Shown one piece after another: positions 1-34,515 of a DNA stretch of 34,515 bases. How positions within the stretch are numbered: the stretch's first letter is position 1; every line of letters starts with the position of its first letter. The DNA is from a virus, in IMG/VR virus record IMGVR_UViG_3300037840_000236, positions 1-34,515 of that record; one strand, written 5' to 3'. The notes under the pieces were generated by a model that made no database searches, was not told the DNA's origin, and worked only from the letters and a program-made list of their open reading frames with translations. Both the position numbers and the translations under genes were made by a program.

Positions 1-1136
1 GCTGAAGGAATGATTAGTGGACTCAGCGGTGCGCCAGCCGCTTGCTGGATCGCGTTCAGCTTTCTCAACAAGCCGCCGGCGTTGGATTTCAGATCGGCAT
101 AGATTCCGAGCCACGTTTGGTGATGCGCGCGCACGGCGCGCTCGATCGCCTTCGGGTCTGCACGTTTTTCAACCGCATTTGAGGCAGAAAAAGAGGAAGT
201 TCGCACCTGCGCCTTCAGTTCCCGAATTTCCTTGCGCAGCTCCGCCTCGTTCTTGGCTTTTTCCTCAGCGGCTTTCGGCAAATCGGCCAATTGAGGCAAC
301 AGCTTCGCAATCTGTTCCGGCGCCGGCGGGGGTTCGTTGGCGTACTTCAGCGCCTGGTCACCGTGCGCAGTCTCGATCGGTCCGACCTTGACCAGTGTGC
401 GTTCCGTGCAGATCGCGCGGCCCAGGGCAAAGAAGTATCCGGGCTCGAGGAGTTTGAGTTGATGCAGGAATTCGGCCTTGTCCTCGGAATTGACGCTCAG
501 AACGTCCAGCGCGCGCTTCTGGTTCACGTCTTCGAACGTGCCGCCCACAAGTCGGTTAAGGCACATCCCTGAAACGCCTTTATTCAGTTCCGCAAGTCGC
601 TGCGTAGCGGCCACCAAGCAGATGCCGCGCTTCCTGCCGCGAGTTCCCAGAGCCTTAACGGATTCGGTCGCTTGCGATTCGCCTGCTTTGGATTCTGGGC
701 AAAAAATCGACGCCTCATCAACAATCACAATCGTTGGGTGCCAGAGGGCTTTGGGAGCGTCTATAAGCGCGTCGCAGAAGTTTTTGACCCACTCATGCCG
801 AGCCGAGGGTTTCATCTCGTAGAGATCGCAGACCGCCGATGCGCGCAGCTTTAAGAGCGTTTGCGCGACCAGCCCGGCGGAACGGGGATCAGCGGGAGTC
901 TCGCCGCCAGGCCCGACCAGGACGAAGCCGAACTTCTCACGTAGCGGAGAGAATTCACCCTCCGGATCGATGATGATGATCGGAACCTTGCCGAAGATTT
1001 GTTCGCAGAGGCGCTTGAGCAATACCGTTTTTCCGCCACCACTATCGGCCGTGACAAGCAATCGCGTGCGAAGGAGCACGTCCAGGTCAAGATGGACATT
1101 CGCGTTGGCGGATTTTCCGAGGACGATTTGGCTCAC
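1..1136 (-). CDS. HerA/FtsK-like (DUF87-type) P-loop ATPase, 3' end cut by the window edge
   Basis: An open frame runs from a GTG at 1136 to the left edge, giving 378 residues without a stop. A Walker A motif (ADSGGGKT, residues 30-37) and a Walker B motif (TIVIVDEA, 135-142) are visible, followed by VAATQR, which resembles the sensor region of HerA-type ATPases. The C-terminal part (about 280-345) is Glu/Lys-rich and probably coiled coil. These proteins are DNA translocases or pumps acting in the cytoplasm; a DNA-processing role is inferred. The first Walker A residue is Ala rather than Gly. The GTG overlaps the preceding stop (GTGA) and has GAGGGG upstream, so translation is probably coupled to the upstream gene. 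The exact subfamily is not settled. Confidence 0.8.
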   Translation of the reverse strand, partial: MSQIVLGKSANANVHLDLDVLLRTRLLVTADSGGGKTVLLKRLCEQIFGKVPIIIIDPEGEFSPLREKFGFVLVGPGGETPADPRSAGLVAQTLLKLRASAVCDLYEMKPSARHEWVKNFCDALIDAPKALWHPTIVIVDEASIFCPESKAGESQATESVKALGTRGRKRGICLVAATQRLAELNKGVSGMCLNRLVGGTFEDVNQKRALDVLSVNSEDKAEFLHQLKLLEPGYFFALGRAICTERTLVKVGPIETAHGDQALKYANEPPPAPEQIAKLLPQLADLPKAAEEKAKNEAELRKEIRELKAQVRTSSFSASNAVEKRADPKAIERAVRAHHQTWLGIYADLKSNAGGLLRKLNAIQQAAGAPLSPLIIPS

Positions 1137-1453
1137 GAACCCCTCACCCCTCCGAGTTCCTTGCCGGTGCCGAGGCCCTTGCGTCCGCCATTGAATCGAG
1201 GATCTCCTTCGGCAAAGAATGCGGCCGCGCGTTGCGGATTCACGAATGGGGGCATGCGTTCATCGCCGACCTGATCGAGGAATTGCAGCTCGACTTTCGC
1301 CGTGTCCACGATCGCCCCGGATACCTGGACAACGGCTTTCGCGCGCTCGATCTCTTTGTCGATCGCGTTTGCATCCGCGGAGCGAAGAGCTTTCAATTGA
1401 TCGAAGAGTGTGTCCCTAAGAGAATCGAGTGTATTTTCCTTACCGTTTTCCAT
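1133..1453 (-). CDS. Small conserved phage protein, 106 aa, unknown function
   Basis: The protein begins MENGKENTLDSLRDTLFDQL. It has an N-terminal helical half (about 1-60) rich in acidic and basic residues, then a Gly/Arg-rich tail. It resembles short phage proteins of unknown function that begin with an ENTL..LR..LF pattern and continue ERAKAV...; this is recognised from family knowledge, not from a search. The ATG at 1453 has an AAAGGA ribosome site upstream. The start lies inside the end of the upstream HNH gene (14-nt overlap) and the stop overlaps the GTG of the ATPase gene, so the three genes form one transcription unit. A role as partner of the ATPase is suggested only by adjacency. 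Confidence 0.75.
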   Translation of the reverse strand: MENGKENTLDSLRDTLFDQLKALRSADANAIDKEIERAKAVVQVSGAIVDTAKVELQFLDQVGDERMPPFVNPQRAAAFFAEGDPRFNGGRKGLGTGKELGGVRGS

Positions 1454-2513
1454 TCGCTTTTTTCCTTTCGTGCATCGTGATGCGCCGCTTGATCGCACCC
1501 TTCAGGACGATGACGCGTTTGAGTTTTGGTGGGAGGTTATGAAGCGTCGTGCGCGCCATGTGCTCTTTGTCCGTGAGCAGCTCGATATTTTCCAGTGCGC
1601 AATTCAGGTGATCGCGGTCTTTCCACCAGATGCGATGGCCGCGAGGAATCATTCCATGCGCGGTCTCCCACACCATTTTGTGAACGTACATCCAGTTCGT
1701 GCGCAATGCGCCTTTGCCGGCAATCGCTTCCGGATCATCCTTAACCTTCATCATCATGTAGCCGTCGCGCATGGTGACTGTGCCGACCGGAACCCACTTT
1801 TGCTGCGCAGCGCCGGCGCGCTCGCCCTTTCTGAATTGCGTCTCGCGCATGCGGCCAGGAGACCACCCTGCCGGCATCTTCTTGCCTTTGTTCGGAGGCA
1901 CGTTGCCTGGTTTCAGTCGCGCCGCGATCGCGTTTGGATGATTCATAATCTGCCGACCGCATTCGGCGAGAATTCGCGCGGTGTACTCGGCGCTCTTCTT
2001 CAGACCATGTCGCGCCGCAGTGTTGTAGAGCTGGCCGACTTTACAGTTGAATTTCTCGAGAAGAATTGCGGTATCGGTGTCCGAATAAAGTTTCCGAAGC
2101 TCGCCGATTTCTGCCTCCGTCCAGATCTTCCGCTGCTTGTTCCGGTGGAAGCCAAAACGCGATACATATCCCTTCACAGCTTCAGGTGATCGCTTGAAAA
2201 TTATCGCCAGCGAGTTGAGGCTCTCGCCCGCGGTATAAAGCTTTTTGAGTCGCTTGTGCTGTTTCTTCGTCCATTTGTTTGGCCGGCCGGCATGAACTTT
2301 TGCGCGGAACTCCGGATTCTTCCATCGATCGCTGACCGCCTTTCGGAGCCCTGGCCCACGCAACGGACCAAGGTGTGGAGCATGCTCAGGGGTCGGCCCA
2401 TTTTTATCGACCTTGGACCAAAAGCGATCTTCAAGATCGATCGGAACAAAAGTTCCGTCAGAAGCCCGCTCCCTGTTTTTGCACCAACGCTCGAAGCCTT
2501 CTGCTTGCGTCAC
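1440..2513 (-). CDS. HNH endonuclease with two Myb/SANT-like DNA-binding repeats
   Basis: The 357-aa protein has three parts. Residues 30-48 (RFWSKVDKNGPTPEHAPHLG) resemble the opening of another class of phage HNH proteins, but the CW.W sequence that normally follows is absent. Two Myb/SANT-like helical repeats follow, starting at W81 and W131. A degenerate HNH core lies at about 277-318 (VHKMVWE, then IPRGHRIWWKDRD, LNCALENIELL). The metal-ligand position often held by His is Trp here, as in other divergent HNH proteins, so activity is uncertain. The GTG start at 2513 is supported by GGGAGGA six bases upstream. It is likely a free-standing homing-type nuclease and looks like a domain mosaic. 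Confidence 0.82.
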   Translation of the reverse strand: MTQAEGFERWCKNRERASDGTFVPIDLEDRFWSKVDKNGPTPEHAPHLGPLRGPGLRKAVSDRWKNPEFRAKVHAGRPNKWTKKQHKRLKKLYTAGESLNSLAIIFKRSPEAVKGYVSRFGFHRNKQRKIWTEAEIGELRKLYSDTDTAILLEKFNCKVGQLYNTAARHGLKKSAEYTARILAECGRQIMNHPNAIAARLKPGNVPPNKGKKMPAGWSPGRMRETQFRKGERAGAAQQKWVPVGTVTMRDGYMMMKVKDDPEAIAGKGALRTNWMYVHKMVWETAHGMIPRGHRIWWKDRDHLNCALENIELLTDKEHMARTTLHNLPPKLKRVIVLKGAIKRRITMHERKKANGKR

Positions 2514-2543
2514 TGAAGTCCTCCCAAAGCCCGTCAGCTGCGT

Positions 2544-3137
2544 TTATGCGGTTGCTCGAAGTTCGCCCTGCGCCGCCTGCATGCGAATCCATATTTGGTT
2601 GGAATAGTTGGCGATCGCAAAAGCTGTCGCGTTCTTCATTGCCTCGCTGACGATCCGGAACGAAAGGCGCATGATTTCTTCGGCCTTGCCATCGCCTTTT
2701 TTCTCGACCGTGGTGAGCTTCACGTGCCGGACTTGCGCAGCCGAAAGGTGCAATTCGCTACTGTCATCCGGAGCCAGGTAGAGGTCCACCGTCTGGTTGG
2801 GGATCTCGATATCGACGACGCCCTTCGCGTGGTTGCGCTCCAGATACTTCCAGGCGTTGAGAATGTTGACGTCGACCAAATCCTTGTGCTGATCGCACAG
2901 AGCGACCGAATACTCCATCTCGACGATGCGTTCTTCGTTGCGCGTGTCGAAGATGCACTTCACAAAGCGCGTCAGATACTTGTCGCCTTGAACGGATGGA
3001 ACAGGCACTTCCTCCCTCTTGAGCAATTCTTGCTGCTCGGCCTCTCTGACCGATTCGCCCTCGGGCTTGAGCCCTTGTTTTGTCGCTTCGTCGACCAGCT
3101 TTCCGCCGAATCCATTTGGCCCGCGTTTGCCTTTCAT
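2544..3137 (-). CDS. Conserved-looking phage protein, 197 aa, unknown function
   Basis: No family is recognised. The first 45 residues are charged and start MKGKRGPNGFGGKLVDEA; the middle is a mixed alpha/beta segment with two Cys (in VKCIFD and VALCDQ), and the last 50 residues look helical. There is no signal peptide or membrane segment. The ATG at 3137 is preceded by a strong GAGGAGGAAAA ribosome site. About 25-65 bases upstream of the start is a strong hairpin (3163-3202) that could influence its mRNA. It sits between the HNH gene and a conserved small phage gene, within the early block. Confidence 0.7.
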   Translation of the reverse strand: MKGKRGPNGFGGKLVDEATKQGLKPEGESVREAEQQELLKREEVPVPSVQGDKYLTRFVKCIFDTRNEERIVEMEYSVALCDQHKDLVDVNILNAWKYLERNHAKGVVDIEIPNQTVDLYLAPDDSSELHLSAAQVRHVKLTTVEKKGDGKAEEIMRLSFRIVSEAMKNATAFAIANYSNQIWIRMQAAQGELRATA

Positions 3138-3162
3138 TTTTCCTCCTCAGATTTGGCTACTT

Positions 3163-3202
3163 GGGAGCGGCCCCCGCTAGCAGGGGAACTAGCTCCGCTC
3201 CC
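3163..3202 (-). promoter_or_regulatory. Stem-loop in the leader of the 197-aa gene, with two alternative inner stems
   Basis: An 8-bp perfect outer stem (GGGAGCGG at 3163-3170 with CCGCTCCC at 3195-3202) encloses two mutually exclusive inner pairings: a GCTAG/CTAGC 5-bp stem or a CCCC/GGGG stem. On the minus strand it lies upstream of a GAGGAGG ribosome site. It has no U-tract, so it is not a classic terminator. It could be an mRNA-stability or regulatory structure. The pairing is seen directly; the function is inferred. Confidence 0.5.
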
Positions 3203-3236
3203 GTTCGCCCTTTGTCGGTGTAGTAAACGAATACCG

Positions 3237-3710
3237 TTAGCCTTCGTTGTCCTCATCGTCGACGCCCGTTAGACAGTCTTCCTCGTGTCCGTCCTCCGGA
3301 TTACCGCCGCAGCATGGATAACCGGCCTGGGGTTTCGACTCTCCGGGCAATAGCTCGCGCACTTTGTCTTTCGGAATTTCGAGCACAACTATTTCCCTGC
3401 TGCTCATCCGGTCCACCGCATTGAGCGCAACTTCTTCGCTGCACGGAGTCATTCTGAATATCGAGCCTGGGCCAAGCATTTGCGAAGACGAGGCGCGCGC
3501 TTTTTTGCGCACCTTCGCTCCTTCCGACGTCCATTTGCCCTCGACGTACTGCGGCGATTCCAAAGTGAAATCGCGTTCCGAAATCTCTGGCGTATCGACT
3601 TGGAAAAGACAGCTGTTGCCGAAATAACGAGTCGAGACAAACCCAATCGCCTGCTGATGGCCGTAAACCTCGATAATTGCCCAGCCCTCAAACTGCGCGT
3701 TTTGCTCCAT
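3237..3710 (-). CDS. Small conserved phage protein (EGWAIIEV-type), 157 aa
   Basis: The protein starts MEQNAQFEGWAIIEVYGHQQ. It matches from memory a widespread short phage family with the pattern W..VE..GH....G..(15)..L..D.P, then GPG.I+..TP..EE at about residues 80-94. Residues 130-157 add a Cys/Asp/Glu-rich tail (CCGG..., DC) not typical of the short members and possibly metal binding. Function is unknown. The start at 3710 has AGGAGA eight bases upstream and lies directly after the stop of the DUF6745-like gene; an in-frame upstream ATG at 3767 is rejected because it lacks a ribosome site and lies inside that gene. Confidence 0.75.
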   Translation of the reverse strand: MEQNAQFEGWAIIEVYGHQQAIGFVSTRYFGNSCLFQVDTPEISERDFTLESPQYVEGKWTSEGAKVRKKARASSSQMLGPGSIFRMTPCSEEVALNAVDRMSSREIVVLEIPKDKVRELLPGESKPQAGYPCCGGNPEDGHEEDCLTGVDDEDNEG

Positions 3711-3712
3711 GT

Positions 3713-4951
3713 TCACGTCTCCTGAATCGGCCGATACTGCTTCGCCGTGTCGAAACCGAAGCTCCATGCCACCGCGTCATCCGCGCGCGTGATGCTTGGA
3801 GGTACGCGTAAAAAATATGGCTTCCTGTAACCTGAGGAATCCTGCGTAGAATTCAACACCCGCACAGCGACGAGTGGTTCATCGTCCGCAATCTCAATGC
3901 GGAACAATTCTCCGATTTCGTGCGTGTGGATCTTCTTCGCGCCGGCCTCGGCGATGAAGCGCTCCATACCAATGCGCTCGACAATGACGCGGCGTTTCTC
4001 CGCGTTCCGTTCAGCGAGCGCTCGCTTCGCCGTCAGCTTCCACGGTTCGACGACGATCTCTCGATCGACTTCTACGCCGTGCCAGTGGTAGAGGCCCCAG
4101 CCGTCGCGGAAACGAATCGACATCGTCGACTCGGAATGCAAGCGTCCCTGGTCATCCCGCTTGATGAATTCCGGCCGGTTGCAGACCATGACAAAATATT
4201 TGTGCGGCCACCACCAACCCGCGGACGTCTGCGCGTCTGCATACGCGCGTTCGCGATCCCAAATGTCGGTGTCGAACTCCAGGTCGCAGACGTCGCGCAG
4301 GAATGCACAGAATCCCTGCCACGAAACCCAAAATTGTCCGCCGAGGTATTGATACCAAACCGAACCGACCGCCGAATCGACCGCCGAATCGACCGCCGAA
4401 CCGACCGCCGAACCGACCGCCGAATAGACCGCCGAACCGACCGCCGAACCGACCGCCGAATCGACCGCCGAACCGACCGCCGAATAGACCGCCGAACCGA
4501 CCGCCGAACCGACCGCCGAACCGACCGCCGAATCGACCGCCGAACCGACCGCCGAATCGACCGCCGAATAGACCGCCGAATAGACCGCCGAACCGACCGC
4601 CGAATCGACCGCCGAATAGACCGCCGAACAGACCGCCGAATAGACCGCCGAACGGACCGCCGAACGGACCGCCGAATAGACCGCCTTTTTCTTGTCAGGG
4701 AGTTTTTGTTTTAGATCCGCAATGACGTACGCGGCGATCGACGCTGCGAAGCAGAGAACGATCGGCGACTCCACTCGCACAAAAACTTTCGGCGGTTCGA
4801 GATTGGCGAATTTGTAGCACCGGCGCACGCCATCCTCGAATTTTTCCCAGTCCGCTTCTTCGCAGGAAAGTCCGATCTTCGTGTACAGATGGACGTATTG
4901 CGAAAATCGGGCTTCCTGCTCCTTGGTCAACTTCGTCAGTCTCTTCGGCAT
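3713..4951 (-). CDS. DUF6745-like protein with an internal SAVx tetrapeptide repeat
   Basis: The 412-aa protein has an N-terminal helical part (1-89), a repeat block (90-197) of 27 copies of a 4-residue unit S-A-V-x where x is G, Y, D, R or C, and a conserved C-terminal domain (198-412). The C-terminal domain has the signature of DUF6745 proteins: HWHGVEVDREIV, RNAEKRRVIVERIG, then DEPLVAVRVLNST, FLRVPP and DAVAWSFG. DUF6745 has no known biochemical role. The start at 4951 has AGGAGCG upstream. It is followed by the conserved small phage gene and preceded by a 104-aa gene that often accompanies DUF6745 proteins. The repeat is in frame, so unit loss or gain would not break the protein. Confidence 0.8.
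   Translation of the reverse strand: MPKRLTKLTKEQEARFSQYVHLYTKIGLSCEEADWEKFEDGVRRCYKFANLEPPKVFVRVESPIVLCFAASIAAYVIADLKQKLPDKKKAVYSAVRSAVRSAVYSAVCSAVYSAVDSAVGSAVYSAVYSAVDSAVGSAVDSAVGSAVGSAVGSAVYSAVGSAVDSAVGSAVGSAVYSAVGSAVGSAVDSAVDSAVGSVWYQYLGGQFWVSWQGFCAFLRDVCDLEFDTDIWDRERAYADAQTSAGWWWPHKYFVMVCNRPEFIKRDDQGRLHSESTMSIRFRDGWGLYHWHGVEVDREIVVEPWKLTAKRALAERNAEKRRVIVERIGMERFIAEAGAKKIHTHEIGELFRIEIADDEPLVAVRVLNSTQDSSGYRKPYFLRVPPSITRADDAVAWSFGFDTAKQYRPIQET
4362..4685 (-). repeat. 12-bp tandem repeat, 27 perfect-phase units, inside the DUF6745-like gene
   Basis: Read on the plus strand each unit is GAANNGACCGCC. I count 27 consecutive units with no indels; ten of twelve bases are identical in every unit and all variation is in the NN pair. 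Counts of NN are CC 11, TA 7, TC 6, CG 2, CA 1. On the coding strand this makes the unit TCG GCG GTC NNT, so only the first two bases of one codon vary, giving Gly, Tyr, Asp, Arg or Cys. Invariance at silent positions suggests recent expansion. Confidence 0.97.
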
Positions 4952-4966
4952 GCTACGCTCCTGGTG

Positions 4967-5281
4967 TTAGTCCGCGACGTTGACGATCCGCTCAGGGGTG
5001 TACTCGCGCTGCCGCACGACTTCGTAATTTCCCGGCGGCAGAACAATCGGCGAGTGCTCTTCGTGAACGATGGAGATCCCGCCTTCGGCGCTGACGTTGA
5101 GGTAGAGTTGTCCGGTTGGAAATTCGAGGACGTCCACTTCGGCGAGGTCCGCCTCACGAACGCGGTGGATGTGGCCTGTGGCTTCGCCCTCCAGGATGTG
5201 ACCGCTGGCCCTTACTTTTCCACCCGCGGGAATTGATTCGACCTCTCTGAACAAGACATCCCCTTGGCGATGACACTTCAT
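4967..5281 (-). CDS. DUF6745-associated small protein, 104 aa
   Basis: The protein begins MKCHRQGDVLFREVESIP and has the pattern QGDV, then EATGHIHR, then EEHSPIVLPPGNYEVVRQREYTP. From memory this all-beta small protein is commonly encoded next to DUF6745 proteins in bacteria; its function is unknown. The ATG at 5281 overlaps the stop of the HNH gene upstream (ATGA) and has GAGGAAAT as ribosome site. The DUF6745-like gene follows 15 bases downstream, so the two form a pair within the operon. There is no signal peptide or membrane segment. Confidence 0.75.
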   Translation of the reverse strand: MKCHRQGDVLFREVESIPAGGKVRASGHILEGEATGHIHRVREADLAEVDVLEFPTGQLYLNVSAEGGISIVHEEHSPIVLPPGNYEVVRQREYTPERIVNVAD

Positions 5282-5715
5282 ATTTCCTCTCTTTCTATTT
5301 TTCTAACGAATCTACGTACGGTTGCTTCATTACAGCCCTTAAGCCTTCCGATGCGCCCAAAAGAAAATCCACGATTCCTCAAATCGGTGATCTCTTTCCG
5401 ATCGAAGCTGTAAATCTTTTTCAGTCGAGTGGCCATGCCAATGGTCGGATGGAGCTTTTTGTGCTCCGCGCGATTCACCACTTTCAAATTTTCGATCCTG
5501 TTGTCCGACGGATTTTCGTTGATGTGATGAACGATTTCCGACGACTTCAATTTTCGTCCTAGACGGATTTCCATTACGAATCTAGAAATACGAACCTGCT
5601 TTCCATCGACCGTGACTCTCGGACGAAGGCCTCTGTTCTTTCTTGGCGGCAGAATGATGAGATCCGCGCTGATCTTTTTCCAGTTCTTCGGATATGCGGA
5701 GCGATCAACCGGCAT
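5278..5715 (-). CDS. HNH endonuclease (HNH_3 type) with C-terminal HTH
   Basis: The protein is 145 aa. The YPKNWKKIS opening is typical of short phage HNH proteins. The nuclease core is at about 61-89: IVHHINENPSDNRIENL followed by AEHKKLH, with the paired His residues intact. Residues 105-142 form a likely resolvase-type helix-turn-helix (EITDLRNRGFSFGRIGRLKG). It is a probable free-standing homing endonuclease acting on DNA. The ATG at 5715 lies within the last codons of the upstream zinc-binding gene and has GAAGGGG as ribosome site; the stop overlaps the next start as ATGA. All catalytic positions appear present. Confidence 0.85.
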   Translation of the reverse strand: MPVDRSAYPKNWKKISADLIILPPRKNRGLRPRVTVDGKQVRISRFVMEIRLGRKLKSSEIVHHINENPSDNRIENLKVVNRAEHKKLHPTIGMATRLKKIYSFDRKEITDLRNRGFSFGRIGRLKGCNEATVRRFVRKIEREEI

Positions 5716-5896
5716 ACATGGTCCCCTTCAACTTCTCGTGACACTCCGCACACCGGCGAATCTCCAACACGATCGGGTTACGATCGCCGATTCTGACCGA
5801 GACCGTTTCCGCCAGGTGCCAGCCGGTCGCATGCTCTGTGCCGCAGTCGATGCAGCCGCGCGCCGAAATGTCGATATGCGTGCGTCCGATTTGCAT
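5705..5896 (-). CDS. Small zinc-knuckle protein, 63 aa
   Basis: Two CxxC pairs (C15/C18 and C49/C52) suggest a bound zinc ion. The fold is likely beta-rich with a C-terminal helix. No family is recognised; small zinc proteins are common in phage early regions and may contact DNA or host proteins. The start codon shares one base with the stop of the ASCH gene (TAATG), and its own stop lies within the start region of the HNH gene. These overlaps support that it is expressed. Confidence 0.65.
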   Translation of the reverse strand: MQIGRTHIDISARGCIDCGTEHATGWHLAETVSVRIGDRNPIVLEIRRCAECHEKLKGTMYAG

Positions 5897-6297
5897 TAGA
5901 CGGGCGCCTTCTGTTCGCGCCGCTTCTCATAGTCCCAATGGATAATCTCGCCATCGAACGGATAGTCGTCGCGCCAAAACAGCATGAAATCCTCGATGTG
6001 CTCGAAGCCGTCATGCCAAGCTAGGCGGTTCATTTCGGAATCGGAAAGTTCGACGTCGCTTACTTTGATAATCACGCGGCCGAATCCGCGTTTCAGACCA
6101 AAGCGATCGATCAGGATTTCTTCTTTGCGAATGCATGGTGTACGGAAAATCAAGCGCATCGTGTGCTGGCGCGGATCGACGTAGAGATCGAGTCTCTTAC
6201 CGGGCTGGATATCCGGCCGGTGCTTACGAATCGTATGGCGCTTGCGTCCGCTGACAATCATCGGTTCGAAGCGCCGCATGAATCCTAAAAGAGCCAT
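5896..6297 (-). CDS. ASCH-domain protein, 133 aa
   Basis: The N-terminal pattern (GFMRRFEPMIVSGRKRHTIR) is that of ASCH-fold proteins, where F...F...I..G.K..TIR forms the predicted ligand or RNA-binding pocket. The rest (GKRLDLYVDPR, then FGRVIIKVSDVEL) matches the beta-barrel that follows. ASCH proteins resemble PUA domains and are suggested to bind RNA or modified nucleotides; the precise substrate is unknown. The start at 6297 has a GGAG about ten bases upstream. It sits between two zinc-finger genes in the early operon. Confidence 0.8.
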   Translation of the reverse strand: MALLGFMRRFEPMIVSGRKRHTIRKHRPDIQPGKRLDLYVDPRQHTMRLIFRTPCIRKEEILIDRFGLKRGFGRVIIKVSDVELSDSEMNRLAWHDGFEHIEDFMLFWRDDYPFDGEIIHWDYEKRREQKAPV

Positions 6298-6304
6298 TTG
6301 CTCA

Positions 6305-6541
6305 CTACTCCTGCCCGTGTCCGAACAATCCCGACTGCATTGGGTGCCCTATGTTGTCGTCATCATCAGCACGACGATTCAGAAACTCCGCATGCTGTCC
6401 GGTGCGCCGCTCTTGCTCTTTGGCTTTGCAGGTCTTCGAGCAAAACTTTCCCCATCCGCGCTTGCGGTCCGCGACGCGAGCTACAAAAGGATCGCGGCAG
6501 AATTTGCATCGGACCCTGACCATCTTTCCTCTCGTTACCAT
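6305..6541 (-). CDS. Small zinc-finger protein, 78 aa
   Basis: The motif C12-x2-C15 ... FCSKTC (C34, C38) with a central KRGWGKF segment matches a frequent short phage zinc-finger family of unknown function. The C-terminal 35 residues are charged and probably unstructured. The ATG at 6541 is chosen because GGGAG lies six bases before it; a TTG at 6613 would extend the protein but lacks a ribosome site, and an ATG six codons further in is also possible. It lies seven bases upstream of the ASCH gene. Confidence 0.65.
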   Translation of the reverse strand: MVTRGKMVRVRCKFCRDPFVARVADRKRGWGKFCSKTCKAKEQERRTGQHAEFLNRRADDDDNIGHPMQSGLFGHGQE

Positions 6542-6638
6542 CCAAATCTCCCGAAGCGGGCTGGAGGGTGTTCCAACGTTTGAGCGACGCTGGCGCCAAC
6601 CCGCTTCTTTCAACCGGTCCTAGCCGACCGGAAGATCG

Positions 6639-7367
6639 TTACGCCCGAACCGCTACCGACCCTGCGTTGTACGCCTGAACTCCAGGAACTTTCATGAGGC
6701 TCTTGTCCGCCTCGGCCTTCGAGTTGAGGTTTTTCGTGTTGATCATCAGGCAAGACAGATAGCGATCATCCTCGGCCGCGGCCTTCACGATCAGGCGCAG
6801 AGCGTCCTCTTCGGTCGTTATGAATTTCCAAGTCCACTTGGCCTTGACGCTGACGCCAGACGTTCTCGGGCGGGCACTTTCCATCACAACAACCGGCGGA
6901 GGAGCCACGGCTGCCTGCTCTTCGACCATCTGAGCGAGTTCTGTATCGCCAGAAGCGCGAAGCTGTTCGGCCTCTTGCGCGGCAATCGCTTGCTGCTCGA
7001 GGCGTAGACGCTCCTGCTCGGCCAATTCCAGCTGGCGCTTCTCTTCCTCGCACTTGCGGTCGTACGCGAGGATCTTGTTCTTGATGATTCCCTTGGCGGT
7101 CGCAAGGGGCTGCATGTACTTGTTGAAAACGTCGCTCGCTTTCTTCCAGGTCGCATAGGTTGCTCTCTTGATTCCGCCCAGGGAGTCGTCGCCATCGATT
7201 TCCTTTTCCTTCGCGTCAATCAGCTTCAGTACTTCGTAGGCGAGCTCGCAGCTGTCCTGATCCTCGATCGTGAGTTGCTGCGCCTGGTTCACGACAGGAG
7301 ATACGGTCTGCTGCGCGAGCTTTTCAGCCTGCTCAAGGTTCATCGGTGTAGCGAGTGCCGTTTCCAT
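6639..7367 (-). CDS. Coiled-coil phage protein linked to recombination genes, 242 aa
   Basis: The protein has a long charged helical region (about 40-165), rich in Glu, Gln, Lys and Arg and likely coiled coil, followed by a Pro/Val linker and a C-terminal alpha/beta domain (about 180-242, starting VSVKAKWTWKF). Such proteins occur next to exonuclease and annealing genes in phages; their role is not defined. The ATG at 7367 has AAGGAAGG upstream and lies 35 bases inside the end of the exonuclease gene. It is therefore probably made together with the nuclease. No enzymatic motif is seen. Confidence 0.7.
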   Translation of the reverse strand: METALATPMNLEQAEKLAQQTVSPVVNQAQQLTIEDQDSCELAYEVLKLIDAKEKEIDGDDSLGGIKRATYATWKKASDVFNKYMQPLATAKGIIKNKILAYDRKCEEEKRQLELAEQERLRLEQQAIAAQEAEQLRASGDTELAQMVEEQAAVAPPPVVVMESARPRTSGVSVKAKWTWKFITTEEDALRLIVKAAAEDDRYLSCLMINTKNLNSKAEADKSLMKVPGVQAYNAGSVAVRA

Positions 7368-8001
7368 AAAATTGCCTTCCTTTCGACGAGAGCCATCCAG
7401 CAATGATTTGCTGCCATCCCGCGGGTTTAGTCAGAGCCACGCGGAAAATCTGGTAATCCTTGACCTCTTGAAGTTGAAAAAGTCCATATGTCCCATTCGG
7501 GCGAAGATGGACAGCGACGCGCTTGCGGATGACACCGTCCTCTTGCCTGAGAGCGTGCTCGTAAGCCGCGGTCTGAGGTCCCCAAGACGGTTCAACCGAC
7601 GCCGTGCACTTTATTTCTATGACCGTCGAGAAATTGTTGAAGACTCCTTCGCGATCAAAGGTGTATCCGTAACGGATGCCGCACATTTCCGCGATGCCGC
7701 GTGTCTCAATCCGGCGGGGAATGAAGTCGCATTCCATGCGGAACTTTGCCCAGGCATTCACGTAGGGAACGACTTCCGGTGCTACCGTGCGCCAATCCAA
7801 ATCGTGTTCGTCGAAAAACCATGCGGCCGTGTGAGCTGCCGATCCGATTTCCGCCTTGCGTTCCAGAACCTTTGGATTTACATGGTCATAGCAGACCAAT
7901 CCGCAATCATTCAGAAGCTGAGTCACCGAGCGGCGAACGATTCCGTTTTCGCGGTACTCGTGCCGCTCGGAGTCAAAGGCGAATTGTGGAGCTGCGCTCA
8001 T
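7333..8001 (-). CDS. PD-(D/E)XK exonuclease, Cas4/RecB-like
   Basis: The 222-aa protein shows the full PD-(D/E)XK set: H57 in GSAAHTAA, D116 in GYTFDREG, E129-x-K131 in VIEIKCT, and Q143-T-A-A-Y147 in motif IV. These residues coordinate metal and cleave DNA in lambda-Exo-like and RecB-like nucleases. The likely role is end resection for phage homologous recombination, together with the Gp3-like gene immediately upstream. The ATG directly follows the stop of that gene. Three Cys are present (C33, C37, C91), not arranged as the Fe-S cluster of Cas4. Start 8001 fits the length of related phage nucleases. Confidence 0.88.
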   Translation of the reverse strand: MSAAPQFAFDSERHEYRENGIVRRSVTQLLNDCGLVCYDHVNPKVLERKAEIGSAAHTAAWFFDEHDLDWRTVAPEVVPYVNAWAKFRMECDFIPRRIETRGIAEMCGIRYGYTFDREGVFNNFSTVIEIKCTASVEPSWGPQTAAYEHALRQEDGVIRKRVAVHLRPNGTYGLFQLQEVKDYQIFRVALTKPAGWQQIIAGWLSSKGRQFYGNGTRYTDEP

Positions 8002-9294
8002 TTACGCTTTCTGTTCTTCCCCTTGGGCCATTGCGTCCCATGCATCGCCAGACGTGAACCGCTTGTAGATCGCGTCGAACTTGTCGATGGTGATTTCGCG
8101 CATGTTGGCAAAGCCGAATTCCTTCACCGCGTCGCCCATTTCTTTGTTCGACCAGCCAGCTTGCGCCGCCGCTGATTGCAGCGCTTTGCGCTGTTCGTCG
8201 CTTATCTTTGCGGCGCCGTTGCCAGTTCCGTTCTGTTTCGCGGGCTGACTGGCTACGGGAGGCTTTGCGGCTTGTGCGGGCTTTGCAGGGGCAGAGGAAG
8301 ATTGCGGCACCGACACAGGAGTTGCCGAAACGCGTTCCGGCTGAGGAATAACCGCGCGCGGCACTTGTACGACGGGCTCTTCTTCGCCGGCGGGAAGCGC
8401 TGGATAGAACTCCGCAGCCAATTCCGCCGCATTGTCCTCTTCTTCGACCACCATCGTGCCGACGCCGAGCAGCTTCCGCGTGTCTTGGAACATGCGCGAG
8501 AACTCGGTCATCTTCGAGACCAGCTTCGGAAGATCCTCGGCGGACAAGTTCAGGCTGAGGATGTATCCGGTTGACGACTGCTTTCCCTTGTCGTTCTCGA
8601 AAACGATTTTTTCAGGAGAGACTTTTAACGAAACGCGGATCCCGGCAAGGCGGCCGCCGAGCAAAGAGCGAATCTGCTGCAGGCCGTTTGAAATATTCCG
8701 GATCGATCGCCAGGACGTCGTGTGAATCCGGCAAACGCCACCGAAGGACGGATACTTTTCAAGGATGAAGTACAAATCCCCCGATGGTTTACAGCGGCCG
8801 GCCTCAAGGTCGGGGCACGCATCGCCGCACGGCTCAACCGGCTGCCCTTTCTTCTCGCCGTTGCTGTATTTGTAATTACCGGGCCACGGTTCGCCTTCTG
8901 GATGCTTCTCTGTGCGCCGCGTCGCCTGCATCGCGAAGACGGTCGGTTCGACCTGGACCAGCGATCCCTTGCATTGCCACTCCGTCGCCTTCCACCAGGC
9001 AAGAGAAGTCTTGAAGACGTTCTCCGGGTCGTCGTCCAGTAGCACGATGCCAATTTCCGTTGGCTTGTTCGTGCCGTAAGCGGCCGTCATCGCGTTTGTC
9101 ACGCCCTCGTCAACGCTCCACACACCTTCGCCGTCGACCATGACCTTTTCAAGGAACTGGAAGTGATCGAGACGCGAGGGATAGTTTTTCCCCTTCGCTT
9201 TGTTCGGCGGCTCGCCGATCGAGACCTTCGTCGTTACTGGAAGCCTCTGCATCGAGAGGCCGCGTTCGTCGTTCGTTACGCCCAAAATTCCCAT
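8002..9294 (-). CDS. Gp3-like protein ('recombination directionality factor' / 'metal-binding' family), 430 aa
   Basis: The opening MGILGVTNDERGL and a Cys cluster (C156, C160, C168, C188, within CGDACPDLEAGRCKPSG and GGVCRIHTT) match a phage family variously labelled recombination directionality factor, Gp3-like, or hydrolase/metal-binding. Residues about 315-370 are a Pro/Ala/Gln linker. The C-terminal 55 residues (ISDEQRKALQSAAAQAGWSN and following) resemble the small module that ends many phage RecT, ERF and Rad52-type proteins. Placement directly upstream of an exonuclease supports a recombination role. The AGGAGGG ribosome site supports the start. No integrase was seen, so a true directionality role is unsupported here. 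Confidence 0.72.
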   Translation of the reverse strand: MGILGVTNDERGLSMQRLPVTTKVSIGEPPNKAKGKNYPSRLDHFQFLEKVMVDGEGVWSVDEGVTNAMTAAYGTNKPTEIGIVLLDDDPENVFKTSLAWWKATEWQCKGSLVQVEPTVFAMQATRRTEKHPEGEPWPGNYKYSNGEKKGQPVEPCGDACPDLEAGRCKPSGDLYFILEKYPSFGGVCRIHTTSWRSIRNISNGLQQIRSLLGGRLAGIRVSLKVSPEKIVFENDKGKQSSTGYILSLNLSAEDLPKLVSKMTEFSRMFQDTRKLLGVGTMVVEEEDNAAELAAEFYPALPAGEEEPVVQVPRAVIPQPERVSATPVSVPQSSSAPAKPAQAAKPPVASQPAKQNGTGNGAAKISDEQRKALQSAAAQAGWSNKEMGDAVKEFGFANMREITIDKFDAIYKRFTSGDAWDAMAQGEEQKA

Positions 9295-9307
9295 TGAACC
9301 CTCCTAG

Positions 9308-9571
9308 CTATGAATTGACTTCCGCCGGCGCATCAGCCGACTTCTCAACTGGTTTTTCTGCGGGGAGCTTCACGCACTTCTTGTGTGGCCGAATGAACTT
9401 GCCGAAGTGCTTGCCGATCGACTCGGCTGCGATGAGCGCCTGGTGCTCTTCGACTGAAACATCCTCGTAGCGGTAAACGCCGCCAGAATTGAACTCAATG
9501 TGCAGCTCGCGCGTTGCCGGGTCATGCCCGATTGAAACGATTTGGCTCGACTTCACTGGTTGTCGTTCCAT
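9308..9571 (-). CDS. KTSC-domain protein, 87 aa
   Basis: Residues 6-68 carry the KTSC signature: VKSSQIVSIGHDP, LHIEFNSGGVYRYEDV, then AAESIGKHFGKFI and a KKC in place of the usual KTSC-type end. KTSC domains are short all-beta/alpha modules proposed to bind RNA or modify RNA/protein partners; the function is unproven. The C-terminus is Lys/Glu/Pro-rich. The start at 9571 has GAGGTGACAC immediately upstream. It lies 14 bases before the Gp3-like gene in the same operon. Confidence 0.82.
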   Translation of the reverse strand: MERQPVKSSQIVSIGHDPATRELHIEFNSGGVYRYEDVSVEEHQALIAAESIGKHFGKFIRPHKKCVKLPAEKPVEKSADAPAEVNS

Positions 9572-9581
9572 GTGTCACCTC

Positions 9582-9713
9582 TCAATGCCCTGCGTTGCCG
9601 ATCACCAGGCAAATCAGACCGAATAAAATCAGCGCGGCAATCTTCAAGACCAGCATCGCCCTCGGATTAATCGGCGGTCCGAGCGGCGGACCAAATTTGC
9701 CGTTCGCGCTCAT
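9582..9713 (-). CDS. Single-pass small membrane protein, 43 aa
   Basis: The product begins MSANGKFGPPLGPPINPRAM and continues into one hydrophobic helix (about 20-39, LVLKIAALILFGLICLVI). The start overlaps the stop of the 55-aa gene upstream as ATGA, a common coupling in this block, which is the main reason to prefer this short form over longer in-frame extensions. No function is recognised. Small one-helix phage proteins can be host-membrane effectors, but nothing here proves that. Confidence 0.6.
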   Translation of the reverse strand: MSANGKFGPPLGPPINPRAMLVLKIAALILFGLICLVIGNAGH

Positions 9714-9877
9714 CTGGAAGTTTTGCGGACATACTCCTTTACGCGATACTTCCTGTTCGTGAACGCTTTCTGCTTCAACTCGCATTCGTGTTCTGCGGCC
9801 GTTTTGCTGGTGAATGCCTGGTCCACGATCCACTTCTTTGCTTCGTTCACTTCCACCACCCAAACTCCCTGACTCAT
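9710..9877 (-). CDS. Small basic protein, 55 aa
   Basis: This frame starts MSQGVWVVEVNEAKKW and ends in a basic segment (NRKYRVKEYVRKTSR). It has GGAGCGAACG just before the ATG at 9877 and an ATGA overlap with the membrane-protein gene. An in-frame ATG at 9889 is possible but lacks a ribosome site. The pattern of beta strands and lysines resembles short phage proteins that modify or describe trait fields, but no family is assigned. It is easy to miss because it is below common length cut-offs. Confidence 0.6.
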   Translation of the reverse strand: MSQGVWVVEVNEAKKWIVDQAFTSKTAAEHECELKQKAFTNRKYRVKEYVRKTSR

Positions 9878-9929
9878 CGTTCGCTCCATGCTTGGATTTG
9901 CGGAGACAATTGCCTCAGTTAGAAATCCG

Positions 9930-10223
9930 TCATTGCGTCAGTCCGCGCACGATCTCCGACCAGGACTCGAAACCTGTAATCATCCATCCCACAAAAAGAA
10001 CGGCGCCCATGAACACCATGCATCCCGCAGCCGCGAGATAAATCGACACGCGAGGAGCCGGTTTCGCATCGTTCGCCAGCGCAATCTTGGTGGCCGTTGG
10101 CAGCTTCTTTGCGCGAAACTCAATCGCCGCAGCGCGGCAAAATGCGCGCAGCTGCAAGGTGCGCCACTCCCGATCGAGATCGTCGAGTTCAGTTGGCCGG
10201 GACGGACTGGAGTTGTTCAGCAA
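9930..10223 (-). CDS. Membrane-anchored small protein, 97 aa, TTG start
   Basis: After a polar N-terminal half (LDDLDREWRTLQLRAFCRAA) comes one membrane helix at about 67-90 (IYLAAAGCMVFMGAVLFVGW). The TTG at 10223 is chosen because AAGGAG lies seven bases before it; an ATG at 10280 would add an Arg/Lys-rich stretch that is an antiframe of the neighbouring 50-aa gene and has no ribosome site. The gene overlaps the 3' end of that 50-aa gene by 35 bases. Function is unknown. Confidence 0.55.
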   Translation of the reverse strand: MLNNSSPSRPTELDDLDREWRTLQLRAFCRAAAIEFRAKKLPTATKIALANDAKPAPRVSIYLAAAGCMVFMGAVLFVGWMITGFESWSEIVRGLTQ

Positions 10224-10341
10224 GTTCGCTCTCCTTTTTGATCTTTTCCTTCTCCGCGACCGCATCAAAAAAACCTGCAAGATAACCGGAGGCGTATATT
10301 TCCGCGACGATCTTCGGGTCGACGTTTTTGAGAGGGTCCAT
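10189..10341 (-). CDS. Small acidic/helical protein, 50 aa
   Basis: The product begins MDPLKNVDPKIVAEIYASGY, continues with a GFFDAVAEKEKIKKE segment and ends in a helical QLQSVPAN. The pattern YxxGYxxGFxDAxxE is common in very short phage proteins of unknown role. The ATG at 10341 shares one base with the stop of the zinc-ribbon gene (TGATG), and GGGAAG lies upstream. This tight junction, with a start at the exact end of the previous gene, is the main support. It is below common length cut-offs. Confidence 0.6.
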   Translation of the reverse strand: MDPLKNVDPKIVAEIYASGYLAGFFDAVAEKEKIKKESELAEQLQSVPAN

Positions 10342-10742
10342 CACGCTTCCCTTCCCGCCGCTATCGCCGCACGCACTTTCTCGAGCAGCGCACGCTCTTT
10401 ATTCACTCTCGAAATGTTCGAGTCATAGAACCACTGGTCGACCGCTTCGAGGGCTTCAAGCATCTGCTGGTATTCACGCAGCCGAGCGTTGACCGTGTCA
10501 GCGAGACGATCAAGAGAAGCATCCAAGTCAACGGACGGCTGTTCTCCAGTCACTTTGCAAGTGGGGCACGCTTCGCTTGAATCGAGATATCCCCCACAAA
10601 CATCGCAAAATATTTTGCAACGCCTAGTGAGAGCGGAGGCTGAGGGGTCACAACCCAACGCCTCCGTCTCGCCTCGCGCTGCGGTGGTAGCGGGAGGAAC
10701 TTGGTCGTCCAGCATTCTCGAAACCGGGAATTCGTAGCTCAT
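10341..10742 (-). CDS. Zinc-ribbon protein with C-terminal coiled coil, 133 aa
   Basis: A zinc-knuckle pair (C46-x2-C49 and C59-x2-C62 within CDVCGGYLDSSEACPTC) lies in the middle. The first 40 residues are low complexity, and the C-terminal 60 (about 72-131) form a long amphipathic helix ending KVRAAIAAGREA. It is likely a protein- or nucleic-acid-binding adaptor; no family is recognised. The ATG overlaps the stop of the ribbon-helix-helix gene (ATGA) and the stop overlaps the next start, so it is in the same operon. Confidence 0.68.
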   Translation of the reverse strand: MSYEFPVSRMLDDQVPPATTAARGETEALGCDPSASALTRRCKIFCDVCGGYLDSSEACPTCKVTGEQPSVDLDASLDRLADTVNARLREYQQMLEALEAVDQWFYDSNISRVNKERALLEKVRAAIAAGREA

Positions 10743-11002
10743 GCGCGCCGCCTTCTCTCGGTCATTTCGTCACTTTTCAGCAATGCCTTTTGCTCTCTTT
10801 TGCTCTGAAAAGACTCACTAACGAACGCCTGTTGCTGCTGTAATTCCCCGGTGATTTTCTGCTCCCAAGCCGAGACTCCAAGGACGATCACTTGCCTGTA
10901 CTGACCTTGCACCGTTCGATCATGCCGATCAGCCATCTCAATCACCTTCTCGTGGGTCGCTTCGTCCACCGCAAGCCAGACACGCTTGAATTTCTTCGCC
11001 AT
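10739..11002 (-). CDS. Ribbon-helix-helix-like DNA-binding protein, 87 aa
   Basis: The protein begins MAKKFKRVWLAVDEATHEKV. A basic beta strand (KRVWLAV) followed by two helices (EATHEKVIEMADRH, then VQGQYRQVIVLGVSAW) is the layout of an Arc/CopG-type repressor. The C-terminal third is Gln/Glu/Lys-rich coiled coil. The start at 11002 is preferred over 11065 because the upstream residues do not fit the fold, though its ribosome site (GGA, spacing 5) is weak. It is the first gene of the leftward early block and faces a region with palindromic sites, which fits a regulator of the early promoter. Confidence 0.6.
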   Translation of the reverse strand: MAKKFKRVWLAVDEATHEKVIEMADRHDRTVQGQYRQVIVLGVSAWEQKITGELQQQQAFVSESFQSKREQKALLKSDEMTERRRRA

Positions 11003-11106
11003 GAAGTTCCAAGTGTTCTTTCTCTCCTCAGCCCCAACCACCAACTGCGCCGGAGTCTCTACCAAGATTCCGGCGTCCCTCCAGAAACACTTCTGCCCGA
11101 GCGCGT

Positions 11107-11118
11107 ACCTGATCAGGT
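11107..11118. promoter_or_regulatory. Palindrome ACCTGATCAGGT with a second half-site at 11189-11196
   Basis: The 230-base intergenic region 11003-11232 separates the leftward early block from a rightward small gene. It contains the perfect 12-bp palindrome ACCTGATCAGGT and a second AACCTGAT half-site at 11189-11196; a related GAAACCTAGT lies at 11131-11140. Twelve-base palindromes occur several times by chance in 34 kb, so the case rests on position and repetition of the half-site. A ribbon-helix-helix or cI-like operator is plausible. No strong promoter hexamers could be assigned. Confidence 0.35.
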
Positions 11119-11232
11119 TTTTGCTGTATCGAAACCTAGTCGCTTACAAAACCAAGATCGTGATCCGTACATGCGAAGCCCGTCGCAAAACCTGATAGAA
11201 AATTGCCCTCCGCAGAGACCAAGGGTGTCGAT

Positions 11233-11472
11233 ATGGCTACTCGGTTAAGTCTTGCGGAATACATAGCTAAGGCTGTCAGCACCGATCTGCAGAGCTTTAT
11301 CCTCGCAAACATGGATTTTGCCGCTCGGTTGAGCAAGCAAATCAAAGATCTCGATACAGAAAGGGTCAGGGCGCTATCGGAAGCGGAGGCGGCGCGCATT
11401 CTCATGGATAAACGCGAAAACATGCGCAAAATACTGGACGTCAGCGAATCGCGGAGCGCGGCTGCGGACTGA
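11233..11472 (+). CDS. Small plus-strand helical protein, 79 aa
   Basis: The frame begins MATRLSLAEYIAKAVSTDLQ and is largely alpha helical (DLQSFILANMDFAARLSKQI, then a Glu/Arg-rich segment). It is one of few plus-strand genes in the window. The ATG at 11233 has AAGGG about eight bases upstream, so it is preferred over an earlier in-frame start. No family is recognised. It is divergent from the ribbon-helix-helix gene at 11002, with the palindrome region between them, a layout expected of an early control gene. The opposite-strand frame across it has poor coding character. Confidence 0.5.
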   Translation: MATRLSLAEYIAKAVSTDLQSFILANMDFAARLSKQIKDLDTERVRALSEAEAARILMDKRENMRKILDVSESRSAAAD

Positions 11473-11591
11473 CATTTTTTGGGCCCTGCGGAATGATTAT
11501 GTTGTGGTAATGTTAGTACCGTAACTTTCTGAAAACACATAACATATTCATTCGCGGAAGCTGTCAAAAATCCCGAAAATCCCCGTTGTCT

Positions 11592-11607
11592 TGTGATATG
11601 AATCACG
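11592..11607. promoter_or_regulatory. Dyad TGTGA-N6-TCACG
   Basis: The sequence TGTGATATGAATCACG is an inverted repeat (GTGAT/ATCAC) and matches the CRP consensus TGTGA-N6-TCACA at nine of ten defined positions. It lies between two convergent small genes and directly abuts the stop codon of the ribbon-helix-helix gene at 11608. The location is not a usual activator position, so chance is quite possible. It could also act as part of a transcript end. Confidence 0.25.
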
Positions 11608-11769
11608 TTAGGCCGCCTGCTCTTTTTCGGAGGCGTCTGCTGCGCGGTGAGCGACCTGCCGCATGTATTCGCTCAAGTCCTGATGGTTGGCTTTCGCCGC
11701 CTTCTCGAACTTGCGCTTCTCCGCTTCGCTCACGCGCACGACGATTCTGATTGTGCGCTTAAGTGCCAT
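11608..11769 (-). CDS. Ribbon-helix-helix transcriptional regulator, 53 aa
   Basis: The protein begins MALKRTIRIVVRVSEAEKRK. The RTIRIVVRVS strand, followed by helix SEAEKRKFEKAAKANH and helix DLSEYMRQVAHRA, is a canonical ribbon-helix-helix fold of the CopG/MobC type, which dimerises and binds inverted repeats in DNA. The length is normal for the fold. The ATG at 11769 follows TGAGGAA; an in-frame TTG/ATG upstream would extend it by about 15 residues. A promoter with a consensus -35 box and an internal dyad lies just upstream (11822-11851), suggesting autoregulation. Confidence 0.75.
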   Translation of the reverse strand: MALKRTIRIVVRVSEAEKRKFEKAAKANHQDLSEYMRQVAHRAADASEKEQAA

Positions 11770-11821
11770 TTCCTCAGTTTCCGATGGTGTCGATTGTGGC
11801 AACATCCGTCTCATGCATGAA

Positions 11822-11851
11822 TTTGTACCAATGTGTGCCTATTGGTGTCAA
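11822..11851 (-). promoter_or_regulatory. Promoter of the ribbon-helix-helix gene with operator-like dyad in the spacer
   Basis: On the minus strand there is a perfect -35 box TTGACA (11851-11846), an 18-base spacer and a TACAAA -10-like box (11827-11822). The inverted repeat ACCAAT-N8-ATTGGT (11827-11846) spans the spacer exactly. A related TGGTGTC sequence is repeated at 11785-11791, inside the leader. The start codon of the regulator is 53 bases downstream of the -10 box. This arrangement is typical of an autorepressed regulator promoter; binding is inferred. Confidence 0.55.
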
Positions 11852-11881
11852 GGGGAATTTTTAACTATTTCGGGGTTTTCT

Positions 11882-12151
11882 GTGAGCGCCGTAGAAGCGA
11901 AGTTGGCCGACAGTCCGATCATGGCGATAGCCCTGCCGCTGGCGACTTTGGCGATCGCCGGGCTGGTTTACGCCTTCAGCCACGTCGTGGACGGGTTGCC
12001 ACAGAGGGAAAGAGAGCCATTTCCCAGGTTTAGGTGGCCGGAATTCGATCAGATGCTGCTTGGGTGCCTCGCGTGGGTGCTAGCGGCCCTTGCAGGGCTC
12101 GTCGCGATTGTATGGGCGCTAAAGTGGCTGTGGACCCATCTGCCAGTCTGA
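11882..12151 (+). CDS. Plus-strand two-helix membrane protein, 89 aa
   Basis: From a GTG at 11882 (GGGG six bases upstream) the protein has two hydrophobic helices: ALPLATLAIAGLVYAFSHVV near residues 17-36 and CLAWVLAALAGLVAIVWALKWL near 62-83. A charged loop (QREREPFPRFRWPEFD) separates them. This is a plausible inner-membrane protein of unknown role; small two-helix proteins of phages are often holins or superinfection factors, but the sequence does not decide. The gene is divergent from the ribbon-helix-helix gene and converges on the 74-aa membrane-protein gene. Internal ATG starts are possible. Confidence 0.55.
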   Translation: MSAVEAKLADSPIMAIALPLATLAIAGLVYAFSHVVDGLPQREREPFPRFRWPEFDQMLLGCLAWVLAALAGLVAIVWALKWLWTHLPV

Positions 12152-12168
12152 GGGGCTCTAGAAGCTTC

Positions 12169-12393
12169 TTACTGCCACGCCGTCTCGCGCAGCTTGGTCT
12201 GGACGTTTTGGGCGCGCATTTCCCCGATCACAGCCAGGCGCCGAGCCCGGCGTAGCCTGCGGGGAATAGCGATCTTCCATTCGAACCAGCGGATGCACGC
12301 GCCCTTGCGCCAGGTGAATACGAGCAAAGCGATCAGGGCCACGTAGCACAGCGCGAGAACGATGTCGGAAAATAAAGACAGCACAGGGTTCAT
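12169..12393 (-). CDS. Single-pass membrane protein with basic cytoplasmic tail, 74 aa
   Basis: The protein begins MNPVLSLFSDIVLALCYVAL; one transmembrane helix spans about 8-27, followed by WRKGACIRWFEWKIAIP and a strongly basic tail (RRLRRARRL). The ATG overlaps the stop of the 78-aa membrane gene as ATGA, with GGAGCG upstream, so the two are translationally coupled. Together they look like a lysis or membrane-effector pair, but no holin, antiholin or spanin signature can be named. It is at the 3' end of the late transcript. Confidence 0.7.
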   Translation of the reverse strand: MNPVLSLFSDIVLALCYVALIALLVFTWRKGACIRWFEWKIAIPRRLRRARRLAVIGEMRAQNVQTKLRETAWQ

Positions 12394-12626
12394 CGCTGTC
12401 GCTCCAGATACAAAACTCGCTCGGCGAGACGTTCGAGGCTCTCCGCCAGACTGTTCACCGTCCCTTGCATCCTCGAAACCAGCATCAGGGTCTCCCGATC
12501 AGATGCGTCGCTCTTGAAATTCACGGAGCGATTGTTGGCTTCACGCTCGCGGAGAAAGCGAAACAGTTCACGGATTACGAGAACCAGCAGAACGCCGCCG
12601 ACTCCCAGGCTATATAGTTGGCTCAT
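12390..12626 (-). CDS. Membrane-anchored coiled-coil protein, 78 aa
   Basis: A transmembrane helix at about 5-23 (YSLGVGGVLLVLVIRELF) is followed by a charged linker and a C-terminal coiled coil (about 45-78, with NSLAESLERLAERVLYLERQ). This layout (one helix plus coiled coil) occurs in some small phage lysis proteins and in phage haemolysin XhlA-like proteins. The ribosome site is GAGGATC at a rather long spacing. Its stop overlaps the start of the 74-aa membrane gene. Confidence 0.68.
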   Translation of the reverse strand: MSQLYSLGVGGVLLVLVIRELFRFLREREANNRSVNFKSDASDRETLMLVSRMQGTVNSLAESLERLAERVLYLERQR

Positions 12627-12686
12627 GGGCCGAGATCCTCAATACGGCAAAGCATTGAAGCGCCCCTAAGGGTGCCTGCTCATCCT

Positions 12687-13226
12687 TCACGGCTTGGTGG
12701 CATCCACCGCAGCTTGAACGTTCGCTATTGGTACCGTCGTGAACTGATTCGATCCAAACGGCCTTCGCGGAATGCCCAGTCTATCCAACTCATTACAAAG
12801 AGTTCTTGAATCGACGCGCACGTTCGTCCAAATCCAAGGCATACCACGTCCTCCCGTGTAGGCCGAAACTGCGCGAGATAGTTTTTGTTTGCTTAATGCT
12901 TTTTTTGCTAGAACTCGTCGGGCATAGGCTATGGCTTTTTCGGCCCCCAATTTCTTCACGATGAGGAAAGGACCAACTCCCATGCAAAACAATTCCAGAG
13001 ATTCCGCATTGACGATAGCAAGAACGGCCATCGGGCATTTACCGTTCGGCATGTTGATGAACAAATTTGTGCGAACTCCCTGATCGGAAAGAAAATCATT
13101 TATAGAATCTATCACTTCACGGTGTGAGAGCTTCTGCGCCATGGAGGCTCTCCATATGCCTTTCGTGTGGCTACCGAAATGTCCTTCACCGTCGAAAAAT
13201 CCGGCCACGTAAGACCAATTCATCAT
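12687..13226 (-). CDS. Single-motif LAGLIDADG homing endonuclease
   Basis: The N-terminus contains the sequence YVAGFFDGEGHF (residues 6-17), a LAGLIDADG motif in its common GFFDGEG form. Only one copy is visible in 179 aa, so the enzyme would act as a homodimer on a palindromic target. The start ATG overlaps the stop of the holin-like gene; a second ATG immediately follows. It is not inside a recognisable intron or intein. Free-standing LAGLIDADG genes are uncommon in phages, where HNH types dominate. C-terminal residues show basic clusters consistent with DNA contact. Confidence 0.85.
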   Translation of the reverse strand: MMNWSYVAGFFDGEGHFGSHTKGIWRASMAQKLSHREVIDSINDFLSDQGVRTNLFINMPNGKCPMAVLAIVNAESLELFCMGVGPFLIVKKLGAEKAIAYARRVLAKKALSKQKLSRAVSAYTGGRGMPWIWTNVRVDSRTLCNELDRLGIPRRPFGSNQFTTVPIANVQAAVDATKP

Positions 13227-13591
13227 CTATCTCCATGTGAGGCTATCGCTTGAGCATCAGCAACGGCGTCAGCGACTTTCGACGCCTGAGCTACGGCTTT
13301 ATCAGACTCACCTTGAGCCACTTGAAGAGCAACTTGTATTTCGTTTGGAATGGGATGTAATTGCAGCCACTTCGCGAGCGAAATGATCGCCGACACCAGG
13401 AAGCAGATCGCCATCACTTCGATCATGTGACCGCCCTTCAGGATGAAATGGTCGGGGTCCTGGCCGTCCACAACGGTCACGCCTACGCCAGAGGAAATGG
13501 CTCCCGCGCCTCCGCTGACGAGCGCACCCATGATCCCGAGCCACCAACCGGTCCAGTCCAGTCTGCTCATTGTGGTGACAGCGTTGATCAT
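13223..13591 (-). CDS. Holin-like two-helix membrane protein, 122 aa
   Basis: Two membrane segments are seen: about 15-40 (WWLGIMGALVSGGAGAISSG and following) and 56-78 (MIEVMAICFLVSAIISLAKW). The pattern W.G...ALVSGGAGAI.S, then a short DP.HF loop, then a second helix with an AKWLQ..P.P end, is like holin-class proteins I know from phage genomes. The C-terminal 40 residues are a soluble helical tail. A strong GGGAGGCAACC site precedes the ATG. A holin forms the lysis hole in the inner membrane; no endolysin was found nearby, so this is tentative. Confidence 0.62.
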   Translation of the reverse strand: MINAVTTMSRLDWTGWWLGIMGALVSGGAGAISSGVGVTVVDGQDPDHFILKGGHMIEVMAICFLVSAIISLAKWLQLHPIPNEIQVALQVAQGESDKAVAQASKVADAVADAQAIASHGDR

Positions 13592-13615
13592 GGTTGCCTC
13601 CCAGTGTTTCCGCCC

Positions 13616-13825
13616 TTAAATCTTCTTCTTTGCAGCCCACAACACCAAACGCCGATGGTCCGCACTTCCGCTGAGGCCGGCCTTGCGCATCAAGAAGGCG
13701 ACGTAGTAGCGAACTGTGCGCGGACGAACGTTCAACTTGGCCGCGATCTCCTTATTAGAGAATCCCCTGCTCAACATTCGCAGGACTTCCCCGTGCTTCG
13801 TTCCCGGTGGCCGGCCTTTTCGCAT
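13616..13825 (-). CDS. LuxR-type helix-turn-helix protein, 69 aa
   Basis: Residues 10-50 (EVLRMLSRGFSNKEIAAKLN, then VRPRTVRYYVAFLMRKAG) follow the LuxR/GerE helix-turn-helix pattern, including the GxSNKEIA turn and the recognition helix TVRYYV. There is no receiver or ligand domain, so it is a stand-alone DNA-binding module. The ATG at 13825 has a GGGA at long spacing; starts at 13834 and 13870 are possible. It sits between the fibre genes and the holin-like gene, and could regulate late or lysis genes; this is inferred from position only. Confidence 0.68.
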   Translation of the reverse strand: MRKGRPPGTKHGEVLRMLSRGFSNKEIAAKLNVRPRTVRYYVAFLMRKAGLSGSADHRRLVLWAAKKKI

Positions 13826-13876
13826 CACGAACATTTCCCAAGCCAGCGATATAGCCACCGAATCCACCACGGATAA

Positions 13877-14305
13877 TTACTGCACGGTGGTGGTGGGGGC
13901 GGCGGGGGCGGTGGCGTTACTGGGAAAGCCCGCTGACGGCACCTGAACCGTAGATGTCGAGCTGAATACCGACACGTTGCCTTTCGTATCAACGGTCTGA
14001 ACGGCATAGGTATACGAGGCGCCGTTCGTGAAGTTGTTTGAGGACGGGTCTGTGTACGTTAGGCCTGTTGTGGGCGTGGCATTCTCCTGCGTCCAGCCGA
14101 CAGGAGATGTGTTGGGGCACGTTGTCGCTGTCCCGCTGCACCGGAAGACGTTGTATCCCGCGATGGGATTAGTGCCAGGACTTGCAGCGCCCCACGAGAC
14201 CACGACACCATGCTGCGTTCCGTTCACTTGCGCGGTCTGTGCCTTGGCCGATGGAACTAAAACGAAAAACAGAGCTGCCACTGCGATACTGAGAATCTTT
14301 TTCAC
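13877..14305 (-). CDS. Exported fibronectin type III domain protein, 142 aa
   Basis: The GTG at 14305 opens a signal peptide (KKILSIAVAALFFVLVPSA, cleavage probably after AKA at 22). A fibronectin type III-like domain follows (about 30-121: VVVSWGAASPG, IAGYNVFRC, YTDPS, YTYAVQTVDTKGNVS). The end is Pro/Ala/Thr-rich. The mature form has two Cys (C56, C63), which could form one disulfide. FN3 domains in phage structural proteins often bind carbohydrates or other proteins. The GTG overlaps the previous stop (GTGA) and has GGGGGAAACC just before it. Confidence 0.78.
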   Translation of the reverse strand: MKKILSIAVAALFFVLVPSAKAQTAQVNGTQHGVVVSWGAASPGTNPIAGYNVFRCSGTATTCPNTSPVGWTQENATPTTGLTYTDPSSNNFTNGASYTYAVQTVDTKGNVSVFSSTSTVQVPSAGFPSNATAPAAPTTTVQ

Positions 14306-14709
14306 GGTTTCCCCCAAGTCTGTTTCAGATATCCAACTGACGAAACTTTCACGTTCGTGTAAGCCGCATCCACGGCAAACGCAGCGAACGGCGCGATCCA
14401 GAAAGCTTGGATGTGTTTGGCTGCTGGCGTTGGCGAGTAGCGATGCGAGAGATGGTTTGCCGCGATCAAAGCGGGCGAGATCTTCAGCTCGAACATGCCC
14501 TGCTTCGTACAGGTACTTGTCATGACGCCGGCCTTACGCATGTCGGCAAGACAGTTTTGCGACGTTACCGATTCGGCCGCCGCTGCGCCGATGGTTACGG
14601 CATCGATGAAGATTTGCTCTTTGTGCGTGCCGAGGAAATGGCGAATCGCACCGAGAGGCCCGGCATGGAGAGTGGGAGCGAAGAGCGCAAGCAGCAGAAG
14701 TATCGTCAT
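14302..14709 (-). CDS. Exported small protein with two Cys, 135 aa
   Basis: The start MTILLLLALFAPTLHAG is a compact signal peptide ending AxA-like at residue 16. The mature part has helical segments (DAVTIGAAAAESVTSQNC, QAFWIAPFAAFAVDAAYTN) that could insert in a membrane, and two Cys (C53, C67). No family is recognised. The ATG at 14709 is four bases after the stop of the 483-aa gene; an upstream ATG at 14730 would lie inside it. It is co-transcribed with the FN3 gene. Confidence 0.6.
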   Translation of the reverse strand: MTILLLLALFAPTLHAGPLGAIRHFLGTHKEQIFIDAVTIGAAAAESVTSQNCLADMRKAGVMTSTCTKQGMFELKISPALIAANHLSHRYSPTPAAKHIQAFWIAPFAAFAVDAAYTNVKVSSVGYLKQTWGKP

Positions 14710-14713
14710 TGTC

Positions 14714-16165
14714 CTAATATTTCCAAGCATTGAAGGCCAGTACGTCGCTTGCGGTCACACTGGAAGCCTTGAGCGTGCACGTGGTGACGCTCACGCCTGA
14801 TTGCGGGAGAGCGAGTTCGTGTCCCGAAGTTGTGTCGCTGCCAGAGCAACCCCAACCGTTTGCGGCAGCCGTTCCACCCGGTGTGATGACGAGTGTGCTC
14901 GCTCCAGTCGTTCCTGTGCAGGTGATCGAGCCTGCCCATGTACCGCCCTTTTGCGTGCTCGTTGTGAGACACGCTCCAGTGCCGGATATTCCGGCAGCGA
15001 GTCCTGTGCCTACCGTTTCGTTGGAAGTTGGTGCTCCGCTTACGGCGTCTATCGAGTTTAAGATTACCGCCGCGTTGTTGTTGGCTACCTGTAGGGCATC
15101 TCCCGATGTTTGAGTGATCCCTTCTCCTATAACGAAACTGGGATGGCTAGCTGCCGCCATGCCGTTAAAAATGCTCAGCGGACCGAAGGTTTCAATTCCC
15201 GGCGTGCAAATGCAAAGGGCTTGAGAAATGCTGCTCAGTATCGAGAACCCGTCATTGTCAAAGCCCAAGCAGAGATCGTTTTGTGCGTTTGAACCGCCAG
15301 AGGTGGCGCATATCATCTGTCTGTTTTGAGTTAATCCATTCGAAGTGTAGTAGGCGTGCACATCGATTTGGCATCCTGCGTTTGAAGCGCCTGCCGCCTG
15401 ATTCGCAACGCAGCCGAGGACCTGATTTTGCAAACTAATCGGCGATCCCGGCGGGGTTGGCCCATATCCGGTTCTCGAACCGGAAAGAATGTATTGATGC
15501 CCGTCGTAGAAGAACAAATATGGTTGCGGTGGATTCGCCACAATTTCTCCGCCACCCAAGGCGCGTCCATCATCATCGGTGAGTGCGGTTATACCGGTCC
15601 CGTTCACATTCAACGTGCTCGCTCCGCTGTTCGCGTGGGCAGGGGTAAACAGGAATCCGCAGCCTATTGTTAAAGCGGCGCAGCCGTTCGTAAACGGAAC
15701 CGTTGTGACATAGGCGTTCGCCACTCCGCTATCGGTATTGGCAGTAGGCCAAGTAGGGGTCGTGCCTCCAGCGCTCCCGCTGTTCGAAACCCCCGTCCCC
15801 GTCATAATGGAAACCTGCACCGCCCCGCTCGAATAGCTGGTTACATCGGCGCAGACAACCAAGAATCCATTGGGCGAGTAGCTGGCGGTCCCGGCCGAGG
15901 ATTGCGTTCCCACCGTGGTCCACGTCGATCCGTTGTTCGACATGCGCACGGTCACGGTGGCGGAGAATGTTCCGCCCAAGTTCACCGTGGTTGTCGAAGC
16001 GTTCTGCGGAAGAAGCTGCAACAGATACGAATTCGCCGTGGAGCAAGTGCCCGCATCCTGCACGTTGATGTTGCCAACCAAAGGATTTGTGGGCACGGCA
16101 GTTTGGGCAGAAATCGCCCTTCCCGCGGCAAAGAGCAGGAGAGCCAAAACGATTAGTTTTCTCAT
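14714..16165 (-). CDS. Fibre-like exported protein with 14 Cys, 483 aa
   Basis: A signal peptide (MRKLIVLALLLFAAGRAISA, cleavage at 20) precedes a Ser/Thr/Gly/Asn-rich beta-type sequence. The last 70 residues (KGGTWAGSITC, TPGGTAAANGWGC, then VSVTTCTLKASS) match a C-terminal module often found in phage fibre proteins. The mature protein has 14 Cys, an even number. The initiator region (AACCCATGAR) lacks a Shine-Dalgarno site and matches that of the 971-aa gene at 25 of 31 bases. Likely a tail fibre or adhesin; export is inferred from the leader. Confidence 0.72.
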   Translation of the reverse strand: MRKLIVLALLLFAAGRAISAQTAVPTNPLVGNINVQDAGTCSTANSYLLQLLPQNASTTTVNLGGTFSATVTVRMSNNGSTWTTVGTQSSAGTASYSPNGFLVVCADVTSYSSGAVQVSIMTGTGVSNSGSAGGTTPTWPTANTDSGVANAYVTTVPFTNGCAALTIGCGFLFTPAHANSGASTLNVNGTGITALTDDDGRALGGGEIVANPPQPYLFFYDGHQYILSGSRTGYGPTPPGSPISLQNQVLGCVANQAAGASNAGCQIDVHAYYTSNGLTQNRQMICATSGGSNAQNDLCLGFDNDGFSILSSISQALCICTPGIETFGPLSIFNGMAAASHPSFVIGEGITQTSGDALQVANNNAAVILNSIDAVSGAPTSNETVGTGLAAGISGTGACLTTSTQKGGTWAGSITCTGTTGASTLVITPGGTAAANGWGCSGSDTTSGHELALPQSGVSVTTCTLKASSVTASDVLAFNAWKY

Positions 16166-16195
16166 GGGTTTACTTTGGCGTGCTTGGAAGTTTCC

Positions 16196-18025
16196 TCATT
16201 GTCCGATTACCGTTGTCGATTTCTGAGCTTCGATGCTCTTGGTGAAAAAAGGTGCTGGAGCTGGAGCGGGTCCTCCAGCACTTGCGCCGATCTGGAAATT
16301 GTAGAAGGACACTGGGCTGTCGGTGAGTCCGTTGCCTCCTGCCACGGCGTTTAACTGCTCCGTTGAGGACACTGTGAGCGCCGTCGTGTATTTCGTCCCG
16401 GTTGTGCAGTCGGTTCCCGATCCGTTCGTCACCGGAGTCGTTGTACCGATCGTGTAGCAGATGACCGTCGCCCGAGCATCCATCGCCGCCAATGTCGCTG
16501 ATTGAGTGGTCGCGTAAAACTGACTCTTGAGTGACGAATAAGGCGTGCCTACTGTCGATCCGTTGATGTCGTTGGGGTGCGGATAGGGCAAGTCTTCGTA
16601 GGTCAAGTGCATCGCACCGGAGACACATTGATAGAAGACATTCCCGTTGCCCTGATCGGTGGCGACGTACCCGAACTGATTCGTACAGGACGAAGGCATA
16701 CTGGCAAATGGGCCGATGCCGACGCCGTGTGTTCCGTCGCCGTGCCCTGAGTTCGCGGTAGCGGTGTAATACCAATCGCGGTCTTGAAGCACGTCGTGGC
16801 TCACTACGTTGCACACACAACTGTAATTGTCGTTGGGAACCGGAGGAGCAGCGTCAGCCGCGCCACCAGCACAACCGCTCGTCGTGTCGGTGCAGACGTT
16901 CCAATTAACCAGCGGGAATGAAGCCTGTGCACTGGGTATCCCGGTATCGGTGCCACGCCCGATCTGATCACGAGCGGGCCAACCATCGTTCGTGATGTGG
17001 CTTTGGTTGCCGTCTACCGACTGCGTACCATCGTCGTAGGTGCCATAGCCATTGCCAGCCTGTCCGATGCTGCCTTGATCGCAGCGGTAGCAAGTGACCT
17101 CGAACGGATTCGGTTCAGGACCAAGAGAATCGTTGTAGTTGAATCCCGATCCGCCGCGATACCAGAGAGCACGCTCGGACTGGTTCCCGCCAGTCGCCTG
17201 ACAAGAGAATGTATTGTTGTTGGTGTTGAGCTTATAACCGGAGCGTGATACTGAGTCGTAGCCGTGGTTGAAAACTCCGCATGAACCGGTCCCAGTGGAT
17301 GCCCCGGACCCTTGCGTAAAGGTGGAGTGCCGATACTCTACTGACCCTCCTGCCACTTCGTCGTTCTGATCCTCATGGTTAACCCAGCTCCATGTATTGT
17401 TCTCGGAGTAGGCCATATTCAGCGTTCCCGAGGGGTCGGTCAGCTGCCATGCGTTGAAACCGTTCGTTTGCCCGGCAGCGCCGCCGGTTTCCGAACTGAG
17501 GTATCGCTGCGTCATCGAACCAATGTCCACATAGGTATCATGGTCGGTCAGGCAGTTAGACGTGCCACCGCAATCTGTGGCTCGCTCGCTGTTCGTGGTA
17601 GAACCGATGAACTTGTCATTGTCCCAACGAACCGTGCAGCCAAAGCAACTGTCGGACTGCAACATTCCAGAAGAAGCGTTGTTCGAGGTCACGTCCGTAA
17701 TGCCAGTAGTAGTGACTCGCCAAGTGATGTTGTTACAGTTACTCGTGTTCCCGAAAATCGCTATGTTCCCGCTGCGGGTCAGAACCGTCGAGGTCGCTCC
17801 GGCGCCCACAATGGTCAGGTTGTAACAGAAATCAATTTCGGTCGTGTAGTTCCCGCTGGTTCCCGAAGGGATGACGAGAGTCACGGCGCCAGCCGGGGAA
17901 CCGATCAAAGTAAAACACGCTTGGACGTCACTCTCAGACACGCTTGCGGCTGTGTACGTTGAGCCGACTTGGTTGCAAGCCGCGCTGCAACACATCGCGC
18001 AAACGAGCAACTTAAACAACTCCAC
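16196..18025 (-). CDS. Exported beta-helix-like protein, about 609 aa
   Basis: The leader VELFKLLVCAMCCSAAC suggests a signal peptide, possibly a lipoprotein-type one with a weak lipobox. The body has Asn/Gly/Thr/Ser-rich strands typical of right-handed beta-helix proteins (NLTIVGAGATSTVL, FGNTSNCNNITW, SVEYRHSTF and later turns). Such folds occur in tailspikes and polysaccharide lyases; no catalytic residues can be assigned. The mature chain has 19 or 20 Cys. Start choice is uncertain: GTG at 18025, TTG at 18019 (GAAGG upstream) and TTG at 18058 (GGAG upstream) all fit. Confidence 0.68.
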   Translation of the reverse strand: MELFKLLVCAMCCSAACNQVGSTYTAASVSESDVQACFTLIGSPAGAVTLVIPSGTSGNYTTEIDFCYNLTIVGAGATSTVLTRSGNIAIFGNTSNCNNITWRVTTTGITDVTSNNASSGMLQSDSCFGCTVRWDNDKFIGSTTNSERATDCGGTSNCLTDHDTYVDIGSMTQRYLSSETGGAAGQTNGFNAWQLTDPSGTLNMAYSENNTWSWVNHEDQNDEVAGGSVEYRHSTFTQGSGASTGTGSCGVFNHGYDSVSRSGYKLNTNNNTFSCQATGGNQSERALWYRGGSGFNYNDSLGPEPNPFEVTCYRCDQGSIGQAGNGYGTYDDGTQSVDGNQSHITNDGWPARDQIGRGTDTGIPSAQASFPLVNWNVCTDTTSGCAGGAADAAPPVPNDNYSCVCNVVSHDVLQDRDWYYTATANSGHGDGTHGVGIGPFASMPSSCTNQFGYVATDQGNGNVFYQCVSGAMHLTYEDLPYPHPNDINGSTVGTPYSSLKSQFYATTQSATLAAMDARATVICYTIGTTTPVTNGSGTDCTTGTKYTTALTVSSTEQLNAVAGGNGLTDSPVSFYNFQIGASAGGPAPAPAPFFTKSIEAQKSTTVIGQ

Positions 18026-18038
18026 CTTCAGCAGACGC

Positions 18039-18782
18039 TTAGTTGAACGTGACAGCAAACCCGACTCCCGTCTCGCTCACGGGTGATGTCATCGTTCCTT
18101 GCACTGTGCCGGTAGCGGATAACTGCTTCCACTCCACCGCACAATCGATCTGCCCGGACGTTCCGTTCGATGTCCAAAAGAAATTGCTCCAGCCTGAGCC
18201 CACCGTCCATGCGCCCCCGACTGTGGCGTTGTTCTGCGCACATGTGACAGCGGCGGCGATTTCGCTTGCGGTGGTTGTTGTGCCGGTAGTGCCCGTCACT
18301 ATCGCGGTTGTCGCCGTATAAGTCCCCGGAGCGTTCTTATCGACCGCTGGTGTCGCGCTCGGCGTAATCACAATCACCGCGCCGGCCATATCGTTCGCCG
18401 TGCCTCCGGTCCGTGTAGGCGTGAACACTTCCGCCGCATTCGTCGTGCCCATAGTTCCGCAAAATGATTCGGCATGGGCGGTTGAGCCTACGCTTGTTGG
18501 ACCGGAGCACGCTGTCAGAGAATCGGAATTGCTATCGGTGCAGCTAAAAGTGTCGGCTAGGCCGGTTTCGTTTGATCCGACAACACAGACAGCGAGATCG
18601 CCAGCAGTGACGGCTATTCCCGTCATGGCGCAGCTCGCACCGCCTGTCGTACAACCCTGTTGACTATGAAATGTGCCGGTGATTCCTCCGCCACCGCCCG
18701 ATGTTGGCGTCGCCGGAATTGTCGGGACATACTGATAGAACGGCAGAATCAAGAACAGAAGTTTTGCGAGAAAGACGTTCAC
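18039..18782 (-). CDS. Exported structural-like protein with 8 Cys, 247 aa
   Basis: A hydrophobic N-terminus (MNVFLAKLLFLILPFYQYVP) looks like an uncleaved or poorly cleaved leader, followed by a Gly-rich linker. The body is Ser/Thr/Gly-rich beta sequence (GDLAVCVVGSNETGLADTFS; TNAAEVFTPTRTGG; MAGAVIVITPSATPAVD) with 8 Cys and an Ala/Val end. The pattern resembles phage head-fibre or cell-surface domains of unknown function. The GTG start directly follows the stop of the 971-aa gene. No catalytic motif is seen. Confidence 0.62.
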   Translation of the reverse strand: MNVFLAKLLFLILPFYQYVPTIPATPTSGGGGGITGTFHSQQGCTTGGASCAMTGIAVTAGDLAVCVVGSNETGLADTFSCTDSNSDSLTACSGPTSVGSTAHAESFCGTMGTTNAAEVFTPTRTGGTANDMAGAVIVITPSATPAVDKNAPGTYTATTAIVTGTTGTTTTASEIAAAVTCAQNNATVGGAWTVGSGWSNFFWTSNGTSGQIDCAVEWKQLSATGTVQGTMTSPVSETGVGFAVTFN

Positions 18783-21698
18783 TTAATTCGCCTGCACCGC
18801 GATCAACCGAGGGAAGGTCACGTCGGCAGCATAGAAGCGCGCATTCGTCGCAGTGTCAGTCGCGCGGCCTATCGTGATCTGCATGGTCGCGCCGGCGACA
18901 CAGCCGGTTACATCGGTTGAGTTCATCTGCACATTCGAGTTCGACCAGAATTGATTTGCAGTAGTGTTGAGCGTCACCGTGCTCGAGCTGTGTGCCGCAT
19001 TCGCCGCAACGTCATCCGTCGTTGATCCATCGCCCTTGTAGCAGGCGACTTGAATCGAAGGGATGATCGTGTGTCCGCTCGTTGTGTCGGTTGAAGCGAG
19101 ATAGAAGCGCACGTAAGGATTCGTCCCGGTATCCCAGTCTTCAGGGACCGTCACTTGGAACGTGGCGAAGGTCGCTGCCGTATCGGTGATAGCAATGAAC
19201 CCGCCAAGATTGTTAGTCCCTGCTCGGCAGGTGACTGTACCGCCTGAACCGATCGACCAGCCAGCGCCCGCCGTCGCGTTGTTGCAATTTGCCGCTGGAA
19301 CGTTGAACCGCTCAGGCATGTCGATATATGAGCAGGTTTTCGAAGCGCCGCTTGAGACGCATAGTTGCTTTGCTGCCGAGGCTGCGGACGCTGCCGTGAC
19401 GGTGTTTGTGGACTCATCGCCATTCGGCAGTGCGGCATTGCAGCCAATACCGGTTGTCGTGGACCACGTGAGCATGCTGGGGCAAGTTGAACCAAACGCC
19501 GCGAACGTGGGCATTTTTGCTGTCCACCAATGACCCGGCGCGGTTGTGGAATCCTGATAGACGAACGCAAAGAAGTTGTTAAGGAGTGTGCCAGACGCCG
19601 CACTGTCGATCAGGTCCGATGCGGCTGCGTTTGGCGTGATTGTTAGCGTCGCGCCTGCGATGTCCTGGATGGCGAATGGAAGATTTGACGCGAAGGTCGT
19701 AGCCACGGCAGGCAACGCAAGAGCCGTGCCCGAACTCCATTTGATATAGTTTGCGCGATCGGTGACCAGTAACGTAGCTGGGTTGGTCGCGTCCACCGGG
19801 ACGCCAGACAAGCCCCAAACAGGAGCTGCTGCAGTCGGCCCGCTCGTAGGAGTTGAGATCAGCGTGCAAGGAACGCTTACGGCAAGCGTGCACCCAGCAA
19901 GCCGCGCGGCTGCGGGAGTAGCATTCTCGTAGATAATGTCCCCCAAGGTTGTCATGGGGTTCGAGAAGCCAGAGGGGCAATTCTGAAAACTTGGGTCTGT
20001 CGTAGTGGGAGCCGAGGCTGCGGACATGAAGCACTGCGATGGCGTAGCACTCGGCGCCGCATCACCGAATGCGCTCGTGCCTTCTCCTAGCAACACACCG
20101 TGAGCCGCGAAAGTCGCTGCGCCAGTGCCGCCTCCCGGTACGGTTAGATCAGATCCGGCCGTAATCTGGAAATCAACGTTCGAGCCGCTTGGATTGATGG
20201 CGTTGAGCGTGACACCAAATTGCGCCGGGCCATTCTGGAAGTTCACGGGCGAAGTAAGCGCGCTTCCGCCGTTGACGGTGATATTCGTTCCGCCACTGCT
20301 TGGAAGACAGTTCCCTCCCGCGCTCGTGAGGCACGAAGGCTGATGCGTGCTGTTATTGGCGTACCAACGCTCAAAACCGGAAGCTGGATTCGCGGGAGCT
20401 GAAATCTCGCTTACGTCGGCGTACTGAAGAAGATCAGTCGGACTCTCGAGGTTGATTACTCCACGCGAACCCGCCGAGCCGCTGCCACCGGTTCCTGCGA
20501 GCCCGGCGATGATATTGACGTTTGCTCCGTTCGCATTGTTCGCCGTGCCATTGGACGATCCTCCGCTGCCGCTTTCAAGTAGGAGCTGAGCACCGGAGCC
20601 CCCTTGCGCGTTCGTGCCTGTTCCGTTTCCTCCGTTGCCAGCGAATATTTGGACAGTTGAGCCAGCACCCGCCGTGCCTGCCGCATTTGAACTGTTCTGT
20701 CCAGAAACGGGGAAAACTTTGAACATGGTCCCGACCGATTCGCCTTGTGCGTTGGACGTGGTTCCAAGCGATGGCCCGATGATCTGAACTTGACCGAGCG
20801 TAGCGGAAGAGCCTGAGCCGCCGCTGCCTGGCTGGCCGACCTGCAGCACGACATTGCCGCCGGACCCGTTATTTCCAGTTCCGTTGCCACCTCCGCCAGT
20901 TCCGCCTCCAATGAGAACTTGCCCTCCGGATCCGCCATTGGCATTCGTGCCGGCTCCAGCTCCGCCGACGCCGCCAAAGATGTTTGGCGCGCCGCCCGGG
21001 CCCCCTGTGCCTGTCGCATTCGTCGTCGCGCCGCCGGTTTGTCCAAACACGTTGAGAACATTGATGCCAGACGTGCCAGGCGTCGTGCTTACGCTGTTGG
21101 GCGCAACGGCGCTCAACTCTAGACCTAGATTGGAGCCGAGCGGATAAATGAAAACACCATCGAAGGTCGGTTGTGCGAGTCCGGCTGCGGTGGAATCAAA
21201 AGTCGGCTGCGTGCAGGTGATCGTCGGCACAACCAGCGTGCAGGAGCCGCTCATGGTGAAGCCGCCGAAGAAGCCGCCGTTGTTGTACTGAAGCTGGCCG
21301 TTTGATCCGCCAGGGTTCCCGGCACTGCCGCCGCTAGCTTGAAATGAGTAGCTGTGGGAAGTGATGCCGAAGCCTGAGATTGTCACCACATAGTTTCCGG
21401 AGGCGACGTAAACGTTGTTGATGTTGCCGTTCGCGTCGGCATTCGTCGGATTCGTGATCGCTGGGCCGGTCAGCGTGATGTTGTTGTAAATCGTCGCGAG
21501 CGGCGAGCAGATAGCTCCGTCTTGCGGGACAACCGTTGTGTTGCAGATGGTTACCGTAGCTTTTGGTACTGGCGCGACGTAGACGGTCGCTCCATTCACC
21601 ACTTTTTGCGCTGGGACCGGAGGCAGCGCGAAGCCTTGCGCTGAGCACACCCCTGCGAGCGCCGTGAACATCAGCGCCAAGAGAATCAGTTTTTTCAT
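18783..21698 (-). CDS. Large tail-fibre-like protein with signal peptide and Gly-rich region, 971 aa
   Basis: A signal peptide (1-20, ending VCSA) is followed by an Ig/beta-type region, then the phage-fibre motif NGQLQYNNGGFFGG (residues 133-146). A Gly/Asn/Ala-rich block lies at about 225-420, like collagen-free fibre shafts. Later segments carry known fibre patterns (GGGTGAATFAAHGVLLGEGT; MTTLGDIIYEN) and a C-terminal beta domain (VTFPRLIAVQ). The mature chain has 18 Cys. There is no Shine-Dalgarno site before the ATG. Most likely a host-recognition fibre; the leader is unusual for a virion protein. Confidence 0.8.
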   Translation of the reverse strand: MKKLILLALMFTALAGVCSAQGFALPPVPAQKVVNGATVYVAPVPKATVTICNTTVVPQDGAICSPLATIYNNITLTGPAITNPTNADANGNINNVYVASGNYVVTISGFGITSHSYSFQASGGSAGNPGGSNGQLQYNNGGFFGGFTMSGSCTLVVPTITCTQPTFDSTAAGLAQPTFDGVFIYPLGSNLGLELSAVAPNSVSTTPGTSGINVLNVFGQTGGATTNATGTGGPGGAPNIFGGVGGAGAGTNANGGSGGQVLIGGGTGGGGNGTGNNGSGGNVVLQVGQPGSGGSGSSATLGQVQIIGPSLGTTSNAQGESVGTMFKVFPVSGQNSSNAAGTAGAGSTVQIFAGNGGNGTGTNAQGGSGAQLLLESGSGGSSNGTANNANGANVNIIAGLAGTGGSGSAGSRGVINLESPTDLLQYADVSEISAPANPASGFERWYANNSTHQPSCLTSAGGNCLPSSGGTNITVNGGSALTSPVNFQNGPAQFGVTLNAINPSGSNVDFQITAGSDLTVPGGGTGAATFAAHGVLLGEGTSAFGDAAPSATPSQCFMSAASAPTTTDPSFQNCPSGFSNPMTTLGDIIYENATPAAARLAGCTLAVSVPCTLISTPTSGPTAAAPVWGLSGVPVDATNPATLLVTDRANYIKWSSGTALALPAVATTFASNLPFAIQDIAGATLTITPNAAASDLIDSAASGTLLNNFFAFVYQDSTTAPGHWWTAKMPTFAAFGSTCPSMLTWSTTTGIGCNAALPNGDESTNTVTAASAASAAKQLCVSSGASKTCSYIDMPERFNVPAANCNNATAGAGWSIGSGGTVTCRAGTNNLGGFIAITDTAATFATFQVTVPEDWDTGTNPYVRFYLASTDTTSGHTIIPSIQVACYKGDGSTTDDVAANAAHSSSTVTLNTTANQFWSNSNVQMNSTDVTGCVAGATMQITIGRATDTATNARFYAADVTFPRLIAVQAN

Positions 21699-21782
21699 GG
21701 GTTATCTGAGCGAAGCTCTTGGGAGCCAAAAAGGGAATGCAGTAGAATATAGGCCGAGGCACTGACGCACGGAGGTAAGCCA

Positions 21783-22349
21783 ATGCCCAAAAGAATTTAC
21801 CAACACAATAAGGGGAAAATCCTCCGCATGAAAAGGCATGCGGTTGTTCAGCCGCTTAGTCAACCTTATCGCCTTATCCCCCTTACGCAAGGGCACAATG
21901 CCATCGTCGATGTGGACGACTTTGAGCGGCTCTCGCAGTGGAATTGGGCGGTAATAAAAGGAACGCGTAGCCTTACTAATTATGCCTATCGCTCGGAGGG
22001 CCATGGGGGCCGCAAGATCTTTATGCACAGGATCGTCCTCGGACTCAAGGATGCGGAACTGGCCGACCATATAAACAAAAACGGCCTTGATAACAGAAAA
22101 TGCAATTTGCGTAAGGCCACAGTTTCGCAAAACTGTCAGAATAGACGGACTCCCAAGAACAACACTTCTGGGTTTAAGGGAGTATCCCGGATTCGCAAGA
22201 CGGGAAAATGGGCCGCAGCAATTGTTTTTAATCACGAGTGCCGAAACCTTGGACATTTTTGGAATGCGGAGGAAGCCGCCAAGGCCTACAACAAAGCCGC
22301 TCTCAAACTGCATGGAGAATTTGCGGTTCCTAATGTTCTCACCTCGTAA
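21783..22349 (+). CDS. HNH endonuclease with AP2 domain, plus strand
   Basis: The 188-aa protein carries an NUMOD-like opening (LIPLTQGHNAIVDVDDFERL), an HNH core (residues 81-110: MHRIVLGL, then ADHINKNGLDNRKCNLR), and an AP2 domain (128-182: TSGFKGVSRIRKTGKWAAAI, EEAAKAYNKAALKLHGEFA). This AP2-HNH arrangement is a known homing endonuclease type. It lies on the strand opposite to the fibre genes, with GGAGG before the ATG, and its 3' end overlaps that of the tail-fibre gene by 11 bases. It is probably a mobile insertion between two fibre genes. Confidence 0.93.
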   Translation: MPKRIYQHNKGKILRMKRHAVVQPLSQPYRLIPLTQGHNAIVDVDDFERLSQWNWAVIKGTRSLTNYAYRSEGHGGRKIFMHRIVLGLKDAELADHINKNGLDNRKCNLRKATVSQNCQNRRTPKNNTSGFKGVSRIRKTGKWAAAIVFNHECRNLGHFWNAEEAAKAYNKAALKLHGEFAVPNVLTS

Positions 22350-23577
22350 TGACACAGTCCACTTCCGCAGGAGTCGAAGCAGTTGCCAAAGCGCCACTCA
22401 AGTTCGAAATCGTCACCACGATATTCGTCGTTGTCTTGCTGGCGATCTGATAGACCCACGGATTGCCGGCCGCCGCGGCAACGACCGTGCACGTTGCGGC
22501 ATAGGATGTGTTGGCTTCTGTCCTGAAAAGGGGAACGGTGACTGAGCACATCGCATACGCTGTGCCGGCGGTTGGGCAAGTTCCCGCCGAGGTCGTTGTC
22601 CCGCCGTTCGTGTCGAAGACGGATGGGCAGCCTGTAGTGGTGGTGCCGCCGTTCGCATCCGTGCAAACAATAGGCTGGCTCGCGGCAACCGTACCTGCAG
22701 TCTGTAGGAGTGTGTCCGTTCCCTGAAGCCCTGTGAGGGTTGCGCTTCCCGTACCACCTTGAGCTAGCGGAAGTGGCGCAGCAAGGTGCGTCGACGTAAC
22801 CTGGTCGGAAGTATTGATGTCGATGCCTGAGTCCACAAGTTGCGCGGCGGTGCCGGCGTTGTTGCACACTTTCCAGCGCGTCGCTCCTGAGTCGGCCCAA
22901 ATCTCGGAAAATCCGGCCAGGCAAACAGGACCAGCGACGAAGGGCTCTTTGAAAGAGCCAGCGCCCCAGGACAGGAGGTTATTTGAATCGAGAGTCCAGC
23001 AAAGGTTCGCGCTGCTGGATGCGTTTCTCCAGCAAGCCGAATCTATCGACGCGAGACGCAATATGCCGGAAGTGGCGGGGTTTGTTGTTCCTGAAATGAA
23101 GGTTCCAGTGAATGTGCTGGCCGAAGAAGAAGCGACCGGGCTTCCTGGAACTTGGTCCGAGACCGCTAAGACGTCTCCGCTGGCACATGCGCTGCCGTCG
23201 TTGGCGGCACACCAAACAAACTTATAAAACGCGGTGTTCGTGAGCCAGATCGATGCGCGGCCAGTTGCGTCGAATGGAACCGGATTCGGATTCTGCGTGA
23301 GTCCGGTTGAATCTGTGAACGTCGCCTGCTGCGTGGTCGTCCCAGCGACATATGAATATAAAACTCCGGTCGTCAGAGGCTCGCCGATCGCGTTGGTGAA
23401 GTAGACGCTCCCGACGCCCATCATGGGAGAGACGGTCTGTGCTTTGAGTTGGCCAGGTATCAAAAACAGCGCAAAAAGGGCTATAATGACGGGCAATGAA
23501 CGGATGGCTATTCTTCCTTGTGGTGCTGCCGATTCTTGGATTTGGCTCCTATTACTACGTCCGGTTTGTGTTCTCAT
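22339..23577 (-). CDS. Tail fibre/spike protein with head-binding-type N-terminus and signal peptide, about 412 aa
   Basis: After a basic n-region and hydrophobic stretch (SLPVIIALFALFLI, cleavage after LKA at about 46), residues 50-122 match a common phage fibre N-terminus: VYFTNAIGEPLTTGVLYSYV, TTTQQATFTDSTG, NPVPFDATGRASIWL. Such domains attach fibres or spikes to the tail. The remainder is Ser/Thr/Ala-rich, includes the fibre pattern APLPLAQGGTGSATLTGLQG, and has 12 mature Cys. The start is uncertain: ATG 23577 lacks a ribosome site, TTG 23610 lies three bases after the upstream stop, and an antisense frame overlaps this region. Confidence 0.75.
   Translation of the reverse strand: MRTQTGRSNRSQIQESAAPQGRIAIRSLPVIIALFALFLIPGQLKAQTVSPMMGVGSVYFTNAIGEPLTTGVLYSYVAGTTTQQATFTDSTGLTQNPNPVPFDATGRASIWLTNTAFYKFVWCAANDGSACASGDVLAVSDQVPGSPVASSSASTFTGTFISGTTNPATSGILRLASIDSACWRNASSSANLCWTLDSNNLLSWGAGSFKEPFVAGPVCLAGFSEIWADSGATRWKVCNNAGTAAQLVDSGIDINTSDQVTSTHLAAPLPLAQGGTGSATLTGLQGTDTLLQTAGTVAASQPIVCTDANGGTTTTGCPSVFDTNGGTTTSAGTCPTAGTAYAMCSVTVPLFRTEANTSYAATCTVVAAAAGNPWVYQIASKTTTNIVVTISNLSGALATASTPAEVDCVITR
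23482..23487 (+). promoter_or_regulatory. TATAAT -10 box before a small plus-strand frame
   Basis: A perfect -10 hexamer TATAAT in the context GGGCTATAATGACGGGCAATG lies eight bases before an ATG at 23496. The same GGCTATAAT and near-identical spacing to an ATG occurs at 30633-30651. No convincing -35 box is found 17 bases upstream. A short-leader or leaderless start is possible. Confidence 0.35.
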
Positions 23578-23681
23578 TTTTGGCAGCGTCCTACGTTTGG
23601 CTCGTTTCAAAACTCACTGGCTCGCCGATAAGTCTTTCAACGATCCCTTCGGAGCGGATGCCGCGATCGCCGAGGCGATAG
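23496..23681 (+). CDS. Possible plus-strand membrane protein, 61 aa, antisense to a fibre start
   Basis: The frame begins MNGWLFFLVVLPILGFGSYY and continues FVFSFLAASYVWLVSKLTG, a convincing pair of membrane helices with aromatic belts, then a basic tail. A TATAAT box lies eight bases upstream. It is antisense to the start region of the fibre gene and the end of the ejection-protein gene, and antisense hydrophobic frames can arise by chance opposite charged sequence. If real, the fibre start must be nearer its signal peptide. Function unknown. Confidence 0.33.
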   Translation: MNGWLFFLVVLPILGFGSYYYVRFVFSFLAASYVWLVSKLTGSPISLSTIPSERMPRSPRR

Positions 23682-25560
23682 GAAAAGGACTCCGTGCCGG
23701 CGCGGGTGGCGCAACTGTCACTTTAGGATTCGAAGATTCAGGCAAGAATGAAAGCGGATCGCGCGGCATGCTCATCTTGGCCGCAGCGCTCATCTTCGTT
23801 TGGTTCCAAAGACTGAGCTGGCAGAGGCTCGATATGTTGGCGCCCGTCCCCGAAGGATTTGGATCGTAATTGATCCGGTTGGCGAGATCCGCTTTGAGAT
23901 ACAACTCCTTGACTGCGTCCGGATCGAACAGGGCTTTGAGATACGCGTCGCTGTACCCACCAAGTCCATCGTGCCCAATCCTGAACCTGCTTTTAGCGAT
24001 GTCCTGAACCACCTGGCGTTGCAGCGCATCGATCGCCGGACCATCGTTAGTAATGTTGCCCTTCGCGTCGCGCACTGTTGTCTCATTTCGAAGAGTCTCG
24101 ATGTCTGTCGCAGGAGCATTTTCAAGCGAGGTAACTATCCTTGTCGGATCGCCTTGTCGAATGGCTTTGTACAGAACGCTGTTCCTGTCTCCGTACTTGG
24201 TCGAGTAATCTTTCCATCCAGAGTTGGCGGAGCGCCAGTTGTCCACGTCCCGAGGGCCAGCGCTTGCATCCATCGCTGAATCGACGACTCCCGACATTTG
24301 CTTGAAGATCGCTTCAGTCTTGTCCGGCAGTCCCTCGGTATCGCCGAGATTCCGAAAGAAAGAACGAAGCTCAATTCCTTGCGCGAATGTCGGCTTGAAT
24401 CCTTCCGGTCTTCCGGACAACAAGTCTTCGACTACCGCTCTCATGCTGCGCGGCGTCTGCGCCAAAATTTGTTCCTCCGCTCCCATGGGCAAGCCGCCTT
24501 TTAGTTGGTTCCAGGCGTTTGAAATGGGAGTTGGGTTTACCGGACGATCCATCAAATAGTCGATTTGCTTGTATCCGTTGGAAGCATTCTCGTGCGAGAC
24601 GCTCTTGGCGGTTTTGACTGTGTCCTGAATCGTCTCACCGGCTTGCTCAGTCGATAGGCCGCCACGCTTCGGATCCACCGTGTCCATGAAATTGTTGACC
24701 GACTCACCGAACTTCGCTTGTTGCTCCCTGAGTGCCGCCGTAAGTTCCTTACCGCCGACGGCGGCAGTTGTGCCGGCCTTTTGTAAATTCTGAGCCATCG
24801 CGTCTTCAGTGGCTTGCCCCGGAGTAAGTTTGATTCCCTCATCGGAGGCGTGCGTGATGACTTCGCGGGGTGTGTTGTTGAGAGCGGGCTGAATCTGGCC
24901 GGCAGGGCGAGCCGCATCGGCCTCAGGGGGCGTCAGCTTTCTCCCCAGAGCCTCTTCGACAGTCGTGGCTGGAGATAGCCGGCTCCAAATGGGCAATTTC
25001 CCCAATAGCGGAACGCCCATCGCACCGGCGACATTTCCGACAGTGCCCGCAAGAACGGCCTGATCAGGAGTCGCGCCCACCTCTTCCGCAGTTTTCTTGG
25101 CTCCATATCCTGCAACTGCTCCGCCCGCGATGCTTGTGAGCGCTTTGACCGGAGAAAGAGTCAGTTCCGTCGCCGTGAACGGTGCGGTTGCCGCAAGGGC
25201 TGTCGGGCCGACGGCGGAGAGGATTTCATTTGTTCCCTTCGCGACATCGCCCTTCGCGATATCCTTTCCGCCCGTGACGGCAAGGCCTCCAGGCTGCCGC
25301 TCTAGCGACATCATGTCTGGCGTATTCGATTTCGCCATTTCAACTGCGCGCGCGCGGAATTGCTCGTCGGTTTCACCAGGTCGCTGCGTGAGGTTTCCGC
25401 CTGGAGCCTGATACGTCGCCACGTCCTGGTTGACGTTCTGTACGGGACCGCCAGGGAATTGCTGGTAGGCGCCGACATTGGAACTAACCGGCAGAGGAAC
25501 TGGAGTCCAAGCAGATGCGGCCGGATCCGGAACTGGCGTCCAGCCCGTCGCGCCACTCAT
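23614..25560 (-). CDS. Ejection-type internal virion protein (P22 gp16-like position), 648 aa
   Basis: The long protein has a Pro/Gln-rich N-terminus, a segment of Gly/Ala helices that could insert in a membrane (about 120-190, ALAATAPFTATEL; SIAGGAVAGYGAKKTAEEVG; GTVGNVAGAMGVPLLG), then a soluble helical body. Third of three consecutive large genes after the gp10-like hub, it occupies the place of gp16 in the P22 order. Such proteins leave the virion and form a channel during DNA ejection. Only one Cys is present. The ATG overlaps the preceding stop as ATGA. Assignment is by position and composition. Confidence 0.62.
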   Translation of the reverse strand: MSGATGWTPVPDPAASAWTPVPLPVSSNVGAYQQFPGGPVQNVNQDVATYQAPGGNLTQRPGETDEQFRARAVEMAKSNTPDMMSLERQPGGLAVTGGKDIAKGDVAKGTNEILSAVGPTALAATAPFTATELTLSPVKALTSIAGGAVAGYGAKKTAEEVGATPDQAVLAGTVGNVAGAMGVPLLGKLPIWSRLSPATTVEEALGRKLTPPEADAARPAGQIQPALNNTPREVITHASDEGIKLTPGQATEDAMAQNLQKAGTTAAVGGKELTAALREQQAKFGESVNNFMDTVDPKRGGLSTEQAGETIQDTVKTAKSVSHENASNGYKQIDYLMDRPVNPTPISNAWNQLKGGLPMGAEEQILAQTPRSMRAVVEDLLSGRPEGFKPTFAQGIELRSFFRNLGDTEGLPDKTEAIFKQMSGVVDSAMDASAGPRDVDNWRSANSGWKDYSTKYGDRNSVLYKAIRQGDPTRIVTSLENAPATDIETLRNETTVRDAKGNITNDGPAIDALQRQVVQDIAKSRFRIGHDGLGGYSDAYLKALFDPDAVKELYLKADLANRINYDPNPSGTGANISSLCQLSLWNQTKMSAAAKMSMPRDPLSFLPESSNPKVTVAPPAPARSPFPIASAIAASAPKGSLKDLSASQ

Positions 25561-27104
25561 TGCGTCTTCTGCTCCTGCTTTTCGAGTGTCCAACCTTTGG
25601 GAAGCTCTGTGCCGGCGGGCGCGCTTTGGATAACGCCATTCGTATCGCGCGCAAAGATGAGCGCCGGTGCCCCGCTCTTCCCTGTCACCTTATCGAGCGT
25701 CGTTATCTCGCCCGTTTTCGTCATCGCGGGAGTTTGCGACGGGTCGATCGAGTGACCTTTCGCGATAAGCTGCGAACTTATGATCGCGCGGTTGTACGCA
25801 GCGTCCGTCACAATGTCCATCAGCTGGTTGCCTTCTTTGGCGAGTTCTGGTGTCAGCTTGCCAGCCAAAGACTTCGTGGCCCATGCATTCCAGCGCGTCG
25901 CCCAATCCGGAGACACACCGGCTGCCTGTGCTTCTGCCGGCGAGATGCGATTGATTCCGCCAGCGTGATTGATGCCGAGAACTTCCATCGTCGGAATCAT
26001 GTTCGTCAGCAGCGCGTTTCCGTCGGCGCCGGCGACGATCGAGGCCTTTGTTTGATTCGCCTGCGCGAGTGCGCCAGCGTAACCACGTTGTGGATCCGTC
26101 CAGATTTTCTCGTTGGCGGTCAGGCCGACCTCGCCGAATTTGTTGCCCATCATCGCCTTGGCTTGAGCGAGCGTTGCTTGCTTCATGCCTTCAGACTGCT
26201 CGGCAGAATCGGCGCGAGACTGAACTTTTTGCAGCGTTTCCCAATCTGGAGCGCCCTTCAGTTCATTGACGAATGCAGCCTTCATCGGATCCGGGAGAGC
26301 CGTGTAGGAGTTCACCGTGTCGGTCGCGGTCTTCAGTTGATCAGCCGTGGGAGCTGCGGCGGAGCGAGTCGCCTGCGTCGCTCCCGCCTGCTCTTTCAGC
26401 GCGTCTGCTTCATCTTTGTGATAGCCAGCGATGCTGCTCTCGACCTTCGCCAGGTTGATCATGGACGGTAGATGGTCCAGAGACGAGTTCAGAAACGCCT
26501 GCAGTTCTTGCGGAGGAATAGACTCTGGAGGATCTGCCGCAAGAGATTGCTTAAGTTGGTCAAACGCAGGTTGCGCCTTTGAGACAGGCATATCGAGAAT
26601 CGACGCCATTTTCGATTGAAGATCGTCGATCGTTTTCTGATATGCGGTGATTTTGTCGGAGGTGGCAGCGGCGTTGTTCTTGGCTGTTTCCGAGACTTTC
26701 GACGAACGATCTAGGAATCCGCTTACTACGGCGCCCGCGTCCTCGGGCAGCACCTTCCCGTATTTTCCCGACATGAGTTCAGACATCATCGCGTTGGGAT
26801 CGAAGCCTGGCGCGTCGCTGGACGCGGCATTCGTAGTAATCGTCTTCGCGAAATCGGGATCGGCCCAGGCCTTGGCCATCGCTTGCTGCGACGCGAGTTT
26901 GGCTTGCGCCTGTTGCGTCGCGATCTGCTGTTGCTGAGTAACCTGCTGCTCTTGTGCGGCCTGCTGCTGTTTGATTTGAAGGTCCAGAGGCAACTGCTGA
27001 GATTGCCCGAGCATGTTCTTGAGCTGGACCACTTTCGCGTAGTTCGCGAGGAGGTCCGGTTGTTGAATTCTGTAGTCCGGCAAAGGACTGGCTGGAATTG
27101 GCAT
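25557..27104 (-). CDS. Ejection-type internal virion protein (P22 gp20-like position), 515 aa
   Basis: The sequence starts MPIPASPLPDYRIQQPDLLA; residues 40-75 are an extreme Gln-rich coiled coil (QQQAAQEQQVTQQQQIATQQ) and the rest is Ala/Gln/Lys-rich helix with no Cys. This is the profile of phage ejection proteins. It lies between the gp7-like gene and the gp16-like gene, as gp20 does in P22. The DYRIQQPDLLANY opening resembles many podophage internal proteins. There is no clear ribosome site; the ATG follows the upstream stop by three bases. Confidence 0.65.
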   Translation of the reverse strand: MPIPASPLPDYRIQQPDLLANYAKVVQLKNMLGQSQQLPLDLQIKQQQAAQEQQVTQQQQIATQQAQAKLASQQAMAKAWADPDFAKTITTNAASSDAPGFDPNAMMSELMSGKYGKVLPEDAGAVVSGFLDRSSKVSETAKNNAAATSDKITAYQKTIDDLQSKMASILDMPVSKAQPAFDQLKQSLAADPPESIPPQELQAFLNSSLDHLPSMINLAKVESSIAGYHKDEADALKEQAGATQATRSAAAPTADQLKTATDTVNSYTALPDPMKAAFVNELKGAPDWETLQKVQSRADSAEQSEGMKQATLAQAKAMMGNKFGEVGLTANEKIWTDPQRGYAGALAQANQTKASIVAGADGNALLTNMIPTMEVLGINHAGGINRISPAEAQAAGVSPDWATRWNAWATKSLAGKLTPELAKEGNQLMDIVTDAAYNRAIISSQLIAKGHSIDPSQTPAMTKTGEITTLDKVTGKSGAPALIFARDTNGVIQSAPAGTELPKGWTLEKQEQKTQ

Positions 27105-27107
27105 AGT

Positions 27108-27980
27108 CTATTGGGGTGCCGGAATCGCGGTCGATCCGCCCGGCAGGTAGTAACCTGGATTATTCGGATCCGCTGGCAAAGCATTGCTTGAGCCGCCATA
27201 GGTCAGCGACGTCGGACTAACTCCCGCCATCGGTGCCTGCGTAGCCGTCACGTTGTTCGCGTTGTTCGTCATCCCGTAGAGCTGCGCCATGCTCGAAAGA
27301 TTTCCGAGTGCCCCGCTCCAGGCATTCGCCGAGCCAATCGTGCCAGCAGCCTGCGCTGCGCCTTCCTGACCATAGAGCGAAGCGATGTCTCCGCCGAACT
27401 GAGCCGAAGTCTGACCAGCTCCTTGCGCCGCCTGCAGGCCCTGACCAGACAAGCCCATTAATCTCGAATACGTATTGTTCTGATTGTTCAAGAACGTCTG
27501 GTAGGCGTTTTGGTACTGCGTAAGCGCATTGTTGAACGTGTTCTGATAGTTCGTCGACGCAGTGCCCTGGGCGTAGTTGTTCATGTCGGCGAGCGTCTTG
27601 CCTGAAAGCAAGCCACCTTGCCCCGCCGCTGAATTTTGGACTGCGTTCAAGCCCTGGTTGAGTTGGAACTGGTAGCCAGGAGTCTGCGCGGCCTGTGCCG
27701 CAGTTGGAGCGGTGAATGCTTGCGTCCAGGGCGTGAGCAATCCTTGCCCTGGCGTGCCGAGCATCTGAGAAAGCGTCCCGGTTGCCGCTGAGCCGGCCTG
27801 AAGGTACGGCGAATAGTTTCCGAGCGCCGTATTTTCCTGCTGCTGAAGTTCTTGCTGGGCCTTTTGCTCAGCGGCGATCTGCTCTGAGGCTGCACTATTC
27901 GCAGCGTTAGATCCTAGAAGGCCACCGAAGATCGAGCCAACTCCACTGACGATGCCACCAATTGCCTGTCCTATCGGCAT
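27108..27980 (-). CDS. P22 gp7-like DNA transfer (ejection) protein, 290 aa
   Basis: An N-terminal Gly-rich hydrophobic stretch (AIGGIVSGVGSIFGGLLGSN) is followed by a coiled-coil segment and repeated helical motifs: FTAPTAAQAAQTPGYQFQLN, QNSAAGQGGLLSGKTLADMN, TYSRLMGLSGQG. This is a widespread podophage ejection-protein pattern, the internal DNA-transfer protein that leaves the head first. There are no Cys. The ribosome site AAGGAG lies seven bases before the ATG, and the start overlaps the end of the GNAT gene by ten bases. Confidence 0.8.
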   Translation of the reverse strand: MPIGQAIGGIVSGVGSIFGGLLGSNAANSAASEQIAAEQKAQQELQQQENTALGNYSPYLQAGSAATGTLSQMLGTPGQGLLTPWTQAFTAPTAAQAAQTPGYQFQLNQGLNAVQNSAAGQGGLLSGKTLADMNNYAQGTASTNYQNTFNNALTQYQNAYQTFLNNQNNTYSRLMGLSGQGLQAAQGAGQTSAQFGGDIASLYGQEGAAQAAGTIGSANAWSGALGNLSSMAQLYGMTNNANNVTATQAPMAGVSPTSLTYGGSSNALPADPNNPGYYLPGGSTAIPAPQ

Positions 27981-28336
27981 GGAGCAAGCTCCTTACGCCA
28001 GACCGACCACGGCTCTTTGAGGTACGCAAGGCGAGCGATGTAATCTTCCATGACTTGACCGTTTCCGTATGCGAATGCGGTAGACGCGCCAATCATCCGC
28101 AGTTCACCCTCGGCGCGCTGGACGAGCAGGTTCATCAGGGCGCTGCCACGTCGCGATTCGTCAACGTAAATTCCTTCCAGATGTGCCACTGAGACGATGA
28201 AGATTCTTCCGACCAGTTTTCCGTCGCGACTCTCGGCAACGAACGCGCGGCAACCTCCCATCGGAGGCGTGATCTTGTCGGGGAATTCTTGCAGCCTGTT
28301 CCAATTCGCCGGAGCTAACTTCCGGATGCAGTCCAT
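27971..28336 (-). CDS. GNAT-family acetyltransferase, 121 aa
   Basis: The sequence carries the GNAT core: a beta strand (LVGRIFIVSVAHLEGIYVDE), the acetyl-CoA-binding turn RRGSAL and following helix (MNLLVQRAEGELRMIG), and a C-terminal strand-helix region (MEDYIARLAYLKEP). The R-R-G-S-A turn is a compact form of the Q/RxxGxG/A motif. It is an N-acetyltransferase, substrate unknown. It sits within the virion operon between the 180-aa protein and the gp7-like protein; the ATG shares one base with the upstream stop (TGATG). Confidence 0.75.
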   Translation of the reverse strand: MDCIRKLAPANWNRLQEFPDKITPPMGGCRAFVAESRDGKLVGRIFIVSVAHLEGIYVDESRRGSALMNLLVQRAEGELRMIGASTAFAYGNGQVMEDYIARLAYLKEPWSVWRKELAPCR

Positions 28337-28878
28337 CAAAACTCGCTCACCATCAAATTGCTGCCATTGATCAAATTCAGCGCGTCACCGACGGGCCCGG
28401 AGATCGCGATGTAATAGCGATACTGCGCCGTTGCCGAGAGGCCCGAATCGATCACCGACAGCGTTGCTGGCGTATTCACTCCGGCCGGAAGCGATCCTCC
28501 GCCAAATGAATCGCCGCCCACCACGACGTCACCAACGTTTGGCGCGGCGCCATTGGCCGGAATTGGTCCCGCAGTTCGCATCACGAATACTTGGTACACA
28601 CCGGCAGCGCTTGCCTTGAGCGTGACGCGCGCCTGAACCTGCGTCTCCGCATATTTGGCCGGTATGAGCGCGCCCGTTCCGATGCCAGTCGATTGAACCG
28701 CGCCATTGCATACAACTGCCGTCGCGTTCGTGGAGGCTTGAACGCGATTGTTGAGCGGCCGCGCGATGACGTCATCGATCGCCTGAAGGAATTGCGTGCG
28801 CTGAAAGCCGGAGCCGTTCTTTTCCCAGTCGGTTGGCTGGATGTTCGGCAAAAGCTGCTTGCGAGCGGTGTTGGCCAT
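28336..28878 (-). CDS. Virion-module protein of unknown function, 180 aa
   Basis: It begins MANTARKQLLPNIQPTDWEK; the body after residue 60 is beta-rich with Gly/Ala/Val/Thr (YQVFVMRTAGPIPANGAAPN, VVVGGDSFGGGSLPAGVN) and ends LMVSEF. It has one Cys. In the P22 order this position would hold the tail needle or a neighbouring small protein, but the length and beta content do not allow naming it. The start ATG shares a base with the gp10-like stop (TAATG) and has GGAAG upstream. No signal peptide is present. Confidence 0.65.
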   Translation of the reverse strand: MANTARKQLLPNIQPTDWEKNGSGFQRTQFLQAIDDVIARPLNNRVQASTNATAVVCNGAVQSTGIGTGALIPAKYAETQVQARVTLKASAAGVYQVFVMRTAGPIPANGAAPNVGDVVVGGDSFGGGSLPAGVNTPATLSVIDSGLSATAQYRYYIAISGPVGDALNLINGSNLMVSEF

Positions 28879-30416
28879 TATTGCAACTTCCGAAATTGCT
28901 GCGACAGTCTTTCGTAACTCTGTTCAGTCGGCGAGATGAACGCGTCACTAATTCCCCATTTAATGGCATCGCTGACCGTCACCCTGAACGTCCACTGGCG
29001 CGCTTTGCCAAGCCGACGAATCACAGCACGCGTCTTGAATTCGCCCGCTTGGCCGCACGCGATCTGCGCATTGATTGCCCAGGTCTTACCGAAGTCCTTC
29101 GACACCGACAGCATCGCGTACGGATCGCGCGGCTTGCCGAAGCCATCGAGCAACGGAGGCTGCGGGCCCATGCCTGTCTCGAAATCAACCTGGAATTCGT
29201 CTATGAATGTCCATTTCGATTCGGTTGAAACCGTGGGTCCTATACGAGTTCGAATGATCGGCATGCTCAAAACGGGCGAGAGCATTTCGGAAAAATAGCT
29301 TACGTTCATCGAGTAGACTGTTCCGCTCGCGTAATCTCCCACCAGGTGCTGGCCGAAATTGTAAGTGTGGCAACGCATCCGATGCGCTTGCTGCTGGCCA
29401 GCGATAAGAGAAGATCGACGATGCCAAAAGCCGAGATCGAGATCGTAGGCCCAAGTTGCATTCGCTGTCGGAAAGCGAAGGACATAGAAATTGTGGCCCT
29501 GGTCCTGCATCGCCAAACCTTGCGCGTCGGAGATTACGTTCTGGCTCATCCAGTACTCAAAGGCGTGATCCGAGATCCTCTGCGGGATGAATCCATTCGC
29601 CGCAAATGCCACGCCCGCGCCGCGCTCGTCTCCGCCAAGCCAACAAACAGTGGTCCCGCTCGCGAGCGCGACTCTCACGACCGAGAACTGCGCGGCGATA
29701 CCGACCTCCATGAATCCACCATTGGCGACTGAGAACGGGAAAACAGGATTGCCCGCGTTGTAGTAAGCGACCGCACGCTTGCCTCCGAAGACCCACAGCA
29801 AACGGTTCGTTGCGATGAGCGACAGCAGCGCGTCGGAGTAAACTGACACCTGCGATACCGACAGCCCCGGCCAGTTCGTTGCGTCTTCTGCATTCGATAC
29901 GAAGAAATCGTTGGCGTTGGTAAGTGCGATGAAAAAGCCGTCCAGGTAATCGACCATCAGAACGCCGTTGGGCTGTCCAGCGATGGCCACATACGAATTC
30001 GTGACGAGAGAAAAGACGGTCAGCGTTCCGCCGCTGCAGATGAGAAGTTGCGAAGGGTAAGCGCCGCCAGTTGCGCCGCCTGCCACCATCGTTACGGGCA
30101 GGCCATCATCGATGATGTTGTTGTTTGGCGCGCTGGCCGGGCCATAGTCGGCAACCGCAGCATTCGCAAGAGTCTCGAAAAGATGCGTTCCCGCAACCCA
30201 AAACGTGCGGCCGTTCACGGTGCAAGCGCCGCGCGTTGAGGGAAGGTTCGGAGCGAGAAGGCAGAAAAACTTCAAGCCAGGTGCGGGCATCAGGCCGAAC
30301 TGCGTGCGGCCGCCGGGCGATTCAACTTGCTCGTTGTACCAGTTGAAAAGCTGCTCGGCGTCCATCAGGGGATTCTGGCTTGTGTAGTTTCCTGAGTTGC
30401 AAAAGCCGAAGCGCAT
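28878..30416 (-). CDS. P22 gp10-like packaged-DNA stabilisation protein (tail hub), 512 aa
   Basis: The pattern NWYNEQVES....G.....MPAPGLKFF, then VDYLDGFFIAL, DFFVSNAEDATNWPGLSVSQ, LLWVFGGKRAVAYYNAGNPV, FPFSVANGGFMEVGI and CWLGGDERG, fits P22 gp10-type hub proteins that close the portal after packaging and attach fibres. Beta-propeller-like blades are expected for the family. Length (512) is close to gp10 (about 472). GGAAG lies upstream of the start. It has seven Cys. No membrane or export signal, as expected of a virion core protein. Confidence 0.82.
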   Translation of the reverse strand: MRFGFCNSGNYTSQNPLMDAEQLFNWYNEQVESPGGRTQFGLMPAPGLKFFCLLAPNLPSTRGACTVNGRTFWVAGTHLFETLANAAVADYGPASAPNNNIIDDGLPVTMVAGGATGGAYPSQLLICSGGTLTVFSLVTNSYVAIAGQPNGVLMVDYLDGFFIALTNANDFFVSNAEDATNWPGLSVSQVSVYSDALLSLIATNRLLWVFGGKRAVAYYNAGNPVFPFSVANGGFMEVGIAAQFSVVRVALASGTTVCWLGGDERGAGVAFAANGFIPQRISDHAFEYWMSQNVISDAQGLAMQDQGHNFYVLRFPTANATWAYDLDLGFWHRRSSLIAGQQQAHRMRCHTYNFGQHLVGDYASGTVYSMNVSYFSEMLSPVLSMPIIRTRIGPTVSTESKWTFIDEFQVDFETGMGPQPPLLDGFGKPRDPYAMLSVSKDFGKTWAINAQIACGQAGEFKTRAVIRRLGKARQWTFRVTVSDAIKWGISDAFISPTEQSYERLSQQFRKLQ

Positions 30417-30629
30417 TTAAGTTATACTTCCGCCTAGTCTGCGGAGGATTGCTCCGGGAAGTGGCGCGAGAAAGGCACCGTCCAAAGAGCTGTGACACGG
30501 CCAGCTACGCGCCATAGCTGCAATTCCCCGGTGAGTGTGGAGCTCGAAAAAGGGCAACGATTCGGATGATCCATGGCTTCCGAAGCGATCCCGTTCGATG
30601 CCATCCATGGGCAGTCCTTGGCAGCGCAT
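30417..30629 (-). CDS. Possible 70-aa protein between gp4-like and gp10-like genes
   Basis: A frame starting MRCQGLPMDGIERDRFGSHG runs to a TAA that directly abuts the gp10-like ATG, and has GGGGGA upstream at 11-base spacing. The start region (TATA.YYTAAATGCGCT) closely matches the gp10-like start region. Against coding: the composition is not distinctive, no family is recognised, and the same bases form a nested stem structure (30451-30543). The alternative is a non-coding plus-strand element. I see no other gene in 30417-30648. Confidence 0.35.
   Translation of the reverse strand: MRCQGLPMDGIERDRFGSHGSSESLPFFELHTHRGIAAMARSWPCHSSLDGAFLAPLPGAILRRLGGSIT
30451..30543. other. Nested stem structure, candidate structured RNA
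   Basis: Three collinear complementary segments pair in nested order: GCTCC (30451-30455) with GGAGC (30539-30543); GGGAA (30456-30460) with TTCCC (30524-30528); TGGCGCG (30462-30468) with CGCGCCA (30508-30514). The inner part can add CCGT/ACGG. The structure lies in the only stretch of the virion module without a confident gene, just before the plus-strand cassette. Either strand could be transcribed; a promoter-like element precedes it on the plus strand (30411-30428). Confidence 0.4.
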
Positions 30630-30641
30630 TTAGGCTATAAT
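30624..30641 (+). promoter_or_regulatory. TATAAT promoter element of the plus-strand cassette
   Basis: A perfect TATAAT (30636-30641) lies seven bases before the ATG at 30649, the distance expected between a -10 box and a transcription start, so the mRNA may be leaderless. Upstream, GCGCATTTA (30624-30632) is also found at 30411-30419 followed by a similar TATACT. No good -35 box is seen at normal spacing. Confidence 0.4.
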
Positions 30642-30648
30642 CCCCCGC

Positions 30649-30834
30649 ATGAAGTGTGACGAAGACGCTGAATTCCTAGCGAATTGCGAAGCTGCGTATC
30701 GAAACCACGGGCTGCCTCCGCGAATCGGAAATTTCTCTCCAACTTTCGGGGACGTTGGCTTAGATTCTTTGGGAGTGGCCCACATGTGGACTGGAGAAAA
30801 CTGGCAACCGCCGCTGGAGCCAGAGGCATCATGA
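30649..30834 (+). CDS. Small plus-strand protein, 61 aa, first gene of the Tat cassette
   Basis: The sequence begins MKCDEDAEFLANCEAAYRNH and contains NFSPTFGDVGLDSLGVAHM; it ends WQPPLEPEAS. Two Cys are near the N-terminus. No family is recognised. The start has no ribosome site but follows a TATAAT box at a leaderless distance. The stop overlaps the next start as ATGA, which supports expression as a two-gene operon. The opposite strand here carries no competing gene. Confidence 0.5.
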   Translation: MKCDEDAEFLANCEAAYRNHGLPPRIGNFSPTFGDVGLDSLGVAHMWTGENWQPPLEPEAS

Positions 30835-31133
30835 ACCGTCGCGCATTCCTCGGCTCACTCATCGGTGGCCTCGCCGCCGGAGCAGCAGTGCGCTCTTGGC
30901 CGTTTCGGGTGTTTTCGTTTCCCACCGAGATAAGACTGGCGCAGTCCCCATATGCGCAAGGGATGCTAGGTCGAAGGTTTGGATTCGACTGGTACTTCCA
31001 AGAGGAATTTCTGGTTGATTTCAAAGTGTCAGCATTCCCGCAATCCTTGCCGCCAGGGGTAAACATAATAGAGAGCCATGTCCACTTTTCCGATTTGCCG
31101 CCTGGAAAAGAGACCTGTCGCATTTCCATTTAG
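30831..31133 (+). CDS. Tat-leader protein, 100 aa, plus strand
   Basis: The start MNRRAFLGSLIGGLAAGAAV is a twin-arginine signal: paired Arg, then F-L and a hydrophobic Gly/Ala stretch without charges. The mature part (FPTEIRLAQSPYAQGMLGRR, FGFDWYFQEEFLVDFKVS) is aromatic-rich. Tat exports folded proteins; cargo identity is unknown. AGAGG lies five bases before the ATG. The gene overlaps the end of the gp4-like gene convergently by four bases, and it interrupts the otherwise leftward virion operon between gp4-like and gp10-like genes. Confidence 0.62.
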   Translation: MNRRAFLGSLIGGLAAGAAVRSWPFRVFSFPTEIRLAQSPYAQGMLGRRFGFDWYFQEEFLVDFKVSAFPQSLPPGVNIIESHVHFSDLPPGKETCRISI

Positions 31134-31939
31134 AAGTTGTGAGCCCTCGAACTTCCGCCTGTGATAATGTTCCCGCGCGGATAGCTCGTCCCGAGCAAGC
31201 CGTCATCGCACGTCGCCACTTTGATCGGCGCATTGATCGAACTGATCCGCGCCTTTGACTGCCGCGCAAGCTCTTGCACAGCCGGAAACTTCGAAGCGTC
31301 TCCTGGAAACTCCGCGAACAGCCGCACAGCCAGGTTGTATCGAATCGCTTCCATGTAGCCTGGCGGAAACGTCATCGGCAGGGTCAAATCGGCAAACTCG
31401 GTCAATGCCTGCCAGGCATAGAGTGCTACGGGATTTGCCTGCGTCGGAATCGGCCAAAAGTAAAGCGCGATGTCCGGAAAAGTCTCTTCCCGGTAGCAAA
31501 CTTGCGGAAGGATCGAAGGCGTCGACTTGTTCGCAATTCCCTGCCACTGGACGTCGTCGTACATGTCCATGGGAATTTCGACGGGCGTCGACTGGCTGGC
31601 CGAGTAGAAGATGGAAACGCGTTCAAGGCGCGGTGGGCGCGGAAGAAAGAAATCCTCGGTCCCAACTTGATTCCCGAGAAGATACTTCTGCTGGTTTGCA
31701 ACGAGCGAAAGGGTGAGCCCATTCGAATCGACGAGCAGCGGCGTCACAACGAAGATCGACAGCCGCTCGGCACTCCAGGCGTCCAGCATTTGGTTCAGGA
31801 TCATTCCGGCATCCTGAATCTCGCTGGCGTCTGCCGCCTCTCCCGAACCCAAGGAGCCAACGGCACGCATGGCACTGACGATTAATTGCGTTACGCTGGC
31901 TCCGGCTGCGTTAGGAACGCCCTTCGAGGGGTTTGGCAC
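31130..31939 (-). CDS. P22 gp4-like tail accessory (connector) protein, 269 aa
   Basis: The N-terminal half matches the gp4-type pattern: TQLIVSAMRAVGSLGSGEAA, DAGMILNQMLDAWSAERLSI, then SNGLTLSLVANQQKYLLGNQ. Later segments (YYDDVQ-type region, ALYFWPIPTQANPVALYAWQ, TFPPGYMEAIRYNLAVRLFA) are typical of this family. gp4 seals the portal after packaging and precedes gp10 in P22, as here. At 269 aa it is longer than P22 gp4 (about 166). The GTG start has no clear ribosome site; it lies close after the upstream stop. Confidence 0.78.
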   Translation of the reverse strand: MPNPSKGVPNAAGASVTQLIVSAMRAVGSLGSGEAADASEIQDAGMILNQMLDAWSAERLSIFVVTPLLVDSNGLTLSLVANQQKYLLGNQVGTEDFFLPRPPRLERVSIFYSASQSTPVEIPMDMYDDVQWQGIANKSTPSILPQVCYREETFPDIALYFWPIPTQANPVALYAWQALTEFADLTLPMTFPPGYMEAIRYNLAVRLFAEFPGDASKFPAVQELARQSKARISSINAPIKVATCDDGLLGTSYPRGNIITGGSSRAHNF

Positions 31940-31942
31940 GGA

Positions 31943-32323
31943 TTAAGCGGCTCTGCGTCCCTTTTTGGCTGCAGGAGCATCTGGCGCGGCTTCCTGCGCG
32001 TTCTCTGGTTCAGCCTTCTCTCCGTGCGCTTTGAGCCAGCGTTCCTCTTCCGCCTTGTTGTGCACGATCGAGGCAGTCTGGCCAGCTTCCCATTCCTTCA
32101 TCGCCTGTTCGAGAAGCACAGGCGCGTCCGGCTTGCCTTTGAAGTCTTTGTCAGAGAGCTTCGGCGCCGGTGTGCGATCCATCACCTTCGGGTACTCCTG
32201 GTGCTGATGGATCTTCGTCTGGTAGATGTTCTTACCGTCGGGGCCAGGTGCGAACTCGTGCGGACCGCGGCGAATGCGTTCCTGCTGGAGAGCGTCGGAA
32301 GTGTTGTAGTTGAGTTGCGGCAT
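31943..32323 (-). CDS. Small capsid-side protein, 126 aa
   Basis: It begins MPQLNYNTSDALQQERIRRG, has HQHQEYPKVM in the middle, then a helical Lys/Glu segment (HNKAEEERWLKAHGEKAEPE) and an Ala/Pro/Lys tail. The EYPK...AEEE..KA....P pattern recurs in the next gene upstream, so the two appear to be related. Function is unknown; position between coat and gp4-like suggests a capsid or connector accessory. A good AAGGAGTAACCG site precedes the start. Confidence 0.65.
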   Translation of the reverse strand: MPQLNYNTSDALQQERIRRGPHEFAPGPDGKNIYQTKIHQHQEYPKVMDRTPAPKLSDKDFKGKPDAPVLLEQAMKEWEAGQTASIVHNKAEEERWLKAHGEKAEPENAQEAAPDAPAAKKGRRAA

Positions 32324-32326
32324 CGG

Positions 32327-32716
32327 TTACTCCTTTGCCTTCGGGGCAGACGTCGACGCGGCAGGAGCCGGAGCAGCAGCCTTCGGGGCTGGCGCTGACG
32401 GCTTCGCTGCTGGAACGGGTTCGTCCTCGGGAGCATCGGCCGCTGCTTTGAACTTCGCCTCTTCCTCGGCCGAGTGGGCCACGACGGTTACGGCATCTGC
32501 GCCTTCGCCGAGCGTGATGTGTTTCGGGTATTCCTGCACTTCGCCGTCAACTGTGGCCGGCGCCGGATCGTCGTGCGAACCTGCTACGGTCGCCTCGGGA
32601 GCATCGGCCGCCTTCACGTAGCCCGTTTCCGGATTGTGCGTGTGCGGGGCGCGCACGCGCTGCTCGTGAGCGTCGTACGCTGGAGTCGGAATCTTTTCAG
32701 TTCCATCTAATTTCAC
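32327..32716 (-). CDS. Ala/Pro-rich capsid-side protein, 129 aa, GTG start
   Basis: The GTG at 32716 opens VKLDGTEKIPTPAYDAHEQR and is supported by AAGGAGAAATCCA immediately upstream; a longer in-frame extension to 32980 is antisense sequence of the next gene and is rejected. The middle carries EVQEYPKHITLGEGADAVTV and AHSAEEEAKFKAAADAP, then a Pro/Ala/Lys tail. It is related in pattern to the 126-aa gene downstream. No Cys. The function is unknown. Confidence 0.68.
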   Translation of the reverse strand: MKLDGTEKIPTPAYDAHEQRVRAPHTHNPETGYVKAADAPEATVAGSHDDPAPATVDGEVQEYPKHITLGEGADAVTVVAHSAEEEAKFKAAADAPEDEPVPAAKPSAPAPKAAAPAPAASTSAPKAKE

Positions 32717-32802
32717 TGGATTTCTCCTTAGGAAAATTTGGCCGCTGATATCGCTCAACGGCCGAAGCGGAAGCCGGAACCCGCAAGGGTCCGGAACTGG
32801 AT

Positions 32803-33666
32803 TTACGACAGAGACGACGGAACGAACTTCAATAGGCTCGCCGACCACGTGAACACGAAGGTGTGCCCCGCGGTGCCTGTGCCGGCCGTCATGATGTTGC
32901 CCGCGGCAGTCCAGGTCCACGTAGAGCCGGCCGCAGAGATGACCGTGAAGCTGCATGCTCCGCTCGCTGTCGCATTGCAACCAATCGGAATAGAGAACCC
33001 GCTGATCGCTCCGGAGCCGCTCACGATAAACAGTGGGCCGCTAGGCGTGATCGTTCCGGTTGCCGCTGGAACCGTAGCTGCCTGGCCTGAGAAATCTCCG
33101 GCCAGCGGATTGTTCCATCCAGGGACCCAGGTTCCGGTCACTGAGGAGCAAATCCATTGCGCTCCCGTCATGACGTTCACCCAGGGAGTTGTGGTTGTTC
33201 CTGATGCTGTGCAGCCACCTCCCAATGGCGGGTCCTGACCGAATAAGCCGTCCGGTACGGGGTTGCCGCCCTGCGCAATCGTCACGGCGTAGTTAGGCGC
33301 AACAAGCACCATATCGCCGGAAGGATGCGGAGAGGCCTGCGTTCCGAGATAGCCGCGGTTGACGGTCACAAAGCCCGTGGTTGTGTTGACGTTGAAGACG
33401 CCCATTGCTTCGCGACCCACGTAAATGATCGTCGAAGGAGTTCCCGGCAAAACCGGCGCCGAGATTCCTGTCGTCGACGTGAGTTGGATGAGCGTCTGGA
33501 GAGCTGACGAAGTGCCCGTGCCCGAATAGAACGCAGGACCGTTGACGATAGACGCGAGCGTTGTCTGCGTCATGGTTTGCTGCTGGGCGTGCATCGGAGC
33601 CGGGCAGAAAAGCGCGAGCGCGATAGCCGCCAGCGCGGTTGCGAGATGCTTCATTTTGGTTTTCAT
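32803..33666 (-). CDS. Exported structural-like protein next to the coat gene, 287 aa
   Basis: The sequence MKTKMKHLATALAAIALALF opens a signal peptide ending MHA (residue 27). The mature protein (QQQTMTQTTLASIVNGPAFY, SALQTLIQLTSTTG, VNRGYLGTQASPHPSGDMVL) is a beta-rich Ser/Thr/Gly protein with four Cys (an even number). Its place immediately after the coat gene suggests a decoration protein, but the leader argues for export. The ATG at 33666 has AGGAGACG at 12-base spacing; a second ATG at 33654 also fits. Confidence 0.68.
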   Translation of the reverse strand: MKTKMKHLATALAAIALALFCPAPMHAQQQTMTQTTLASIVNGPAFYSGTGTSSALQTLIQLTSTTGISAPVLPGTPSTIIYVGREAMGVFNVNTTTGFVTVNRGYLGTQASPHPSGDMVLVAPNYAVTIAQGGNPVPDGLFGQDPPLGGGCTASGTTTTPWVNVMTGAQWICSSVTGTWVPGWNNPLAGDFSGQAATVPAATGTITPSGPLFIVSGSGAISGFSIPIGCNATASGACSFTVISAAGSTWTWTAAGNIMTAGTGTAGHTFVFTWSASLLKFVPSSLS

Positions 33667-33683
33667 TTTTCTGTTCGTCTCCT

Positions 33684-34515
33684 TTACGCCGTGATCCTGC
33701 ACGCGCCCTGAGGGTACATGCTAAGCCAGCCGCCGAGCACGTCGAGCCTCATAAGCAGCCGATCGGTGTTGATGTCCGGCTGACCCCACATGCGGATCGC
33801 GAGACCGAGTTCCTTGTCCGCCGCCATTTCCATCATGTGCTGGTTCTCGTACATTTCGAGATCAGCGCATCCGAAAGTGAAGGCTTCTGGATGGAACGCC
33901 AAGCCACGAGCCGACTGAGTAGCGCTCGCGCCTTGAACCGTGATCGCCGCGTTGTTTGCGGGAGAAGCATCGACCGTCTGGTACGGACCGGCCAACGTGA
34001 TGCCGTCACCATCGACGCAACCGATTGGAATTGTCGCGACGCCGGAACCGTTGGACACGACCGGAGCGAGCACAACGAACTGGCGAAGATCACCGGTTGA
34101 TTGCCGCGTGAGCGGATTGATGCGGTGAACGCCGGCGAACATGATGATGTCGCCCTGGTTGAGGACCTGTGTGCTGGCGGTCCAGCCCGAACTCGTGATC
34201 GCCGAGCCGGTCTGGCCTGCGCTGTTCACGACAGGAGTTCCGCCCTGAGTGCCGACAGTGAACACAGGGCAGTTCTGCGTCATGAACCAATCGAAGCCGA
34301 GCCCCTTCGCAACAAGGCCACGGAAATAATCATCGGCTCCGCCTTCGCCTTTGGCGAGGTTACGCAGGAACGCAAACGCCGACGTGCCCGAGCCGGTTGC
34401 GACCAAGCCTTGCAATGCGGGGAAAATCGCCCTCTGCATGCGCGGCGTGATGTGCAACGACAGCCCTTCTTCGTCGTCGATCGGGAAACCTTCATCGGCC
34501 AGAATCTGCAGCGCG
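33684..34515 (-). CDS. P22 coat-protein-like major capsid protein, N-terminus beyond the window
   Basis: The frame is open to the right edge (277 codons visible). Segments such as HITPRMQRAIFPALQGL, TQNCPVFTVGTQGGTPVVNS, LNQGDIIMFAGVHRINPLTR, QFVVLAP, TVQGASATQSARGLAFHPEA and AIRMWGQPDINTDRLLMRLD match the P22 gp5 family of HK97-fold coat proteins. The C-terminus (GGWLSMYPQGACRITA) is complete. It has four Cys. It is the first visible gene of the leftward late operon. Confidence 0.85.
   Translation of the reverse strand, partial: ALQILADEGFPIDDEEGLSLHITPRMQRAIFPALQGLVATGSGTSAFAFLRNLAKGEGGADDYFRGLVAKGLGFDWFMTQNCPVFTVGTQGGTPVVNSAGQTGSAITSSGWTASTQVLNQGDIIMFAGVHRINPLTRQSTGDLRQFVVLAPVVSNGSGVATIPIGCVDGDGITLAGPYQTVDASPANNAAITVQGASATQSARGLAFHPEAFTFGCADLEMYENQHMMEMAADKELGLAIRMWGQPDINTDRLLMRLDVLGGWLSMYPQGACRITA

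Follow-up and report, generated by a model that had tools for sequence, protein, structure and literature searches.

The spikes of tailed phages are taken to fold and to dock in the reducing cytoplasm, and in P22 the tailspikes are the last components to be added to the particle, a step that can also be carried out in vitro. Known counterparts of the proteins considered here are P22 gp9 and the tailspikes of the cyanophages Pam1 and Pan3, with which they share an N-terminal head-binding domain, variable C-terminal parts and a genomic context of gp4, gp10 and ejection genes. Known P22-type tailspikes begin directly at this domain, whereas those analysed here first carry a predicted cleavable leader and are cysteine-rich with even counts. 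Export of virion proteins is familiar from the filamentous phages, whose pIII and pVIII pass through Sec before assembly and whose pIII contains disulfides, but these phages assemble by extrusion through the membrane and are unrelated to the dsDNA tailed phages. Structurally, P22-type spikes sit outside a tail made of gp4 and gp10 (PMC3741392). Disulfides also stabilise the tail of the tailed Agrobacterium phage Milano, although there they link subunits of a contractile tail, and the text of that report makes no use of the term signal peptide (PMC10811340). A further parallel comes from Tunturi_1 and Tunturi_2, two podoviruses with 63 kb genomes isolated on Tunturiibacter, in which, as in the present locus, Sec leaders and high, even cysteine counts mark the genes for the tail spike and for a virion structural protein; the main text of the paper that describes them does not use the term signal peptide (PMC11924767). 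In the open-access literature we found no published description of signal peptides on tailspikes.

The window (the whole stretch of DNA analysed) is a 34.5 kb IMG/VR virus contig with a P22-type late block on its minus strand, and its relatives point to a host among the Acidobacteriota. The block runs from the coat gene through a gp4-like adaptor, a gp10-like closure protein, an acetyltransferase and three ejection-type proteins, with a fibre cluster next at 13877-23577. Genes are named here by their lower coordinate, and the block includes:

33684..34514, minus strand: major coat protein (phrog_283, E 6.1e-34), truncated by the window end
31130..31939, minus strand: gp4-like head-tail adaptor, a leaderless core protein (phrog_12985 and a weak phrog_637 match)
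28878..30416, minus strand: gp10-like head-closure protein, a leaderless core protein (phrog_578, E 1.2e-75)
23614..27980, minus strand: ejection-type proteins 27108, 25557 and 23614, all leaderless, with 0, 0 and 1 cysteines respectively

The protein encoded by 27108 matches the DNA ejection family phrog_598 (E 1.2e-28), and 25557 and 23614 are ejection-type by position, size and composition. In the window, as in its relatives, gp4-like adaptor, gp10-like closure and ejection genes are thus encoded beside a head-binding-domain protein. The low cysteine content first noticed in the leaderless core proteins was reproduced on recounting (0 in 25557 and 27108, 1 in 23614 and 28336, 7 in 28878).

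Eight other genes of the window were candidates for export-type leaders:

32803..33666, minus strand: coat-adjacent leader protein, cleavage between MHA and QQ, 4 mature cysteines (phrog_1101 tail protein domain)
22339..23577, minus strand: tailspike-like protein with a leader and a head-binding domain, 12 mature cysteines (HMM, PDB profile search, Foldseek)
23143..23439, minus strand: head-binding domain of the 22339 tailspike, with hairpin cysteine pair 76/84 (profile search, cysteine pairing, AF2)
18783..21698, minus strand: large fibre-like protein, leader MKKLILLALMFTALAGVCSA before Q, 18 mature cysteines (leader scan and cysteine count)
18039..18782, minus strand: cysteine-rich protein (8 cysteines) with a hydrophobic N-terminus (borderline leader, rejected by the rule-based scan)
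16196..18025, minus strand: secreted-type fibre, leader VELFKLLVCAMCCSAA before C (weak C-terminal CHB_HEX_C_1/Fn3_assoc match)
14714..16165, minus strand: leader protein, MRKLIVLALLLFAAGRAISA before Q, 14 mature cysteines (leader scan and cysteine count)
14302..14730, minus strand: small exported-type protein, 2 cysteines (leader scan and cysteine count)
13877..14305, minus strand: exported-type Fn3-like protein, leader VKKILSIAVAALFFVLVPSAKA before Q, 2 cysteines (Fn3 match below the Pfam cut-off, E 2e-5)

A rule-based Sec/SPI scan, which looks for a positive n-region, a hydrophobic h-core and an A-X-A site, accepted the leaders that the sequence-only reading had proposed for 13877, 14302, 14714, 16196, 18783, 22339 and 32803. 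The eighth candidate, 18039, has a hydrophobic N-terminus (VNVFLAKLLFLILPFYQYVPTIPA before TP) but lacks a strict cleavage site after the core. In related podovirus loci without the trait, the same rule let through 11 genes out of 1062 (1%), and among the 169 shadow ORFs of the window it let through 2. In the window it accepted 7 of 38 genes (Fisher p = 8e-7), a value that is inflated, like those for cysteine parity below, by kinship among the sequences. We therefore regard the leaders as real features. Likely starts for three of the genes lie downstream of the first possible start codons, at 14305 (GTG after GGGGG), 18025 (GTG) and 33666 (ATG after AAAGGAG).

Recounting also bore out the mature cysteine numbers first reported for these proteins (2 in 13877 and in 14302, 14 in 14714, 8 in 18039, 18 in 18783, 12 in 22339 and 4 in 32803), including the ambiguity of 16196, which has 19 mature cysteines, or 20 if cleavage falls between SAA and C. 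That the leader proteins are fibre-like holds for some more than for others: 22339 has a tailspike head-binding domain, but a search of the small protein 14302 for a fibre domain found none. Short leader proteins with even cysteine counts, comparable to 14302, are also found among the leader genes of locus L008. The C-terminal CHB_HEX_C_1/Fn3_assoc domains suspected in 16196 recur in gp17 of Tunturi_1, there above the Pfam cut-off. Searches of phage-collection proteins with 18783 and with the proteins of three relatives gave no useful match, and a counterpart of 18783 with a leader, a similar N-terminus and 14 cysteines occupies the matching place in a Bryobacterales MAG contig (L174 11258).

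The identity of 22339 rests on its mature N-terminus. The leader is encoded at about 23440-23577, with predicted cleavage between LKA and QT, and a profile built from the first ~90 mature residues and their relatives matches the head-binding domains of the Pan3 (9vyg, 9vyh) and Pam1 (7eeq) tailspikes in a PDB profile search, with E values from 1.7e-12 to 7.9e-11 (best values 1.7e-12 for Pan3 and 1.7e-11 for Pam1). In the Pan3 alignment, chain residue 3-4 corresponds to profile position 4-6. The AF2 model is confident over approximately residues 13-100, with pLDDT of about 71-87 over most of 21-100, and Foldseek with the modelled domain returned the tailspikes of Pan3, Pam1 and P22 as top matches. 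Beyond this domain 22339 is not conserved and is poorly modelled by AF2. PHROGs and Pfam give no head-binding-domain name to the protein, whereas the PDB profile search and Foldseek do. In IMG/VR, relatives were recovered with a profile alignment, neither gp10 nor 22339 having retrieved any when scanned as a single protein. On these sequence and model comparisons, 22339 is a predicted tailspike with a P22-type head-binding domain at its mature N-terminus.

An HMM of the domain found 144 ORFs in 143 loci. After de-duplication there were 101 leaderless proteins, with the domain within a few residues of the initiating methionine, and 17 with a signal peptide directly before it. Placed on the model, the mature N-terminus of the leader group, as given by predicted cleavage, has a median offset of 0, compared with +1 for the methionine of the leaderless group. 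In all, the distinct leader-bearing head-binding-domain proteins number 19, six of them from Acidobacteriota genomes. The coat-adjacent 32803 family behaves likewise: wherever the N-terminus is readable, 15 other distinct proteins keep both the leader and an even cysteine count (4, 6 or 8); in leaderless phages the family has weak partial matches, all of them without a leader. That scan used a closer subset of the family alignment, the mixed alignment being more divergent. In both families the leader is missing from homologues that would need no export and is conserved where present.

The trait seems to be confined, within the sample searched, to phages of Acidobacteriota. Among 18 genome matches, all four from Acidobacteriota had leaders and none of the 14 others did. 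A set of 396 Acidobacteriota genomes added two further leader copies, together with a distant match that lacks a leader and a weak, spurious one, and in 398 Pseudomonadota genomes none of the matches (7 genomes besides the known centre) had a leader. One contig, from the Bryobacterales MAG, shares the gene order of the window, and in a 6.4 Mb Acidobacteriota contig a prophage-like segment runs from leaderless genes with zero cysteines into leader genes with 8, 2 and 24. Each of the four Acidobacteriota genomes searched for them contains DsbA-family and VKOR-family matches. Mapped onto a domain tree, presence of the leader takes a minimum of four changes, compared with 17 in shuffles, and well supported branches compel only one of them. 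The window and its Bryobacterales relative cluster with a different leaderless subfamily than do the other leader proteins and use a different cysteine pair; tree and pair geometries together hint that the leader may have arisen more than once.

The cysteines follow the leaders. Of 16 complete leader tailspikes, 15 have an even count (binomial p = 2.6e-4, again inflated by kinship), as against 32 of 66 leaderless homologues with non-zero counts, and cysteine density is 1.70 per 100 residues in the former and 0.43 in the latter. Across 16 phage loci, non-zero counts are even in 36 of 38 leader proteins, and among the leaderless proteins encoded alongside them in only 46 of 89 (Fisher p = 1.4e-6, with the same inflation); the 36/38 includes window 3713-4951, a false leader call from an internal start, and becomes 35/37 without it, and one of the two odd counts among the 38 turns even at a better cleavage site. 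Exceptions to evenness are an L170 protein with 3 cysteines, gp16 of the Tunturi phages with 1 and the ambiguous 16196. In the window alone, seven even counts of seven would arise by chance with probability 1/128, and the comparative set removes most of the doubt that this figure leaves. Within the domain itself the cysteines form pairs in three geometries, 25/82, 76/84 and 21/24, and 90 of the 101 leaderless domains have no pair. The 25/82 pair comes with a loop insertion missing in leaderless forms, and 76/84 is the pair of the window and its Bryobacterales relative. Such gain of paired cysteines in three geometries is what selection for disulfides would be expected to leave.

Cultured phages display the same pattern. 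In Tunturi_1, leaders are found on gp12 (20 cysteines), gp13 (10), the annotated tail spike gp14 (20) and the annotated virion structural protein gp17 (32), and on none of the core proteins checked. The same four genes have leaders in Tunturi_2, whose gp17 has 34 cysteines: compared with gp17 of Tunturi_1 (L203 19474-23028), the Tunturi_2 protein (L230 18902-22744) has a 96-aa insertion that holds exactly two. In the stretches read of Tunturi_3 and of the siphovirus Tunturi_4, which infect the same host genus, the fibres have no leaders; phages of Acidobacteriota therefore do not all share the trait. The comparison with related phages that the sequence-only reading had called for turned up both conserved leaders and cysteine pairs, and its suggestion of an oxidising compartment for the fibre proteins is well supported by homologues, parity, covariation of cysteine pairs and a cultured relative. 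What is confirmed, at the level of sequence, is an unusual trait of a known protein family in short-tailed viruses of soil Acidobacteriota.

We consider it probable that the adhesins of these P22-type podoviruses are made as Sec precursors, oxidised in the periplasm and docked at lysis. Tailspikes and accessory fibres would be exported across the inner membrane, signal peptidase would cut the leader just before the head-binding domain, and the mature spike would fold in the periplasm with intramolecular disulfides made through host DsbA and VKOR. Meanwhile a DNA-filled, tail-complete but spikeless particle would be built in the cytoplasm from the leaderless, cysteine-poor proteins, and the break of the envelope at lysis would bring spikes and particles together, the spikes docking last. 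Export and oxidation of the leader-bearing spikes are well supported by the comparisons above, from which we infer leader cleavage, oxidation as an event and docking at lysis. Because P22 spikes lie outside the tail and are added last, spikes waiting in the periplasm could dock once lysis mixes the compartments. Siphoviruses have to complete the tail tip before the tail; the leaderless fibres of Tunturi_4 agree with this and, as one case, lend the proposal weak support. The balance tips slightly towards a whole class of tailed dsDNA phages whose virions are made across two compartments, with cytoplasmic particles and disulfide-locked, Sec-exported periplasmic tailspikes joined only at lysis.

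Of the three options first offered, periplasmic maturation, surface display and decoy adhesins, the first is the best fit for true virion tailspikes: a head-binding domain opens the protein, and its N-terminus after predicted cleavage coincides with that of leaderless virion tailspikes. An alternative that we regard as unlikely, though deserving of attention, is that the exported proteins are not virion components but periplasmic or surface decoys, or superinfection blockers, with captured fibre domains. Export as such is well supported and agrees with this, and lambda Lom is a precedent for an exported protein encoded in a tail-fibre region. A lone gene with leader and head-binding domain also lies among host core genes in an Acidobacteriales genome (L164 9989-11719), and at least this one leader-bearing domain may therefore have no place on a virion; the gene stands beside a methyltransferase-like gene, with ispH-, recN- and tol/pal-like neighbours (judged by eye). 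Against decoys, the proteins keep a virion head-binding domain with its native N-terminus, there are several leader genes per phage within the late block, and gp14 and gp17 of Tunturi_1 are annotated by homology as tail spike and virion structural protein. Moreover, neither the window nor Tunturi_1 has a large leaderless adhesin, so that decoys alone would leave the virion without receptor-binding proteins.

It is improbable that disulfide formation waits for lysis and an oxidising medium, with the leaders serving some other end. This could hold for the tails of Milano, which are disulfide-linked with no reported signal peptide (PMC10811340), but the Milano disulfides are structural links across the whole tail, and here cysteine enrichment is restricted to leader proteins while the core proteins are cysteine-poor. 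We give still less credence, and regard as highly improbable, a hydrophobic N-terminus that is a virion anchor or trimer-core segment of a protein that stays cytoplasmic: the leader calls do come from rules and not from a trained predictor, but the segments have Sec n-, h- and c-regions with mostly a site between A and Q, leaderless homologues dock without any such segment, and even cysteine counts track the leaders. Barely credible is a scheme of two forms, one exported and one made in the cytoplasm from an internal start that alone builds virions, since, although an ATG or GTG codon lies close to the mature N-terminus in some of the 17 leader genes, none of the 17 has a Shine-Dalgarno-like site there (the main starts have one in 11 of 17) and evenness extends over the whole mature protein.

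If periplasmic maturation with docking at lysis is correct, exported disulfide-bonded spikes would represent a different assembly route for dsDNA tailed phages and would explain how such phages can carry cysteine-rich adhesins, and the spikes of infected cells could act outside before lysis. Tunturi_1 and Tunturiibacter form a cultured pair with which the proposal is testable now. A leader directly before a head-binding domain is also a sequence mark that may help to assign soil virus contigs to Acidobacteriota hosts.

Some further features of these genomes are worth recording. A GNAT acetyltransferase-like gene separates the gp10 gene from the ejection genes in the window (27971-28339) and in L174 (5192-5545), L203 (32875-33216), L008 (11805-12481) and L019 (8775-9441). 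In the last two it is directly preceded by an acyl carrier protein-like gene, a pairing that suggests acylation of a virion or ejection protein. Short repeats of the form SAVYSAVGSAVDSAV follow one another over a long run in the protein encoded at 3713-4951 of the window. Finally, an FtsK/terminase-like ATPase gene (3-1136, with phrog_2666 and phrog_1358 matches) lies at the far end of the contig, distant from the late genes and truncated at the window edge.
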